Of a stretch of DNA of 64,000 bases, positions 1 through 64,000 are shown one piece after another. The notes below the pieces were generated by a model, which saw only the letters and a list, made by a program, of their open reading frames with translations, searched no databases and was not told where the DNA came from. Origin of the DNA: Sphingomonas sp. 67-36 (GTDB lineage: Bacteria; Pseudomonadota; Alphaproteobacteria; Sphingomonadales; Sphingomonadaceae). The number at the start of each line of letters is the position of its first letter. Positions within the stretch are counted from its first letter, which is position 1. The position numbers and the translations under genes were made by a program. Location: positions 275,603-339,602 of the forward strand of contig MKSU01000004.1 of assembly GCA_001897375.1 (NCBI GenBank). The letters run 5' to 3'.

Positions 1-1119
1 GGCATGAAATGGTCGTTCATGCCGAAGAATCCGACGCCGGAGCGGCCGAGCTTCCTCGTCATCAACGCCGACGAATCCGAGCCGGGCAGTTGCAAGGACC
101 GCGAGATCATCCGCCACGATCCGCACAAGCTGATCGAGGGCGCGCTGGTCGCGGGCTTCGCGATGCGCGCGCGCGCGGCCTATATCTACATCCGCGGCGA
201 ATATATCCGCGAGGCGGAGGTGCTGTTCGAGGCGGTCCGCGAGGCTTACGACGCCGGGCTGATCGGCAAGAACGCCTGCGGTTCCGGCTACGACTTCGAC
301 GTGTTCGTCCATCGCGGTGCGGGCGCCTACATCTGCGGCGAGGAAACCGCGATGCTGGAGAGCCTTGAGGGCAAGAAGGGCCAGCCGCGCCTGAAACCCC
401 CGTTCCCGGCCGGCGCGGGCCTCTACGGCTGCCCGACGACGGTGAACAACGTGGAATCGATCGCGGTCGCGCCGACGATCCTGCGGCGCGGCGCCGAATG
501 GTTCGCGAGCTTCGGCAACGAGAACAACAAGGGCACCAAGCTCTTCCAGATCAGCGGCCATGTGAACACGCCGTGCGTGGTCGAGGAGGCCATGTCGATC
601 CCGTTCCGCGAACTGATCGAGAAGCATTGCGGCGGCATTCGCGGCGGGTGGGACAATCTGCTCGCGGTGATCCCCGGCGGCTCATCGGTGCCGCTGGTGC
701 CGGCGGCGCAGATTATGGACTGCCCGATGGATTTCGATGGCCTCAAGGCGGTCGGCTCCGGCCTCGGCACGGCGGCGGTGATCGTGATGGACAAGTCCAC
801 CGACATCGTCCGCGCGATCAGCCGCATCTCCTATTTCTACAAGCATGAAAGCTGCGGCCAGTGCACGCCGTGCCGTGAAGGCACCGGCTGGATGTGGCGG
901 GTGATGGAGCGCCTGCGCACCGGCGACGCCGATATCGGCGAGATCGACATGCTCCAGCAGGTGACGAAGCAGGTGGAAGGCCACACGATCTGCGCCCTCG
1001 GCGATGCCGCGGCGTGGCCGATCCAGGGTCTCATCCGCCACTTCCGCCCCGAACTGGAGCGCCGCATCAACGAGCGTAAGGGCGGCGAAGCCGTCCCCTT
1101 GCAGGAAGCTGCCGAATAA
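1..1119 (+). CDS. nuoF: NADH-quinone oxidoreductase subunit F (partial, N-terminus outside window)
   Basis: This is the NADH-oxidising, FMN-binding subunit of complex I, acting on the cytoplasmic arm. The reading frame is open at base 1 (a Gly codon precedes the first Met), and about 60 N-terminal residues of the usual ~430 lie upstream, so the protein is cut by the window edge. The segment [20 protein letters not shown] and the GEETA stretch are the NADH/FMN site. The [4Fe-4S] N3 ligands are visible as SCGQCTPC (Cys codons at 853, 862, 871) and the fourth Cys in HTICALGD (codon at 991). The stop overlaps the nuoG start by one base (TAATG), which indicates translational coupling in the nuo operon. 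Confidence 0.97.
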
Positions 1120-3119
1120 TGCCCAAGGTCAAGGTCGACGGCGTAGAGATCGAGGTGCCGCAGGGCGCCACCGTGCTGCAGGCGTGCGAGCTTGCCGGCA
1201 AGGAGATCCCGCGCTTCTGCTATCACGAGCGGCTCTCGATCGCCGGCAATTGTCGCATGTGCCTCGTGGAGGTGAAGCCGGGGCCGCCCAAGCCGCAGGC
1301 GTCGTGCGCGCTGCCGGCGGCGGACAATCAGGAGATTTTCACCAACACGCCGATGGTGAAGAACGCCCGCGAGGGCGTGATGGAATTCCTGCTCATCAAC
1401 CATCCGCTCGATTGCCCGATCTGCGATCAGGGCGGCGAATGCGATCTTCAGGACCAGTCGGTCGCTTATGGCCGTGGCTCATCGCGCTTCGAGGAAAACA
1501 AGCGTGCGGTGACCGAGAAATACATGGGGCCGATCGTCAAGACGGTGATGACGCGCTGCATCCAGTGCACGCGCTGCATCCGCTTCGCCGAGGAAGTGGC
1601 GGGCGTGGAGGAGATCGGCGCGATCTATCGCGGCGAGAACATGCAGATCACCTCCTATCTGGAGGAAGCGGTCACCAGCGAGCTTTCTGGCAATGTGGTG
1701 GACCTCTGCCCGGTCGGTGCGCTGACCTCCAAGCCCTATGCGTTCGAGGCGCGGCCGTGGGAGTTGAAGAAGACGCTGACCATCGACGTGATGGACGCGG
1801 TCGGCACCAATATCCGTCTCGACAGCCGGGGGCGGCAGGTGCTGCGCTGCGTGCCGCGCATCAACGAGGACGTGAACGAGGAGTGGGCGACCGACAAGAC
1901 GCGCCACGCGGTCGACGGCCTCGTGCGGCGGCGGCTCGATCGCCCGTTCGTGCGGCGCGGCGGCAAGCTGGTCGAGGCGACGTGGGACGAAGCCTTCGCT
2001 GCGATCGCCGATGCGGCGAAGGGCGTGGGGGACAGCGTTGCGGTCGTCTCGGGCGATCAGGCCGATTGCGAGACGCTGTTCGCGGCCAAGGCGCTGGCGA
2101 AGTCGTTCGGCTCGTTGCTGCTCGAGGGGCGGCAGACGGGCATGGATTATGACACGTCCAGCCTCGCGGCGGTGAATTTCAACACGACGATCGCGGGCGC
2201 CGAGACGGCGGACGTGATCCTGCTGGTCGGCACCAATGTGCGCTGGGAAGCGGCACTGGTGAACACGCGCATCCGCAAGGCGATCAAGAAGGGCGCGAAG
2301 GTCTTCGCGATCGGGCCGGAGGTCGATCTCACCTATAAGGTCGAGTGGCTGGGCGACGATCTCGCGGTGCTGGGCAACCTGCCGGCGGCGGTGACGGACG
2401 CCTTCGCCAAGGCGGAGCGGCCGATGATGATCGTCGGCGGTGCGGCGATGAAGGGTGCGCAGGGCGCGACGCTGGCGCTGGTCGACAAGCTCGGCCTCAT
2501 CAAGGACGGATGGAACGGCTATAACGTCCTCCATTTCTCGGCGAGCCGGATGGGCGGGTTGATGCTCGGCTATGCGCGGAAGGACGGGATTTCTGACCTT
2601 TACGGCGCGAAGCTCACGTTCTTCCTGGGCGCGGATGAGTGCGATTTCGCGAAGTTCACCGGGTTCAAGGTCTATATCGGCCACCACGGCGACGCCGGCG
2701 CGCATCACGCCGATGTCGTGCTTCCGGGCGCGAGCTATGCCGAGAAATCGGGCACCTGGGTGAACCTCGAAGGTCGCGTCCAGCGCGGCGAGCGTGCGGT
2801 GTTCCCGCCGGGCGACGCGCGCGAGGACTGGACGATCCTGCGCGCGCTGTCCGAGAAGCTTGGCAAGACGCTGCCCTTCGACACGCTGGAGGAACTCCGC
2901 GCCGCGATGGCGGTGGATTGCCCCGACCTCGCGACCCTCGGCCTCGTCAAATTCCCGTGGAACCCGCCGGCGCTCGACGCGAAGGCGGAAGGGGTGCTGG
3001 CCGGCTATCCGATCAAGGATTTCTACCTCACCAACGCCATCTGCCGCGCGTCCCCCACGATGCAGCGCTGCTCGGCCGAGCTTGTGCATGGCGAGACCTT
3101 CGCGGAGGCGGCGGAGTGA
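1119..3119 (+). CDS. nuoG: NADH-quinone oxidoreductase subunit G
   Basis: Complex I iron-sulfur subunit that carries electrons from NuoF towards the quinone site. It has 666 residues, a short alphaproteobacterial/mitochondrial-type form. The N-terminal ferredoxin domain has [2Fe-2S] ligands C34, C45, C48 and C63. The His-Cys box is H95, C99, C102 and C108. The next [4Fe-4S] cluster uses C147, C150, C153 and C197. The remainder (about 220–666) is a molybdopterin-oxidoreductase-like domain without catalytic cofactor residues, as usual for the family. The ATG overlaps the nuoF stop by one base, and its TGA overlaps the GTG of nuoH. Confidence 0.97.
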
Positions 3120-4180
3120 CCAGTTTCTTCCAGAACACCGTCGGCCTGCCCTATGGCTGGGCCTGGTTTATCGCCACGCTGATCGGCATCCTCGTCATTG
3201 CATTGCCGCTGATGCTGGCGGTGGCGATGATCATCTATGCCGATCGCAAGATCTGGGCGGCGATGGCGCTCAGGCGCGGGCCGAACGTGGTCGGGCCGTT
3301 CGGCCTGCTCCAGTCGTTCGCGGACGGCCTCAAGGTCTTCCTCCAGGAGACGATCGTCCCGGCGGCGGCCAATCGTGGCCTGTTCATCCTCGCCCCGATC
3401 ATCACCTTCACCGTTGCGCTGATCGTGTGGGCGGTGGTGCCGTTCCAGCTCGGCGTGGTGCTGGCGGACATCAACGTCGGGCTGCTCTACGTGCTCGCGG
3501 CCTCGTCGCTCGGCGTGTACGGGATCATCCTCGCCGGCTGGTCGTCGAATTCGAAATATCCGTTCTTCTCCGCGATCCGCTCGGCGGCGCAGATGGTGAG
3601 CTATGAGGTCGCGATCGGCTTCATCCTGATCTCGATCGTGCTGTGGGCGGGGACGTTCAACCTCACCGGCATCGTCGAGGCGCAGCGGGGCGTGCTGGGG
3701 ACGCCGGTCAACGGCTTCTTCCTTAATCCGCTGCTGTTCCCGATGGCGGTGATGTTCTTCATCTCCTCGATGGCCGAGACGCAGCGCACGCCGTTCGACC
3801 TGACCGAGGCGGAGAGCGAGCTGGTCGCGGGCTACCAGACCGAATATTCGTCGATGAGCTTCGCGCTCTACTGGCTCGGCGAATATGCCAACGTCATCCT
3901 GATGTGCACGCTGAACGCGGTGCTGTTCTGGGGCGGCTACCTGCCGCCAATAGACATGCCATTCCTGTTCTTCTTTCCGAACATTGTCGTGCCGGGGATC
4001 ATCTGGCTGTTCGCCAAGATCCTGTTCTTCTTCTTCGTGTTCAGCTGGGTGAAGGCGACGGTCCCGCGCTATCGCTACGACCAGTTGATGCGGCTGGGCT
4101 GGAAGGTGTTCCTTCCCGTCTCGCTGTTCTGGGTGTTCCTCGTTTCCGGCGTCCTGATGTGGGCGCGGGTAGGGTTCTGA
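3116..4180 (+). CDS. nuoH: NADH-quinone oxidoreductase subunit H
   Basis: Membrane subunit of complex I (ND1 homologue) at the junction of the peripheral and membrane arms, forming much of the quinone chamber. It is 354 residues with about eight hydrophobic segments. Family signatures are visible: [21 protein letters not shown] near residues 41–60, the [20 protein letters not shown] loop near residues 221–240, and a terminal [16 protein letters not shown] segment. The start is GTG at 3116, overlapping the nuoG stop as GTGA. The open frame continues further upstream, but that part is antisense-like noise inside nuoG. The N-terminus fits the family length. Confidence 0.96.
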
Positions 4181-4182
4181 CG

Positions 4183-4668
4183 ATGGGTATCGCATCGACC
4201 GTCAAGGCCTTCACGCTCTGGGAGTTCGTGAAGGCGCACTGGCTGACCTTGAAGTATTTCTTCAAGCCCAAGGCGACGATCAACTATCCGTTTGAGCGGA
4301 ATCCGGTCTCCCCGCGCTTCCGTGGCGAGCATGCACTGCGCCGCTATCCGAACGGCGAGGAGCGTTGCATCGCGTGCAAATTGTGCGAGGCGATCTGCCC
4401 CGCGCAGGCGATCACGATCGAGGCCGAGCCGCGCGACGACGGCAGCCGCCGCACCACGCGCTACGACATCGACATGACGAAGTGCATTTATTGCGGGCTG
4501 TGCCAGGAGGCTTGTCCGGTCGACGCGATCGTCGAGGGGCCGAACTACGAGTTCGCGACCGAGACGCGCGAGGAACTGATCTACGACAAGGCCAAGCTGC
4601 TCGACAACGGCGACCGTTGGGAGCGCGCGATCGCGGCCAACCTTGCCGCCGATGCGGCGTATCGGTAG
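4183..4668 (+). CDS. nuoI: NADH-quinone oxidoreductase subunit I (ferredoxin-type)
   Basis: Complex I subunit carrying the two [4Fe-4S] clusters N6a and N6b, which pass electrons towards the terminal N2 cluster. It has 161 residues. Two classical CxxCxxCxxxCP motifs are present: C62, C65, C68, C72 and C101, C104, C107, C111. The ATG at 4183 lies two bases after the nuoH stop. This start gives the standard N-terminus (amphipathic helix, then the [21 protein letters not shown] region). The frame is open further upstream within nuoH, but that part is not family-like. Confidence 0.97.
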
Positions 4669-4717
4669 GCGCTGGCGTGACTTCAGGGGCTTTCATGATG
4701 CTGACGGAGAACGGCCG

Positions 4718-5329
4718 GTGATACAGGCCTTCGCCTTCTATCTTTTTGCGATCGTCGTGCTGCTTTCGGGCGCGATGACGATCACCTCGCGCAACCCGGT
4801 CCATTCGGTGCTGTGGCTGATCCTGGCGTTCTTCAACGCCGCCGGCCTGATGGTGCTGGTGGGGGCGGAGTTCATCGCGATGCTGCTCGTCATCGTCTAT
4901 GTCGGCGCGGTCGCGGTGCTGTTCCTGTTCGTCGTGATGATGCTCGACATCGATTTCGCGGAGCTGCGCGCCGGGTTCGTCCGCTATGCGGCGATCGGCC
5001 TAGCGCTGGCGGTGGCGCTGGTGTGCGAGATCCTGATCGGCGTCGGCGCATGGAGCGCGGGCGGCATCGACCTTGCCCGCCGCGCCGCGCCGGTGAACGA
5101 GACGATCCCGAACATCCAGGCGATCGGCGAACTGCTCTACACGCGCTACCTGTTCGTGTTCGAGGGTGCGGGCCTCGTGCTGCTGGTGGCGATGATCGGC
5201 GCGATCGTGCTGACGCACCGCGATCGCAAGGGCGTCCGCGCGCAGAATGTCGCGCGGCAGGTCGCGCGGCGGCCGGAAGAGGCGACACGCAACATGCGGC
5301 CCGAAGTGGGGCAGGGGGTGCAATTGTGA
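4718..5329 (+). CDS. nuoJ: NADH-quinone oxidoreductase subunit J
   Basis: Membrane subunit J (ND6 homologue) of the proton-pumping arm, 203 residues with five hydrophobic segments. The start chosen is GTG at 4718, giving [11 protein letters not shown], the usual N-terminus. An upstream in-frame ATG at 4643 would overlap nuoI and add a non-hydrophobic tail, so it is rejected. A 14-codon mini-frame (GTG 4677 to TGA 4721) ends exactly over this GTG (GTGA overlap), so ribosomes terminating there could re-initiate on nuoJ. Its stop overlaps the nuoK GTG. The C-terminal Arg-rich tail (residues ~175–203) is typical of alphaproteobacteria. Confidence 0.93.
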
Positions 5330-5640
5330 GCGGCTCTATCGGCCTCGTCCACTATCTCGTCGTGGCGGCGATCCTGTTCACGATGGGCGTGCTGGGGATC
5401 TTCCTCAACCGCAAGAACATCATCGTCATCCTGATGGCGATCGAGCTGATCCTGCTCGCGGTGAACCTCAATCTCGTCGCCTTCTCGGCGGCGCTGCACG
5501 ATCTCGTCGGGCAGGTGTTCGCGATGTTCGTACTGACCGTCGCCGCCGGCGAGGCGGCGATCGGTCTCGCCATCCTCGTCATCTTCTTCCGCGGCCGCGG
5601 CTCGATCTCGGTCGACGATCCCAGCCGGATGAAGGGATAA
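5326..5640 (+). CDS. nuoK: NADH-quinone oxidoreductase subunit K
   Basis: Small antiporter-like membrane subunit (ND4L homologue), 104 residues with three transmembrane helices. The conserved membrane glutamates of this subunit are visible in the [12 protein letters not shown] and [10 protein letters not shown] stretches. The start is GTG at 5326, overlapping the nuoJ stop (GTGA). The family's length (about 100 residues) and the initial GLVHYLVV helix support this start over the longer upstream open frame, which is out of frame with nuoJ coding. Confidence 0.95.
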
Positions 5641-5643
5641 AGC

Positions 5644-7716
5644 GTGACTTCGATCCTTTTCATCGTTTTCCTGCCGCTGCTGGCGGCGGCGATCGCCGGG
5701 CTGGGCAATCGCGCGTTGGGCAATACCGTCGCCAAGTCGCTGACGACCGGCGCGCTGTTCGTCTCGTGCTTCCTGTCGTGGCCGATCTTCATCGGCTTCA
5801 TGACCGGCAGCCTGGGCGAGAGCGTGACGCCGGTGCTGCACTTCATGACTTCCGGCACGTTCGACGCGCGCTGGGCGCTACGCGTCGATGCGCTGACCTC
5901 GGTGATGCTGGTCGTCATCACCAGCGTCTCGGCGCTCGTCCACCTCTATAGCTGGGGCTATATGGCGGAGGACCCGGATCAGCCGCGCTTCTTCGCCTAT
6001 CTCTCGCTGTTCACTTTCGCGATGCTGATGCTGGTGACGGCGGACAACCTGATCCAGATGTTCTTCGGCTGGGAAGGCGTCGGCCTAGCCAGCTATCTGC
6101 TGATCGGCTTCTGGTTCAGGAAGCCGAGCGCCAATGCCGCCGCGATCAAGGCGTTTGTCGTCAACCGCGTCGGCGATCTCGGCTTCATGCTTGGCATCTT
6201 CGGCACCTATCTGGTGTTCAACACCGTCTCGATCCCGGAAATCCTCCACGCCGCGCCGTCGATGGCCGGTTCGACGATCGGCTTCCTCGGCCACCGCTTC
6301 GACACGATGACGGTGCTGTGTCTGCTGCTGTTCGTCGGCGCGATGGGCAAGTCGGCGCAGCTTGGCCTGCACACCTGGCTTCCCGACGCGATGGAGGGCC
6401 CGACCCCGGTCAGCGCGCTGATCCACGCCGCGACGATGGTGACGGCGGGCGTGTTCATGGTCTGCCGCCTGTCGCCGATGTTCGAGACCTCGCCGACCGC
6501 ACTGCACTTCGTCACTTTCATCGGCGCCGCGACCTGTTTCTTCGCCGCGACGATCGGCACGACGCAGACCGACATCAAGCGCGTCATCGCCTATTCGACC
6601 TGCTCGCAGCTCGGCTATATGTTCTTCGCCGCCGGCGTCGGCGCCTATGGCGCGGCGATGTTCCACCTGTTCACGCACGCCTTCTTCAAAGCGTTGCTGT
6701 TCCTCGGCGCCGGCTCGGTGATCCATGCGATGCACCATGAGCAGGACATGCGCTTCTACGGCGGCCTGCGGAAGCACATCCCCATCACCTTCTGGGCGAT
6801 GCTGCTTGGCACACTGGCGATCACGGGCGTGGGCTTGCCGTTCCTCGGCATTGGGTTCGCCGGTTTCCACTCCAAGGACGGTATCATCGAGGCTTCGTGG
6901 GCGGCGGGCGCGCCGGGGGCGTTCTGGGCTGGAGTGATCGCCGCGCTGTTGACCAGCTTCTATTCGTGGCGGCTGATGTTCCTCACCTTCTGGGGCAAGC
7001 CGCGCTGGGCCGCGTCGGAGCATATCCAGCATGCGGTGCATGACGCGCACGGCCACGGGCATGGCCACGCGCATGACGATCCGGCGGCCGAGGATGCGGG
7101 CCACGAGGTCGACGCGCATGCGCGCGGGGTGGACGAGATTCCGACCGGCACGGCGGGCTATCACCCGCACGAAAGCCCGCTCAACATGCTGGTCCCGCTG
7201 ATCGCCCTGTCGATCGGCGCGGTGGCGGCGGGCTTCGTGTTCCACGGCTGGTTCATCGATCCGACCGCCGGGGAGAATTTCTGGCGCGGGTCGATCGCCT
7301 TCAACGAGCATCTGATGCATTCGATGCACGGGGTGCCGGTGTGGGTGAAGCTCGCCGCGACGGTGGTGATGCTGCTCGGCTTCGCCGGGGCGTGGGTTGC
7401 CTATATCGCGCGCACGGATATCCCGGCGCGCTTCACGGCGACGTTCGACGTGCTGTACCAGTTCCTGCTCAACAAATGGTATTTCGACGAATTGTACGAC
7501 CTGCTGTTCGTCCGCCCCGCCTTCGCCATCGGCCGCCTGCTGTGGCACAAGGGCGACGAGGGGACGATCGACCGCTTCGGGCCGAACGGCTCGGCCTGGG
7601 TGGTGCAGTTCGGCAGCCGCGTCGCATCGCGCGTCCAGACAGGGTATGTTTACACTTATGCGTTCGTCATGCTGATCGGGCTCACCGCCGCGGTCACCTG
7701 GGTCATCGCGGGTTGA
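5644..7716 (+). CDS. nuoL: NADH-quinone oxidoreductase subunit L
   Basis: Largest antiporter-like subunit (ND5 homologue) of complex I, forming the distal proton channel and the lateral helix. It has 690 residues, the usual length. The start is GTG at 5644, three bases after the nuoK stop. Family signatures include [42 protein letters not shown] and the [17 protein letters not shown] helix with channel Lys/His residues. Residues ~460–490 form a very His-rich hydrophilic loop (many HGHGHAH-like repeats) between transmembrane segments; such loops vary between species and are not part of the proton path. The last ~100 residues carry the long amphipathic helix and final anchor. Confidence 0.96.
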
Positions 7717-7726
7717 GGTGGGGCAG

Positions 7727-9268
7727 ATGAACGGCTTTCCGATCCTCTCCGTCATGCTGCTGGTGCCCGCGCTCGCGGCGCTGGCCTGCCTGTTCCTTTC
7801 CGCTTCGCAGTCGCGCTGGCTGGCGCTGGCGGCGACGCTGGTCGATCTCGCGCTGGGCGCGCTGCTGTGGCTCAACTTCGATATCGGCGGCGCGCAGTGG
7901 CAGTTCGTCGAGCATGTGCCGCTGTTCGGACGCTTCGGCTGGTCGCTCGGCATCGACGGCTTCTCGCTGCTGCTGATCGAGTTGTCGGTGTTCCTGATGC
8001 CGATCTGCATCGGAGCATCCTGGGAGGCGATCGAGAAGCGCGTCCCCGAATATATGAGCCTGTTCCTGTTCACCGAGGTGCTGATGATCGGCACCTTCGC
8101 GGCGCAGGACCTGTTCCTGTTCTACATCTTCTTCGAGGCCGGCCTGATCCCGATGTACCTGATCATCGGCATCTGGGGCGGGGCGAACCGCATCTACGCC
8201 TCGTACAAGTTCTTCCTCTACACGCTGCTAGGCTCGGTCGTGATGTTCATCGCGATGCTCTACATGAGCATCACGGCGGGCACGACCTCGATCCCGGCGC
8301 TGATGGCCTATGACTTCCCGGCGCATGTGCAGACCTGGCTGTGGCTGGCCTTCTTCGCCTCCTTCGCGGTGAAGATGCCGATGTGGCCGGTCCACACCTG
8401 GCTTCCCGACGCGCACGTCCAGGCGCCGACGGCGGGGTCCGTCATCCTGGCGGGCGTGCTGCTGAAACTCGGCGGATACGGCTTCCTGCGCTTCTCGCTG
8501 CCGATGTTCCCGGAGGCGTCGGCGCAACTGACGTGGCTGATCTTCGCGCTGTCGGCGGTGGCGGTGATCTACACCAGCCTCGTCGCGCTGGTGCAGTCGG
8601 ACATGAAGAAGCTGATCGCCTATTCGTCGGTCGCGCATATGGCGATCGTCACGGTCGGCCTGTTCGCGTTCAACACGCAGGGCATCGAAGGCGCGATGAT
8701 GGTGATGCTGGGTCACGGCCTCGTCTCCGGCGCGCTGTTCCTGTGCGTCGGCGTGATCTACGACCGGCTGCACACCCGCGAGATCGCGCGTTATGGCGGG
8801 TTGGCGATCAACATGCCGCGCTATGCTGTGCTGTTCCTGCTGTTCACCATGGCCTCGATCGGCCTGCCGGGGACGAGCAACTTCGTCGGCGAATTGCTCA
8901 GCCTGATGGGCGCCTATCAGGTGTCCACCACGATCACGCTGCTTTGCACCACCGGCATCATCCTTGGCGCGGCGTACATGCTCTATCTCTATCGCCGCGT
9001 CGTGTTCGGTGAGATCAAGTCGGATGACGTGCGCGCCATGCCCGACCTGTCGACGCGCGAGCTGTGGCTGCTCGCGCCGATCGCCGCCGTCGTGCTGTGG
9101 ATGGGCGTCTATCCGGAGAGCTTCCTCGCGCCGATGCGTCAGGACACGCAGATGCTGCTGGCGCGGATCGATCGTGCCCGGCCGGCCGGGGATTCGCTGC
9201 CTACCAAAGGAACCGGGGTGATCCCCGCCGCTCATGCCGAAACCGTAGCGCATGGGGAGGCGCACTGA
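7727..9268 (+). CDS. nuoM: NADH-quinone oxidoreductase subunit M
   Basis: Antiporter-like membrane subunit (ND4 homologue), 513 residues with about 14 transmembrane segments. The conserved FEAGLIPMYLIIGIWGG segment, with the key Glu of helix 5, and VKMPMWPVHTWLPDAHVQAP are clear. The ATG at 7727 is preceded by a purine-rich GAGGTGGGG at a good distance, so it is preferred over the GTG at 7718 that would add three residues. The stop overlaps the nuoN start (TGATG). Confidence 0.95.
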   Translation: MNGFPILSVMLLVPALAALACLFLSASQSRWLALAATLVDLALGALLWLNFDIGGAQWQFVEHVPLFGRFGWSLGIDGFSLLLIELSVFLMPICIGASWEAIEKRVPEYMSLFLFTEVLMIGTFAAQDLFLFYIFFEAGLIPMYLIIGIWGGANRIYASYKFFLYTLLGSVVMFIAMLYMSITAGTTSIPALMAYDFPAHVQTWLWLAFFASFAVKMPMWPVHTWLPDAHVQAPTAGSVILAGVLLKLGGYGFLRFSLPMFPEASAQLTWLIFALSAVAVIYTSLVALVQSDMKKLIAYSSVAHMAIVTVGLFAFNTQGIEGAMMVMLGHGLVSGALFLCVGVIYDRLHTREIARYGGLAINMPRYAVLFLLFTMASIGLPGTSNFVGELLSLMGAYQVSTTITLLCTTGIILGAAYMLYLYRRVVFGEIKSDDVRAMPDLSTRELWLLAPIAAVVLWMGVYPESFLAPMRQDTQMLLARIDRARPAGDSLPTKGTGVIPAAHAETVAHGEAH

Positions 9269-10728
9269 TGGATTACGCCGCTCAACTCGCGATGACGCTG
9301 CCGGAGGTGGTGCTGTCGCTGGGCGCGCTCGCGCTGATGATGGTCGCCGCCTGGACGGGGCCGCAATCGAGCCGCGCCGTTTCGTGGACCGCCGTGGCGG
9401 TGCTGGCGGGGGCTTGCATCGCGCTTGTCGGCCCGGCTTCGAGCGGGGGCACCGCGTTCGACGGCATGTATCGCGCCGACGCCTTCGCCGCGCTCGCCAA
9501 GGCGATGATCTACGCCACCGCCGCTATCTCCATCCTGCTCGCGCCGAATTTCTTCCAGCATACCGCCGGGGACGACCTGAAGCCGGAATATCCGGTGCTG
9601 ATCCTGCTGGCGACGGTCGGCATGAGCATCCTCGTCTCGGCGGCCGACATGCTGATGCTCTACATCGGGCTGGAGCTGCTGAGCCTCGCCTCCTATGTGC
9701 TGGCGAGCTTCATGCGGCGCGATGCGCGATCGGCGGAAGCGGGCCTCAAATATTTCGTGCTCGGCGCGCTGGCGAGCGGCATCCTGCTCTACGGCATCAG
9801 CCTGGTGTACGGCTTCACCGGCTCCACGATGTTCGACCAGATCGCGAGCGCCTATGCCGCCGCGCCGCTTTCGGGCAGCGGCAAGTCGCTGGGGCTGATG
9901 TTCGGGCTGGTGTTCGTCTTCGCCGGCATCGCCTTCAAGATCGCGGCCGTGCCGTTCCATATGTGGACGCCAGACGTGTACGAGGGCGCGCCGACGCCGG
10001 TGACGGCATTCTTCTCCTCCGCGCCGAAGGTCGCGGGGATGGGGATCGCGCTGCGCGTCGCGATCGAGGCGATGGGGCCGGCGAGCGACCAGTGGCGGCA
10101 GATCGTGATCTTCGCCGCGCTGGCGTCGATCCTCGTTGGCGCGGTCGGGGCGATCGCGCAGCCGAACATCAAGCGGATGCTTGCCTATTCGTCGATCAAC
10201 AACATGGGCTTCGCGCTGATCGGCCTCGCCGGGGGAACGGCGGAGGGTGTCGCCTCGGTGATGACCTATATGGCGATCTACATCACCATGACGCTAGGCG
10301 CATTCATCGTCGTGCTACAGATGCGCGGTGCCGACGGCGAGCCGATCGAGACGATCGCCTCGCTCGCCGGCCTGTCGAAGACGCGGCCGGGCATGGCGCT
10401 GGGGATGGCGATCTTCATGTTCAGCCTCGCCGGCATCCCGCCGCTGTTCGGCTTCTACGCCAAGTTCGCGGTGTTCTACGCCGCGGTGCAGGCCGGGCTG
10501 TTCCCGCTGGCGGTGGTCGGCATCGTGCTGAGCGTGCCGAGCGCCTATTATTACATCCGCGTCGTCAAGACGATGTATTTCGACGAGCCGGCGGGCGAAT
10601 ACGGGCCGGGCGACAGACTCGAGGGCGGGCTGATCGCGCTGACGGCGGCGATGGTCTCGCCGCTCGGCTATCTCGCCATCCCGCTGCTCGGCGGCTGGAC
10701 GATGGCGGCGGCAAAGGCGCTGTTCTGA
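9268..10728 (+). CDS. nuoN: NADH-quinone oxidoreductase subunit N
   Basis: Last antiporter-like subunit (ND2 homologue), 486 residues with about 14 transmembrane helices. Family signatures include LMLYIGLELLSLASYVLASF, the VPFHMWTPDVYEGAPTPVTAF segment and the KRMLAYSSINNMGFALIG helix. ATG at 9268 overlaps the nuoM stop by one base. It is the end of the nuo set, but transcription probably continues, because birA begins on its stop codon. Confidence 0.96.
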   Translation: MDYAAQLAMTLPEVVLSLGALALMMVAAWTGPQSSRAVSWTAVAVLAGACIALVGPASSGGTAFDGMYRADAFAALAKAMIYATAAISILLAPNFFQHTAGDDLKPEYPVLILLATVGMSILVSAADMLMLYIGLELLSLASYVLASFMRRDARSAEAGLKYFVLGALASGILLYGISLVYGFTGSTMFDQIASAYAAAPLSGSGKSLGLMFGLVFVFAGIAFKIAAVPFHMWTPDVYEGAPTPVTAFFSSAPKVAGMGIALRVAIEAMGPASDQWRQIVIFAALASILVGAVGAIAQPNIKRMLAYSSINNMGFALIGLAGGTAEGVASVMTYMAIYITMTLGAFIVVLQMRGADGEPIETIASLAGLSKTRPGMALGMAIFMFSLAGIPPLFGFYAKFAVFYAAVQAGLFPLAVVGIVLSVPSAYYYIRVVKTMYFDEPAGEYGPGDRLEGGLIALTAAMVSPLGYLAIPLLGGWTMAAAKALF

Positions 10729-11429
10729 CCCGCATCATCACCGTCGCGGAGACGGGATCGACTAATGCCGATCTGCTCGACCTCGCCGCAAGCGGGGCCG
10801 GGGAGGGATTGTGGCTCCGTGCGGAGCGGCAACTCGCCGGACGCGGGCGGCAGGGGCGGCCCTGGGCTTCGCCGGAAGGGAATCTCTACGCCTCCACGCT
10901 CGTCCGGCTGCGGCTGGGCGATCCGCCAGCCGCCTCGCTCGCACTGGTCGCGGCGGTCGCGCTGGAGGAAGTGGTCGCGAAGCTGGTGCCGCGAGGCACG
11001 ATGCTCAAATGGCCGAACGACCTGCTCGTGGCGGGCGCCAAGCTCTCCGGCATCCTGCTGGAACGGGTGGGCGATGCGGTGGTGATCGGGATCGGCGTGA
11101 ACGTCGCGCACCACCCGGATTTACCCGACCGTCCCGCGACCAGCCTCACTGCGCAGGGCGCGGCGATCACGCCCGGCGAGTTGCTCGACCGGCTGGCGGA
11201 GATGCTCGCGGCATGGCTCGCCATCTGGCGCGGGCAGGGGCTTGGCCCGGTCGTGGCGCGATGGATCGAGCGGGCGCATCCCGTCGGCACGGCGCTGCAC
11301 GCGCGGCTGGCGGACGGCTCGGCGCTCGACGGCGAATTCGAAACGATGGCGGCGGACGGCGCGCTGGTGTTGCGCTTGGCGGACGGCTCCAGCCGTGTCA
11401 TCCACGCGGGCGACGTGTTTCTGGTCTGA
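10725..11429 (+). CDS. birA: biotin–[acetyl-CoA-carboxylase] ligase
   Basis: Activates biotin to biotinyl-AMP and attaches it to the carrier lysine of acetyl-CoA carboxylase. The protein is a class I (monofunctional) ligase of about 234 residues: there is no N-terminal helix-turn-helix. Visible motifs are ETGSTN (residues ~9–14), the GRGRQGRPW adenylate loop, LKWPNDLL with the catalytic Lys, and GIGVNV. No ATG, GTG or TTG exists in this frame between the nuoN body and the essential TGSTN motif. The only initiation candidate is CTG at 10725, which overlaps the nuoN stop as CTGA, analogous to ATGA coupling. Identity is secure; the start is inferred. Confidence 0.93.
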
Positions 11430-11442
11430 AAGGGAAAAGAGG

Positions 11443-12225
11443 ATGCTGCTGGCGATCGATGCCGGAAACACCAACATCGTCTTTGCGCTGGTCGAGGACC
11501 GGCTGATAAAGGCGCGCTGGCGCATCGCCACCGATCCGCGCCGCACGGCGGACGAATATGCGGTGTGGCTCAACCAGCTATTGATGCTGGAAGGGTATGA
11601 CCGCGCGATGATCGAGGCGGTGATCATCTCCACCGTCGTCCCGCGCGCGCTGCACAACCTTCAGGTGCTGGCGAGCAAATATTTCGGGCATGAGGCGCTG
11701 ATCGCCGGGCGCGCGCCGGTGGAGTGGGGCATCGCGATCGACGTCGACGAGCCGCAGTCGCTCGGTGCGGACCGCGCGGTCAACACGATCGCGGCGCACG
11801 CATTCCACGAGGGCGACCTGATCGTGATCGATTTCGGCACCGCCACCACCTTCGATCATTCGGACTATACCGGCGCATACAAGGGCGGGATCATCGCGCC
11901 CGGCATCAGCCTGTCGCTCGACGCCCTGTTCAGCGCCACCGCCAAGCTGCCGCGCATCGCGATTGAGGCACCGGGCGGCAATTTGAGCGTGATCGGCCGC
12001 AACACTGTCGAACAGATGAACATCGGCATCTACTGGGGCTATATCGCGATGATCGAGGGCCTCGTCGCGCGGATGAAGGCAGAGGTCGGGCGGCCGGTGA
12101 AGGTGATCGCCACCGGTGGCCTCGCCACGTTGTTCGAGCAGCATACCGATGTGTTCGACGCGATCGAGCCGGACCTGACCATTCAGGGGCTGGCGATCAT
12201 GTGGGAAAACGCCCATATCCGGTGA
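11443..12225 (+). CDS. coaX: type III pantothenate kinase
   Basis: Phosphorylates pantothenate, the first step of coenzyme A synthesis. It has 260 residues of the ASKHA/BAF-like fold. The N-terminal DAGNTN phosphate-binding motif, the [11 protein letters not shown] segment and the DFGTATTFD motif are all present, followed by GGIIAPGI and the ATGGLA end motif. The ATG at 11443 has a good Shine–Dalgarno sequence (AAAGAGG) a few bases upstream and lies 14 bases after birA. It sits in the conserved alphaproteobacterial order birA–coaX–rnj. Confidence 0.96.
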
Positions 12226-12232
12226 AAGCTCG

Positions 12233-12252
12233 CGCCCGGATCGGATCGGGCG
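12233..12252 (+). terminator. weak hairpin between coaX and rnj
   Basis: A six-base-pair perfect inverted repeat (CGCCCG … CGGGCG, eight-base loop) directly follows the coaX stop in the 81-base gap before rnj. There is no T-run after it, so it may be an attenuating or processing hairpin rather than a true terminator. Confidence 0.3.
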
Positions 12253-12306
12253 TGTCATGTCCCAGCCAGCCGTGCGGCGGTTCAGGGGCGCCCAGTTAGG
12301 ACCAAG

Positions 12307-13944
12307 ATGACCCCCGGTAACGAACTTCTTTTCTGCGCGCTCGGCGGCTCGGGCGAAATCGGGATGAACGTCAACCTCTACGGCACCCAGGGCAAATGGC
12401 TGATGGTGGACATGGGCGTGACGTTCGCCGATCACAGCTACCCCGGCATCGATCTGGTCCTGCCGGACCTCTCCTTTATCGAGGAGCGCCGCGAGCAGCT
12501 CGTCGGCATCGTCCTGACGCACGGGCATGAGGATCATATCGGCGCGCTGCCGTATCTGGCGCAGGATCTGGGCGTGCCGCTCTACGCGACGCCGTTCACC
12601 GCCGGGTTGATCCATGGGAAGCTGGAAGAGGAACGGGTCGCCGACAGTGTCGATCTGCGCGCGATCCGGCCGCGCGACCGCTTCTCGGCGGGGCCGTTCG
12701 ACATCCGCTTCGTGCCGCTGGCGCATTCGATCCCGGAGGCGAATGCGCTGGAGATCAGCACGCCATTCGGGCGCGTCTTCCACACCGGCGACTGGAAGCT
12801 GGATGCGAAGCCGGTGATCGGTCAGCCGGCCAGCGAGGAGGAACTGTGCGCGATCGGCGACGCGGGGATCGACGTGCTGGTGTGTGATTCGACCAATGTT
12901 TTCAACGCCGACCCGTCCGGCTCCGAAAGCTCGGTGCGGCGCGGCCTGGCCGAAGCGGTGGCCAAGGCGCGGGGCCGCGTGCTGGTGACGACCTTCGCGT
13001 CCAACGCATCGCGGCTGGCGACACTGGGCGAGGTGGCGAAGGAGACGGGGCGCAAGCTGTGCGTCGCCGGCCGCTCGCTCGACCGGATCATCCGTGTCGC
13101 CCGGACGTGCGGCTATCTGCGCGACTTCCCCGAGACGGTCGACCCGGAAACCGCGATGCGCCTGCCGCGCGACCGCGTGCTGATCATCGCGACCGGCGGG
13201 CAGGGCGAGGCGCGCGCCGCGCTTTCCCGCATCGCGGAAGGATCGCACCCCATCTCGCTCGACGCGGGCGACACGGTGGTCTTCTCCTCGAAGCAGATTC
13301 CCGGCAACGAGGTGGCGATCGGCCGCATCCAGAACATCCTCGCCGGGCGCGGGGTTGAGATGGTGACGGAGAAGCAGGCGCACGTCCACGTCTCCGGCCA
13401 TCCCGGCCGCCCCGAACTGGCGGCGATGTACGGCTGGCTCCGGCCGAACCTGCTGATGCCGGTGCATGGCGAGATGCGGCACCTGATGGAGCAGGCGCGC
13501 TTCGGATTGTCGCAGGGCGTGCCGCGCGCGCTGGTGCAGACCGACGGCGATATCGTGCGACTGGCGCCGGGCGAGCCGGAGAAGATCGGCCACGCGCCGG
13601 TCGGGCGGCTGGTGCTCGATGGCGACGTGATCCTGCCGGCCGACGGCGCGACGATCAACGAGCGGCGCAAGCTGGGGATCAACGGCCAGATGTCGGTCGC
13701 GGTCGCGGTGACGGCGAAGGGCCGGCTCGCGGGCCCGCCGCGCGTCCGCGCGCAGGGCGTGCCGGTCGAGGAGGAACGCGAGCCGTTCATCGCCGAGGCG
13801 GAGGAAGCCGCGGCGGAGGCGGTGCGTGATGCCACCGGCAATCGTGAGCGGCTGCGCGAGGACGTGCGGCTGGCGGTGCGCCGCGTCGCGACGCGCTGGA
13901 CCGGCAAGAAGCCGATCGTCGATGTGCTGATCGTGGAGGTATAA
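12307..13944 (+). CDS. rnj: ribonuclease J
   Basis: Metallo-β-lactamase-fold ribonuclease (5'-exo- and endonuclease) involved in rRNA and mRNA maturation and turnover. It has 545 residues. The zinc motif HGHEDH is at residues 72–77, with further ligands in the LAHSIPEA and HTGDWKLD segments. The β-CASP domain follows (DSTNVF, TTFASNASR, then SSKQIPGNE) and the C-terminal motif HVSGHPGRPEL. A short C-terminal domain completes it. The order coaX–rnj–DUF1467 is conserved in alphaproteobacteria, which mostly lack RNase J2. Confidence 0.96.
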   Translation: MTPGNELLFCALGGSGEIGMNVNLYGTQGKWLMVDMGVTFADHSYPGIDLVLPDLSFIEERREQLVGIVLTHGHEDHIGALPYLAQDLGVPLYATPFTAGLIHGKLEEERVADSVDLRAIRPRDRFSAGPFDIRFVPLAHSIPEANALEISTPFGRVFHTGDWKLDAKPVIGQPASEEELCAIGDAGIDVLVCDSTNVFNADPSGSESSVRRGLAEAVAKARGRVLVTTFASNASRLATLGEVAKETGRKLCVAGRSLDRIIRVARTCGYLRDFPETVDPETAMRLPRDRVLIIATGGQGEARAALSRIAEGSHPISLDAGDTVVFSSKQIPGNEVAIGRIQNILAGRGVEMVTEKQAHVHVSGHPGRPELAAMYGWLRPNLLMPVHGEMRHLMEQARFGLSQGVPRALVQTDGDIVRLAPGEPEKIGHAPVGRLVLDGDVILPADGATINERRKLGINGQMSVAVAVTAKGRLAGPPRVRAQGVPVEEEREPFIAEAEEAAAEAVRDATGNRERLREDVRLAVRRVATRWTGKKPIVDVLIVEV

Positions 13945-13948
13945 AGCG

Positions 13949-14224
13949 ATGCGCTGGACGTCGATGCTGGCGATCTATGTGCTTTTCTGGGCCTTTTCGG
14001 TCTTCCTCGTTCTGCCTTTCGGCGTCCGCACCGCCGAGGAGGCGGGCGCGGAGCGGATTCCCGGTCAGGCCGAAAGCGCCCCGCATGAGTTCCGCGTCGG
14101 GCGCACCGCGCTGCGCGTGACGATCGTCGCGACGATCCTGTTCCTGCTGTTCCTCGCCAATTACGAATATGGCTGGATCACCACCGACATGATCGACTTC
14201 CTGGACGTCGCGAACGGCCTGTAA
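13949..14224 (+). CDS. DUF1467 family membrane protein
   Basis: Small protein of 91 residues with two hydrophobic segments (about 6–25 and 54–73) separated by a hydrophilic loop containing VRTAEEAG, the typical signature of the DUF1467 family. It starts four bases after rnj and is probably co-transcribed with it; this neighbourhood is a hallmark of alphaproteobacteria. The molecular function is not known. It ends tail-to-tail with the next gene on the other strand, with only five bases between. Confidence 0.85.
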   Translation: MRWTSMLAIYVLFWAFSVFLVLPFGVRTAEEAGAERIPGQAESAPHEFRVGRTALRVTIVATILFLLFLANYEYGWITTDMIDFLDVANGL

Positions 14225-14229
14225 TCAGG

Positions 14230-16527
14230 TCACCGCAGCCGTTCGATCGCCTGCGCCAGCGCGACATAGAGCTTGCCCATGTCCGACGACAGCAGGGTCA
14301 CGCCCAGCGGCGATCCGTCGCGCTGCGTCAGGATCGTCCGCAGCATCCCCTCGAAATCGTGGATGTAGCGGTTGACCTGATCGCGGAACGCCAGATCGTC
14401 GTCATACAGCCGCGCGATATCGCGCTGCTCCGTCGTGTCCAGCAGCCGAACCGCGCGCCGCGTGAACACGCCGCGGTCGCCCTTCAGATAGGCGGCCCAG
14501 GCGCTGTCGGCGATATCCGGCGCGAAGGTGCGGGTGATGTCGATCGAGGCGGAGTTCAGCGCCTCGATCAGCAGCGAGGCGCGCTTGGCGAAGCTTTCGC
14601 GCTCATGCTCCTCGCGCTCGGTGCGGGCCAGCTCGATCTTGGTTTCGACCAGCGCGGCCTGTTCGTCGATCTTGCGGATATGCTGATCCAGCTCGGCGGC
14701 GGCGCGCGAGGTGGCGGCGATGGCGTTTTCGGCGACGCTGGAAAGCTCGGCGATGGTGCGCTCGAAGCCCTGGTCGACCGCCTGCTTCAGCGCGACGACG
14801 CCCGATTTCTCCAGCGCCTCGGCCGCTTCCGGGATGACCCGCGCCAGCGTGTCGCGTGCGTGCTCGGCAGCTTGCGTCGCGGTGTCGCGCACGCGCAGCA
14901 GCGCCTCCAGCAGGCGCGGCGCGGCTTCCTCGGCGAGCCGGTTGGCGCGCTCGGTCGCCTCGTCGACCATCTGCCCGATCGCATCCGCCTTCGCCCGCCC
15001 GCTGGTGAGCGATTCGAGCAGGGTGCCGGTGAGCGCGTCGACGTTGCGGCGTTGATCGGCGATCACCTGCGCGATCGCCTCGATCGCATCATGCGTGCTT
15101 TCCGCCGCCGTGACGAGCGCGAGCAGTTCCGGCTTGGTGGCGACGACCACGGCCTTGGACGCGGCGAAGCGGCTGTCGAGCCGCTCGACCGCCGCCGGCA
15201 TCGTCTCGTCCATCTCGCGCGCGGCGGAATCGAGCGCGGCGAGCAGGGATTCGGTGGTGGTGATCGCGCGCGTCGCCATCTCGTCGCCGGCCCGCAACGC
15301 CTCCGCCATCGCATGCGCCGAGCCATCGAGCGCGCTGATCGAGGCGGCGAGCTGGCCGGTCCGCTCGACCCCCTGCTGGTGCAGCATCGCCAGCTTGTGC
15401 TCCGTATCGGCGATGCTCTGGTCCAGCGTGGTGAGCAGCGTGTCGCTGACGCCGCGCTGCGTATCGAGCCGCGTGCCGAGGCGATCGATCACCTTCTCGA
15501 TCAGGCCGATCCGCTCGGCGAGCGATTCGGCGCTCTCCTTCGCGGCAGTGTCGAGCGCGGCCTGGTTGGCGCCGACCATCGCCAGCATCGCCTCGCCCTG
15601 CGCGGAGATGCTCTTGCGCGATTCGTCGATCGCGCCGGCGGTGCGATCGAGCATCGCATCGACCGCTGCCGACATTTCCGCCGTCACCGCCTCCAGCCGC
15701 GCGCCGGCATTCTCGCTGGTCGCCTCCATCCGCGCGATATGCGCGGCGAGCTTCTGCGCCGCGCCGCCCGCTACCGTCTCCGCCTCGCGTCCGCGATCGG
15801 CCAGCGCGCTGACCTGCACGTCGAGCGCGGCGGCGTGCTCGCTCGCGGCGAGGCCGGCGCGATCCATGTCGATGACGAGGCTGGCGATCTCCTCCTGCGC
15901 GCGGGGCAGGCCGGCCATCAGCACGTTGAGATTGTCCTGCGCGGCCTGCGCCGTATCGGCCAGCGCGCGGGCGTGGCCGTTGGCCTGCGCCACCTCGCCG
16001 GAAAGCCCGCTGCCGATCGCGGCGAGCCGCGCGGTGGCGGTGTCGCCCAGCGCGGAGAGCGCCTGCGCCTGCTCGCTGAGCTGCACGCGATTGGCCTCGA
16101 TCGCGGCGCTGAGCGTGGCGACGGTCTGCTCCAGCGCCGCGGCCTCGGCGCGCATCGCCCGCGCCGTCGCGCCGAAGCGGCGCGCCTCGGCCGCGCTCGA
16201 ACGCAGCGAGACCAGCCACACCACCCCCGCGAGCAGCGGCACGACGAGCAGCGCGGCGACGAATTGCGCGATCCCGACCGGCGACATCCGGGCAAGCTCG
16301 CTCCACGCCAGTGCGACGAACGCGCCGATCCAGACGAGCGAGAGCAGCGCCAGCACCACCGGCCCGATCGTACGCCAGCGCGAGGGCGGCGCGATGTCGT
16401 CCACCCAGTCGTCGGCTAGCGCCGCGCTGCGTTCCGGCATCTCGAATTCGCCGAGGAACAGCGGTTGCTCCTCATTCGCCGCCACCCGGTCCGTTGGCGT
16501 GTTGACGGCCTCGCGCAGCCCGATCAT
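14230..16527 (-). CDS. TipN-like membrane-anchored coiled-coil protein
   Basis: A long protein (about 765 residues) with a hydrophilic N-terminus of ~50 residues, two closely spaced transmembrane helices (about 53–75 and 84–107) and then ~600 residues of Ala/Glu/Arg-rich predicted coiled coil. It ends in a compact, more globular C-terminus (from about residue 705) with AFRDQVNRYIHDFEGML. This architecture resembles TipN, the new-pole/birth-scar protein of Caulobacter. That match is by architecture only and is an inference; many sphingomonad genomes simply list it as hypothetical or ATPase-like. I chose the second ATG (16527) because GGGGGAA precedes it at the right distance; the alternative start at 16545 adds six residues and has no Shine–Dalgarno sequence. 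Confidence 0.7.
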   Translation of the reverse strand: MIGLREAVNTPTDRVAANEEQPLFLGEFEMPERSAALADDWVDDIAPPSRWRTIGPVVLALLSLVWIGAFVALAWSELARMSPVGIAQFVAALLVVPLLAGVVWLVSLRSSAAEARRFGATARAMRAEAAALEQTVATLSAAIEANRVQLSEQAQALSALGDTATARLAAIGSGLSGEVAQANGHARALADTAQAAQDNLNVLMAGLPRAQEEIASLVIDMDRAGLAASEHAAALDVQVSALADRGREAETVAGGAAQKLAAHIARMEATSENAGARLEAVTAEMSAAVDAMLDRTAGAIDESRKSISAQGEAMLAMVGANQAALDTAAKESAESLAERIGLIEKVIDRLGTRLDTQRGVSDTLLTTLDQSIADTEHKLAMLHQQGVERTGQLAASISALDGSAHAMAEALRAGDEMATRAITTTESLLAALDSAAREMDETMPAAVERLDSRFAASKAVVVATKPELLALVTAAESTHDAIEAIAQVIADQRRNVDALTGTLLESLTSGRAKADAIGQMVDEATERANRLAEEAAPRLLEALLRVRDTATQAAEHARDTLARVIPEAAEALEKSGVVALKQAVDQGFERTIAELSSVAENAIAATSRAAAELDQHIRKIDEQAALVETKIELARTEREEHERESFAKRASLLIEALNSASIDITRTFAPDIADSAWAAYLKGDRGVFTRRAVRLLDTTEQRDIARLYDDDLAFRDQVNRYIHDFEGMLRTILTQRDGSPLGVTLLSSDMGKLYVALAQAIERLR

Positions 16528-16694
16528 CGTGGTTCCCCCGCTCATCGGAGCGGTTTAACACGAATCGACCGTCGACAAAGCGGTTAGCGCATCCGAAGCT
16601 GTTCGCTTCGCCGCATCGAGCCGCCGACCCGCCTTTGATGCGTGGCTGCCGCGCATGATTCGCGCCTTTCCGCGATACGCCGTTTGCCATCACG

Positions 16695-17903
16695 GTGTTC
16701 GACGCTAACAGCGCGGGAATGCTCGCGGGTCTGCTGTTCGCCGTTCAGGATGCCGAGGATCGCCCCGGAAGGCTGGCGGCCACCCTGCCGTTCGCCGGCG
16801 TCACGCTGATCGAATATCAGGCGCGGCTGCTGGCGGCGGCGGGCGCCTCGCAACTGGTGATCGTCGTCTCGCGCCTGACGCCCGAACTGCTCGGCGCGAT
16901 CGCGCGGATCGGGCGGCGCGGGATGAGCGTCGATACCGTGCGCGGCGCGGCGGAGGCCAATGCCCGGCTGCATCCGCTGGCGCAGGTCGTCACGATCGCG
17001 GACGGGCTGATCACCACCGAAAGCGTGCTCGCCGCCTTCGCCGGGGAGCAGGGGAGCGACGCCCTGCTGGTGATCGACGCGGGCAGCGCGCCGGCCGATT
17101 ACGAGCGGCTCGGCGGCGGGCTCGCCTGGGCCGGGATCGCGCGGATCGACGCGCGGCGGCTGGCCGAGGTGGCGGCGATGCCGAGCGATTATGACGTGCA
17201 ATCCGCGCTGCTCCACGCCGCGTCGCAGGCCGGTGCGCGGCAGGTGCTGCTTCCCGCCGGGGGGGAGAGCGCCGGCCATGGCATCGAGCGGCGCGGCGCC
17301 GCGCTGGAGGAGCGCAGCCGCGCGGTGGTGATGGCGACGCTCGCTACGCGGCCGTCGTGGTTCGATCGCTGGGTGGTGCGCCCGATCGCGGGCTTCGTCC
17401 TGCCGCCGCTGGTGCGCCGCGCCGCTTCCACCGTCGCGGTGGCGGCGGGGGCGGGCGTGGCGGCGCTCGCCGGGCTGGGGTTGATCGCGGGCGGCTGGCC
17501 GGCGACGGGGCTGCTCGCCGCGCTCGCCGGCGTGATCGCGGCGGTGCTAGGAGAACGCACCGCGTGGCTGCGCGACGAGATGCCGCTGGCGCGCTGGCTG
17601 GGGCGGGCGGCGCTGGCGGTGCCGGCGCTGGCGGCGCTGCTGCTCGGCTATTCGATCGATTCGCTGGCGGCGACCGGGTCCGCGCTGATCCTGGCGATCG
17701 CACTGATCGCCGTCGCCGCGCTGGGCGAGCGCGCCGCGAGCGGGCGCGCGCGGGCGTTCTGGTGGGGGACGCCGCCGGCCTATCTGCTGGTGCTGACCGC
17801 GCTGACGCTCGCGCGGCTGCCGATGGCCGGGCTGGCGCTGGCGGCGCTTTATGCCTTCGTCACGCTTTCGGCGGCAATTGAGTTACTTCGCCGTCAGGCT
17901 TAG
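16695..17903 (+). CDS. degenerate nucleotidyltransferase/CDP-alcohol-transferase-like fusion, membrane protein
   Basis: A 402-residue protein of unrecognised function. Residues ~1–205 read like a sugar-nucleotidyltransferase fold (a parallel to the PVAGVPLIARVIAAARAGG-type segment is visible as FAGVTLIEYQARLLAAAGA), but the G-x-G-x-R nucleotide loop is not recognisable. From ~215 onwards, FDRWVVRPIAGFVLPPLVRR followed by hydrophobic helices matches the beginning of CDP-alcohol phosphotransferase domains fused to IPCT in bifunctional inositol-phosphate enzymes. The D-x2-DG-x2-AR…D-x3-D catalytic motif is missing: the equivalent stretch reads AAVLGERTAWLRDEM. About six membrane segments follow. 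The start is GTG at 16695; ATG at 16719 is an alternative. Divergent from the TipN-like gene. Confidence 0.6.
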   Translation: MFDANSAGMLAGLLFAVQDAEDRPGRLAATLPFAGVTLIEYQARLLAAAGASQLVIVVSRLTPELLGAIARIGRRGMSVDTVRGAAEANARLHPLAQVVTIADGLITTESVLAAFAGEQGSDALLVIDAGSAPADYERLGGGLAWAGIARIDARRLAEVAAMPSDYDVQSALLHAASQAGARQVLLPAGGESAGHGIERRGAALEERSRAVVMATLATRPSWFDRWVVRPIAGFVLPPLVRRAASTVAVAAGAGVAALAGLGLIAGGWPATGLLAALAGVIAAVLGERTAWLRDEMPLARWLGRAALAVPALAALLLGYSIDSLAATGSALILAIALIAVAALGERAASGRARAFWWGTPPAYLLVLTALTLARLPMAGLALAALYAFVTLSAAIELLRRQA

Positions 17904-17914
17904 TCGCCTCTTAA
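17900..17914 (+). promoter_or_regulatory. CtrA-like box upstream of the DUF2336 gene
   Basis: TTAG-N7-TTAA, one base away from the alphaproteobacterial CtrA consensus TTAA-N7-TTAA. It lies 25 bases upstream of the DUF2336 start and overlaps the stop codon of the preceding gene. A second TTAG follows closely (17920–17923). Binding is inferred, not shown. Confidence 0.4.
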
Positions 17915-17938
17915 CGACATTAGCCTAATTCGATTCTC

Positions 17939-19006
17939 ATGCCGGTCGATCAGAACGACCCCTTGCACGCGATCGCTCCCGACGCCGCGCCGATCTTCGC
18001 GCGCGCGGCGCGGGCGGACGCGCGCGCGGAGCAGCGGCTCGACGCGGCGATCGAGGATTTCTTCCTTTCCGCGCGCGACCGGCTCGACGACCGCACCCGC
18101 GCCGCGCTCCACGCCGCGATCGGCACGCTATTGGAGACGATCGAGCGCGAGCTCGCCGCTCACGCCACCCGCCTGCTGGCGCGCGCCGGCGGCGGGATCG
18201 TGACGGCCGAGCCGGCCGAGACATTGCGCCGGCTGATCGAGGCGGGGCTGCTGCGCGATCCCGAGCTGATGGCCGAGATGATCGGGCAGGTGCGGCTTGC
18301 GCTGCTCGGCGCCACGCTGATGGCGAATCGCGAGCCGGGGACACCGGCGACATTGCTCCCCCGGCTCGCGCAGGGCGAGGATGCGGTGCGGGCGGCGGCG
18401 GCGCGCGACTATATCCTCGCCGATGGGCGGCGTGATGCGATGGCCGGGCGCGGGCTGGGCCTGCCGGCCGCGCTGCATCGCCGCGTCGTCTGGTGGGTCG
18501 CGGCGGCGTTGCGCGAGGCGAGGGCGGGCAAGGCCGATCAGGCGCTGGTCGAGGCGGCGGTGCGCAGCATCGACGCGCATGACGAGGGCGCGCGGCTCGA
18601 TCCGATCGCGCTGCGGCTGGCGGCGGCGATCGACGCGCGCGCCGACGAGCTTCCGGAATTGCTGATCGAGGCGCTGGGCGACGGGCGCGCAGAGTTCGCC
18701 GCCGCGCTGATCGCTTATGTCCAGCGGATCGACCTGCCTGAGGCGCGGGCGCTGCTGCTCGATCCCGATGGCGACCGGCTGTGGCTGGTGCTGCGCGCGC
18801 ATGGCTTCGCGCGCGAGGCGCTGGCGCGGGTGGCGCTGCTGCTCGCCGACGCCGATCCGCGCCGCGATATCGAGGCATTCGCCGACATGCTCGATACGAT
18901 CGCGGCGATTCCGGTGCTGGCGGCGCGCGAGGCGCTGGCGCCGCTGTCGCTCCACGGCGATTTCCGCCGCGCGATCCGCGCGCTCGAACGGTCGCGCCGG
19001 GCATGA
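17939..19006 (+). CDS. DUF2336 domain-containing protein
   Basis: A 355-residue, mostly helical soluble protein of the DUF2336 family, found in alphaproteobacteria and built of HEAT/ARM-like helical repeats in its middle (for example the LPELLIEALGDGRAEFAAAL and FADMLDTIAAIPVL repeats). No catalytic motif is visible. Its stop overlaps the next gene's start (ATGA), so it is very probably co-translated with the histidine-kinase-like protein downstream. This suggests that it is a partner or regulator of that protein. The function of the family is poorly known. Confidence 0.8.
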   Translation: MPVDQNDPLHAIAPDAAPIFARAARADARAEQRLDAAIEDFFLSARDRLDDRTRAALHAAIGTLLETIERELAAHATRLLARAGGGIVTAEPAETLRRLIEAGLLRDPELMAEMIGQVRLALLGATLMANREPGTPATLLPRLAQGEDAVRAAAARDYILADGRRDAMAGRGLGLPAALHRRVVWWVAAALREARAGKADQALVEAAVRSIDAHDEGARLDPIALRLAAAIDARADELPELLIEALGDGRAEFAAALIAYVQRIDLPEARALLLDPDGDRLWLVLRAHGFAREALARVALLLADADPRRDIEAFADMLDTIAAIPVLAAREALAPLSLHGDFRRAIRALERSRRA

Positions 19007-20346
19007 GCGAAGGCATGACGCTGACCGCGCGGCTCGATCATGCCGACCGGCTGGTGTCGGCCGATGCCGGTTTCATGTCGCTCAACGATCGTGCCGGGGG
19101 CGCGATCGGCGAGCTACTCGGCGTGCCGCAGCTCGCGACCGTGGTCCGGCTGGCGCGGCGGCTGGGCATCCTCGTCCAGCGTTCGGTGGTGATCGCGGAC
19201 GCGGAAAGCGACCTCGAATGCTGGGTCCGCGCCACGCCGACCGCCGACGGCGTGACGCTCTCGATCGCGCCGCTGCGCGAGCGGCCGGCGTGGCGCAGCG
19301 CGCAGGTCGCGACGCAGCTTGCCCCACCGCCCGCCGGGGCGGACTGGGTGTGGGAGGTGGATGCGGCGCTGCGCATCGTCCACCTGCCGACCGATGCCGG
19401 CACTGCGCACGGACTGGACCCCTCGACGCTGATCGGCAAGCCGCTGACCGAGCTGTTCACGCTGCTGCCCGATGCCGGTGGCGGCATGACGCTGCTGGAG
19501 GCGATGGCGGCGCAGCGCGACTTCGACGGGCAGGCCGCGATGGTGCGCGGTTCCGGCGAGCGGTTCATGCTGGCGGGCACGGCGCGGCGCAATGCGATGG
19601 GGGTCTTCGCGGGTTTCGTCGGCGGCGTGTTCCTGTCGCCCAGGCCTGACGAGAATAATGCCGCCGAGCCGGTGCGGGCGTTCAACACGCGGCTGGAGGG
19701 TGTCCTGCGCGGTCCGCTCAGCCGGATCATCGCCAACGCCGACAGCATCAATGCCGCCGCCGACGGGCCGATCGACGCGCATTATGTCGATTATGCCGCC
19801 GATATCGCCAGCGCGGGGCGGCACCTGATGGGGCTGGTCGACGATCTCGCCGATATCGAGGCGATCGAGCGCGACGATTTCCGCATCGAGTTCGAGCCGG
19901 TCGATCTTTCCGACGTGCTGCGCCGCGCCGCCGGGCTGTTCGCGGTGCGCGCGGCGGATGCCGGGGTGACGGTGGACATCGGCGGCGCGGATGAGCCGCA
20001 GCTTGCGATCGGCGAGTTCCGCCGCGTGCTCCAGATCCTCGTCAACCTGATCGGCAATGCGCTGCGTTATTCGCCGCCCGGCGGCACCGTCTGGCTGCGC
20101 GTGCAGCGCGATGGCGGGCAGGTGGTGGCGATCGTCGCCGATCAGGGGAAGGGCATCGCGCCGGAGGATCAGGCGCGCATCTTCGCCAAATTCGCCCGCG
20201 TCGATCCGCGCGAACCGGGCGGCAGCGGCCTCGGCCTCTATATCTCGCGCCGCCTCGCCCGCGCGATGGGCGGCGATATCAGCGTCGACAGCGCGCCGGG
20301 CGAGGGCGCGCGCTTCGTGCTGTCGCTGCCGGCGGCAGGGGCTTGA
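19003..20346 (+). CDS. histidine-kinase-like protein lacking the phosphoacceptor histidine
   Basis: A 447-residue cytoplasmic protein with PAS-like sensory sequence at about 20–100 and 115–210, a dimerisation/phosphoacceptor-like helix pair at about 225–290 and a complete HATPase domain. The ATP-site motifs are intact: NLIGNAL (348–354), DQGKGI (380–385) and GGSGLGLYIS (406–415). The H-box, however, reads LEGVLRGPLSRI, with Gly233 where the phosphorylated His should be; the following L-R-x-P-L is conserved. It therefore cannot autophosphorylate at the normal position and is best viewed as a pseudokinase, as DivL (Tyr for His) is in Caulobacter. It has no transmembrane segment and overlaps the DUF2336 gene (ATGA). 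Confidence 0.85.
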   Translation: MSEGMTLTARLDHADRLVSADAGFMSLNDRAGGAIGELLGVPQLATVVRLARRLGILVQRSVVIADAESDLECWVRATPTADGVTLSIAPLRERPAWRSAQVATQLAPPPAGADWVWEVDAALRIVHLPTDAGTAHGLDPSTLIGKPLTELFTLLPDAGGGMTLLEAMAAQRDFDGQAAMVRGSGERFMLAGTARRNAMGVFAGFVGGVFLSPRPDENNAAEPVRAFNTRLEGVLRGPLSRIIANADSINAAADGPIDAHYVDYAADIASAGRHLMGLVDDLADIEAIERDDFRIEFEPVDLSDVLRRAAGLFAVRAADAGVTVDIGGADEPQLAIGEFRRVLQILVNLIGNALRYSPPGGTVWLRVQRDGGQVVAIVADQGKGIAPEDQARIFAKFARVDPREPGGSGLGLYISRRLARAMGGDISVDSAPGEGARFVLSLPAAGA

Positions 20347-20352
20347 AGAAAA

Positions 20353-20381
20353 ACGCCCGGCGCGTGATCGGCGCCGGGCGT
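20353..20381. terminator. bidirectional terminator between the histidine-kinase-like gene and gltA
   Basis: An 11-base-pair perfect stem (ACGCCCGGCGC with its complement, seven-base loop) sits in the 61-base gap between two converging genes. On the minus strand it is followed by a run of five T, so it is a good intrinsic terminator for gltA; in the plus direction the tail is less T-rich. Confidence 0.85.
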
Positions 20382-20407
20382 CTTCATCTGGGCCGGAAGG
20401 CCGGTGT

Positions 20408-21691
20408 TCAGCGCTTGTCGACCGGCACGTAATGCCGCTGCGTCGGCCCGGTGTAGAGCTGGCGCGGGCGGCCGATCTTCTGGTCGGGATCGGTGATCAT
20501 CTCGTTCCACTGCGCCACCCAGCCCACGGTGCGCGCCAGCGCGAACAAGGCGGTGAACATCGAGGTGGGGAAGCCGATCGCCGACAGGATCACGCCCGAA
20601 TAGAAATCCACGTTCGGGAACAGCTTCTTCTCGACGAAATACGGATCGTTGAGCGCGATCTCCTCGAGCTTCAGCGCGGTTTCGAACACCGGATCGTTGA
20701 CCTTCAGCGCGTCGAACACCTCGCGCACCGTCTTCTGCATCACGGTCGCGCGCGGATCATAGTTCTTGTAGACGCGGTGGCCGAAGCCCATCAGGCGGAA
20801 CGGGTCGTTCTTGTCCTTGGCGCGCGCGATGAACTCCGGGATGCGATCGGGCGTGCCGATCTCATGCAGCATGTTGAGCGCGGCCTCGTTCGCGCCGCCA
20901 TGCGCCGGGCCCCACAGGCAGGCGATGCCCGCCGCGATGCACGCGAACGGATTCGCGCCCGACGAGCCGGCGAGCCGCACGGTCGAGGTGGAGGCGTTCT
21001 GTTCGTGATCGGCGTGGAGGATGAAGATCCGGTCCATCGCCTTTTCCACCGCCGGGTGGATCTCATACGGCTCGGCCGGCACGCCGAAGGTCATGCGCAG
21101 GAAATTGCCGGTGTAGCTCAGCGAGTTGTCCGGATAGAGGAACGGCTGCCCGACGCTATACTTATAGGCCATCGCCGCGATCGTCGGCATCTTGGCGATC
21201 AGCCGGTGCGATGCGATCATGCGCTGCTTGGGATCGTGGATGTCGGTCGAATCGTGATAGAAAGCCGAAAGCGCGCCGACCACGCCGCACATGATCGCCA
21301 TCGGATGCGCATCGCGGCGGAACCCGCGATAGAAGGTCGCGAGCTGCTCGTGCAGCATCGTATGGCGGGTGATCGTATTCTCGAACTTCGAAAGCTCGCC
21401 GGCCGTCGGCAGCTCGCCGTTCAGCAGGAGGTAGGCGACCTCCATGAAGCTCGATTCCTCGGCCAGCTCGCCGATCGCGTAGCCGCGATGGAGCAGCACG
21501 CCCTCGTCGCCGTCGATATAGGTCAGCGCCGAGCGGCACGAGGCGGTGGAGGTGAAGCCGGGATCGTAGGTGAACGCACCGGTCGCGCCGTAGAGCTTGC
21601 GGATATCGACCACGTCCGGCCCGACCGAGCCCGACAGGACGGGATATTCGGAGGTTTTTCCGGCGAGGGAAAGCTGGGCATTGTCGGTCAT
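20408..21691 (-). CDS. gltA: citrate synthase
   Basis: Condenses oxaloacetate and acetyl-CoA to citrate, the entry step of the TCA cycle. It has 427 residues of the type II (hexameric, Gram-negative) form. Catalytic regions are visible: the GAxxHGGAN-type motif [29 protein letters not shown] and the active-site Asp in [12 protein letters not shown]-type context near the C-terminus. The ATG at 21691 has a strong AAGGAG Shine–Dalgarno sequence. It lies 20 bases downstream of gltX on the same strand and is probably expressed with it; a strong terminator follows. Confidence 0.97.
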
Positions 21692-21711
21692 ATAATCTCC
21701 TTTTTCCCGGC

Positions 21712-23139
21712 TCAACGCATCTGGTCGGCGATCCGCGCCAGGCTTTCGTCGCGGCCCAGCAGGGCAAGCACGTCGAAGATACCCGGCGAGGTCTTGCGAC
21801 CGGTGAGAGCTGCGCGGAGCGGCTGCGCGACCTGCCCGAGCTTCACGCCCGCTGCCTCGGCCACCCGCCGTACCGCATCTTCGAGCGTCTCCGTATCCCA
21901 GTTGTGCAGCGCGTCAAGAGCGGCGTGCAGTCGCGATAGCAACGCGGGCGCATCACCGTCCAGCAGCGGGCGCGCCGCATCGTCGATCGACAGCGGCCGG
22001 ACCGCGAACAGGAATGCGGCGCCGTCTGCCAGCTCGTTGAGATTCGCGGCGCGCGGCTTCAGCGCAGGCATGGCGCGCGCGAGCAGCTCGCGCCGTGGGT
22101 CGCCCTCGGCCAGCCCGAGTCGCCCGGCCACCAGCCCGGCGAGCCGCGCATCATCCGCCTCGCGGATATAATGGCCGTTGAGATGCTCCAGCTTCTTGAG
22201 ATCGAAGCGCGAGGGCGATTTGCCGACGCTGGCGAGATCGAACCATTGGATCGCCTGCTCGCGGCTGATGATCTCCGCGTCGCCATGCCCCCAGCCGAGC
22301 CGCAGCAGGTAATTGTCGAGCGCTTCCGGCAGGATGCCCAGCTCGTCGCGATAGGCCTCGATCCCCACCGCGCCATGGCGCTTCGAGAGCTTGGCCCCGT
22401 CCGCGCCGTGGATCAGCGGGATATGGGCATAAACCGGCTCCGGCCAGCCCATTGCGCGATAGATCGGAAGCTGACGGAAGGCGTTGTTGAGATGGTCGTC
22501 ACCGCGGATCACATGCGTCACGCCCATGTCGTGATCGTCGACCACCACCGCCAGCATATAGGTCGGTGTCCCGTCGGAACGGACCAGCACCAGATCGTCC
22601 AGCTCCGCGTTCTGCACCGTCACCTCGCCCTGCACGCGGTCATGGATCGTGACCGCGCCCTCCAGCGGCGCCTTGAGACGGATGACGTGCGGCGCGTCGG
22701 GATCGTCCGGCGTCCTGTCGCGCCACGGCGAGCGGATGCGCAGCGGCTTCTTCGCCGCCTCCGCCTCGGCGCGCATCTGCGCCAATTCCTCTGGCGTCAG
22801 ATAGCAGCGATAGGCGTTGCCGCTGGCGACCATCGCCTTCGCCACCTCGACGTGCCGCGCGGCGCGCTCGAACTGGAACACGACGTCACCGTCCCAATCC
22901 ATGCCCAGCCACTTGAGGCCGGAAAGGATCGCGTCGATCGCCGGCTGGGTCGAGCGGGCGCGGTCGGTATCCTCGATGCGCAGCAGGAACCTGCCGCCGT
23001 TGTGGCGCGCGTAGAGCAGGTTGAACAGCGCGGTGCGGGCGCCGCCCAGATGGAGGAAGCCGGTGGGGGAGGGGGCGAAACGGGTGACGACCGAAGGGTC
23101 ACGCTCGCTCCCGCCGGCGGGATCGGTGGTTGCGCTCAA
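21712..23139 (-). CDS. gltX: glutamate–tRNA ligase
   Basis: Charges tRNA-Glu (and in many alphaproteobacteria also tRNA-Gln, later amidated by GatCAB). The class I synthetase motifs are present: [16 protein letters not shown] (HIGH-type) and KLSKRHGA (KMSKS-type). I chose TTG at 23139, giving the N-terminus [10 protein letters not shown] and 475 residues, with GGGAG upstream. The longer start ATG 23175 adds 12 residues and runs into the divergent comEC start region. The GatB/YqeY protein elsewhere in this window fits a tRNA-dependent amidation lifestyle only loosely. Confidence 0.94.
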
Positions 23140-23168
23140 GCGCGCTTGCTCCCAAGCTGAATTATGAC

Positions 23169-25478
23169 ATGGCAACGATAGCCGGGGGCGCCCCTAGCAC
23201 GCGCCCGGTGGCGCTTCAAACCTTAGCAACCCTCGCCATCGAACGATGGCTGGAGGCTGAGCGCGATCAACTTGCGCTGTGGCTGCCGGTGTTCCTCGGC
23301 ACGGGCGTGATCCTGTGGTTCGCGCTGCCCGATCCGCGCGCGTGGATCGCGGCGATCCTGCTGGCGCTATCCGTGGCGTCGCTTGCAGTGGCGCTGGGGC
23401 GCGGAGGGCGCGCGGGGCGCTGCGTCGCGATCGCCGGGGTGGCGCTGGCGGCGGGCGTGGCGCTCGTGTGGTGGAAGGCGGAGCAGGCGGCGGCCCCGGT
23501 TCTGCCGCGCGCGACCGTGGCGCGGTTCGAGGCGCGGGTCGAGCGGGTGCAGCCGCTGCCGGCGCGCGCGCTGGTCCGCCTGACGCTGGCGCCGACGCGC
23601 TGGCTCGATCATGCGCCCGATCCGGCGCCGACCCGCATCCGCGTCAACCTCGCCGTGGCCGATTCTCCCGCCGGCATCGCCGAGGGCGCGATCGTGGCGA
23701 TGCGCGCACGCCTGATGCCGCCCGCGCCGCCGGCCGTGCCGGGCGCCTATGATTTCGCGCGCGTCGCGTGGTTCGACGGCCTCGGCGCGACCGGGCGCGG
23801 GCTGGCGCCGGTGACGATCCTGTCCGGCGGCGATAACAAGGGCGAGGGCCTGCGCGTCCGCCTCTCGCGCCATATCCATGAGCAGCTTGAAGGCAGCGCG
23901 GGCGGGATCGCGGCGGCGCTCGCGACCGGCGACACCGGCGCGATCACCGACATGGATGCGGAGGCGATGCGGCGCTCCGGCCTCGCGCACCTGCTGTCGG
24001 TCAGCGGCCTGCACATCACCGCCGCCGTGGGGATCGCGATGCTGCTCGCCGCGCGCCTGCTCGCGCTCAGCCCGCGGCTGGCGCTGACGGGGCGGGTGCC
24101 GGTGCTGGCCGGCCTGGTCGGCGCGGCGGCGGCGATTGGCTATACGCTGCTGACGGGCAGCGAGGTGCCGACGATCCGTAGCTGCGTGGCCGCGCTGCTG
24201 GTGCTCGGCGCGATGGCGCTGGGGCGCGAGGCGGTGACGCTGCGGCTGGTCGCGGCGGGGGCGTTCGTGGTGGCGCTGCTGTGGCCGGAATCGCTGATCG
24301 GGCCGAGCTTCCAGCTTTCCTTCGCGGCGGTGACGACGATCGTCGCGCTCCACGAGCATCCCGCCGTCCGGCGCTGGTTCATGAAGCGTGACGAGGGCTG
24401 GGGCGCGAAGCTGCTGCGCGAGGGCGGATCGCTGCTGCTCACCGGGCTGGTGATCGAGATCGCGCTGATGCCGATCGCGGTCTATCACTTCCATCGCGCG
24501 GGGATTTACGGGGCGGTGGCGAATATCGTCGCGATCCCGCTCACCACCTTCGTCGTGATGCCGCTGGAGGCGCTGGCGCTGCTGTTCGATGCGGCGGGGC
24601 TGGGGATGCCCTTCTGGTGGCTGGCCGGCAAGGCGCTGGCGCTGCTGCTGTGGATCGCGCGGACCACCGCCGCCGCGCCCGGCTCCGTGACGGCGCTGCC
24701 CGCGATGCCGGCCGCGGCCTATGCGCTGATGGCGGCGGGCGGTTTATGGCTGGCGCTGTGGCGAACGCGCTGGCGGCGGCTTGGTGCGGTGCCGCTCGCG
24801 GTCGGCGCCGGCTGGGCGCTGGCGACGCCTGCGCCGGATCTGCTCGTCACCGGCGACGGCCGGCATGTCGCGATCCGTACCGCGCGGGGCGACCTTGCCG
24901 TGCTGCGCGATCGCGCCGGGGATTATGTGCGCGGGATGCTCGCCGAGAATGCGGGAACGGAGGACGATCCGCTGCTGCTCTCCGACCAGCCCGATGCGAC
25001 ATGTAGCCGCGACGCCTGTGTGATCGCGCGCGAGGCGGGCGGGCGGCGCTGGCGCATCCTCGCGACGCGCAGCGGCTATCTGCCGCCGTGGCGCGACATG
25101 GTGGAAGCGTGCCGCGCGGCGGATATCGTGATCAGCGACCGCCGCCTGCCCGGCGCCTGTGCGCCGCGCTGGCTGCGGCTCGATCGTCCGGCGCTGGCGA
25201 GAAGCGGCGGGGTGGCGCTGACCCTCGCCAGCGGCAGGATCGCCACGGTGCGCTCGCCCGGCGACAGCCATCCGTGGATGACGGCGGCTATCCCGCCGAC
25301 GCCGCCCCGGTTCCGGTCCGGGCGGACGCGGGTAGACATCACGGTCAGTCGTAGCGGCGCAGCAGCCCCGCCAGCTTGCCCTGCACCCGCACTTGCGCGG
25401 GGGCGTAGCGTTGCGGGTCGTAACTGCGGTTCGCCGGATCGAGCCGGATCATCGCGCCTTCGCGGCGGAAATATTTGA
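23169..25478 (+). CDS. comEC: ComEC/Rec2 family competence membrane protein
   Basis: Inner-membrane channel protein of the natural transformation family, 769 residues. It starts with a DUF4131-like region (about 40–190), followed by the Competence domain (about 220–500; [17 protein letters not shown] and [20 protein letters not shown] are typical) with ~8–10 membrane segments. The C-terminal soluble region lacks the HxHxDH motif of the metallo-β-lactamase-like domain, as in many alphaproteobacteria. The frame runs 134 bases into the 3' end of lexA on the other strand, so the last ~45 residues are antisense to lexA and probably not conserved. ATG at 23169 was chosen over the 13-residue longer frame. 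Confidence 0.88.
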
Positions 25479-26013
25479 GCGTCGCCTCGCTGTCGTCGAT
25501 CAGCGCGACGACGATCTCGCCGTCCCGCGCCGTTTCGGTGCGGCGAATCAGCGCGTAATCGCCGTCGAGGATGCCGGCCTCGACCATCGAGTCGCCCGCC
25601 ACCTCAAGCGCGAAATGCTCGCCACTGCCGAGCAATGCAGCCGGTACCGGGAGCGAAGTCGATCCCTCGAACGCCTCGATCGGCACGCCGGCGGCGATGC
25701 GGCCGTGGAGCGGGATCTCCACCACGTCGTTCGCCGGCTCCGGCATCGCGCGTCGTGGCGGCTGGGGGGCGCTGGCGGGCGCGCGGCGCTGTTCGGAGCG
25801 CTCCGGCATCTTCACCACTTCCAGCGCGCGGGCGCGGTTGGGCAGGCGGCGCAGGAAGCCGCGTTCCTCCAGCGCGCTGATCAGGCGATGCACGCCCGAC
25901 TTGGACTTCAGCTCCAGCGCGTCCTTCATCTCCTCGAACGACGGCGAGACGCCGGTTTCGGCGAGACGATCGTGGATGAAACAGATCAGCTCATGCTGTT
26001 TCTTGGTAAGCAT
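25345..26013 (-). CDS. lexA: LexA repressor
   Basis: SOS-response repressor and self-cleaving protease, 222 residues. The N-terminal winged helix-turn-helix is [13 protein letters not shown] followed by the helix pair ending at about residue 65. The cleavage site is Ala108-Gly109 (GRIAAGVP), the catalytic Ser is S142 (GDSMVEAG) and the Lys is K180 (EATLKYF). The chosen ATG at 26013 has AGGA upstream and the family's usual N-terminus; the 20 extra residues of the longer frame are not lexA-like. It is preceded by two overlapping SOS boxes, so it is autoregulated. Its 3' end overlaps comEC. Confidence 0.97.
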
Positions 26014-26030
26014 CGCGATCCTCCGCAGGC

Positions 26031-26056
26031 GAACAGACGCGGAACTTTTATGGAAC
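26031..26056 (-). promoter_or_regulatory. tandem overlapping SOS (LexA) boxes of lexA
   Basis: On the minus strand three GTTC direct repeats are spaced exactly 11 bases apart (26053–26056, 26042–26045, 26031–26034). They form two perfect alphaproteobacterial LexA boxes, GTTC-N7-GTTC, that share the middle half-site. They lie 18 bases upstream of the lexA start and support autorepression. Confidence 0.9.
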
Positions 26057-26069
26057 AATCGTGGCCGGG

Positions 26070-27254
26070 TCAAGCGATGACGAGGATATCCGCCGATTCG
26101 CCAGCCGCCATCGCCGGGGCATGGGGCGCACGCACGACCAAGCAGGTCGCGCGCGCCAGGGTGGCGAGCATCGAGCTGTCCTGGATCGTCGCGACGTAGA
26201 GTAGGCCGTCGCGCAATTCCGCGCGGACGTAATCGGTGCGCGGGCCGTTCGCGGGGAGCGGCTCGCCCAGCGTCGCACGCGTCGCGTGCGGGAACGGATC
26301 GCGTGCGCCGGCCAGCGCGGCGACCAGCGGCCGCACGAACAGCAGCCCGGTGACGAAGGCGGACACCGGATTGCCCGGCAGCCCGACGACCACGCAGTCG
26401 CCGCGCCGCCCGGCCATCATCGGCTTGCCGGGGCGAAGCGCGATGCGCCAGAAGTCGATCTTCGCGCCGGCCGCCTCCAGCGCCGGGCGGACGAGATCAT
26501 GGTCGCCGACCGACGCGCCCCCGGTGGTGACCAGTGCGTCCGCCGCGACATCGGTGAAGACGCGGGTCAGCACGTCTAGCCGGTCGGGCAGGATGCCGAG
26601 ATCGACGAACTCCGCCGGCAGGTCGCGGAGCATCGCACGCAGCATCAGCCGGTTCGATTCGGGGAGGCCGGGCGCGTCGCTGCCCGGCTCGACCAGCTCG
26701 TCCCCGGTCGCGGCGAGCGCCACGCGGACCGGGCGGCCCACCTCCACCTCGCCCACCGCCCCGGTGGCGGCGAGCGCGAGGCGGGCGGGGGTCAGCAAAT
26801 CGCCCGTTGCGCCCAGCACGTCGCCCTCGTGGAAATCCAGCCCGCGTGCGCGGACGTTGCGGGTACGGTAGGCCGGCCCTTCGCCCGCGAGGCGCAACGT
26901 ATCGCCGTCGCGCGCCGCTTCCTCCTGCACCAGCACCGTGTCGGCGCCGGGCGGCAGCGGCGCGCCGGTGAAGATCCGCACCGCCTCGCCCGCGCCCATT
27001 GCGCCGCCGAAGCCGTGGCCCGCGGCGCTTTCCCCGATCACCCGCCACGGGCCGGGCATGTCGGCGAAGCGGATCGCATAGCCGTCCATCGCCGAGAGGT
27101 CGGCAACCGGCTGGGTGCGTCGGGCGATCGCCGGTGCGCGCAGGTAACGCCCGGCGGCATCAACCAGCGGCAGGCGTTCTGCGGAGAGCGTCGGCGCGAG
27201 TGCGAGCAGTCGCGCCTGTGCCTCGGCGACCGGCAGGAGAGGAAGGTTGGCCAT
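26070..27254 (-). CDS. moeA: molybdopterin molybdenumtransferase MoeA
   Basis: Inserts molybdate into adenylylated molybdopterin in molybdenum-cofactor synthesis. It has 394 residues. Family motifs are [59 protein letters not shown] and [13 protein letters not shown] at 27254 gives the normal N-terminus; the frame is open further upstream but unlike the family. It lies upstream of lexA on the same strand, but lexA has its own controlled promoter between. moaA also occurs in this window, at 42960. Confidence 0.95.
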
Positions 27255-27335
27255 CTCGCGCTCATGGCACGGCCGTGCCACCGGAGCCAATGCGGGCAAT
27301 CGACAGCGCGCCGGTACGCCGATAGCCTGTGTGTG

Positions 27336-28721
27336 ATGAAGACCTTGCTCGATCCGGATCGCGCGCTGACCGAGGGCCTCGCCGCGATCCGCACGCAATA
27401 TAATGTCCCCGCCGATTTCCCGCCGCAGGTGCTGGCCGCTGCCGACGAGGCGGCGAAACGCGTGCCGACCGCGCATGTCGATCGCACCGCGATCCCGTTC
27501 GTCACGCTCGATCCGGCAAGCTCGACCGATCTCGATCAGGCCTTCGCGATCGAGCCGGCGGGGAGCGACCTGTTGCTGCGCTATGCGATCGCGGACGTCG
27601 CCTGGTTCGTCGATGAGGGCGGCGCGCTCGATGTCGAGGCATGGAAGCGCGGCGAATCGCTTTACCTGCCGGACGGCAAGGCGGCGCTCTATCCGCCGGT
27701 GCTGGGCGAGGGCGCGGCGAGCCTGCTGCCGACCGGGGATCGCCCGGCGGTGATCTTCGCGGTGCGTGTCGCGCCGGACGGGGCTGCGCGGCTCGACGGC
27801 GTGGAGCGCGCGGTGATCCGCAGCCGCGCCAAGCTCGCTTACGAGACGGTGAAACCCGCCGACCTGCCGTCCGGCTTCGCCGAGCTTGCCGCCCGGATCG
27901 ACGCGGCGGAGGATCGGCGCGGGGCCGCGCGGGTCGACCCGCCGGAGCAGGAACTGGCGCGCAACGGCGACGGGCGGCTGCAACTCCGCTTCGCGCCGCG
28001 CGAGGAATCGGAGGACCAGAACGCCGCCATGTCGCTCGCGACCAATCTGGCGGTGGCGGACGCGCTCCTCGCGCACCACACCGGGCTGTTCCGCGTCATG
28101 CCGGGGCCGGACGACCGTGCCGTCGCACGGCTGCGCAACGCGGCGCGGGCGCTGGGGATCGACTGGCCGGCGGCGACATCGCTCGCCGACTTCCAGCGCG
28201 GGCTGGACGGGCATGACGCGCGGCAGGCGGCGATGATGGTCGCGATCCGGCGCGCGGGCGAGGGTGCGAGCTATGCGCCCTATCAGCCCGACGTGGTGCC
28301 GTGGCATGCGGCGGTCGCGGCGACCTATGCCCATGCCACCGCCCCGCTGCGGCGGCTCGCGGATCGCTACGTCGTGCAGGCGGCGCTGGCGGTGGCGAAC
28401 GGACTGCCGGTGCCCGATTTCGTCTCCGCCGCCTTCGGCAGGCTCCCGCCGGTGATGGCGCATTCCGGCTCGATCGCCGGTGCGATCGACCGCGCGGTGA
28501 TCGACATGGCCGAGGCGGTGATGCTCCACGGGCTGGAGGGACAGACTTTCAAGGCGGTTATCCTCGACCGCGACGAGCGCGGCGCGCGCATCCAGCTCTG
28601 CGACCGGCCGGTGGTGGCGCGGGTGCAGACCGACGCGGGCGAGCCGGGCGATACGATCACCGTGCGGCTCGACGAGGCCGATCCGGTGCGGCGGTCGCTG
28701 CGCTTCTCGCGCGCCGGCTGA
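27336..28721 (+). CDS. RNB domain-containing ribonuclease
   Basis: A 461-residue protein of the RNase II/RNR exoribonuclease superfamily, reduced to the catalytic RNB domain. The metal-binding motif is clear near residues 57–66 (LDPASSTDLDQAF), followed by YAIADVAWFVD and, later, YAHATAPLRRLADRYV, the C-terminal RNB signature. No cold-shock domain precedes it and only a short β-rich tail follows it, so it is a stand-alone RNB enzyme rather than full RNase II or RNase R. ATG at 27336 lies in an 81-base gap divergent from moeA. The substrate is unknown. Confidence 0.88.
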   Translation: MKTLLDPDRALTEGLAAIRTQYNVPADFPPQVLAAADEAAKRVPTAHVDRTAIPFVTLDPASSTDLDQAFAIEPAGSDLLLRYAIADVAWFVDEGGALDVEAWKRGESLYLPDGKAALYPPVLGEGAASLLPTGDRPAVIFAVRVAPDGAARLDGVERAVIRSRAKLAYETVKPADLPSGFAELAARIDAAEDRRGAARVDPPEQELARNGDGRLQLRFAPREESEDQNAAMSLATNLAVADALLAHHTGLFRVMPGPDDRAVARLRNAARALGIDWPAATSLADFQRGLDGHDARQAAMMVAIRRAGEGASYAPYQPDVVPWHAAVAATYAHATAPLRRLADRYVVQAALAVANGLPVPDFVSAAFGRLPPVMAHSGSIAGAIDRAVIDMAEAVMLHGLEGQTFKAVILDRDERGARIQLCDRPVVARVQTDAGEPGDTITVRLDEADPVRRSLRFSRAG

Positions 28722-28724
28722 GGA

Positions 28725-29270
28725 TCACCGGCCGAGCGGATGGCGCAGCACAGGGGCATAGCTCGCCCCGTCATGCCCGAGCCGGCTCTCGTAGAGGATC
28801 AGTTCCTCCATCGTGAACGGCGCGCTGGAGAGGGCTGCGTGGTCCGCCAGCCAGCGTTCGATCATCGCGCCGTGGCCCGCGCTGCGCGGCAGGCGGGCGA
28901 GGGTGATATGCGGCATATAGGCGCGCCGTTCCGGCTCCAGCCCCAGCCGCACCAGCGCGTGATCGGTCTTGCGGTGGAGCGCCGCGAGCGCCTCGTGCGG
29001 GGCGACCGCCGCCCACAGCGCATCGGTCCGCCCGCGCTTGTCGAACCGCCCGACGCCGGCGAGCGCGACCTCCGGCGCGGGCGCCACGACGCCGGACAGC
29101 GCCAGCGCGATCTCCTCCGCCAGCGGCCGCTCGACCTCGCCGATGAAGCGCACGGTGAGGTGGAGTTGCGCATCATCCTGCCAGCGCGCGCCGGCCACGC
29201 CCCCCATCACCTGAAGGAGCGCGGCGCGGATCGCCGGGGGAGGGCGCAGGGCGACGAACAGGCGGTGCAT
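28725..29270 (-). CDS. thpR: RNA 2',3'-cyclic phosphodiesterase
   Basis: Member of the 2H phosphoesterase family (LigT/ThpR), which opens 2',3'-cyclic phosphates on RNA ends. It has 181 residues. The two catalytic HxTx motifs are H37-L-T39 (LHLTVRF) and H121-I-T123 (PHITLARL). The start at ATG 29270 gives MHRLFVALRPP, the standard N-terminus; the 26-residue longer frame is unlike the family. It converges on the RNB ribonuclease with three bases between; both concern RNA ends, but the link may be accidental. Confidence 0.92.
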   Translation of the reverse strand: MHRLFVALRPPPAIRAALLQVMGGVAGARWQDDAQLHLTVRFIGEVERPLAEEIALALSGVVAPAPEVALAGVGRFDKRGRTDALWAAVAPHEALAALHRKTDHALVRLGLEPERRAYMPHITLARLPRSAGHGAMIERWLADHAALSSAPFTMEELILYESRLGHDGASYAPVLRHPLGR

Positions 29271-29315
29271 CGGGCTGACCTTTTTGTAACGAAAGATTGC
29301 TCCGGGGCGGCTCGC

Positions 29316-29344
29316 TTGAAAAATTCGGCCGCGCGGGCAATATT
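29316..29344 (+). promoter_or_regulatory. candidate promoter of the Bax-inhibitor-like gene
   Basis: TTGAAA (29316–29321), a 17-base spacer and AATATT (29339–29344) form a plausible −35/−10 pair 49 bases before the start codon. The −35 is embedded in CTTGAAA, which is also the heat-shock (RpoH) −35 element, so heat-shock control is possible. Confidence 0.45.
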
Positions 29345-29392
29345 TCACACATTCCGGCGCAATTCATTGCCGGACAAAGGAGCGAAGTGACA

Positions 29393-30142
29393 ATGGCTAA
29401 CTGGTCCGACCCCCGGCCGACCGCCGCCCCGTTCGGGACGAGCGCCGCCGATACGCGCGGTGCCGCGTATGACGCGGGTCTCCGGTCTTACATGCTGTCG
29501 GTCTATAATTACATGGCATCGGGCGTGTTGCTGACCGGGATCGTGGCGCTGCTGTTCGCCAGCGGCGGACGCGACAGCCTGGCCGCGCAGGTGTTCATGG
29601 CGCCCGGCATCCTGAAATATGTCGTGATCTTCTCGCCGCTCGCCTTCATCATGGTGCTGAACTTCGGGCTGAACCGCCTGTCGACCGGCGCGGCGCAGAT
29701 GATCTTCTGGGCCTTCGCCGCCGTGATGGGCGTGTCGATGTCGACGATCTTCCTCGTCTATACCGGCACCTCGATCGCCATCACCTTCTTCGCCACCGCC
29801 GTCGCCTTCCTGTCGCTCAGCCTCTACGGCTATTCGACCAAGCGCGACCTATCCGGCTTCGGCACGTTCCTGATCATGGGCGTGGTCGGCATCATCGTCG
29901 CCTCGCTGCTCAACCTGTTCTTCAAGTCGCCCGCGATGGCGATGGTGATCAGCGCGATCGGCGTGCTGCTGTTCGCCGGCCTCACCGCCTATGACACGCA
30001 GCGGATCAAGAGCATGTACGCCTATGTCGCCGGCACCGACATGGTCGGCAAGATGGTCATCATGGGCGCGCTGTCGCTCTATCTCGACTTCGTCAACATG
30101 TTCCAGTTCCTGCTCTCCTTCATGGGCAGCAACCGCAACTGA
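29393..30142 (+). CDS. Bax inhibitor-1/YccA family membrane protein
   Basis: A 249-residue polytopic inner-membrane protein with a ~28-residue hydrophilic N-terminus and about seven transmembrane helices. The Bax-inhibitor-1 family signature GLTAYDTQRIKSMY, with the paired acidic residues of the pH sensor/channel, is near residues 198–211, and the C-terminus is LYLDFVNMFQFLL, also typical. Bacterial relatives include YccA, a modulator of FtsH, and calcium-leak channels. ATG at 29393 with AAGGAG ten bases upstream. A strong terminator follows, so the gene appears monocistronic. Confidence 0.9.
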   Translation: MANWSDPRPTAAPFGTSAADTRGAAYDAGLRSYMLSVYNYMASGVLLTGIVALLFASGGRDSLAAQVFMAPGILKYVVIFSPLAFIMVLNFGLNRLSTGAAQMIFWAFAAVMGVSMSTIFLVYTGTSIAITFFATAVAFLSLSLYGYSTKRDLSGFGTFLIMGVVGIIVASLLNLFFKSPAMAMVISAIGVLLFAGLTAYDTQRIKSMYAYVAGTDMVGKMVIMGALSLYLDFVNMFQFLLSFMGSNRN

Positions 30143-30164
30143 TCGCGGCGAAGCGCTGAAAGAC

Positions 30165-30199
30165 AGGCCCGGCGGGGAAACCTGCCGGGCCTTCTTTTT
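30165..30199 (+). terminator. intrinsic terminator of the Bax-inhibitor-like gene
   Basis: A nine-base-pair perfect G+C-rich stem (AGGCCCGGC … GCCGGGCCT) begins 23 bases after the stop codon and is followed by TCTTTTT. Confidence 0.88.
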
Positions 30200-30230
30200 G
30201 GGACGGGGGCAGCGCGGCGGCTACCGATCG

Positions 30231-30238
30231 TTAACCAT
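30231..30238 (+). promoter_or_regulatory. CtrA-like half-site upstream of the PilZ gene
   Basis: TTAACCAT, an exact match to the CtrA half-site described in Caulobacter, lies 39 bases before the PilZ start. A single half-site is weak evidence by itself. Confidence 0.25.
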
Positions 30239-30277
30239 GTCGTGTCAGGGTGGCGGCTCGCAACAGGGACCGTATCG

Positions 30278-30586
30278 ATGACCGCCCGCGCCAAGCCCAA
30301 GGATGCCCGTCGCGCACCGCGTTCGCCGGTCGAGTGCCGCGCGACCGCGCGCGTCGCCGTCTCGGTCGAACTGCTCGATGCGTCGGTCAACGGCCTCCGC
30401 GCGCGGTTGTCGATTCCGCTGCCGGTCGGCACCACGCTGAAGATGGGGTTGCCGGGCGGGGTGCAGCGCCACGCGCGCATCATCTGGAGCACCGATGGGG
30501 AGATCGGTTGCGAGTTCCTCGCGTCGCTGTCGAGCGAGGAACTGGAGTTGCTGCTCGCCGCGACGCCGGACGCGCGCCCGCGCTGA
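30278..30586 (+). CDS. PilZ domain protein
   Basis: A small 102-residue protein consisting of one PilZ domain, the c-di-GMP receptor fold. The two binding motifs are present: the Arg motif with R11-R12-A-P-R15 and D34-A-S36-V-N-G39 (D/NxSxxG). It should therefore be able to bind c-di-GMP. ATG at 30278 was preferred over the GTG-initiated longer frame at 30242, because the family begins just before the Arg motif. It lies alone between a terminator and the bkd operon. An EAL-domain protein (44086) in the same window could influence its ligand level. Confidence 0.85.
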   Translation: MTARAKPKDARRAPRSPVECRATARVAVSVELLDASVNGLRARLSIPLPVGTTLKMGLPGGVQRHARIIWSTDGEIGCEFLASLSSEELELLLAATPDARPR

Positions 30587-30672
30587 TCTCCGCGCCGCCC
30601 GCGACCGCCGCGGGCATCATTGTCGAAGCTCTGGAAGCCGTTTTGCGCTATACAATTGCGCGCTGCCGCCAG

Positions 30673-32040
<1,368 letters not shown>

Positions 32041-32041
<1 letters not shown>

Positions 32042-33105
32042 TGCGAGTGGCAGAGGTTATCGAGAGCGAAGCGGGCGCCGGGACCGGTGACATTGCCCGC
32101 ATGAACATGATCCAGGCGATCAACTCCGCGCTGGACGTGATGATGGCGCGCGACGACGCGATCGTCGTGATGGGCGAGGACGTGGGCTATTTCGGCGGCG
32201 TGTTCCGCGCCACCGCCGGCCTCCAGAAGAAATACGGCAAGACCCGCGTGTTCGACACGCCGATCACCGAATGCGGCATCATCGGCGTCGCGGTGGGGAT
32301 GGGCGCCTATGGTCTGCGCCCCGTGCCGGAGATCCAGTTCGCGGATTATATCTATCCCGCGCTCGATCAGCTTGTCAGCGAGGCGGCGCGGTTGCGCTAC
32401 CGCTCCGATGGCGAGTTCATCGCGCCGCTCACGGTACGCTCGCCGTTCGGCGGCGGCATCTTCGGCGGACAGACGCACTCGCAATCGCCGGAAGGCATCT
32501 TCACCCATGTCTCCGGGCTCAAGACGGTGATCCCGTCGACGCCCTATGATGCCAAGGGCCTGCTGATCGCCGCGATCGAGGACAATGATCCGGTCATCTT
32601 CTTCGAGCCGAAGCGCATTTACAACGGCCCGTTCAACGGCCATTGGGACCGCCCCGCGGAGAATTGGTCGAAGCATCCGGCGGGCGCGGTGCCGACGGGT
32701 TATTACCGCATCCCGCTGGGCAAGGCGAACGTGGTGCGGGAGGGCGAGGCGGTGACGATCCTCGCTTACGGCACGATGGTCCACGTCTGCCTGAACGTGG
32801 TGGCGGAGGCGGGGGTCGATGCGGAGGTGATCGACCTGCGCACGCTCGTCCCGCTCGATATCGAGACCATCGAGGAATCGGTGCGCAAGACGGGGCGCTG
32901 CCTGATCGTCCATGAGGCGACGCGCACCTCCGGCTTCGGCGCGGAGCTTTCCGCGCTGGTGCAGGAACGCTGCTTCTACCATCTGGAAGCGCCGATCGAA
33001 CGTGTCACCGGGTTCGACACACCCTATCCGCACAGCCTCGAATGGGCCTATTTCCCGGGGCCGGTGCGGATCGGCCAGGCGCTCAAGAAGATTCTGAAGG
33101 ATTGA
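32041..33105 (+). CDS. bkdA2: branched-chain 2-oxoacid dehydrogenase E1 component, beta subunit
   Basis: Partner of E1α, contributing the other half of the TPP site. It has 354 residues. Typical segments are NMIQAINSALDVMM, GEDVGYFGGVFRAT, FDTPITECGIIGVAVGMG and the C-terminal transketolase-C domain with LRTLVPLDIETI and HEATRTSGFGAEL. The ATG at 32041 overlaps the E1α stop; a GTG two codons downstream is also possible. The E2 gene follows after five bases. Confidence 0.94.
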
Positions 33106-33110
33106 CGAGG

Positions 33111-34397
33111 ATGGCGCGTTTCAACTTCCGCCTGCCCGATATCGGCGAAGGCATTTCCGAGGCCGAGATCGTCGCGTGGCACGTCAAGGTCGGCGACCGG
33201 GTCGAGGAGGACCAGCAGATCGCCGACATGATGACCGACAAGGCGACGGTCGAGATGGAAAGCCCGGTCGCGGGCACCGTCGTCGAGCTGGCCGGCGAGG
33301 TCGGCGATCAGGTGTCGATCGGTTCGACTTTGGTGGTGATCGAGATCGACGGCGAGGAGGAAGCGGCCGTCGAGATCGAGGAGGAGACGCCGGGCGTGGC
33401 GGTGGTTGAGCCGGTTGCGGTGGTGGAGAGCGTCTCGCACCCGGAACTCGCCGCTCCGGCTCCTGTCGAGGCCGCTCCGGCGCCCGCCGACAGCGTGGAG
33501 CGTCCTTCGCCGAAGGAGGAGACGCCTGCGGCTCCCCACGTCCTCGCATCCCCCGCCGTTCGCGCCCGAGCGCGCGATCTCGGCATCGACCTCGCGCAGG
33601 TGAAGCCGGCGGAGGGCGATCGCGTCCGCCATTCCGATCTCGACGCCTATCTGCGTTACGCCTCGGGGCAGGGCTATCTGGCACCTCACGCCAGCCGCGC
33701 GCGGGCGGACGAGCAGATCAAGGTGATCGGGATGCGCCGCCGCATCGCCGAGAACATGGCCGCGTCGAAGCGCCATATCCCGCATTTCACCTATGTCGAC
33801 GAGATCGACGTGACCGAATTGGAGCGAGTCCGCGCCGATCTCAACGCGACGCGTGGGAACCGGCCGAAGCTGACGATGTTGCCGCTGCTGATCGTCGCGA
33901 TCTGTCGCAGCCTGCCGCAATTCCCGATGCTCAACGCGCGTTACGACGATGAGGCGGGCGTGGTGACGCGCTCGGGCCGCGTCCATCTCGGCATGGCGAC
34001 GCAGACCGATGCGGGCCTCACCGTGCCGGTGATCCGCGACGCGCAGGACAGGAACGTCTGGCAGCTCGCGGCCGAGATAACCCGGCTGGCCGATGCCGCG
34101 CGCGCCTCCAAGCTGAAGCCGGAGGAACTGGGCGGTGGCACGATCACCGTCACCAGCCTCGGCCCGCTCGGCGGCATCGCGACCACGCCGGTCATCAACC
34201 GGCCGGAAGTGGCGATCATCGGCCCGAATAAGATCGTCGAGCGCCCGGTGTTCCATGGCGACGATATCGTGCGGGCGAAGCTGATGAACCTGTCGATCAG
34301 CTGCGACCATCGCGTCGTCGATGGCTGGGACGCGGCGAACTACGTCCAGGCGCTCAAGAAGCTGCTCGAAACCCCGGTGTTGCTGTTCGCGGATTGA
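33111..34397 (+). CDS. bkdB: branched-chain 2-oxoacid dehydrogenase E2 (dihydrolipoyl acyltransferase)
   Basis: Core of the complex: carries the acyl group on lipoate and transfers it to CoA. It has 428 residues. A single N-terminal lipoyl domain has the lipoylated lysine at K44 (MTDKATVEME). A long Ala/Pro/Glu linker leads to an E1/E3-binding domain (about 142–178, SPAVRARARDLGIDLAQV), a second linker and the catalytic domain. Catalytic His400 and Asp404 are in CDHRVVDG. A GAGG sequence precedes the ATG. A G+C-rich hairpin after the stop probably ends the operon. Confidence 0.95.
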   Translation: MARFNFRLPDIGEGISEAEIVAWHVKVGDRVEEDQQIADMMTDKATVEMESPVAGTVVELAGEVGDQVSIGSTLVVIEIDGEEEAAVEIEEETPGVAVVEPVAVVESVSHPELAAPAPVEAAPAPADSVERPSPKEETPAAPHVLASPAVRARARDLGIDLAQVKPAEGDRVRHSDLDAYLRYASGQGYLAPHASRARADEQIKVIGMRRRIAENMAASKRHIPHFTYVDEIDVTELERVRADLNATRGNRPKLTMLPLLIVAICRSLPQFPMLNARYDDEAGVVTRSGRVHLGMATQTDAGLTVPVIRDAQDRNVWQLAAEITRLADAARASKLKPEELGGGTITVTSLGPLGGIATTPVINRPEVAIIGPNKIVERPVFHGDDIVRAKLMNLSISCDHRVVDGWDAANYVQALKKLLETPVLLFAD

Positions 34398-34405
34398 TCG
34401 TGCCG

Positions 34406-34435
34406 GGCGCCGGCCGCGGGTGAGCCGCCGGCGCC
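34406..34435 (+). terminator. hairpin after the bkd operon
   Basis: A nine-base-pair perfect stem (GGCGCCGGC … GCCGGCGCC, 12-base loop) begins nine bases after the E2 stop. It lacks a T-tract, so it may work with Rho or as an mRNA end stabiliser. Confidence 0.5.
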
Positions 34436-34443
34436 TGCCGATC

Positions 34444-34587
34444 CTATACCCTGCGGCCGGTGAAAAGCTGGACCAGCCCGACCACCAGCGCGACGATCAG
34501 CAGGATGTGGATCAGCCCGCCCGCGATGTGCAGGCTGAAACCGAGCAGCCACAGGATCAGCAGAATTACGACAATGGTCCAGAGCAT
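34444..34587 (-). CDS. Lmo0937-family small membrane protein
   Basis: A 47-residue protein: MLWTIVVILLILWLLGF then a second hydrophobic helix (HILLIVALVVGLVQL) and a basic end. This is the typical sequence of the Lmo0937 family of stress-associated micro-proteins with two membrane helices. The ATG at 34587 has GGAGAGGA upstream; a longer frame reaching 34647 includes the promoter and is rejected. A perfect EcfG-type promoter precedes it, so it is probably part of the general stress response. The molecular function is unknown. Confidence 0.82.
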   Translation of the reverse strand: MLWTIVVILLILWLLGFSLHIAGGLIHILLIVALVVGLVQLFTGRRV

Positions 34588-34619
34588 CGTTTTTCCTCTC
34601 CATCTGGAATGGAGAAGAG

Positions 34620-34645
34620 AACGTGCGTCATGTCGAAACCGTTCC
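34620..34645 (-). promoter_or_regulatory. EcfG-type general-stress promoter
   Basis: On the minus strand GGAAC (34645–34641), a 17-base spacer and CGTT (34623–34620) match the alphaproteobacterial EcfG promoter consensus (GGAAC-N16/17-CGTT). The predicted transcript start near 34613 gives a ~25-base leader with a Shine–Dalgarno sequence for the Lmo0937-family gene. Confidence 0.75.
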
Positions 34646-34662
34646 AAAGCGTGATTGACCGC

Positions 34663-35346
34663 TCAGCGGAACGACAGGTTGATGCTGGCCGTGGCGGCGT
34701 GATCGCTCCCGCCAGCCGCGCCGGTGGCGAAGCGATACTGGTTGAGATAACCCAGCTCGACATTCACGCCCTTCGCGACCGGCGTATAGAGCGCTAGCGC
34801 GTTACGCATTCGATCCTCGCCAGCGATCGTCTGGAAGGCGTTGCGGTTGAGGTTGATGAAGCTCTCATGGCTGAACGCAATGCCGGTCGCGCCCTGTGCG
34901 TGCAGCGGCACGGCGATGCGGACGAACGGGCGGACCCGCCAGCCGGTGCCGTCCACTCCGTCGCGCCAGCGTTGTTCGGTGCGTAGCCGCAGCATCGCTC
35001 TCGCGGGGCCGACGCGGATGTCCTCCAGCGTCACCTGCTCGCGCGCGCGGCGTTCCATCGCGGCGAGACGGCCGCCGTCATAGGTCGGATCATGGGTATA
35101 GCCGGCCCAGACGGTGAGCCGCGGCGCGAGGCGATAGCCCAGAAGCGAATTGCTCTCGATCTCCGACAGGCCCGCGCGATTGTCGCTCAGCCGGACGATG
35201 ACTTCCTGCGAGAAACGCCAGCGGTCGCCGATCCGCACCGTGGCGGCGCCGGTCAGCCATAGCTGCGCATCGTCGCGGGCGAGTACCCGCGTCGGGCAGG
35301 CCGCCATCGCCACGCCGAACATGCAACAGGCGGCCATTATGCGCAT
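34663..35346 (-). CDS. DUF2490 family outer-membrane β-barrel-like protein
   Basis: A 227-residue exported protein. A signal peptide is visible (MRIMAACCMFGVAMAACPTR with likely cleavage after VLA), followed by ~200 residues of alternating strands typical of DUF2490: LWLTGAATVRIGDRWRFSQE, LLGYRLAPRLTVWAGYTHDP, and RTEQRWRDGVDGTGWRVRPF. It ends in SINLSFR with a terminal aromatic, which fits an outer-membrane barrel. The exact start is uncertain (35346 or 35337). The start at 35346 lies inside a perfect 10+10 inverted repeat. Function unknown. Divergent from the ArsR operon. Confidence 0.78.
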   Translation of the reverse strand: MRIMAACCMFGVAMAACPTRVLARDDAQLWLTGAATVRIGDRWRFSQEVIVRLSDNRAGLSEIESNSLLGYRLAPRLTVWAGYTHDPTYDGGRLAAMERRAREQVTLEDIRVGPARAMLRLRTEQRWRDGVDGTGWRVRPFVRIAVPLHAQGATGIAFSHESFINLNRNAFQTIAGEDRMRNALALYTPVAKGVNVELGYLNQYRFATGAAGGSDHAATASINLSFR

Positions 35347-35362
35347 CGGCTGGCCGATGCGC
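35341..35362. repeat. inverted repeat over the DUF2490 start codon
   Basis: GCGCATCGGC, two bases, then its exact complement: a 22-base element containing the start codon at 35346. In mRNA it could form a hairpin hiding the start codon; in DNA it could be an operator. Confidence 0.6.
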
Positions 35363-35412
35363 AGAATTATGACGCCGCCGCAACAAATCTCTGTCCAGGT
35401 GACCGGAAAAAA

Positions 35413-35469
35413 TTCAACCGATGGGTTTACAGTCCCGCGATGGCGACATATGTAAACCACATGGTTGAA
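35413..35469. promoter_or_regulatory. long interrupted palindrome, candidate ArsR operator
   Basis: TTCAACC-N4-GGTTTACA (35413–35431) is repeated in inverted orientation as TGTAAACC-N4-GGTTGAA (35451–35469), with a 19-base centre. Fifteen of 19 positions pair, in two blocks. It spans the start codon of the ArsR-type regulator and so is well placed for autorepression. Confidence 0.7.
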
Positions 35470-35784
35470 CAAAAGCTCGATCTCACCTTCGCCGCGCTGG
35501 CAGATCCGACCAGGCGGGCGATGCTGGCGGCGCTGCGCGGCGGGGAGCGCTCGATCGGCGATCTCGCCGCGCCTCATGCGATGACCTTCGCCGGCGCCGC
35601 CAAGCACGTCGGCGTCCTCGCGCGCGCCGGGCTGATCGAGCGGCGCAAGGTGGGGCGACAGCAGCTTTGCCGGCTTAAGGCGGAGCGTTTCGCCGAAGCG
35701 GAGGCGTGGCTGGCCGAATGGACGCGCTTCTGGAACCACCAGCTCGACGCGCTGGAAGCCGCGTTGCGGGAGGATCAGGAATGA
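35440..35784 (+). CDS. ArsR-family winged-helix transcriptional regulator
   Basis: A 114-residue regulator of the ArsR subtype usually paired with SRPBCC proteins (FAALADPTRRAMLAALRGGE, then the recognition-helix region MTFAGAAKHVGVLARAGLIERRKVGRQQL). No Cys-based metal site is visible, so it is probably not a metal sensor. Two starts are possible: ATG 35440 and ATG 35461 (the latter giving MVEQKLDLTF); neither has a clear Shine–Dalgarno sequence. The operator palindrome covers both. It overlaps the next gene (ATGA), forming a three-gene operon. Confidence 0.88.
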   Translation: MATYVNHMVEQKLDLTFAALADPTRRAMLAALRGGERSIGDLAAPHAMTFAGAAKHVGVLARAGLIERRKVGRQQLCRLKAERFAEAEAWLAEWTRFWNHQLDALEAALREDQE

Positions 35785-36224
35785 ACGGGCCGGTGACGCT
35801 CACGGTGACGCGCGATTTCGTGGCCTCGCCCGAACGGGTGTTCGATGCGTGGCTCGACCCGGTCGTGGCGCGGCGATTCCTGTTCGCGACGTCGGGTGGC
35901 GAGATGCTCACCTGCGAGATCGATGCCCGTGTCGGCGGATCGGCGCTGATCGTCGAGCGGCGACCGGCCGGGGATGCGCGTCACCGCCTGCGCTTCGAGG
36001 TGATCGAGCGGCCGGGGCGGCTCGTGTTCCTGTTCGGCGCCGATCCCGCGCCGGAGGGCGAATGGACGCGTGTGACGATCGGGATCACGCCGCTTGGCGC
36101 GGGCGCGCGTCTGACGCTGACGCACGAGATGGACCCACAATGGGCCGCCTATGCCGATCGCACGCGCGAGGGCTGGGCAATGATCCTGCAATCACTGGAG
36201 AGGAACCTGAACGACCATGGCTGA
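35781..36224 (+). CDS. SRPBCC (AHSA1-like) domain protein
   Basis: A 147-residue START/AHSA1-like protein, a hydrophobic-cavity fold. Typical features are the opening strand-helix TVTRDFVASPERVFDAWLDP, the GGEM…VGGSALIVERR strands and the C-terminal helix REGWAMILQSLERNL. The ATG overlaps the regulator's stop (ATGA) and the next SRPBCC gene overlaps this one by eight bases. Proteins of this type in ArsR operons are ligand-binding or stress proteins; the ligand is unknown. Confidence 0.85.
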   Translation: MNGPVTLTVTRDFVASPERVFDAWLDPVVARRFLFATSGGEMLTCEIDARVGGSALIVERRPAGDARHRLRFEVIERPGRLVFLFGADPAPEGEWTRVTIGITPLGAGARLTLTHEMDPQWAAYADRTREGWAMILQSLERNLNDHG

Positions 36225-36738
36225 CCTTATCACCGCGCGGGAATTGCGCTTCGAACGCCTGCTGGCCGCGCCGGTCGACAAGGTGTGGCAATATCTGGTC
36301 GACCCCGAACTGCGCGCGCGCTGGTTCATGGCCGGGCCGAGCGATATCCGGCCCGGCGGCACGATCGGATTCACGATGGCGCACGAGAATCTGTCGGACG
36401 GGCCGGTGGCGACGCCGGAGCGTTTCGCCGGGAAAAGCGGGCACCAATGGAGCGAGCGCGTGCTGCGCGTCGAGCCGCCGCATCTGCTTGCCTTTACCTG
36501 GGACAATGGCGAGGCGGGGGAGGTGACGATCACCCTGACGCCGGAAGGCGACCGGACGCGGCTGTTGCTGCATCACAACGGGCTGCGCGGCGCGAGCGAC
36601 GCGGCGAGCTTCGGTGGCGGCTGGGGCGCGCATCTGGCGGTGCTGGAGCGCCGCGTTGCCGGGGAGAAGGTGCCGGACTTCTGGCAGCTTCACGCCGAAG
36701 CCGAGGAGCGGGCGAAGCAGGCGGTAGGCGTCGCCTGA
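36217..36738 (+). CDS. SRPBCC (AHSA1-like) domain protein, second paralogue
   Basis: A 173-residue relative of the preceding gene: LRFERLLAAPVDKVWQYLVDPELRARWFMAG opens the SRPBCC fold and GGWGAHLAVLERRVAGEK forms the long C-terminal helix. It starts eight bases before the end of the previous gene, so the pair and the ArsR regulator form one translation-coupled operon. The two SRPBCC proteins are clearly different sequences, so they may form a heteromer or bind different ligands (inference). Confidence 0.85.
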   Translation: MADLITARELRFERLLAAPVDKVWQYLVDPELRARWFMAGPSDIRPGGTIGFTMAHENLSDGPVATPERFAGKSGHQWSERVLRVEPPHLLAFTWDNGEAGEVTITLTPEGDRTRLLLHHNGLRGASDAASFGGGWGAHLAVLERRVAGEKVPDFWQLHAEAEERAKQAVGVA

Positions 36739-36751
36739 GCGCCATTGCGGG

Positions 36752-37447
36752 TCAGGCGGCCAGCGCCGCCTCGGCCTGCGTAAGCGCCTTGGGATCGTCC
36801 ACGTCGAGCCACCAGGCATCGCCGATATCGGTGACGCGCGCGTCGCCCGTCGCGGCGAGCGCCTCCACCCCGGCGGAGATCGATCCGCTGCCGCCCGCCG
36901 CGATGCTGGCGCGCAGCGCGTCGTGGAAGCGACCGTCGACCGCGAACACGCCGCAATCGAACGCATCGTAATCGGGGAGATGCTTGCCGATCGCGACGAT
37001 CCGGTCGCCGTTGGTGCGGACCCGCGTCACGTCGTCGAGATCGACCAGCGGATTGTCCAGCCGCCGGTCGATCGCCAGCGTCAGCGGCGCATCCGGCGCG
37101 GCGATGGCGCGCGCGACGATCGCCGGATCGAACAGATGGTCGGCCATCATCAGCAGATGCCGCTCCGGCCCGATCGCATCGGCGCCGGTCAGCACCGAAT
37201 GGCCGTTGGCGAGGGACCAGTCAGCGGTGCGGACGCAGGCGATCGCCGGATCGAGCGCGCGGAGATAGCTCTCCAGCGCCTCACCCTCATGCCCGGTGAC
37301 GACGGTGAAGCCGCTCGCGCCGCCGGCACGCGCCGCCGCGATGACGCGCGCGATCAGCGGCACGCCAGCGACGGGGGTCAGCGGTTTGGAGGGGGACACC
37401 GCGCGCAGCCGGCTGCCATAGCCGGCCGCGACGATGAGCGCCTTCAC
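36752..37447 (-). CDS. nucleotidyltransferase, probable CTP:inositol-1-phosphate cytidylyltransferase
   Basis: A 231-residue sugar-nucleotidyltransferase-fold enzyme. The nucleotide loop LIVAAGYGSRLR and Lys in SPSKPLTPVAGVPLI are intact. The segments VVTGHEGEALESYL, WSLANGHSVL and LLMMADHLFDP closely recall inositol-1-phosphate cytidylyltransferases (IPCT), in which an N-G-x-S and a D-H-x-x-x-x motif are characteristic. It starts at GTG 37447, overlapping the stop of ino1 (GTGA), so the two are co-translated. Likely reaction: CTP + L-myo-inositol 1-phosphate to CDP-inositol. The substrate is inferred from motif and neighbour; another sugar phosphate cannot be excluded. Confidence 0.78.
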   Translation of the reverse strand: MKALIVAAGYGSRLRAVSPSKPLTPVAGVPLIARVIAAARAGGASGFTVVTGHEGEALESYLRALDPAIACVRTADWSLANGHSVLTGADAIGPERHLLMMADHLFDPAIVARAIAAPDAPLTLAIDRRLDNPLVDLDDVTRVRTNGDRIVAIGKHLPDYDAFDCGVFAVDGRFHDALRASIAAGGSGSISAGVEALAATGDARVTDIGDAWWLDVDDPKALTQAEAALAA

Positions 37448-38550
37448 TCGGCGGCGAGCCGGGCGTCGGCGTGGATGAAGTCGTCGGTCATCTGCGCCGC
37501 GATATCGTCGGTATATTGCTCCGGCGGATGCTTGCAGAAGAAGGACGACGGGCCGGTCAGCGCGCCGGCGAGGCCGCGATCGAGGCCGAGCTTGCAGCAG
37601 CGGATCGCGTCCACCACCACGGCGGCGGAATTGGGGCTGTCCTCCACCGACAGGCGCAGTTCGAGGTTCATCGGCACGTCGCCGAACAGATTGCCCTCGA
37701 GGCGCAGGAAGCACAGCTTGTTGTCGTGCAGCCACGGGATGTAGTCGGACGGGCCGACGTGGATATTCTCGTCCGCCAGCCGCTCGGCGAGCACGGCCTG
37801 CACGGCCTCCGTCTTCGATTCCTTCTTGCTCGAAAGGCGGTTGCGGTCGAGCATGTTCATGAAGTCGGTGTTGCCGCCGGTGTTGAGCTGATAGGTGTGG
37901 TCGATCGTCACGCCGCGGCTCTTGAACAGGTTCGACAGGACGCGGTGGACGATCGTCGCGCCGACCTGCGCCTTCACGTCGTCGCCGATGATCGGCAGCC
38001 CGGCCCGGGCGAAGCGCGCTTCCCATTCCGGGTTGGACGCGATGAACACCGGCATGCAGTTCACCACCGCAAGCCCCGCCTCCAGCGCGCATTCCATGTA
38101 GAATTCGGTCGCCTTCTGGCTGCCGACCGGCAGGAAATTGACGAGCACTTCCGCGCCCGAATCCTTCAGCGTGCGAATGATCGACGCGCGATCGGTGTCC
38201 GGCGTTCCGTCCACCTCGAAACCGCGATCGTTGGCGACGGTGAGCATATGGTCGGCCACGCCGTCCAGCTTCGCGCCCATCTGCACGATCGTGCCGGTTT
38301 TCGGCACCTCGGCGTGAAATACCTTGGTGCAGTTCGGCTTGGCGAAGATCGCCTCGCCCAGATCCAGCCCGACCTTGCGAGAATCGACGTCGAACGCGGC
38401 GACGAATTCGATGTCGCTGACCTTGTATCCACCGACGTCTTCATGGATCAGCCCGTGGGCGGTGTTGCCGGCGGAATAGTGATACTTGCCCTGCACCAGG
38501 CTGCTCGCGCAGTTGCCGACCCCGATGATGGCGACCTTGATCCTCGACAT
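37444..38550 (-). CDS. ino1: inositol-3-phosphate synthase
   Basis: NAD-dependent enzyme that converts glucose 6-phosphate to L-myo-inositol 1-phosphate (D-3-phosphate). It has 368 residues, the compact prokaryotic form. The Rossmann motif GVGNCASSL is at residues ~10–18. The conserved NTGGNTDFMNM, SKKESKTEAV, DYIPWLHDNK and LRLSVEDSPNSAAVV stretches, containing the catalytic Lys and Asp residues, are intact. First gene of a two-gene unit with the cytidylyltransferase, and divergent from a CDP-alcohol phosphatidyltransferase. Confidence 0.94.
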   Translation of the reverse strand: MSRIKVAIIGVGNCASSLVQGKYHYSAGNTAHGLIHEDVGGYKVSDIEFVAAFDVDSRKVGLDLGEAIFAKPNCTKVFHAEVPKTGTIVQMGAKLDGVADHMLTVANDRGFEVDGTPDTDRASIIRTLKDSGAEVLVNFLPVGSQKATEFYMECALEAGLAVVNCMPVFIASNPEWEARFARAGLPIIGDDVKAQVGATIVHRVLSNLFKSRGVTIDHTYQLNTGGNTDFMNMLDRNRLSSKKESKTEAVQAVLAERLADENIHVGPSDYIPWLHDNKLCFLRLEGNLFGDVPMNLELRLSVEDSPNSAAVVVDAIRCCKLGLDRGLAGALTGPSSFFCKHPPEQYTDDIAAQMTDDFIHADARLAAE

Positions 38551-38672
38551 TAAACCCCCGCTTTGCCGGCTGCGGCCGGCGGATGACTGATTAGCGTCAG
38601 TGTCGTGACAGATGCACGACGCCTGTCAAGCGATGGCAGCACCTGTTATTCGGCGGCAAAGGGGACTTCGCC

Positions 38673-39551
38673 TTGGAATCGAACGAATTGCCGGCAGCTG
38701 TTACGGGAAAACCGCGTGAATTGCAGGGTTTCCTGAACCGGATCGCTTACCATCCCGCGGCCCGGCGACTCGCGATCTTGCTCGCTCGGACGCCGGCGAC
38801 TCCGAACATGGTTTCGGTGTTCGGCGCGGCGATGGTGTGCGCGACGGGAGTGCTTTACGCGCTGGTCGGGACGCCGCTCGCGATCGGAATCGGCTTCGCG
38901 CTGCATCTGCTATGGCATGTCGTCGACGGCGCGGACGGCGATCTCGCGCGGATGACGGGCCGCGCCAGCCCGCGCGGCGAGGTGGTGGACGGCCTGTGCG
39001 ACTATGGCGGCCATACCGTGCTCTACCTGCTGCTCGGCTATGCGCTCCAGCAGGTGTTCGGGCCATTGATCTGGGTGGTTGTGGTGGGCGCGGGCGTATC
39101 GCGCATCGTCCAGTCGGTGTTCGCGGAAAGCTCGCGGCGGAGCTACCAATGGTGGGCTTATGGCGTGCCGTGGATCCAGAACAACCGTGCGGCTGGATCG
39201 ACCGGAATGGGCGGGGCGCTGGCGCGCTTCTACCTCAAGGTCTCCCATGCCGTTACGGGGCCGACCGAGACGATCAACGCGCTGGTGGCGAGCGCCGAGC
39301 CGGATCCGGCCGAGCGGCAGCGGATCGCGCGGCTGGCGAGGGAAACGGGCCGCCGAACGCTGCTGCTGCCCGGCCTGCTCGGCGCCAATCCACGCACGAT
39401 CCTGCTGGGCCTCAGCATGATCGCGGGATCGTCGGTATGGTTCTTCCTGATCGAACTGACGTTGCTCAACATCCTGCTGGCGGTGGCGATCGTGCAGCAA
39501 CGCATCAATTGCGCGCGCCTGATGGCGCTGATCGCGCGCGGAAGGGATTGA
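38673..39551 (+). CDS. CDP-alcohol phosphatidyltransferase family protein
   Basis: A 292-residue membrane protein with a perfect CDP-alcohol phosphotransferase signature: D85-x2-D88-G89-x2-A92-R93-x8-G102-x3-D106-x3-D110. The TPATPNMVSV motif precedes the first helix. About six membrane segments are seen; residues ~165–235 form an extra hydrophilic insert. The start is TTG at 38673, with AAGGGGA about ten bases upstream. Being divergent from ino1 and a CDP-inositol-forming enzyme, it may transfer phospho-inositol from CDP-inositol to a lipid alcohol, or alternatively use CDP-diacylglycerol plus inositol phosphate. The actual pair of substrates cannot be read from the sequence. Confidence 0.88.
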   Translation: MESNELPAAVTGKPRELQGFLNRIAYHPAARRLAILLARTPATPNMVSVFGAAMVCATGVLYALVGTPLAIGIGFALHLLWHVVDGADGDLARMTGRASPRGEVVDGLCDYGGHTVLYLLLGYALQQVFGPLIWVVVVGAGVSRIVQSVFAESSRRSYQWWAYGVPWIQNNRAAGSTGMGGALARFYLKVSHAVTGPTETINALVASAEPDPAERQRIARLARETGRRTLLLPGLLGANPRTILLGLSMIAGSSVWFFLIELTLLNILLAVAIVQQRINCARLMALIARGRD

Positions 39552-39612
39552 CGCGCGGAACTTCGCGGCGCCGGGAACGGTTCGTTACCGGAACGGGATT
39601 CAAGGGAGACGG

Positions 39613-40143
39613 ATGATGCGCATGATGGTGGTGATGGCAGGGGCGCTGACGCTGGCTGCCTGTGGCGAGGGCGGCATGCAGACCGGCGCCCCGGTGGCGG
39701 GCGGCGCGCATGCGGTGGCGCTGCTCAAGCTGGCGAACGGCGCCGACGCCGGCCGCGCGACCGCGACCGAGGTGGCCGGCGGGCTGCGCGTGACGGTCGA
39801 TGCGAAGGGCCTGCCGCCCGGCACGCACGGCGCGCATGTCCACACCACGGGCCGCTGCGATGCCCCAGATTTCGCCAGCGCCGGGGGCCACTGGAACCCC
39901 ACGAGCATGAAGCACGGCTCGATGAACCCGCAGGGGCCGCATGAGGGCGACCTGCCCAATCTGGTGATCGACACCGGCGGCCGCGGCACGGTTGCGGCGA
40001 CCATTCCCGGCGCGACGATGGCCGGGCTGCTAGACGCCGACGGCGCGGCGCTGGTGATCCACGCCAATGCCGACGACCTGATGACCGATCCCGCCGGCAA
40101 CAGCGGGGCGCGGATCGCCTGCGGGGTGTTTCAGGCCGGCTGA
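39613..40143 (+). CDS. sodC: superoxide dismutase [Cu-Zn], lipoprotein
   Basis: Periplasmic Cu,Zn superoxide dismutase of 176 residues. The N-terminus is a lipoprotein signal with lipobox LAAC (C17), so it is probably anchored to a membrane. The metal ligands are readable: HVH in GAHVHTTG, the bridging His in GGHWNP, GPHEGDLPN, the final His in LVIHANADD, and the active-site Arg in GARIACGVF. ATG at 39613. Its 3' end overlaps the GNAT gene on the other strand by 13 bases. Confidence 0.92.
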   Translation: MMRMMVVMAGALTLAACGEGGMQTGAPVAGGAHAVALLKLANGADAGRATATEVAGGLRVTVDAKGLPPGTHGAHVHTTGRCDAPDFASAGGHWNPTSMKHGSMNPQGPHEGDLPNLVIDTGGRGTVAATIPGATMAGLLDADGAALVIHANADDLMTDPAGNSGARIACGVFQAG

Positions 40144-40652
40144 GAACCCAGCTTCCGGCTCACCTTCACCAGCGTCGGGTCGCCCTCCAGCGGCTCGACG
40201 GTGAGGCCCATCTCGCGCTCCAGGTTGACGGCGGCGACATTGTCGCGCGATTCGATCGCCTCGACCCATTGCGCGCCGCGTTCCTGCGCCTGATCCATCG
40301 CGAAGCGCATCAGTTCCCAGCCGATGCCGTGATCCTTGTGATCGCTGCGCACCGCGACGGCCAGCTCCGCGCGCTCGCCGCTCGCATCGAAGCACAGCAT
40401 CGCCAGCGCGAGCAGCGCGCCGCCGTCCGCGTCGGCGGCAAGCCAGGTGGCGTCGCGGCCATCGTTGCGGGTCATCGTCTCGATCAGCGAGCGGCCGATG
40501 CGATTCGCCGTGGCGAGGAAGCGGAAGCGCCGGTCCTCGGGCGATAGCTGGTCGAAGAACTGGTCGATCGGGAATTCGTCGCCCGGCCCGGCAAGGCGGA
40601 TGTCGAGCCGCACGCCGGCGCGCGTGGTGAGTCGGGTGGTAGGCGTCTGCAT
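40131..40652 (-). CDS. GNAT-family N-acetyltransferase
   Basis: A 173-residue acyltransferase of the GNAT fold: LDIRLAGPGDEFPIDQFF at the N-terminus, the catalytic core strand AELAVAVRSDHKDHGIGWELMRFAM (acetyl-CoA pyrophosphate loop R/Q-x-x-G-x-G/A) and the end ERGAQWVEAIESRDNVAAVNLEREMGL. It is of the PatZ C-terminal-domain-like subtype that modifies proteins in some species, but no ADP-forming ligase domain is present here, so the substrate is open. ATG 40652 has AAAGG upstream. It is divergent from the hemerythrin gene, with an FNR box in between. Confidence 0.82.
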   Translation of the reverse strand: MQTPTTRLTTRAGVRLDIRLAGPGDEFPIDQFFDQLSPEDRRFRFLATANRIGRSLIETMTRNDGRDATWLAADADGGALLALAMLCFDASGERAELAVAVRSDHKDHGIGWELMRFAMDQAQERGAQWVEAIESRDNVAAVNLEREMGLTVEPLEGDPTLVKVSRKLGSQPA

Positions 40653-40718
40653 GTCGTGGCCTTTCGATGCCGGACCGCGTGGTTTGCCCGCTTCCCGATA
40701 GATTATGCCCGGTCGACG

Positions 40719-40738
40719 GCTTTGACCATCGTCAAAGC
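40719..40738. promoter_or_regulatory. FNR/FixK-type box
   Basis: GCTTTGAC-CATC-GTCAAAGC, a perfect 8+8 palindrome with a four-base centre that contains TTGAC-N4-GTCAA, one substitution per half from the FNR consensus TTGAT-N4-ATCAA. It lies 56 bases upstream of the hemerythrin gene and 67 bases upstream of the divergent GNAT gene. Confidence 0.75.
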
Positions 40739-40793
40739 GCGCATGGCACCATGCGCTAAGCATCGATCGGACCTGCTTCTGGGATATTTCGCG

Positions 40794-41267
40794 ATGCTTG
40801 CCGGTCCTTCACGCCTCGATGCCGCTGAGCCGACCCTCGACACGCTCGAGGAGGATCACGCCATCCAGCGTGCGCTGTGCCGCGATATCGAGGCGCTGGC
40901 GGACGGGCTGCCGAAACTGCCGCCGCTGCCGGAGGTGCGCCGCCTGTGCGATCGCGTGATGCGCGTGGCGGGCGCGCATCTCGTCCGCGCCGAACTCGTG
41001 TTCGAGCGGTTGCCGGCGGGGCAGGGGCCGAGCGACGCCGAACTGGAGACGCTGCGCGAGATGCACGCGCTCGATGCGACGCACGCCGACGATCTGGTGA
41101 TGGCGCTATGGGATCATGTCGGCCGCGAGCCGGAGGCGCATGTCGGCCAGCTCTCCTATATGCTGCGCTGCTTCTTCGACGGATGCCGCCGCGCGATCGC
41201 GCTCAAGGAGAGCTGGATCGCCGCCGCGCGCAGGGCAGGGGCGGGGCCGGGTCTCAGGCCGGATTGA
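40794..41267 (+). CDS. hemerythrin-like protein
   Basis: A 157-residue helical protein with the hemerythrin-domain arrangement: EEDHAIQRALC (H22), AGAHLVRAELVFERL with H62 and E67, and MHALDATHADDL with H91 and H97, so a di-iron site is plausible. Such proteins bind O2 or NO, or repair iron-sulfur centres. The ATG at 40794 was chosen because the FNR box lies upstream; the long frame to 40656 would include it. It ends overlapping the Fnr-type gene by 14 bases, tail to tail. Confidence 0.8.
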   Translation: MLAGPSRLDAAEPTLDTLEEDHAIQRALCRDIEALADGLPKLPPLPEVRRLCDRVMRVAGAHLVRAELVFERLPAGQGPSDAELETLREMHALDATHADDLVMALWDHVGREPEAHVGQLSYMLRCFFDGCRRAIALKESWIAAARRAGAGPGLRPD

Positions 41268-41967
41268 CGATCGCTTTCAGCGCGGCGCGGTCGAGGATCG
41301 TGCAGTCGCGCTCGCCCTTGGCGAAATCGACCACCCCGGCGGTCTTCAGGCGGGTGAGATGGCGGCTGACCGTCTCGATCGTCAGCCCCAGGAAACCGGC
41401 CATCTCGCCGCGGCTGATCGGGATCAGCACCTGGATGCGTCCGGCGGCGTCGGGCATGCCGGTGCGCTCGGCCAGTTCGAGCAGGAAGCCCGCCACCCGC
41501 TCGCGCGCGTCCTTGCGCCCCAGCGAGAGCATCCGCTCGCGCGCCTCATCGAGCGAGGCCATGGTGCGTTCGAGCAGCAGCCGTTCCATGTGCGGATAGG
41601 TTTCGAGCGCGCGCTCGAAGCCGGTGCGCGGGAAGGTGCACAAATTGGTGTCGGTGAGCGCGGTGACCGTCAGCGACGCCTCGGCGGTGAAGAGCTGGCC
41701 GACGAAATCGCCGGGAAACAGCAATCCGACGATCTGCTCGCGCCCGTCGGCGGTCGAGGCGGAAACCTTGAGCGCGCCGGACACGACGTTGGCGCAGCTG
41801 CTGTTCGGGTCGCCCGCCCAGGTGACGACCTGCCCGGCCGCGACATCGCGCCGGCGCCCGAGAGCGCTGAGCGCGGCAAGCTCGCAATCGCTCATGCTGG
41901 CGCACAGCGCCTTGTCGCGCACGAGACAATCGAGACAGCGTTGTGGAACCCCGGACACGGATGCCAT
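41254..41967 (-). CDS. fnr: Fnr-type oxygen-sensing transcriptional regulator
   Basis: Crp/Fnr-family regulator of 237 residues with features of a true [4Fe-4S] Fnr: an N-terminal Cys cluster C11, C14, C22, C28 and an additional internal C110 corresponding to the fourth ligand of E. coli Fnr. The helix-turn-helix LTIETVSRHLTR has E198, S201 and R202, the same residues that read TTGA half-sites. It should thus activate or repress genes under low oxygen; the FNR box at 40719 is a nearby candidate target. ATG 41967 gives the Fnr-like N-terminus. The frame can be extended by 20 residues to 42027 without benefit. Confidence 0.88.
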   Translation of the reverse strand: MASVSGVPQRCLDCLVRDKALCASMSDCELAALSALGRRRDVAAGQVVTWAGDPNSSCANVVSGALKVSASTADGREQIVGLLFPGDFVGQLFTAEASLTVTALTDTNLCTFPRTGFERALETYPHMERLLLERTMASLDEARERMLSLGRKDARERVAGFLLELAERTGMPDAAGRIQVLIPISRGEMAGFLGLTIETVSRHLTRLKTAGVVDFAKGERDCTILDRAALKAIVNPA

Positions 41968-42041
41968 TCTTGCATCAATGTGCGGCTTTGTCAGCACCGG
42001 TTTGTTACGGAGTTGATGGCGCGGCATCGCAACCAGAAGAA

Positions 42042-42116
42042 TGGCTCCCTGAGTAGGATTCGAACCTACGGCCGCTCGATTAACAGTCGAGAGCTCTACC
42101 GCTGAGCTATCAGGGA
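42042..42116 (-). tRNA. tRNA-Asn (anticodon GTT)
   Basis: A complete 75-base cloverleaf: acceptor stem TCCCTGA paired with TCAGGGA, D-loop TAGCTCAGCGGTAGAGC, anticodon stem CTCGA with loop containing GTT (plus-strand 42082–42084), a GGTTCGAATCC T-arm and an encoded 3' CCA. Confidence 0.97.
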
Positions 42117-42183
42117 ATGCCGTGCGGGAGGCGCGTCTATAGCCGCCTGATTCAGAGATGCAACCCCTGTTTCGCCACGAATT

Positions 42184-42963
42184 TCAGGCGATGAACTGCT
42201 CCATCGTGATGCGGTCGTCCAGCGCGTGCTCGGGGTCGAACAGCAGCGTCAGTTCGCGAGCGCGGTCCATCGCGATGTCGACCTGCGCGACATCGCGGAT
42301 CTCGCGCTGGTCGGCCACCGCCGACACCGGGCGCTTGCCCGGATCGAGGATACGCAGCGACACGCGCGCGCGGTCCGGCAGGATCGCCCCGCGCCAGCGC
42401 CGCGGGCGGAAGGCGCTGATCGGGGTGAGCGCGAGCAGGTTGGAGCCGAGCGGGAGGATCGGGCCGTGCGCGGAGAGATTGTAAGCGGTCGAGCCGGCGG
42501 GCGTGGCGACAAGGATGCCGTCGCACGCCAGCTCCTCCAGCACGATGCGGTCGTTGACCGCCACCTCGATCTTCGCGGTCTGGCGCGTTTCGCGCAGCAG
42601 CGACACCTCGTTGATCGCGGGTAACGTGTGGATGCGGCCGTCGATCCCCGTCGCGGTCATCATCAGCGGCGTGACCTTGAACGCGCGTGCGCGGTCCAGC
42701 CGGTCGTCCAGCCCCAGCCCGCGCCATTCGTTCATCAGGAAGCCGACCGTGCCGAGATTCATCCCGAATACCGGCGGCGGCGGGCGGCGCGCCTCCAGCA
42801 TGGCGTGCAGAGTCTGGAGCAGGAACCCGTCGCCGCCGAGCGCGATGACCAGATCGGCCTCCTCGATCGGGCACCAGTCCCAGGCGTCGAAAAGCTCGGC
42901 GCGGGCAGCCTGGGCCTGGGCGGTGGGCGAGGCGACCAGCGCCCGCCGGGGGTAGCTCGTCAT
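42184..42963 (-). CDS. nadK: NAD kinase
   Basis: Phosphorylates NAD+ to NADP+. It has 259 residues, the short bacterial form. The catalytic GGDG motif is in VIALGGDGFLLQTLH, followed by NLGTVGFLMNE, CDGILVATPAGSTAYNLSA, and GPILPLGSNLLALTPI, all diagnostic. The start ATG 42963 overlaps the moaA stop (ATGA). The upstream open frame continues into moaA and is ignored. tRNA-Asn follows on the same strand. Confidence 0.95.
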   Translation of the reverse strand: MTSYPRRALVASPTAQAQAARAELFDAWDWCPIEEADLVIALGGDGFLLQTLHAMLEARRPPPPVFGMNLGTVGFLMNEWRGLGLDDRLDRARAFKVTPLMMTATGIDGRIHTLPAINEVSLLRETRQTAKIEVAVNDRIVLEELACDGILVATPAGSTAYNLSAHGPILPLGSNLLALTPISAFRPRRWRGAILPDRARVSLRILDPGKRPVSAVADQREIRDVAQVDIAMDRARELTLLFDPEHALDDRITMEQFIA

Positions 42964-43973
42964 CCGCCGGTCACGTTCATATGGCGCGACACCGCCGGGG
43001 CGGCGCCGCGCGCGATGTGGAAATCGTGCGCGCGCGGCTTGGCGGCGAGCGCGGCATCGATCGCGGCGTCCAGCCCGGCGACTCCGCCGCCACGCAGCGC
43101 CTGCTTCAGATCGGCGTGATCGTCGTGGCCAAGGCAGGAATAGAGCCGCCCCTCGGTCGTCAGCCGCACGCGGTTGCAGCCGTCGCAGAAATTCCCGGTG
43201 AGCGGCGAGATCAGGCCGAGCCGCGTATCGCTGCCCGCGACTCGCCAGTAACGCGCCGGGCCGCCGGTGCTGCGGGGATCGCGGATCAGATCGTGGCTCG
43301 CGGAAAGCTGCTCGAACACGCGGGTGAGGGGAAGGAAGCGGTCGGTGCGGTCTTCGTCGATCGCGCCGAGCGGCATGGTCTCGATCAGCGTGAGGTCCAG
43401 CCCTTCCGCGACGCACCAGTCCAGCATCGGCGCGATCTCGTCTTCGTTGAGACCCTTGAGCGCGACCATGTTGATCTTGACGCGCAAGCCCGCGCCGCGC
43501 GCCGCCGCGATCCCGCCGAGCACCTGCGCGACGTCGCCGTGCCGGGTGATGAAACGGAAGCGATCCGCATTGCGGCTGTCGAGGCTGACGTTGATACGGC
43601 GGATGCCGGCGTCGTGCAGCGCCGCGGCATGATCGGCGAGGCGCGTGCCGTTGGTGGTCATCGTCAGCTCGTCCAGCCCGCCGCCGACATGCCGGCCGAG
43701 TCGCCGCACCAGATCGATCACGTCGCGGCGCACCAGCGGCTCACCGCCCGACAGCCGGATCTTGCGCACGCCGCGCGCGATGAAGCGTTCCGCGATGACC
43801 GCGATTTCCTCCAGCGCGAGCAATTCGGCGCGGGGCAGGAAGGTCATCCGCTCGGCCATGCAATAGCGGCAGCGCAGGTCGCAGCGATCGGTGACCGAGA
43901 CGCGCAGATAGCGGATCGCCCGGCCGAAGCCGTCGACGAGCGCGCCGGGCGCGTGGAGATCGGATATCACCAT
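42960..43973 (-). CDS. moaA: GTP 3',8-cyclase MoaA
   Basis: Radical-SAM enzyme for the first step of molybdenum-cofactor synthesis (GTP to 3',8-cyclo-GTP). It has 337 residues. The SAM cluster CxxxCxxC is C31, C35, C38 (TDRCDLRCRYCM), the SAM-binding GGE is in IRLSGGEPL, and the C-terminal substrate cluster is in FCDGCNRVRLT…LYSCLG. The conserved C-terminal GG pair is present (VTGG). It is translationally coupled to nadK; moeA is elsewhere in the window. Confidence 0.96.
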   Translation of the reverse strand: MVISDLHAPGALVDGFGRAIRYLRVSVTDRCDLRCRYCMAERMTFLPRAELLALEEIAVIAERFIARGVRKIRLSGGEPLVRRDVIDLVRRLGRHVGGGLDELTMTTNGTRLADHAAALHDAGIRRINVSLDSRNADRFRFITRHGDVAQVLGGIAAARGAGLRVKINMVALKGLNEDEIAPMLDWCVAEGLDLTLIETMPLGAIDEDRTDRFLPLTRVFEQLSASHDLIRDPRSTGGPARYWRVAGSDTRLGLISPLTGNFCDGCNRVRLTTEGRLYSCLGHDDHADLKQALRGGGVAGLDAAIDAALAAKPRAHDFHIARGAAPAVSRHMNVTGG

Positions 43974-44071
43974 CGCATGGGAGAGCTAGGCGTTGCAGGT
44001 GCTTGCGGCAAGCCTGTGCCAATATTGGCCCGTATCGGCTGGGAAACGATTGGCGAACGCGCGTCGTGTCG

Positions 44072-44086
44072 CTAACAAATCGTTAA
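44072..44086 (-). promoter_or_regulatory. CtrA-like box over the start of the EAL gene
   Basis: Read on the minus strand TTAA-N7-TTAG, one base away from the CtrA consensus TTAA-N7-TTAA, overlapping the first base of the EAL gene's ATG. Such a site would allow cell-cycle-dependent control; the gene-start overlap suggests repression. Confidence 0.4.
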
Positions 44087-45732
44087 TGCAGGGTCAGCCG
44101 CCGTTTCCGAAGCCGACAGCCACGATCGCGATCGCGCCCGATGCCGCGCGCGGCGCGCTGGAGCCGTTGCTGGCTGGAGCCGGGTGGATCGCCGCCGATG
44201 CTGCGCCTCTTGTGCGGCTGGTCGATGCGCGCGCCGGTCTGGCGACGCTGGCCGCGCTGGCGCCGGTCGCCTTCGAGGAACAGGCCGCGCTGGTCGCGAT
44301 CGTCGCGACGGAAACGGCGCTGGACGCCGCTTTCGACGCCGGGGCGACCCATGCGGTGGTGGGTGACGACCCCGCCGCCTTGCTGCGAATGCTGCGCTTT
44401 GCTGCGCGACATGCGCGGCGCGTGCGGCGTCTGGCGTTCGCGCGGCGCGTCGATGAGGCGCCGCCGGGCGAGGTGGCGCGTTTCCTCGCGCTGCGCGAGG
44501 AGCAGGGGGACACGCTGTCGATGATCGCGATCGCCCTGACGCGCTTCGATATCGTCAATGCCGCCTTCGGCCGCTCGGTGGGAGACGCGCTGCTCGCCGC
44601 CGCGTTCGCGCGGGTGGTCGATGCGCTGGTCGGCATTCCGCCGGAGGACCGGCAGGTGATGCGCGGCGACGGCGCGGTGGTGGAGGTGGCGCTTGCCGTC
44701 GATGCCGACACGCTCCGCGTGATCGTCGCGAGCGTGGAGAGCGCGCTGGCGCGGCCGTTCGATACCGGGGACGCGATGGTCAATCTCGGCGCGCGGATCG
44801 GCGTCGCGCGCGGAGGGGCCGCCGCCGACCTGCCGGCACGGGTGCGCGAGGCGCTGGACGACGCGCGCGGCGGCGACGGAACGAAGGTGTATCAGGCATC
44901 GCGCGTCTATGCCGCGCCGCTGGTGCGGCTTGCGGCGGACCTGCATCGCGCGATCGACCGCGACGAGATCGCGATCCTGTTTCAGCCGCAGGTGACGCTG
45001 GCCTCCGGCGCGATCACCGGCGTGGAGGCGCTGGCGCGGTGGGACCACCCGACGCTCGGCACGCTCGGCGCGGAGACCTTGTTCGCCGCCGCCGACCGCG
45101 CCGATCTGGGCGCGGCGCTGTCGGAGCATATCCTGATCCGCTCGCTCGATGCGGTATCGAGCTGGCCGGCGGCGCTGTCTGAGCTGCGGGTGGCGGTCAA
45201 CGTCACGGCGGCGGACGTGGCGCGGCCCGATTTCGTCCGCCGCTTCGTCGAGCATGTCGCGGAAAGCGGCGTCGCGCGGCGGCGGGTGACGGCGGAGATC
45301 ACCGAAACCGGCCTGATCGGCGATCTCGATGTAGCGGCGGTGGCGCTGGGCGCGCTGCGCGAGCAGGGCGTGCGGGTCGCGATCGACGATTTCGGCACCG
45401 GCTATTCCAGCCTCGCCTATCTGAAGGCGCTGCCGCTCGATTACCTCAAGATCGATCGCAGCCTGACGCGCGACATCGCCGGCGCGGCGCGCGATCGGGT
45501 GATCGTGCGCGGGGTGATCGCGATGGCGCACGCGCTGGGCCTCGCGACGATCGCCGAGGGGGTGGAAACGGCCGCCGAGCGCGATCTGCTCGCCGGCGAG
45601 GGTTGCGATCTCTACCAGGGCTATCTGTGCGCCGGCCCGCTCGACAGCGAGGCGCTGGCCGCGCTGGTGACAGGCTGGACGCTCAACCCGCGGCCTTCGC
45701 CAATCCCTTCGACAATTGCAGCGCACCGTTGA
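44086..45732 (+). CDS. EAL-domain c-di-GMP phosphodiesterase with degenerate GGDEF
   Basis: A 548-residue protein without transmembrane helices. The N-terminal ~115 residues look like a degenerate receiver-type α/β domain. Residues ~140–285 resemble a GGDEF domain, but the signature reads RGDGA, so cyclase activity is not expected. The C-terminal EAL domain is complete: EALARW (about 316–321), a NVT metal segment, EITETG, DDFGTGYSSLAYL, DYLKID and AEGVET, so it should hydrolyse c-di-GMP to pGpG. ATG 44086 was preferred over an in-frame start at 43993 without a clear ribosome site. The last 50 bases overlap mfd, tail to tail. Confidence 0.86.
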   Translation: MQGQPPFPKPTATIAIAPDAARGALEPLLAGAGWIAADAAPLVRLVDARAGLATLAALAPVAFEEQAALVAIVATETALDAAFDAGATHAVVGDDPAALLRMLRFAARHARRVRRLAFARRVDEAPPGEVARFLALREEQGDTLSMIAIALTRFDIVNAAFGRSVGDALLAAAFARVVDALVGIPPEDRQVMRGDGAVVEVALAVDADTLRVIVASVESALARPFDTGDAMVNLGARIGVARGGAAADLPARVREALDDARGGDGTKVYQASRVYAAPLVRLAADLHRAIDRDEIAILFQPQVTLASGAITGVEALARWDHPTLGTLGAETLFAAADRADLGAALSEHILIRSLDAVSSWPAALSELRVAVNVTAADVARPDFVRRFVEHVAESGVARRRVTAEITETGLIGDLDVAAVALGALREQGVRVAIDDFGTGYSSLAYLKALPLDYLKIDRSLTRDIAGAARDRVIVRGVIAMAHALGLATIAEGVETAAERDLLAGEGCDLYQGYLCAGPLDSEALAALVTGWTLNPRPSPIPSTIAAHR

Positions 45733-48700
45733 GCCGCGCGTCCGCGTCCGGCCATGAGCGGGTGAGCGCGAATTTCGAATCCGGCCGGAGCTTCGCGATC
45801 GCGCCGAGCCGCTGGACATAGGCGAGCAGCCCCTCGACGTTCGGCGGATTGTCGTCGTGGAACGTCACCAGCGCGCCCTTCGGCCCGATATCCATCTTCG
45901 CGACGCAGGCCTTCTTGGCGTTCATCTTGATCTCGATCACGCGGATCAGGTTCTCGGTGGCATCGGGCAGCTTGCCGAAACGGTCGATCATCTCGGCAGC
46001 GAAGGCTTCCAGCGATTGCTTGTCGTCCAGCTCGTTGAGGCGGCGGTAGAGGCCCATGCGCAGGTCGAGGTCCGGCACATATTCCTCCGGGATGAGGATC
46101 GGCGCATCGACCGTGATCTGCGGCGAGAAATCGCGCGGGCGCTGGGTGAGGCCGCCGGCCTTCGCCTCCAGGATCGCCTCCTCCAGCATCGACTGGTAGA
46201 GTTCGTAGCCGACCTCCTTGATATGCCCCGATTGTTCGTCGCCGAGCAGATTGCCCGCGCCGCGGATATCGAGATCGTGGCTGGCGAGCTGGAAGCCCGC
46301 GCCGAGCGAATCCAGATCGGACAGCACCTTGAGGCGCTTCTCCGCCGTATCGGTCATCTGCCGCTCGGGCGGCGTCACCAGATAGGCATAGGCGCGCGTC
46401 TTGGAACGCCCGACGCGGCCGCGAAGCTGGTAGAGCTGGGCGAGGCCGAAACGGTCGGCGCGGTTGACGATCATCGTGTTGGCGGAGGGGATGTCGATCC
46501 CGCTCTCGATGATCGAGGTGGAGACCAGCACCTCGAACTTCCTGTCGTAGAAGGCGCTCATCCGCTCCTCCACCTCGCCGGGGGCCATCTGGCCGTGGGC
46601 GACGACGTAGCGGATTTCCGGCACCTCGTTGCGCAGATAGTCCTCGATCTCCGGCAGGTCCGCGATGCGCGGGGTGACGAGGAAGCTTTGCCCGCCGCGA
46701 TAATGTTCGCGCAGCAGCGCCTCGCGCAGCACCACCGGATCCCACGGCATCACATAGGTGCGCACCGCGAGGCGATCGACCGGCGGGGTCTGGATCACCG
46801 AAAGCTCGCGCAGGCCGGACATTGCCATCTGGAGCGTGCGCGGGATCGGCGTGGCGGTGAGGGTGAGGACGTGCACGTCGCTCTTGAGCGCCTTCAGCCG
46901 CTCCTTGTGGGTGACGCCGAAACGCTGCTCCTCATCGACGATCACGAGGCCGAGCCGCTTGAACTCCACGCTCTTGGCGAGGATCGCGTGCGTGCCGATC
47001 ACGATGTCGATATCGCCTGACGCCACACGTTCGCGCGTCGTCTTCGCCTCGGTCGCGGAGACGAGGCGGGAGAGGCGGCCGATGTTGACCGGGAAGCCTT
47101 CGAAGCGCGCGACGAAATTCTGGTAATGCTGGCGCGCGAGCAATGTGGTGGGGCAGACCACCGCCACCTGCATCCCCGCCATCGCCGCGACGAAGGCGGC
47201 GCGCAGCGCGACCTCCGTCTTGCCGAAGCCCACGTCGCCGACGATCAGCCGGTCCATTGGCTTGCCGGCGGAGAGGTCGCCCAGCACATCCTCGATCGCG
47301 CGATCCTGATCGTCGGTTTCCTCATAAGGGAAACGATCGACGAAGGTCGGGAAGCCGCTCGCATCCGGCTCCGCCACCTCGCCCGAGCGCAGCGCGCGCT
47401 CGGCGGCGACCGCGATCAACTCGCCGGCGATCTCGCGGATGCGCTCCTTCATGCGCGACTTGCGCCGCTGCCACGCTTCACCGCCGAGCTTGTCGAGCGC
47501 CGCGCCTTCCTCGCTGGAGCCGTAGCGCGAGAGGACTTCGAGATTCTCGACCGGAACGTAGAGCTTGTCGCCCCCGGCATAGGTCAGCGCGACGCAATCG
47601 TGCGGGGCGTTGCCGACGGGGATCGAGGTCAGTCCCTCGTAGCGCCCGATGCCGTGATCGACATGGACGACCAGATCGCCCGGCGAGAGCGTTGCCAGTT
47701 CCGCGAGGAAGGCGTCGGCGGACTTGCGGCGCTTCTGCCGGCGGACGAGCCGGTCGCCCAGCATGTCCTGCTCGGTCAGCACCGCGACGCGCGGCGCGGT
47801 GAAACCGTGATCGAGCGGCAGGACGATCAGCGCGACCTGCGTCTCGCCGACGCCGAGCGCCTCCTGCCACGTATCGACCGGCTTCGCGCCGTTCAGGCCG
47901 TGGTCCTTGAGCAGATTGCCGAGCCGGTCGCGCGCGCCGCCGGAATAGCTCGCCAGCACCGGCTTGCGACCGTCCTTGCGCAGCTTCGCGACATGCGCGA
48001 CGACCGCCTCATAGACGTTCGCGCCCGATGCGCGTTCGGGCGCGAAATCACGCGCGCCGTCCACGCCGAAATCCACCACGCGAGCGGATTCGGGCTCGTG
48101 GAACGACGTGGTGACATGTGCCGTCGCCGCCTCCAGCGCTGCGCGCCATTCGCCGTCGTCGAGGTAGAGCGTCTTCGCGGGCAGCGCGCGATAGCTGCCG
48201 GGCTGGGCGGCCTCCGCGCGCTTGCGGTTCTCATAATAGTCCGCGATCGATTCGAGGCGCGATTCGGCCGCCGCCGTCACGCCATTGTCGCGCACCACCA
48301 ACGCGTCCTCGCCGAGATGATCGAAGATGGTGGCGAGCTTCTCCTCGAACAGCGGGAGCCAATGCTCCATCCCCGCCAGCCGCCGGCCATCGCTCACCGC
48401 CTGATAGAGCGGGTCGCCGGTGGCCGTCGCGCCGAAGGTTTCGCGATAGCGGCTGCGGAAGCGCTTCACGCTGTCCTCGTCGAGCAGCGCCTCGGACGCG
48501 GGGAGCAGGGTGAAGCCGTCGATCCGCCCGGTGGTGCGCTGGTCGGCGGGGTCGAAGGTGCGGACGCTTTCGATCTCGTCGCCGAAGAAGTCGAGGCGCA
48601 GCGCCTGTTCCTCGCCGCTCGGGAACAGGTCCACGATCCCGCCGCGAATGGCGTATTCGCCCGCGTCATGCACGGTGTCGGTGCGGACGTAGCCGTTGGC

Positions 48701-49138
48701 CTGGAGCAGCGCGGCGAGCCGGTCGAGGCTGATCCGCTCGCCCGGCTTCAGGTTTGCGACCAATTGCCGGATACGGAACGGGGTGAGCGTGCGCTGCGTC
48801 GCGGCGTTGGTGGTGGTGAGGACGAGCTGCGGCCCGCGCGGCTTCTGCTGCAGCCGGTGGAGCGCGCCGATCCGCTCCGCCATCACACGCAGGGTCGGGG
48901 AGGCGCGGTCGTAAGGCAGGCAATCCCATGCCGGGAATTCGATCACCTCCAGCTCCGGCGCGAAGAAGGGCGCGGTGGCGGCGATTGCGCGCATGGCGGC
49001 CTCGTCCGGCGCGACGAACACCGCCCGGCGCGGCGCTGCACGCGCGAGGTCCGCCAGCAGCGAGGGCAGGAAGCCCGCCGGCACGCCCGCGAGCGTCAGC
49101 ACCTCGGTGGCGGAGAGGATCTGTTTGAGTTCGGGCAT
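45683..49138 (-). CDS. mfd: transcription-repair coupling factor Mfd
   Basis: Superfamily 2 translocase that removes RNA polymerase stalled at DNA lesions and recruits UvrA. It has 1151 residues, the normal length. N-terminal UvrB-homology region (about 1–330), RNA-polymerase-interacting CarD-like domain (about 470–560, LSPGDLVVHVDHGIGRYEGL), the helicase motor (Walker A GDVGFGKTEVALRA, DEEQRFG, TATPIPRTLQ, TSIIESGIDIPSANT, QLRGRVGRS) and the C-terminal TRCF domain. The ATG follows a short hairpin after sdhE on the same strand, and the order sdhE–mfd is an alphaproteobacterial feature. Confidence 0.97.
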   Translation of the reverse strand: MPELKQILSATEVLTLAGVPAGFLPSLLADLARAAPRRAVFVAPDEAAMRAIAATAPFFAPELEVIEFPAWDCLPYDRASPTLRVMAERIGALHRLQQKPRGPQLVLTTTNAATQRTLTPFRIRQLVANLKPGERISLDRLAALLQANGYVRTDTVHDAGEYAIRGGIVDLFPSGEEQALRLDFFGDEIESVRTFDPADQRTTGRIDGFTLLPASEALLDEDSVKRFRSRYRETFGATATGDPLYQAVSDGRRLAGMEHWLPLFEEKLATIFDHLGEDALVVRDNGVTAAAESRLESIADYYENRKRAEAAQPGSYRALPAKTLYLDDGEWRAALEAATAHVTTSFHEPESARVVDFGVDGARDFAPERASGANVYEAVVAHVAKLRKDGRKPVLASYSGGARDRLGNLLKDHGLNGAKPVDTWQEALGVGETQVALIVLPLDHGFTAPRVAVLTEQDMLGDRLVRRQKRRKSADAFLAELATLSPGDLVVHVDHGIGRYEGLTSIPVGNAPHDCVALTYAGGDKLYVPVENLEVLSRYGSSEEGAALDKLGGEAWQRRKSRMKERIREIAGELIAVAAERALRSGEVAEPDASGFPTFVDRFPYEETDDQDRAIEDVLGDLSAGKPMDRLIVGDVGFGKTEVALRAAFVAAMAGMQVAVVCPTTLLARQHYQNFVARFEGFPVNIGRLSRLVSATEAKTTRERVASGDIDIVIGTHAILAKSVEFKRLGLVIVDEEQRFGVTHKERLKALKSDVHVLTLTATPIPRTLQMAMSGLRELSVIQTPPVDRLAVRTYVMPWDPVVLREALLREHYRGGQSFLVTPRIADLPEIEDYLRNEVPEIRYVVAHGQMAPGEVEERMSAFYDRKFEVLVSTSIIESGIDIPSANTMIVNRADRFGLAQLYQLRGRVGRSKTRAYAYLVTPPERQMTDTAEKRLKVLSDLDSLGAGFQLASHDLDIRGAGNLLGDEQSGHIKEVGYELYQSMLEEAILEAKAGGLTQRPRDFSPQITVDAPILIPEEYVPDLDLRMGLYRRLNELDDKQSLEAFAAEMIDRFGKLPDATENLIRVIEIKMNAKKACVAKMDIGPKGALVTFHDDNPPNVEGLLAYVQRLGAIAKLRPDSKFALTRSWPDADARLNGALQLSKGLAKAAG

Positions 49139-49155
49139 GATCTTCTTTGTAAAGG

Positions 49156-49173
49156 CCCTTCCGAACGGAAGGG
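49156..49173. terminator. small hairpin between sdhE and mfd
   Basis: A seven-base-pair perfect stem (CCCTTCC/GGAAGGG) with a four-base loop in the 45-base gap between sdhE and mfd. No T-run follows directly, so it is more likely an attenuator or processing site. Confidence 0.35.
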
Positions 49174-49183
49174 GATGGGAATG

Positions 49184-49450
49184 CTATTCCGGCACCTGCA
49201 CGTAGTTCAGCGCGCGCATCGCCTGCATCATCGGGCCGTCCCATTCGGGCGGGCAGGGGAGGGAGCCGATCGCCCAGCCCATGATGTCCACGTCCTGCTC
49301 CTCCAGCAGAGTCTCGAACCAGTCGAGCTGTTCGGCGCTCCAGTTCGCGTGGTGCGCGTCGAAGAAGCCGCCGATCATCAGGTCGGCCTCGCGCGTGCCG
49401 CGGTGCCAGGCGCGGAAGCGCAGGCGTTTCAGTCTGATTTCGTGGTCCAT
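49184..49450 (-). CDS. sdhE: FAD assembly factor SdhE
   Basis: Small all-helical chaperone (88 residues) that promotes covalent flavinylation of succinate dehydrogenase. The SdhE/YgfY signature R-G-x-x-E-x-D-x-x-x is visible as RGTREADLMIGGF near residues 17–29, and the helix-rich remainder LDWFETLLEEQDVDIMGW is typical. The ATG is at 49450, divergent from recG with 71 bases in between. It is upstream of mfd on the same strand, the usual arrangement in alphaproteobacteria. Confidence 0.92.
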   Translation of the reverse strand: MDHEIRLKRLRFRAWHRGTREADLMIGGFFDAHHANWSAEQLDWFETLLEEQDVDIMGWAIGSLPCPPEWDGPMMQAMRALNYVQVPE

Positions 49451-49521
49451 CGGTCCTCAACGTCAATTGCCCGGCGGGCGCTGGCGGCGCGCGTCGGGTG
49501 CGGGTAAGGCGCTATCTAGGC

Positions 49522-51573
49522 ATGAGACCCGATATCCTCAATCCGCTGTTCGCCGAAGTCACCGCGCTGAAGGGCGTGGGGCCGGCGCTGGCGAAGCCGC
49601 TGGAGCGGCTGGGGATCGCGAGGGTGGTGGACGTGCTGTTCCATTTGCCGACCGGCTGGATCGATCGCTGGCCGCGCGACACGCTCGACGCGAGCGATGC
49701 CGGGCGGACGATCGCGATCACGCTGACCCCACGCGATATCCGCAGCACCGGCTCCGCCCGCGCGCCGACACGGGTGAGCGCCACCGACGCGGCGGGCAAC
49801 CACGTCAGCCTCGTCTATTTCGGCGGATCGTCCGGCTGGGTGAAGAAGCTCTATCCGATCGGGCAGCCGGTGCGCGTTTCCGGCAAGCTGGAGACGTACG
49901 GGCAGGAGCTTCAGATCATCCACCCGGAGATCGAGGGGGAGGAAGGCTTCCGCGAGCGCGAGCCGGTCTATCCCCTGTCCGAAGGCATCAGCTCGCGCCG
50001 GATCGCCGGGATGGTGGAGCAGGCGTTGGCCCGCGCGCCGGAGCTTCCCGAATGGATCGAGCCGGGGCTGAAGGCGAAGCGCGGCTGGCCGGGCTGGCGC
50101 GACGCACTTGCCCGCATCCACGCCGATCCCGCCGATCAGGTGGCGCGGACGCGGCTCGGCTATGACGAGGTGTTCGCCAACCAGCTCGCGCTGATGCTGG
50201 TCCGCGCGGATTCGCGGCGCCGCCGCGGGCGATCGCTGGGCGGCGACGGGCGGCTGCGCGACATGCTCAAGCTCCCCTATGCGCTGACCGGGGCGCAGGC
50301 GCGGACGGTGCGCGAGATCGAGGGCGATCTGGCGCAGGAGGCCCCGATGCTCCGCCTGCTGCAAGGCGATGTGGGATCGGGCAAGACGCTCGTAGCGGCG
50401 ATGGCGCTGCTGATCGCGGTGGAGGCGGGTGCGCAGGGGGCGATGCTCGCACCGACCGAGATCCTCGCCCGCCAGCATTACGAGACGCTGCGCCGCACGC
50501 TCGCCGGGCTGCCGGTGGAGATCGCCGTGCTCACCGGGCGCGACAAGGGTCGCGCGCGCGAGGCGACGCTGATGGGGCTGGCGGACGGCTCGATCGACAT
50601 CCTCGTCGGCACACATGCGATCTTCCAGGAGGCGGTCGGCTATCGCGACCTTGGGCTGGTGGTGGTGGACGAGCAGCACCGCTTCGGCGTCGCCGAGCGG
50701 ATGGCGCTCACCGCCAAGGGCCGCGTCACGCCGCACCTGCTGGCGATGACCGCCACGCCGATCCCGCGCACGCTTACCCTCGCGCAATATGGCGAGATGG
50801 ACCAGAGCCGGCTCGACGAGATGCCGCCGGGCCGCGAGCCGATCGAGACGCGCGTCATCAGCGAGGAGCGGCTGGACGAGGTGGTCAACGCGCTCGGCCG
50901 GCATCTCTCGGAAGGGAAGCAAGCCTATTGGGTCTGCCCGCTGGTGGAGGAGAGCGAGAAGACCGACCTCGCCGCCGCCGAGGCGCGCGCCGCCGCGCTG
51001 GCTGGGCGGTTCGGCGATCGCGTCGGGCTGGTCCACGGGCGGATGAAGGGGCCGGAGAAGGATGCGGTAATGGCCGCCTTCGCCGCCGGCCGCCACGGCG
51101 TGCTGGTCGCGACCACGGTGATCGAAGTGGGCGTGGATGTGCCCAACGCCACGCTGATCGTGATCGAGCACGCCGACCGCTTCGGCCTCGCGCAGCTCCA
51201 CCAGTTGCGCGGGCGCGTCGGGCGGGGCGGGGGACATTCGGTGTGCCTGCTGCTGCGCGGCAATGCCTTGTCCGAAACCTCGCGCGCGCGCCTTGCCCTG
51301 ATGCGCGAAACCAACGACGGCTTCCGCATCGCGGAGGAGGATTTGCGGCTGCGCGGCGCGGGTGAATTGCTCGGAACGCGGCAATCGGGCGAGGCGGCGT
51401 TCCGGCTCGCGACGCCGGAGCAACTGGGCGAATTGCTCCAGCCCGCCACCGACGATGCGCGGCTGCTGATCGATCGCGACGGCGGGCTGTCGGGCGAGCG
51501 TGGGCAGGCCGCCCGCACCGCGCTCTACCTGTTCGAGCGCGATGCGGGGGTGGCGCTGCTGCGATCGGGTTGA
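49522..51573 (+). CDS. recG: ATP-dependent DNA helicase RecG
   Basis: Branch-migration helicase that reverses stalled replication forks. It has 683 residues. N-terminal wedge domain with an OB fold (about 50–150; IDRWPRDTL, VSLVYFGG), followed by the two helicase domains: Walker A GDVGSGKTLVA, DEQHRFG (DExH box), MTATPIPRTLTLA, TTVIEVGVDVPNAT and QLRGRVGRG. ATG 49522 gives the usual N-terminus; GTG 49498 would add eight residues. Shares the repair theme of its neighbours mfd and rmuC. Confidence 0.96.
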   Translation: MRPDILNPLFAEVTALKGVGPALAKPLERLGIARVVDVLFHLPTGWIDRWPRDTLDASDAGRTIAITLTPRDIRSTGSARAPTRVSATDAAGNHVSLVYFGGSSGWVKKLYPIGQPVRVSGKLETYGQELQIIHPEIEGEEGFREREPVYPLSEGISSRRIAGMVEQALARAPELPEWIEPGLKAKRGWPGWRDALARIHADPADQVARTRLGYDEVFANQLALMLVRADSRRRRGRSLGGDGRLRDMLKLPYALTGAQARTVREIEGDLAQEAPMLRLLQGDVGSGKTLVAAMALLIAVEAGAQGAMLAPTEILARQHYETLRRTLAGLPVEIAVLTGRDKGRAREATLMGLADGSIDILVGTHAIFQEAVGYRDLGLVVVDEQHRFGVAERMALTAKGRVTPHLLAMTATPIPRTLTLAQYGEMDQSRLDEMPPGREPIETRVISEERLDEVVNALGRHLSEGKQAYWVCPLVEESEKTDLAAAEARAAALAGRFGDRVGLVHGRMKGPEKDAVMAAFAAGRHGVLVATTVIEVGVDVPNATLIVIEHADRFGLAQLHQLRGRVGRGGGHSVCLLLRGNALSETSRARLALMRETNDGFRIAEEDLRLRGAGELLGTRQSGEAAFRLATPEQLGELLQPATDDARLLIDRDGGLSGERGQAARTALYLFERDAGVALLRSG

Positions 51574-52896
51574 CTAGAGTTCCTTAAAGCTGTCCACGTC
51601 CCGCGCCGGGCCATGGCCGTGCGGCGCATGGGGCGGCTCGATATCGATCGGCTCCGGCGGATCGAACCCGCCCTCCCATTTCGCGACCACCGCGCTCGCC
51701 ACGGCATTGCCGACCACGTTGGTCGCGCTGCGCCCCATGTCGAGGAAATGGTCCACCGCGAGGATCAGCAGCAGTCCGGCCTCCGGGATATTGAACATCG
51801 GCATGGTCGCCGCGATCACCACCAGGCTGGCGCGCGGCACGCCGGCGATGCCCTTGGACGTCACCATCAGCACCAGCAGCATCGTGATCTGCGTCGCGAT
51901 CGGCAGGTGGATGCCATAGGCCTGCGCCACGAACAGGCTCGCGAAGCCCATGTAGATCATCGAGCCGTCGAGGTTGAACGAATAGCCCAGCGGCAGCACG
52001 AAGCTCGCGACGCGCGGCGGCACGCCGAAGCGGTCCAGTGCCTCCAGCATCCGCGGATAGGCGGCCTCCGACGAGGCGGTGGAGAAGGCGACCAGCAAAG
52101 GCTCGCGCACGTAGCGCACCAGCTCCCTGATCCGCCCGCCGATGAAGATGAAGCCGATGCCGAGCAGCACCAGCCACAGGATCAGCATCGAGAGGTAGAA
52201 AGTGCCCATGAAATAGGCGAGTTGCCCGATCACCTTCGGTCCGCGCTCGGTGAGCGTGCCCGCCACGGCGGCGAACACCGCGAAGGGAGCGAAGCGCATC
52301 ACATAATCGGTGATCTGGAGCATCACATGCACCAGCGCGTCGATTGCGCCGACCAGCGGCTTCGCCTTCTCGCCGACGGCAGTGATCGCGACGCCGACGA
52401 ACAGCGAGAAGATCACGATCTGGAGGATCTCGTTCTTCGCCATCGCGTCGACCATCGAGGTCGGGAAGATATGCGAGATGAAGTCCTTGAGGTTGAAAGC
52501 CGATGTCTCCAGCCCCGTGCCCGCCGTCGCGGGCGGCAGCGGCAGGTTCACCCCCACGCCCGGCTGGAAGATGTTGACCAGCACCAGCCCGAGGGTGAGC
52601 GACAGCAGGCTGGCGCAGATGAACCAGCCGATGCTCCGCGCGCCGATCCGCCCCAGCGCCGCAGTATCCCCCATCTGCGCGATGCCCGAGACGAGCGTCG
52701 CGAAGACGAGCGGCGCGATGATCATCTTGATCAGCCGCAGGAATACGGTGGTGACGATCGAGAAATAGCCCGCCAGCGTTTCGAGCCGGGCCTGCGAGGT
52801 GGCCCCGCCGTCGCCGATCGCGGTGTTGAGCACCAGCCCGCAGACGAGGCCGAGCACCAGCGCGATCATGATATAGGTGGTGAGCCGCTTGCCCAT
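51574..52896 (-). CDS. dicarboxylate/amino acid:cation symporter (DAACS family)
   Basis: A 440-residue inner-membrane carrier of the glutamate/aspartate/C4-dicarboxylate family (GltP/DctA). About eight membrane helices plus two re-entrant hairpins; the family's Ser-rich hairpin AFSTASSEAAYP and the helix FVLPLGYSFNLDGSMIY are intact, as is the TSKGIAGVPRA loop. It couples substrate uptake to H+ or Na+; the substrate cannot be decided. An unusual C-terminal tail of ~35 residues is rich in His and Pro. ATG 52896 has GGGAG upstream. It ends directly beside recG (one base), tail to tail. Confidence 0.9.
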   Translation of the reverse strand: MGKRLTTYIMIALVLGLVCGLVLNTAIGDGGATSQARLETLAGYFSIVTTVFLRLIKMIIAPLVFATLVSGIAQMGDTAALGRIGARSIGWFICASLLSLTLGLVLVNIFQPGVGVNLPLPPATAGTGLETSAFNLKDFISHIFPTSMVDAMAKNEILQIVIFSLFVGVAITAVGEKAKPLVGAIDALVHVMLQITDYVMRFAPFAVFAAVAGTLTERGPKVIGQLAYFMGTFYLSMLILWLVLLGIGFIFIGGRIRELVRYVREPLLVAFSTASSEAAYPRMLEALDRFGVPPRVASFVLPLGYSFNLDGSMIYMGFASLFVAQAYGIHLPIATQITMLLVLMVTSKGIAGVPRASLVVIAATMPMFNIPEAGLLLILAVDHFLDMGRSATNVVGNAVASAVVAKWEGGFDPPEPIDIEPPHAPHGHGPARDVDSFKEL

Positions 52897-52973
52897 CGAT
52901 ACTCCCGGAGAAAATTGGTCCGCCCGCAAAGGGGATTGCGGCCGCTCGGTCAAGCACCCTATCGTCTTCGCTT

Positions 52974-54239
52974 ATGCTGATCGACCGCTTTATGCCGACG
53001 CGCCGGGGCCTGCTGGGCGCCGCCGCCTTGTTGCCGCTCGCCAATCTCGCGGGGGTGTTGCGCGCCGCCGAACCCGATCTTGCCGGGCTGAAGGATATCA
53101 CCACCGGCGTGAAGCCGATCGACGCGGCGGAGCGCGCGGGGCGGCTGCAACGCGCGCAGGCGCTGATGCGGCGGCACGGCATCGGCGCGGTGGTGATCGA
53201 GCCGGGATCGAGCCTGATCTACTTCACCGGCGTCGTCTGGTGGCGCAGCGAGCGGCTGACGGCGGCGATCATTCCGGCGGAAGGGGAGCCGTGTATCGTC
53301 ACGCCCTTTTTCGAGGAGCCGTCGATCCGCGAGACGCTCGCCGTTCCGGCCGAGGTGCGCGTGTGGCAGGAGGATCAGAACCCGCTCGCGGTGGTCGCCG
53401 GCTTCCTGCGTGATCGCAAGCTCGCCGGGCGGCCGGTGGGGATCGAGGAGACGGCGCGCTTCTTCGCCTTCGACGGGCTGGCGCAGCAATTGCCCGAGGC
53501 GAAGCTGGTCTCCGCCAATCCGGTGGTGCGCGGCTGCCGCATGTTGAAGACGCCGGCGGAACTCGCGCTGATGCAGACCGCGACAGACGTGACGATCGCC
53601 GCCTATCGCTGGGTCCATCCGCGCGTCGAAAAGGGCATGACCGGGCCGGAGGTGAGCGCGCTGATGGTCGCCGCGACGCGCCGGCTCGGCGGCACGGCCG
53701 ACGACGCGATGGTGCTGATCGGCGAGGCGTCGGCCTATCCGCATGGCAGCCGCGAGGTGCATCGCGTCGCGGACGGGCAGGTGGTGCTGATGGACTGCGG
53801 CTGCACGGTTCAGGGCTATCATTCCGATATCTCGCGCACCTGGGTTCATGGCAGCGCCAGCGCGGCGCAGCGGAAGTTGTGGAATCAGGTGGCGGAAGGG
53901 CAGCGCATCGCGCTGGCGGCGGCGAAGATCGGTGCGCCGGCCGGGACGGTCGATGATGCGGTGCGCGGGGCTTACACGAAATGGGGCTATGGTCCGGGCT
54001 ACAAACTGCCCGGCCTGTCGCATCGCACCGGGCATGGCATCGGCATGGACGGGCACGAGCCGGTCAACCTCGTTCATGGCGAAGCGATGCCGCTGGCGGC
54101 GGGCATGTGCTTCTCGAATGAGCCGGGCATCTACATCCCCGGTCAATTCGGCGTGCGGCTGGAGGATTGCTTCCACATGACGGCGCAGGGGCCGCGCTGG
54201 TTCAGCACGCCGCCGGCCTCGATCGACGCGCCGGTATAG
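52974..54239 (+). CDS. M24-family Xaa-Pro peptidase, Tat-exported
   Basis: A 421-residue metallopeptidase of the pita-bread fold (Xaa-Pro aminopeptidase/prolidase family). The N-terminus carries a twin-arginine signal (PTRRGLLGAAALLPLANLAG), so it is exported folded, which is unusual for this family. The creatinase N-domain covers about 50–185 and the catalytic domain 190–415. Metal ligands are seen in VVLMDCGCTV and YHSDISRT (two Asp), RTGHGIG (His), SNEPGIY (Glu) and RLEDCF (Glu). Divergent from the symporter gene with 77 bases between; uptake of peptide breakdown products may link them (inference). Confidence 0.9.
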   Translation: MLIDRFMPTRRGLLGAAALLPLANLAGVLRAAEPDLAGLKDITTGVKPIDAAERAGRLQRAQALMRRHGIGAVVIEPGSSLIYFTGVVWWRSERLTAAIIPAEGEPCIVTPFFEEPSIRETLAVPAEVRVWQEDQNPLAVVAGFLRDRKLAGRPVGIEETARFFAFDGLAQQLPEAKLVSANPVVRGCRMLKTPAELALMQTATDVTIAAYRWVHPRVEKGMTGPEVSALMVAATRRLGGTADDAMVLIGEASAYPHGSREVHRVADGQVVLMDCGCTVQGYHSDISRTWVHGSASAAQRKLWNQVAEGQRIALAAAKIGAPAGTVDDAVRGAYTKWGYGPGYKLPGLSHRTGHGIGMDGHEPVNLVHGEAMPLAAGMCFSNEPGIYIPGQFGVRLEDCFHMTAQGPRWFSTPPASIDAPV

Positions 54240-54252
54240 ACATAGCGCCGTC

Positions 54253-54267
54253 GTTCCGATTATGTTC
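54253..54267 (+). promoter_or_regulatory. SOS (LexA) box of rmuC
   Basis: GTTC-N7-GTTC, an exact match to the alphaproteobacterial LexA consensus, ending five bases before the rmuC start codon. It is the same pattern as at lexA (26031–26056). Confidence 0.8.
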
Positions 54268-54272
54268 CGGCG

Positions 54273-55652
54273 ATGATCGAGACGGCCGCCATCGCCCTTG
54301 TCGCCATCCTTGCCGGCCTTGCGCTCGGCTGGTTCGTCGCGCGGCGCGATGTGGCCGGACTGCGCGCGGAGCGGGACCAGCGGGCGGAGGAGTTCAGGAA
54401 GGCGATCGTCGATCTCGCCGCCGCGACCGAGCGGGCAAAGGCCGCCGACGGGCTGCGCGGCGAACTGGAGGCGATCCGTAGCGAGCGCGACGCGGCCCGC
54501 ACCGAGCTTGCCCGGCGCGAGACGGAGGCGGCGGCGTTCGAGGCGCGGATCGCCGAGTTCAAGGCCGCGAAGGACGATATGGCGGGCCGTTTCCGCGAAG
54601 TCGCCGGCACGCTGCTCGGCGAGGCGCAGAGGGCGTTCCTCGAACGCGCGGATGAGCGGTTCCGCCAGTCCGAGGAAAGCGCGGGGCACGGGCTGAAGGC
54701 CTTGCTCCAGCCTGTGACGGAGCGGCTCCAGCGCTACGAGGAAGGCGTCGCCAAGGTCGAGGCGGAGCGGCGGGATGCGTTCGGCTCGCTCTACGGCCAG
54801 ATCGAGGCGATGCGCGTCGGGCAGGAATCGGTACGGGCCGAGGCGCAGAAGCTGGTCAACGCATTGCGCGCCGCGCCCAAGGCACGCGGCCGCTGGGGCG
54901 AGCAGCAGCTCCGCAACGTGCTGGAGACGTGCGGCCTCGCCGAACATGCCGATTTCGCGATGGAGGTCAGCATCACCGGCGACGATGGCGAGCGGCTGCG
55001 CCCTGACGCAGTGGTGCGCGTGCCGGGCGGCAAGTCGCTGGTGATCGACGCCAAGGTGTCGCTCAACGCCTATCAGGACGCCTTCGCGGCGGTGGACGAG
55101 AAGGAGCGGCAGATCGGTCTCACCGCGCACGCCAATGCGATGCGCGCGCACGTCAATACGCTGAGCGCCAAGGCCTATTGGAGCCAGTTCCCCGACGCAC
55201 CCGATTACGTCATCATGTTCGTGCCGGGCGAGCATTTCCTCTCCGCCGCGCTGGAACATGACCCGACCTTGTGGGACGCGGCGTTCGACAAGCGCGTGCT
55301 GCTCGCGACGCCGACCAACCTGATCGCGATCGCGCGCACCGTTTCGGCAGTATGGCGGCAGGAGAAATTGGCGAGCGAGGCGCGGCAGATCGGCGCGCTC
55401 GGCAAGGAGTTGTACGACCGGCTAGCCAAGGCGGTCGGCGATCTGCGCGTGGTGGGCAGCGGGCTCAATACCGCAGTGAAGAACTACAACACCTTCGTCA
55501 GCAGCTTCGAGACGCGCGCGCTGGTCAGCGCCCGCAAGCTGCGGGACCTCAACATCGAGCCGGGCGCGCGCGAGATCGAGACGATCGCCCCGGTGGAACT
55601 GCTCGCCGGCCACGCCGGAGAGGATGAGCCGGACCGGCTGGCGGCGGAATAG
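54273..55652 (+). CDS. rmuC: DNA recombination protein RmuC
   Basis: A 459-residue protein of the RmuC family, which limits DNA inversion and rearrangement at repeats. It begins with a membrane anchor (about 4–22), then a long coiled coil (30–170, rich in Glu, Arg and Ala), and the nuclease-like PD-(D/E)xK-type core (about 200–400; GRWGEQQLRNVLE, VIDAKVSLNAYQ, MFVPGEHFLSAAL). The core's Asp/Lys residues (IDAKVS) are kept. An SOS box directly precedes the ATG, so the gene is expected to be induced by DNA damage. Confidence 0.95.
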   Translation: MIETAAIALVAILAGLALGWFVARRDVAGLRAERDQRAEEFRKAIVDLAAATERAKAADGLRGELEAIRSERDAARTELARRETEAAAFEARIAEFKAAKDDMAGRFREVAGTLLGEAQRAFLERADERFRQSEESAGHGLKALLQPVTERLQRYEEGVAKVEAERRDAFGSLYGQIEAMRVGQESVRAEAQKLVNALRAAPKARGRWGEQQLRNVLETCGLAEHADFAMEVSITGDDGERLRPDAVVRVPGGKSLVIDAKVSLNAYQDAFAAVDEKERQIGLTAHANAMRAHVNTLSAKAYWSQFPDAPDYVIMFVPGEHFLSAALEHDPTLWDAAFDKRVLLATPTNLIAIARTVSAVWRQEKLASEARQIGALGKELYDRLAKAVGDLRVVGSGLNTAVKNYNTFVSSFETRALVSARKLRDLNIEPGAREIETIAPVELLAGHAGEDEPDRLAAE

Positions 55653-55686
55653 GGCGGGGAGGCCGGGGCTTCTATTTGGTCTCGTC

Positions 55687-56349
55687 TCAATGCCCGCGTC
55701 GCGCCGAGGCGCGGGCGTCGAGCAATTGCCACAGGCCGCGATGCTGGGCGAGCAATTGCTGCGCGCCGAAGGTGATGGCACGGCGCACCGTCACGCCGCC
55801 GCCCAGGCCGTCGAGCATCGCGATCGTTTCGCGATCGGTCGGCAGGCGGCTGCGCTCGGGAATGACGCCGACGCGCTCGCCGGCGATCGCCAGGATGCGG
55901 CGGATCGCGGTCCAGTCGAGCAGGAAGGTCGCCGCCGCGCCAATCGCGCAGCCGACGCGGCGCGATTCCGCCAGCATCGTCAGCGCATGGCGCTGCGCGA
56001 CGATGGCGGCTTCGGATTCGGCCTGGCCGGGCGTCGAGGGAAGCGGGCCGACAGCCGCCGTCAACGTCGCCAGCATCGCCCGCTCCTCGTCGAAGACGGT
56101 CGCCGTATCGATCAGCCATTGCCGCGTCGCGCCGGCCGCGCCTGGCGCGATGCTCGCCTGCTCGATCAGGCTGGGCGCCATGCCGTGCAGCGCGCACAGC
56201 GCATGAACCGCGTCGGCGAGATCGCGCAACGGCGTCGCGGGATAGGCGAGCGCGACTGGCCAGCTCGCACTACCCGTCCCGTCCGCGTCGACCAGCGCCG
56301 CGATGGACTCGCCCGGAAGGGCGGAGGTGGAAGTCGATACTGTCTGCAC
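55687..56349 (-). CDS. hypothetical protein (helical, sphingomonad-type)
   Basis: About 220 residues, largely α-helical, no transmembrane segment and no motif I recognise. Helices such as ALAYPATPLRDLADAVHALC, SEAAIVAQRHALTMLAE and AIAGERVGVIPERSRLP are amphipathic. The start is GTG at 56349, with AGAGGGA at the right distance; a longer frame extends to 56451 but is poor in coding character. It lies downstream of the Phd-like/PAS gene on the same strand, 91 bases away, with a seven-base-pair GC hairpin (56375–56393) in between. Function unknown. Confidence 0.65.
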   Translation of the reverse strand: MQTVSTSTSALPGESIAALVDADGTGSASWPVALAYPATPLRDLADAVHALCALHGMAPSLIEQASIAPGAAGATRQWLIDTATVFDEERAMLATLTAAVGPLPSTPGQAESEAAIVAQRHALTMLAESRRVGCAIGAAATFLLDWTAIRRILAIAGERVGVIPERSRLPTDRETIAMLDGLGGGVTVRRAITFGAQQLLAQHRGLWQLLDARASARRGH

Positions 56350-56374
56350 AATCGTCCCTCTTGCGGCACGTTTC

Positions 56375-56393
56375 GTCGCGGCTTTCCCGCGAC
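56375..56393. repeat. inverted repeat in the 56350–56440 gap
   Basis: GTCGCGG, five bases, CCGCGAC: a perfect seven-base-pair stem with a small loop, located in the leader of the hypothetical gene and behind the Phd/PAS gene. Possible RNA hairpin; no T-run follows. Confidence 0.4.
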
Positions 56394-56440
56394 CAACGCT
56401 GAACTTGGGGTCTTCTAGCAGGATGATGTAAAGACAGCGT

Positions 56441-57325
56441 TTATGTCGCATCGCGGATGATGGTCGCGGCCAGTTCCTCGATCCGCCCGGCGACCACCAC
56501 CGGGGCCAGCCCGATCACCACCGGCGTCGGCGCGGCATCGCGGGCAAGGCATTCCGCCGCGATCCGGCGCGGGCCGCCGCCGCTCGCCACCGTATCCACC
56601 GCCTCGCCCGCTGCGACCCGGCTGCCGACCGTCAGCAGCGAGGTGAAGCGTGCGCTCGCCAGCGCCTCGGCTGCAATCCCGGTCAGCGCCGCCAGTTCCG
56701 CCGATGGCGTGACGACATAGCCGCGCAGGCTGAGCCTGACGGCGACCGCCCCCGCCGCGGCACTGGCCATGCTCGCCGCGAGCAGCAGCGCGCGCGCCGC
56801 CGCGAGTTCCTGTTCCGTTGTGAGATCGGTCGCGCGCAGCAGGCAGCCGCCCGGAAAGGGCGAAAGATCGCAGCGCAGGCGCCGTGCGGGGAAAGCTTCG
56901 GGGATGATCTCGATCGACTCGGCGATGCCGCTGCCGACGACGCGGCGAATCGCATCGTCCAGCAACTCCCCGCCCGCCAGCGCCAGCCCGGCCGGCTTGC
57001 TTCCGGCGCGAACCGCTGCGCCGAACCGGGGCAGCGCGGCTCTGCTCGCCAGCGTCACGCGGCCCTCGCGGTCGAGGATCAGCGTGATCGCATCGCCAGC
57101 ATCGAGCAGGCCTTCCAGGGCGCCGTCGTCCGTGCGCGCGGCGAGCGGCGTGCATAGCGCTTCCATCACCTCGACCGAGGTGAGGGCGAAGCGTGGGCGG
57201 CCGCGATGCAGGATATAGACCGGCGCGCGCGCCGCGCGCTCCTGCCACAGCCCGAAATGGCGGACGAGTTGCGAGGCGGTCACGCATTGCCCCTCGCTAC
57301 GGCGGATCGGTTCGGCGTCGCTCAT
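56441..57325 (-). CDS. Phd/YefM-like domain fused to PAS-type domains
   Basis: A 294-residue protein. Residues ~13–58 (VTASQLVRHFGLWQERAARA, then YILHRGRPRFALTSVEVMEAL) strongly resemble the N-terminal DNA-binding part of Phd/YefM antitoxins: a short strand, a helix that pairs, and the H-G-R-P-x-x-x-L-x-S-x-E-x motif. The remainder, from ~70, holds two PAS-like regions (DAITLILDREGRVTLASRAA and a second around 205–290). No toxin gene is adjacent, so it is probably a stand-alone regulator with a sensory part rather than an antitoxin. The start MSDAEPI at 57325 was chosen over an in-frame upstream codon at 57361. Confidence 0.7.
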   Translation of the reverse strand: MSDAEPIRRSEGQCVTASQLVRHFGLWQERAARAPVYILHRGRPRFALTSVEVMEALCTPLAARTDDGALEGLLDAGDAITLILDREGRVTLASRAALPRFGAAVRAGSKPAGLALAGGELLDDAIRRVVGSGIAESIEIIPEAFPARRLRCDLSPFPGGCLLRATDLTTEQELAAARALLLAASMASAAAGAVAVRLSLRGYVVTPSAELAALTGIAAEALASARFTSLLTVGSRVAAGEAVDTVASGGGPRRIAAECLARDAAPTPVVIGLAPVVVAGRIEELAATIIRDAT

Positions 57326-57729
57326 GCGGCGAATCTGGTCCCGCGAGCGGCAGTCCGGCAATCGTATAGGTCCGATCCGGATTTATAGATCGGCAAATGT
57401 CGCCACTTGGCACCGGAATGGAGGCGGCTTCGGGCAAGCCGGCGCTGTTTTGCGCCGCTGCGATCGCTCATGACCTTCGTGTTTCACGCAGCGATCATGG
57501 CAAATGCCGGAGACGATGCCGCAAGCGGTGCGCGGCTAGAAAGGTCGGGCCGGCGGCGGAACCGTCCACCTTCACCGCCGGTAGGAGAGCGTTTGCGGCA
57601 CGGTCCCTCGCCCGGCGCTCTCCGCCCGGTCGCACTCCAGGGTGCATCTCTCCCGGCGGCGAACTCGTCCCTCGCCGCCGGGGCTTTCCGGATAAGGGAA
57701 GGGCGGCTGATTGGCCGCCCTTCGCACTC
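57326..57729. other. 404-base gap with three strong inverted repeats between rpoD and the Phd/PAS gene
   Basis: No convincing gene is seen in this stretch: open frames are shadows with poor coding character. Three G+C-rich hairpins are readable. One is GGAGAGCG … CGCTCTCC (about 57585–57632, long loop). The second is an 11-base-pair stem CCCGGCGGCGA … TCGCCGCCGGG (57652–57682). The third is the 10-base-pair stem next to rpoD (listed separately). The gap must contain the end of the rpoD transcript and the promoter of the Phd/PAS gene; a TATACG sequence lies 45 bases upstream of its start. A small structured RNA cannot be excluded. Confidence 0.5.
57698..57723. terminator. hairpin just after the rpoD stop
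   Basis: A perfect 10-base-pair stem (GAAGGGCGGC … GCCGCCCTTC, six-base loop) starts seven bases after the rpoD stop codon on the minus strand. A T-run is absent on both sides, so it may act as a weak or Rho-assisted terminator. Confidence 0.6.
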
Positions 57730-59754
57730 TCACTGATCGAGGAACGAGCGCATCTTGCGGCTGCGGCTCGGGTGCTTGAGCTTGCGCAGCGCCTTGGCCT
57801 CGATCTGCCGGATGCGCTCGCGCGTCACGCTGAACTGCTGGCCGACCTCCTCCAGCGTGTGATCGGTGTTCATGCCGATGCCGAAGCGCATGCGCAGCAC
57901 ACGCTCCTCGCGCGGGGTGAGGCTGGCGAGGACGCGCGTCACCGTCTCCTTGAGGTTCGCCTGGATCGCGGCGTCCACCGGGATCACAGCGTTCTTGTCC
58001 TCGATGAAATCGCCGAGGTGCGAATCCTCCTCGTCGCCGATCGGCGTTTCGAGGCTGATCGGCTCCTTGGCGATCTTCATCACCTTGCGCACCTTCTCCA
58101 GCGGCATGGAGAGGCGCTCGGCCATTTCCTCCGGTGTCGGCTCGCGGCCTTGCTCGTGAAGGAACTGACGGCTGGTCCGGACCAGCTTGTTGATCGTCTC
58201 GATCATATGGACCGGGATGCGGATCGTGCGCGCCTGATCCGCGATCGAGCGGGTGATCGCCTGCCTGATCCACCACGTCGCATAGGTGCTGAACTTGTAG
58301 CCGCGACGGTATTCGAACTTGTCCACCGCCTTCATCAGGCCGATGTTGCCTTCCTGAATAAGATCAAGGAATTGCAGGCCGCGGTTCGTATATTTTTTAG
58401 CGATCGAGATGACGAGGCGCAGGTTCGCCTCGACCATCTCCTTCTTCGCGATCCGCGCCTCGCGCTCGCCCTTCTGCACCATGTTGACGATGCGGCGGAA
58501 CTCGCTGAGCGCCATGCCGGTCTGCTGCGCGATCTCCGAGATTTCGGTGCGGATGCGCTCGACGGCGGTCGCCTCGTTGGTGGCGAAGGCGGTCCATTTC
58601 TTGTCGAGGCCGTTCACGGTCTGGAGGAACGTGTCGTCCAGTTCGTGCCCCATGTAGCGGTCGAGGAAGTCCTTGCGGTTGACCTTGTGACGCTCGGCGA
58701 GGCGCAGCATCTGCCCGCCCAGCGCGGTGAGGCGGCGGTTGAAGCTGTAGAGCTGGTCGACGAGATATTCGATCTTGGCGTTGTGGAACTGGACGCTCTC
58801 CACCTCGGCGGTGAGTTCCTCGCGCAGCTTCTGGTACTTGCGCTCATCCGTTCCCGACAGCTCGCCGCCGGCGCCCATCGCCTCCAGCCGCTGCTGCTGC
58901 ATCTTGCCGAACTTCTTGTAGATCGCGGTGATGTTGGCGAACTTCTCCAGCGCCTGCGGCTTGAGCGTTTCCTCCATCTGCGCGAGCGACAGGGTATTGT
59001 CCTCGTCGTCGTCGTCGGACGGGCGACGCGCGCGGCGTTCGGTCAGTTCGTCGTCCTCGTCGGCCGACGCTTCCTCCTCCGGCTCCTCTTCTTCCTTGAA
59101 GCTGGTGCCGGCGGTCTTCTCGCTGATCTCGCCGTTGTCGTCCTCCTCGGCGCCCTCGACCTGCTCGGCCGACGGCCCCTTGGACAGCATCGCGTCGAGA
59201 TCGAGGATCTCGCGCAGTTGCATCGTGCCCTCGTTGAGCGCGGTCGACCAGTCGATGATCGCGTTGAAGGTGATCGGCGATTCGCACAGGCCGAGGATCA
59301 TCGTGTCGCGCCCGGCCTCGATGCGCTTGGCGATGGCGATCTCGCCCTCGCGCGAGAGAAGCTCCACCGCCCCCATCTCGCGCAGGTACATGCGGACGGG
59401 ATCGTCGGTGCGATCGACCGTCTCCTTCTTCTTCTCGATGACGGGGGCGTTTTCCTGATCGGAATCGACGGCATCGACCTCGTCGTCCGTCTCCTGCTCC
59501 TCGCCGTCCTCGCCCTGCTCCTCGTTCTCGACGATGTTCACGCCCATTTCGTTGAGCGCGGACATGATGTCCTCAAGCTGGTCGGAGGACATCTGGTCCT
59601 GCGGCAGCGCCTCGTTGAGCTGGTCATAGGTGATGTAGCCGCGCTTCTTCGCGCGGGCGATCAGCTTCTTGACGTTCGCATCGTTCAAGTCGATCAGCGG
59701 GGCATCGGCCACGTCCGTCGTGTCTTCACCACCGCTACCGTTCACCTTCGCCAT
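57730..59754 (-). CDS. rpoD: RNA polymerase sigma factor RpoD
   Basis: Housekeeping sigma factor (σ70), 674 residues. The order is: acidic N-terminal region 1.1 (about 20–80), region 1.2 ([19 protein letters not shown]), the large non-conserved insert with very acidic stretches (about 180–250), regions 2.1–2.4 ([54 protein letters not shown]), region 3 and region 4 ([38 protein letters not shown]). The ATG overlaps the dnaG stop by one base (TGATG), so it belongs to the classical macromolecular-synthesis arrangement dnaG–rpoD. Confidence 0.97.
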
Positions 59755-61637
59755 CAATCGTCCTCGGCACCAAAAGCGCGGGCGTCTTCGTTCGACTGCA
59801 CGAGATTTGCAAGCCGAAGCTCTAACGCCTGCTTTTCCTTCACTAACGCCACCTGCCGCTCGAACGCCTCATCGGTAAAGCGCGCCTGCATCGCGGAAGT
59901 TGCATCCGCGAGCGCCGCCTCCACCTCAGGCCCGGCCACCAGGATCGCGATCGCCTCATCGAGGTCGGCGCGTGCCCGGTGTTCGTCCCCCGTTCGCTGC
60001 GTAAAGCTGTATGGCATCGTATCGGCCCGCAGCAGGTCTGAAGCGACCGCCTCGAATCCCGACCGCGCCAATATGGTAACGAGTCGCCCGCTATCAAGCG
60101 CGCGGTCCTCCAGCGCGACATCGACGACCGCCTCGAACAGCCGCCCGAGTGCGCCGTCGACCAGCCGCAGGCTGCCCAGCACCTCCATGTGCCGCGCGAT
60201 CTCGGCCGGATGGCGGATCAGTCCGGCGAGCACCGCTTTGGCGAGCACGCGGTCGATGCTGCCGGCGGCGCGGACCGCCTTGGCGTCCTCGGTGATCGGG
60301 GGAGGGGGGGGCGTCCAGCGCTGCCCCGGCCGGCGATCGGCGCGGGGCGCGAAGCCGCGCGGCGCAAACCCGTTGCGCGGGCGGGCGAACGCCTCGTCGA
60401 AGCGGTGGCGGAACTCGTTCTGATATTCGGCGCGGACCGACGGATCGGCGATCGCCTGTGCCAATTCCCCCAGCCGCCGCTTCAGGCCGGCGCGCTGCTC
60501 CGGCGTGGCGAGCGGCTCGGCGGCGAACTCGTGCTTCCACAGCCGATCAACCAATGGTTCGGCTTCGCGCACCAGCGCCTCGAACGCGCCCGCTCCGCGG
60601 GCCTTGACCAGATCGTCGGGATCCTGCCCGTCCGGCAGCGTCACGAAGGCGAGGCTGCGCCCCGGCGCGAGCATCGGCAACGCGCGATGCGCGGCGCGGA
60701 TCGCGGCTTTCTGCCCGGCACTGTCGCCGTCGAAGCAGAGCGTCGGTACGTCCACCATACGCCACAGCCGCTCTAGCTGATGCTCGGTCAGCGCCGTGCC
60801 GAGCGGCGCTACCGACTCGGCGATCCCTGCCTGCGCCAGCGCGATCACGTCCATATAGCCTTCGACCACGAACACGCGGTTCGTCTTGCGCGCGGCGGGT
60901 GCGGCGCGGTCGATATTGTAGAGCGTGCGCCCCTTGTCGAACAACGGCGTGTCGGGGGAGTTGAGGTATTTCGGCTCGCCATCGCCGATCACGCGGCCGC
61001 CGAACGCGATCACCCGTCCGCGCTGGTCGCGGATCGGGATCATCAGTCGGCCACGGAAACGGTCGTAGGGCTCCTTGCCCTCGACGCTGATGAGGAGGCC
61101 CGCCTCGACCAGCGCCGGGTCGCCATATTCCTTGAGCGCCGTGCGCAGCTTGCCGCGCGCGTCCGGCGCGAAGCCGATGCCGAAATCGCGCACCGTCAGC
61201 GACGAAAGGCCGCGCCGCTCGGTCAGCGTCCGTGCCTCGCCGCCGGAGATGCCGGAAAGCTGGCTGACGAACCAAGCCTGCGCCTCGGCCATCGCGTCGT
61301 GCAGGCCTTTCTGCCGCTCCGCCTTCTGCGCGGCGCGCGGATCGGGGGCGGGCATCTCCATGCCGGCGGCGGCGGCGAGTTCCTTCACCGCGTCGATAAA
61401 GGGCAGGCCGCGCTGGTCGGTCATCCAGCGAATCGCATCGCCGTGCGCCGAGCAGCCGAAGCAGTGATAGAAGCCCTTCTCGTCGTTGACGTAGAAGCTC
61501 GGCGTCTTTTCGTTGTGGAAGGGGCAACAGCCCTTATACTCGCGCCCCGCCTTGGTGAGCTTCACCGTCTTGCCGACCAAGGCGGACAACGAGGTGCGGG
61601 CACGCAACTCGTCGAGAAAGGCGGGCGAGAGACTCAC
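59754..61637 (-). CDS. dnaG: DNA primase
   Basis: Synthesises RNA primers at the replication fork. It has 627 residues. The N-terminal zinc-binding domain has C38, H41, C59 and C62 (CPFH…CFGC), followed by the RNA polymerase core with TOPRIM ([27 protein letters not shown]) and a helical C-terminal helicase-binding domain. The only usable start is GTG 61637. A perfect TATAAT sequence stands just six bases before it. Co-transcribed with rpoD. Confidence 0.96.
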
Positions 61638-61643
61638 ACACGC

Positions 61644-61649
61644 ATTATA
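61644..61649 (-). promoter_or_regulatory. −10 element (TATAAT) directly before dnaG
   Basis: The consensus −10 hexamer TATAAT is followed by six bases and then the GTG start codon of dnaG. If it is used, transcription begins at or next to the start codon, giving a leaderless or nearly leaderless mRNA. No good −35 is seen at 17±1 bases. Confidence 0.45.
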
Positions 61650-61729
61650 CCCTATGCGCCGGACGAGGTGTGTTTCGCAACCCCTCCAGCCCGCTACCCA
61701 GCATCATGCCGGGCAGAGGGGGTGAGGAA

Positions 61730-62182
61730 TCAGCCCAGCGCCGCCTTCACCAGCGCGCTCGCCTTCGACATGTCGAGCACGCTGGCGTGGCGCGCCTTCA
61801 ACTCGGCCATTACGCGGCCCATGTCCTTCATGCCGGACGCGCCAAGCTCGGCCTTGATCGCCTCGATCGCGGCGCGGGTCTCGTCCTCGCTCATCTGCTG
61901 CGGCAGGAAGCGCTCGATCACCGCGACTTCGCGTTCCTCCGCCTGCGCCAGCTCCTCGCGGCCGCCCTTGCGGTACATCTCGATCGATTCGCGGCGCTGC
62001 TTCACCATCTTCTGCAGCACCTCGACCACCAGCGCGTCGTCGTCGGCGACGGCGGGGCCGGTACGCGTCTCGATATCGCGATTCTTGATCGCGGCCTGGA
62101 TCAGGCCGACCGCGGCGCGGGTATCCTTGTCGCCGGCCTTCATAGCGGCGATCTGGGCTTGCTTGATGTCGTCTCGAATCAT
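61730..62182 (-). CDS. GatB/YqeY domain-containing protein
   Basis: A 150-residue helical protein of the YqeY family, related to the C-terminal tRNA-binding part of GatB. Signature helices are IRDDIKQAQIAAMKAGDKDTRAA, VVEVLQKMVKQRRESIEMYRKGGREELA and the GMKDMGRVMAELKARH C-terminus. ATG 62182 gives the common N-terminus MIRDDIK; an in-frame start seven codons upstream (62203) is also possible. It lies upstream of dnaG on the same strand and divergent from carA, a frequent arrangement in alphaproteobacteria. The exact role is not established. Confidence 0.92.
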   Translation of the reverse strand: MIRDDIKQAQIAAMKAGDKDTRAAVGLIQAAIKNRDIETRTGPAVADDDALVVEVLQKMVKQRRESIEMYRKGGREELAQAEEREVAVIERFLPQQMSEDETRAAIEAIKAELGASGMKDMGRVMAELKARHASVLDMSKASALVKAALG

Positions 62183-62225
62183 GCGAGGGGGAATAGCGCC
62201 CATGAAGGTTTGAGGCGAGGGGCGG

Positions 62226-62254
62226 TTGACGCGAGGAGGGCAAGGGCCTAGCGG
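62226..62254 (+). promoter_or_regulatory. weak candidate promoter of carA
   Basis: TTGACG, a 17-base spacer and TAGCGG 51 bases before the carA start. The −35 is good, the −10 poor. Confidence 0.3.
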
Positions 62255-62304
62255 GCGGGGCTTAGCGACATCGCGAACCCAAACCTACGGAGTGCCCGCC
62301 GATC

Positions 62305-63489
62305 ATGGCCGACGCCAAGCCCTTTGACGTGCCCGAAGGCGCCACCGGCGTCCTTGTTCTCGCTTCCGGCGAAATCGCCTGGGGCCGAGGTTTCGGCGCC
62401 GAGGGCGAAGTGGTGGGGGAAGTGTGCTTCCACACCGCGATGACCGGCTATCAGGAGATCATGACCGACCCGAGCTTCGCCGGTCAGATCATCACCTTCA
62501 CCTTCCCGCATATCGGCAATGTCGGCGCGAATCCCGACGACGTGGAGGCGGATGAGCCGCACGCGCTCGGCATGATCGTGCGCGAGGACGTGACCGCGCC
62601 CTCCAGCTTCCGCGCCGTGGAGCGGCTGGACGGCTGGATGAAGCGCCACGCCCGTGTCGGTCTCGCCGGGATCGACACGCGCGCGCTCACTCGCCGCATC
62701 CGCACCGGCGGCGCGCCCAACGGTGTGATCGCGCATTCCGCATCGGGCAAGTTCGACATCCCGCTGCTGCTGGAGATGGCGCGCGGCTGGCCGGGGCTGG
62801 AGGGCATGGATCTCGCCATCGCCGTTACCACCGAGACGCATTACGGCTGGGGCGAGACGCGCGAGGGCGGCGTGTGGCGGCTCGGCTTCGGCTATGCCGG
62901 GATTGACGGCGGCGAGCGGCCGCATGTCGTAGCGGTGGATTACGGCAGCAAGCACAATATCTTCCGTAACCTTGTTAAAGCAGGCGCGAAAGTTTCCGTG
63001 GTGCCCGCGACAGCGAGCTACGAGGAGATCATGGCGCTCGACCCTGATGGCATCTTTCTGTCGAACGGCCCCGGCGATCCGGCGGCGACCGGCGAATATG
63101 CGGTGCCGGTGATCCAGCGGTTGCTGGAGACGGGCAAGCCGCTGTTCGGCATCTGCCTCGGCCACCAGCTTCTTGGGCTGGCGGTCGGCGGCAAGACCAC
63201 CAAGATGTTCCAGGGCCATCGCGGCGCGAACCATCCGGTGAAGCGCCTGTCGGACGGCGCGGTCGAGATCACCAGCATGAACCACGGCTTCGCGGTCGAT
63301 CGCGACACGCTGCCCGAAGGCGTGCGCGAGACGCATGTGTCGCTGTTCGATGGCAGCAATTGCGGGATCGAGCTGATCGACCGACCGGCGTTCAGCGTGC
63401 AATATCACCCCGAAGCGTCGCCGGGGCCGCAGGACAGTTTCTATCTGTTCGAGCGGTTCGTGGGTGAGGTGAAAGCGGCCGCGAAATGA
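62305..63489 (+). CDS. carA: carbamoyl-phosphate synthase small subunit
   Basis: Glutamine amidohydrolase subunit that feeds ammonia to CarB for carbamoyl phosphate (pyrimidine and arginine synthesis). It has 394 residues: N-terminal CPSase small-chain domain (MTGYQEIMTDPSFAGQIITFT) and the class I glutaminase domain with catalytic Cys in FGICLGHQLLGLA and His/Glu in QYHPEASPGP. The VDYGSKHNI segment separates the domains. Divergent from the GatB/YqeY gene. Its stop overlaps the next start (ATGA). Confidence 0.97.
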   Translation: MADAKPFDVPEGATGVLVLASGEIAWGRGFGAEGEVVGEVCFHTAMTGYQEIMTDPSFAGQIITFTFPHIGNVGANPDDVEADEPHALGMIVREDVTAPSSFRAVERLDGWMKRHARVGLAGIDTRALTRRIRTGGAPNGVIAHSASGKFDIPLLLEMARGWPGLEGMDLAIAVTTETHYGWGETREGGVWRLGFGYAGIDGGERPHVVAVDYGSKHNIFRNLVKAGAKVSVVPATASYEEIMALDPDGIFLSNGPGDPAATGEYAVPVIQRLLETGKPLFGICLGHQLLGLAVGGKTTKMFQGHRGANHPVKRLSDGAVEITSMNHGFAVDRDTLPEGVRETHVSLFDGSNCGIELIDRPAFSVQYHPEASPGPQDSFYLFERFVGEVKAAAK

Positions 63490-63989
63490 AGAGACGGTTG
63501 CGCTTCATTCTCGCAGGTCTGTTGCTGGCCGGCAGTGCGGCTGACGCGGAAGCGCCGAGCGAGCAGCATTGGACTCGTGTGGACGATCCCCATGCGGTTC
63601 CCTGCATCGGGGAGACGTATAAGCTCCACGTCCCGCCCGATTTCATGCTGGTCGCATCTTCATCGGACAAGCGTGTGACGTGGGCGATTACGGCTGGGCA
63701 GTCCGGGCTCGCGACACAAGCGTGCATCGATCATCGCATCGAGCAAAGAATTTATCGCGGAAAAATTCGGGGCGATGAAGCGCGGTTCGTCGCAGCCATG
63801 CTTCGGAAAACCACGGTTGACCTGCTGGCGAACCGGCTGCGCGACCCGGAAAAGACCAATCTTGTTCGAGAGGCGGGCGGAATCGACGCGTCGCTTCGAT
63901 CCGGGCTTGCACGGCTGATGCAAGACGGACGAGGCCGCTATCCCGGCTTTCCGAATATTCCGCTCACCGTTTCTATCCCTATTTCATAG
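63486..63989 (+). CDS. hypothetical secreted protein
   Basis: A 167-residue protein with a clear N-terminal signal peptide (MKRRLRFILAGLLLAGSAADA, cleavage likely after ADA), two Cys in the mature part (about C40 and C79) and no recognised motif. The ATG overlaps the carA stop (ATGA), so it is translated from the carA transcript although its export suggests an unrelated role. Its base composition is visibly less G+C-rich than its neighbours (several AAA/AAT-rich codons), a possible sign of later insertion between carA and the expected carB. The window ends 11 bases after it. Confidence 0.6.
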   Translation: MKRRLRFILAGLLLAGSAADAEAPSEQHWTRVDDPHAVPCIGETYKLHVPPDFMLVASSSDKRVTWAITAGQSGLATQACIDHRIEQRIYRGKIRGDEARFVAAMLRKTTVDLLANRLRDPEKTNLVREAGGIDASLRSGLARLMQDGRGRYPGFPNIPLTVSIPIS

Positions 63990-64000
63990 CGACAGGCCAT

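Follow-up and report, generated by a model that had tools for sequence, protein, structure and literature searches.

Inositol lipids are relatively rare in bacteria according to Heaver et al., who also offer no explanation for the origin, in Novosphingobium acidiphilum, of a lipid consistent with inositol phosphoceramide (PMC9246714). In Sphingomonas sp. 67-36, a 64,000-nucleotide stretch of the genome (hereafter the window) carries genes for an inositol-3-phosphate synthase (MIPS), a cytidylyltransferase, and a CDP-alcohol phosphotransferase (CDP-AP) side by side (Table 1). This arrangement raises the question of what the three proteins make together, from which activated donor and on which acceptor. 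The balance of evidence leans towards a three-step inositol-lipid cassette with CDP-inositol as the donor and ceramide as the acceptor. Very few bacteria are known to activate inositol as CDP-inositol before attaching it to a lipid.

Organization and conservation of the locus

A preliminary description of this DNA had listed a MIPS, an IPCT-like cytidylyltransferase paired with it, and a divergent CDP-alcohol phosphatidyltransferase with an intact motif, and all three were recovered. The MIPS protein passes the Pfam PF01658 cut-off; in addition, a profile built from 19 relatives gave the inositol-3-phosphate synthase 1gr0 as its top match (1.8e-139, 468 bits); the second match, 6k96 (4.5e-68, 233 bits), is a synthase of five-membered cyclitol phosphates. 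With TIGR03450, the mycothiol-type INO1 equivalog, it scored 426.3 bits, under the curated cut-off of 638. The cytidylyltransferase carries the NGHS and ADHLFDP motifs, and its GTG start lies on the MIPS stop codon in a 4-base overlap (GTGA). The CDP-AP, whose TTG start is the first in-frame ATG, GTG, or TTG after the preceding stop, passes the PF01066 cut-off, and its signature DGADGDLARMTGRASPRGEVVDGLCD fits D-x2-DG-x2-AR-x8-G-x3-D-x3-D.

Table 1. Features of the inositol locus, in window coordinates
Feature	Position	Strand	Remarks
CTP:inositol-phosphate cytidylyltransferase (IPCT-like)	36752-37447	minus	231 aa, GTG start
Inositol-3-phosphate synthase (MIPS/INO1)	37444-38550	minus	368 aa
Intergenic region between the MIPS-IPCT pair and the divergent CDP-AP gene	38551-38672		122 bp
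CDP-alcohol phosphotransferase (CDP-AP), proposed CDP-inositol:lipid-alcohol phosphoinositol transferase	38673-39551	plus	292 aa, TTG start

The three genes are flanked by AHSA1-like and SodC genes, and neither a phosphatase among the flanking genes nor a HAD hydrolase among the immediate neighbors was found. Nineteen loci of relatives were inspected, and 18 of them have the three genes together; in the remaining one (L052), the stretch included the CDP-AP alone. IPCT and CDP-AP lie no more than 12 kb apart in 90 of the 104 other Sphingomonadales genomes with both. Linkage kept to this extent is beyond chance and points to a functional unit. Among 49 named CDP-AP loci, a set without N. acidiphilum, MIPS is present in 47 and IPCT in 44. 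Roughly three in every five genomes searched contain the IPCT, both in Novosphingobium (118/195) and in the genus of the window (147/250). The trio offers candidate genes for sphingomonad inositol lipids. A plasmid collection searched with the CDP-AP at 1e-10 gave no match.

Predicted activation of inositol by the cytidylyltransferase

When the family profile of the cytidylyltransferase was compared with the PDB, the best three matches were solved IPCTs (2xme, 6.3e-30; 4mnd, 1.2e-29; 4jd0, 1.3e-25), with a wide gap to the fourth (1.4e-12). Similarity to these IPCTs is near full-length and above that to other nucleotidyltransferases; a fold search was unspecific, favoring IPCTs by a small margin. 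The window shares cytidylyltransferase sequence and fold, as well as the CDP-AP motif, with the IPCT/DIPPS proteins of Archaeoglobus and Thermotoga represented by these structures, whereas its CDP-AP is encoded by a separate gene and is without a basic residue after the fourth motif Asp. With NF041135, a Thermococcales equivalog for bifunctional IPCT/DIPPS, the cytidylyltransferase scored 100.8 bits and the CDP-AP 22.6 bits, both under the cut-off of 580; here the two domains reside in separate genes, not in one chain.

A second precedent comes from Caulobacter, where the CpgD/CpgA system, like the window, includes a COG1213-type cytidylyltransferase and a CDP-alcohol-domain protein (CC_1159) and is described as acting on a phosphosphingolipid head group (PMC12275187, PMC11324152). 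An enzyme of the CpgD type, the closest rival to an IPCT, would not make the CDP-inositol predicted for the window but CDP-glycerate, which in Caulobacter goes into ceramide diphosphoglycerate. CpgD is itself alphaproteobacterial, acts in sphingolipid head groups, and is reported to be 24% identical to the Thermotoga IPCT, which is also its top structural match (PMC12275187); moreover, most of the Caulobacter genes, by implication including CC_1152 (CpgD), are said to have good orthologues in Sphingomonas wittichii (PMC11324152). In a cytidylyltransferase tree, however, a branch with 100/100 support separates 14 CpgD-like proteins, the class typified by ceramide clusters without MIPS, from the window IPCT and the MIPS-linked ones; this label is based on sphingolipid neighbors in 5 of 15 weaker hits, and the assayed CpgD is absent from the tree, so that the window is set apart through the clades of CpgD-like relatives and not from CpgD/CpgA themselves. 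The long stem that bears 2xme and 4jd0 in this tree runs between the group of the window and the CpgD-like clade. The CDP-APs of the CpgD-associated type from other genomes likewise sit in clades apart from that of the window.

Gene fusions bear on the same point, as the cytidylyltransferase overlaps MIPS here and is fused to it elsewhere. A sample of 289 genomes of Alphaproteobacteria yielded nine strong IPCT hits outside Sphingomonadales, including four MIPS-IPCT fusions (L138, L140, L144, and L146) and three IPCT-CDP-AP fusions (L141, L142, and L143); the IPCT of L138 nests among sphingomonad IPCTs (support 98/93). The CpgD identity was accordingly dropped as highly improbable. Given the IPCT-first profile matches, the split from CpgD-like proteins, and the fusions with MIPS or CDP-AP, the window enzyme can be predicted with considerable confidence to make CDP-inositol.

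Proposed transfer of phosphoinositol to a lipid alcohol

For the CDP-AP, the profile search ranked AF2299 first (4.4e-14), ahead of CEPT1 (5.3e-9), CHPT1 (3.9e-7), and PIP synthase (6.6e-7), with the IPCT-DIPPS protein 4mnd below CEPT1 and PIP synthase (4.2e-4). CEPT1 and CHPT1 use a CDP-headgroup as the donor and a lipid as the acceptor. CDP-APs that use inositol phosphate (PIP synthase and DIPPS) carry Lys or Arg right after the fourth Asp of the motif, such as R94 of PgsA1, according to a published account (PMC6506517). This marker is absent from the window CDP-AP, which has Tyr111 at this position; the same residue is found in all but one of the 30 aligned homologues, the exception having His, and at all 49 named loci. 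In the profile alignments, the residue is Arg in AF2299 and PIP synthase and Ser in CEPT1 and CHPT1, while the fusions L141-L143 carry Arg. Two further CDP-APs were found in the genome, with Lys in the PgsA-like and Ala in the PssA-like protein. Since Tyr replaces Lys or Arg, a lipid alcohol is the likelier acceptor, and the CDP-AP probably transfers phosphoinositol onto such a molecule. The preliminary description had joined CDP-inositol formation and this transfer in one proposal; the former is strongly supported by the IPCT-specific similarity, the fusions, and the CpgD-like split, and for the latter we infer a lipid alcohol from the missing basic residue, the PgsA/PssA-like nature of the other CDP-APs, and the lack of flanking phosphatases.

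Structural data are less specific. CDP-APs acting on lipid acceptors, in particular the eukaryotic ones, typically possess three or four additional helices at the C-terminus; those with six helices act on soluble acceptors (PMC4634129). The model of the window protein has added short helices at 179-235, without clear extra membrane helices. The comparison with solved structures, including 4mnd, that had been suggested beforehand did give alignments, albeit loose ones (Foldseek, best E 6.2e-4; TM 0.45-0.48 for AF2299 and 4mnd). Synthesis of the solute di-myo-inositol phosphate, in which the CDP-AP would join CDP-inositol to inositol phosphate as in hyperthermophiles, has in its favor that IPCT-DIPPS proteins are among the sequence relatives of both enzymes, but it is most improbable in view of Tyr111, the low rank of 4mnd, the presence of Arg in the fusions, one of which (L141) adjoins an inositol-monophosphatase-like gene, and the assumed mesophily of the genus.

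Ceramide and its competitors as possible acceptors

In the proposed pathway, MIPS, judged by its family, would convert glucose 6-phosphate to inositol phosphate, which the cytidylyltransferase would couple with CTP to yield CDP-inositol. The membrane-bound CDP-AP would then transfer phosphoinositol to a lipid alcohol with release of CMP, making a phosphatase unnecessary. The acceptor would most likely be (dihydro)ceramide and the product inositol phosphoceramide. By comparison, mycobacteria and Bacteroides thetaiotaomicron also combine MIPS and a CDP-AP, but in a PIP synthase route that is described as using a lipid-activated donor and a phosphatase, with no need for a cytidylyltransferase (PMC6506517, PMC10191378).

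The cell should be capable of making (dihydro)ceramide, because its genome encodes, away from this locus, both serine palmitoyltransferase (SPT), whose score of 826 bits exceeds the cut-off of 670, and a candidate ceramide N-acyltransferase. The presence of SPT, found in 389 of 396 genomes of the order, is near-universal and therefore uninformative on the acceptor, and this argument was dropped. Proximity was dropped as well: the trio and SPT lie on different contigs in the window genome, as do IPCT and SPT in 22 of 37 relatives compared, and the nearest pair among the 15 sharing a contig is 45.6 kb apart. On the 8.2-kb contig of L138, SPT, a fatty-acid hydroxylase, a 377-aa protein, and the MIPS-IPCT fusion run on one strand, a neighborhood seen in this genome only; a CDP-AP was sought on this contig and not found. 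The 377-aa protein is 41% identical to a window-genome protein encoded about 5.6 kb from SPT. Judged by gene position relative to S. wittichii locus tags (PMC9386255), this homologue is the candidate ceramide N-acyltransferase, replacing a FemAB-like gene considered earlier. In addition, N. acidiphilum is reported to contain a lipid consistent with inositol phosphoceramide while being without homologues of either known inositol-lipid cluster (PMC9246714). On account of the L138 gene run and this lipid report, ceramide is favored over diacylglycerol as a plausible acceptor, provided that the acceptor is a lipid alcohol.

The main competitor keeps the CDP-inositol donor but places phosphoinositol on diacylglycerol or dialkylglycerol, giving phosphatidylinositol. 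The closest functional precedent is the route that Jorge et al. reportedly described in 2015 for Rhodothermus marinus, in which inositol phosphate is activated with CTP and a CDP-AP then uses a lipid alcohol; their abstract is said to have already noticed homologues in Alphaproteobacteria. Likened by description, the donor logic is the same, whereas ceramide is favored here. In R. marinus, the acceptor is given as dialkylether glycerol (PMC9246714). A CDP-inositol cluster has likewise been proposed for Bacteroides and Prevotella; that of Bacteroides vulgatus and Prevotella contains, like the window, MIPS, an NTP transferase, and a CDP-AP, but also a HAD hydrolase, which is proposed to turn phosphatidylinositol into the ceramide-based product (PMC9246714). 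A review presents the Bacteroides route as predicted and not fully characterized (PMC10191378). The profile kinship with CEPT1 and CHPT1, one of which was solved with diacylglycerol, fits phosphatidylinositol as well, and the two acceptors are indistinguishable from sequence. Against it stand the sphingolipid gene run of L138 and the N. acidiphilum lipid, and we regard it as unlikely, though a serious contender. Far less probable is a role of CDP-inositol in an inositol-lipid anchor or phosphoinositol decoration of a surface polysaccharide: the stretches of L044, L046, L049, and L051 also contain a KpsE-like exporter gene (c9) and a glycosyltransferase group (c8), joined at L046 and L049 by a KpsM-like gene (c46), with annotations taken from group representatives, but all three groups are absent from window positions 30001-47000 and from the nearest relatives' loci (L036-L042).

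In eukaryotes, inositol phosphoceramide receives its head group from phosphatidylinositol. If ceramide is the acceptor, sphingomonads would form this lipid by a third route that activates the head group rather than the lipid and does not require phosphatidylinositol; a eukaryote-like lipid would thus arise by a route unlike the eukaryotic one and those proposed for Bacteroides. Head-group activation would then be an alphaproteobacterial device for phosphosphingolipids. More tentatively, with the chances close to even, sphingomonads may convert CDP-inositol and ceramide to inositol phosphoceramide in one step, with a swappable alphaproteobacterial module of cytidylyltransferase and CDP-AP determining whether sphingolipids receive a glycerate head group, through CpgD, or an inositol one, through IPCT.

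Further SPT-linked fusions were sought in the family of genome G638, and one of five genomes matched, namely G638 itself. This genome also carries a lone MIPS elsewhere.

An inositol cassette in Sphingomonadales

The three genes reported in the preliminary description were borne out with their motifs when the sequence was re-read; they encode an inositol-3-phosphate synthase (MIPS), a cytidylyltransferase resembling CTP:inositol-phosphate cytidylyltransferases (IPCTs) and a CDP-alcohol phosphotransferase (CDP-AP). The GTG start of the cytidylyltransferase gene and the MIPS stop share 4 bases, and the CDP-AP gene is divergent from that of MIPS, with 122 bp between them. A Cu/Zn superoxide dismutase gene lies directly 3' of the CDP-AP gene, and its protein group is present at six of the seven loci of nearest relatives (L036-L042).

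Features in the window and at loci of other genomes (L-numbers)
Feature	Location	Strand	Length
MIPS	window 37444-38550	-	368 aa
IPCT-like cytidylyltransferase	window 36752-37447	-	231 aa
CDP-AP	window 38673-39551	+	292 aa
Superoxide dismutase	window 39613-40143	+	
IPCT-CDP-AP fusion	L141:6916-8262		
IPCT-CDP-AP fusion	L142:7147-8559		
IPCT-CDP-AP fusion	L143:274-1635		
Second CDP-AP (c4)	L044:6501-7589		
Second CDP-AP (c4)	L047:5751-6800		
Second CDP-AP (c4)	L048:8053-9063		
CDP-AP of group c50	L052:8366-9748		
CDP-AP of group c50	L054:5945-7456		
Mixed inositol stretch	L139:5247-12704		

The MIPS passes PF01658 and falls below the TIGR03450 cut-off (426.3 vs 638 bits); a profile of 19 relatives matched 1gr0 best in the PDB (1.8e-139, 468 bits), followed by 6k96, the maker of another cyclitol phosphate (233 bits). 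Among 396 Sphingomonadales genomes, the CDP-AP query matched 157 (E 1e-3) and the IPCT query 111 (E 1e-20). With the window genome excluded and CDP-AP taken at E <= 9.0e-17, CDP-AP was found in 107 genomes, IPCT in 110 and both in 104; the two starts lay at most 12 kb apart on one contig in 90 of the 104, the remainder having them on different contigs (11) or far apart on one (3). CDP-AP occurred without IPCT in three genomes and IPCT without CDP-AP in six. Among CDP-AP loci with a named source, 49 in all and 30 titled Novosphingobium, MIPS was present at 47 and IPCT at 44. At E 1e-40, in counts of IPCT only that include incomplete genomes, the IPCT profile matched 147 of 250 genomes of the window's genus and 118 of 195 Novosphingobium genomes.

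In an evenly drawn sample of 289 Alphaproteobacteria, the same profile matched 25 genomes at E <= 1e-20, ten of which, the window genome among them, reached E < 1e-50. Among the nine other strong matches, MIPS and IPCT form a single open frame in four (L138, L140, L144, L146), as do IPCT and CDP-AP in three (L141-L143); at L139, IPCT adjoins one of two CDP-APs and the MIPS is of another type, and the 6.7-kb contig of L145 carries IPCT only. These gene fusions provide the strongest evidence that the cytidylyltransferase would take the MIPS product, and the sphingomonad trio is a real, conserved cassette that very probably makes CDP-inositol. A literature search on CDP-inositol returned no title about sphingomonads; a 2015 abstract by Jorge reportedly mentions homologues in Alphaproteobacteria.

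Identity of the cytidylyltransferase

Searched alone against the PDB, the window cytidylyltransferase matched 4jd0 (8.2e-17), 2xme (1.5e-15) and 4mnd (6e-15), then GlmU (1.3e-9). The gap widened with a profile of 18 Sphingomonadales sequences (the L037 copy, absent from the gene calls, was left out): 2xme 6.3e-30, 4mnd 1.2e-29 and 4jd0 1.3e-25, the next match being at 1.4e-12 and phosphocholine cytidylyltransferase 1jyk at 1.2e-10. The AlphaFold model (pLDDT 95.8) was also closest to 4jd0 (E 1.2e-20, TM 0.86); since other nucleotidyltransferases follow from 4e-16 with similar TM, the fold by itself is unspecific for IPCT. Against the Thermococcales bifunctional equivalog model the protein fell short of the cut-off (100.8 vs 580 bits).

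The nearest rival identity is that of Caulobacter CpgD, which resembles IPCT and makes CDP-glycerate for ceramide diphosphoglycerate, as one report describes (PMC12275187). The neighborhoods of the 15 weaker matches from the class-wide search were scanned for sphingolipid genes. Homologues of a hydroxylase and a 377-aa protein encoded at L138 lay in five stretches (L156, L157, L158, L163, L164), with serine palmitoyltransferase (SPT) also at L156; neither homologue was found in the other ten, three of them on contigs of 3.7 to 12.4 kb, and none of the 15 held MIPS. Fourteen of these 15 proteins, here termed CpgD-like, carry PKC near the N-terminus as far as printed, versus an invariant Lys-Pro in the Sphingomonadales profile. 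In a tree that omitted L160 (same genus as L159) and had no assayed CpgD among its rows, these 14 split off at 100/100 from all others: 18 sequences of Sphingomonadales, nine from the class-wide sample and two solved IPCTs. The window protein thus falls outside the CpgD-like clade. The 27 alphaproteobacterial rows also separate from the PDB and CpgD-like rows at 97/91, with the two PDB rows on the stem on very long branches, and the program flagged adjoining long branches; the tree therefore shows the placement outside that clade, and the probable kinship with solved IPCTs rests on profile scores.

Class and acceptor type of the phosphotransferase

PF01066 matches three genes in the window's genome, one of them that of the window CDP-AP, the other two being PgsA (140.1 bits, cut-off 109.1) and a protein nearest PssA (98.3, just under 107). 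A 30-row profile, which combines the window protein with homologues from L052-L054 and from all but three of the 29 loci L006-L034 (26 rows), matched AF2299 (4.4e-14), CEPT1 (5.3e-9), CHPT1 (3.9e-7) and PIP synthase (6.6e-7) with modest differences, and IPCT-DIPPS 4mnd lower (4.2e-4). AF2299 was also the best structural match of the model (pLDDT 89.3), but the fit was loose.

According to PMC6506517, CDP-APs that use inositol phosphate conserve a Lys or Arg next to the fourth Asp, on its C-terminal side (R94 of PgsA1), and this residue is crucial for activity. The window protein has Tyr, as do 29 of the 30 profile rows (His in the other) and all 49 named loci; Lys is found in the PgsA of the window's genome, Ala in its PssA-like protein, Arg in the IPCT-CDP-AP fusions and, in the profile alignments, Arg in AF2299 and PIP synthase and Ser in CEPT1 and CHPT1. 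Tyr rather than Lys or Arg speaks for an acceptor that would be phosphate-free. Lipid-acceptor CDP-APs typically bear three or four extra C-terminal helices, as stated in PMC4634129; the window protein instead has a longer stretch (164-237) between the middle and last helices, which was counted against a lipid acceptor.

A CDP-AP core tree groups the 30 profile rows in a single clade (95/99), separate from CDP-APs near CpgD-like genes, the fusions, and a second CDP-AP (c4) of some relatives. This second protein, with a long N-terminal extension, has matches at nine of the 49 named loci, outscores the window CDP-AP on the IPCT/DIPPS model and may serve a second acceptor. The c50 CDP-APs, beside inositol genes in other families, have His and Lys at the expected third and fourth motif Asp. 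The fusions of L141-L143 resemble archaeal bifunctional enzymes and, given the MIPS and inositol-monophosphatase-like genes beside that of L141, may make di-myo-inositol phosphate.

Ceramide as candidate acceptor

The cassette likely serves inositol lipids, and ceramide, proposed earlier as an attractive acceptor, is favoured but unproven. The window's genome encodes an SPT (741 bits to 2jg2; 826 bits vs a cut-off of 670), an adjoining 80-aa frame that by eye looks like an acyl carrier protein and, about 5.6 kb from SPT, a homologue of the 377-aa protein. At L138, SPT (cut by the contig end), a fatty-acid hydroxylase (PF04116), the 377-aa protein (without match in a family search) and the MIPS-IPCT fusion share one strand, and the IPCT nests among sphingomonad IPCTs (98/93); CDP-AP was not found on this 8.2-kb contig, and one contig is thin evidence. 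The separation of the trio from SPT fits the scattering of ceramide and CPG2 genes over Sphingomonadales genomes, e.g., S. wittichii and Z. mobilis, described in PMC11324152. PMC9246714 reports an N. acidiphilum sphingolipid consistent with inositol phosphoceramide, neither known cluster being found there, and an S. paucimobilis lipid tentatively carrying phosphohexose instead. N. acidiphilum is absent from the 49 matches of the single-protein CDP-AP scan, and no IPCT was matched in 77 of the 195 Novosphingobium genomes; that the trio accounts for its lipid is thus a hypothesis.

Four 15-kb loci (L044, L046, L049, L051) combine inositol genes with glycosyltransferase genes, one product being weakly MshA-like and far below cut-off, and KpsE-like exporter genes, with KpsM-like genes in two; these possibly specify a glycosylated inositol lipid or capsule anchor. 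The L139 stretch also encodes an LPG_synthase_TM protein and a BioF/Kbl/SPT-family enzyme; a BT_1521 homologue annotated LPG_synthase_TM lies near inositol-lipid clusters, as noted in PMC9246714.
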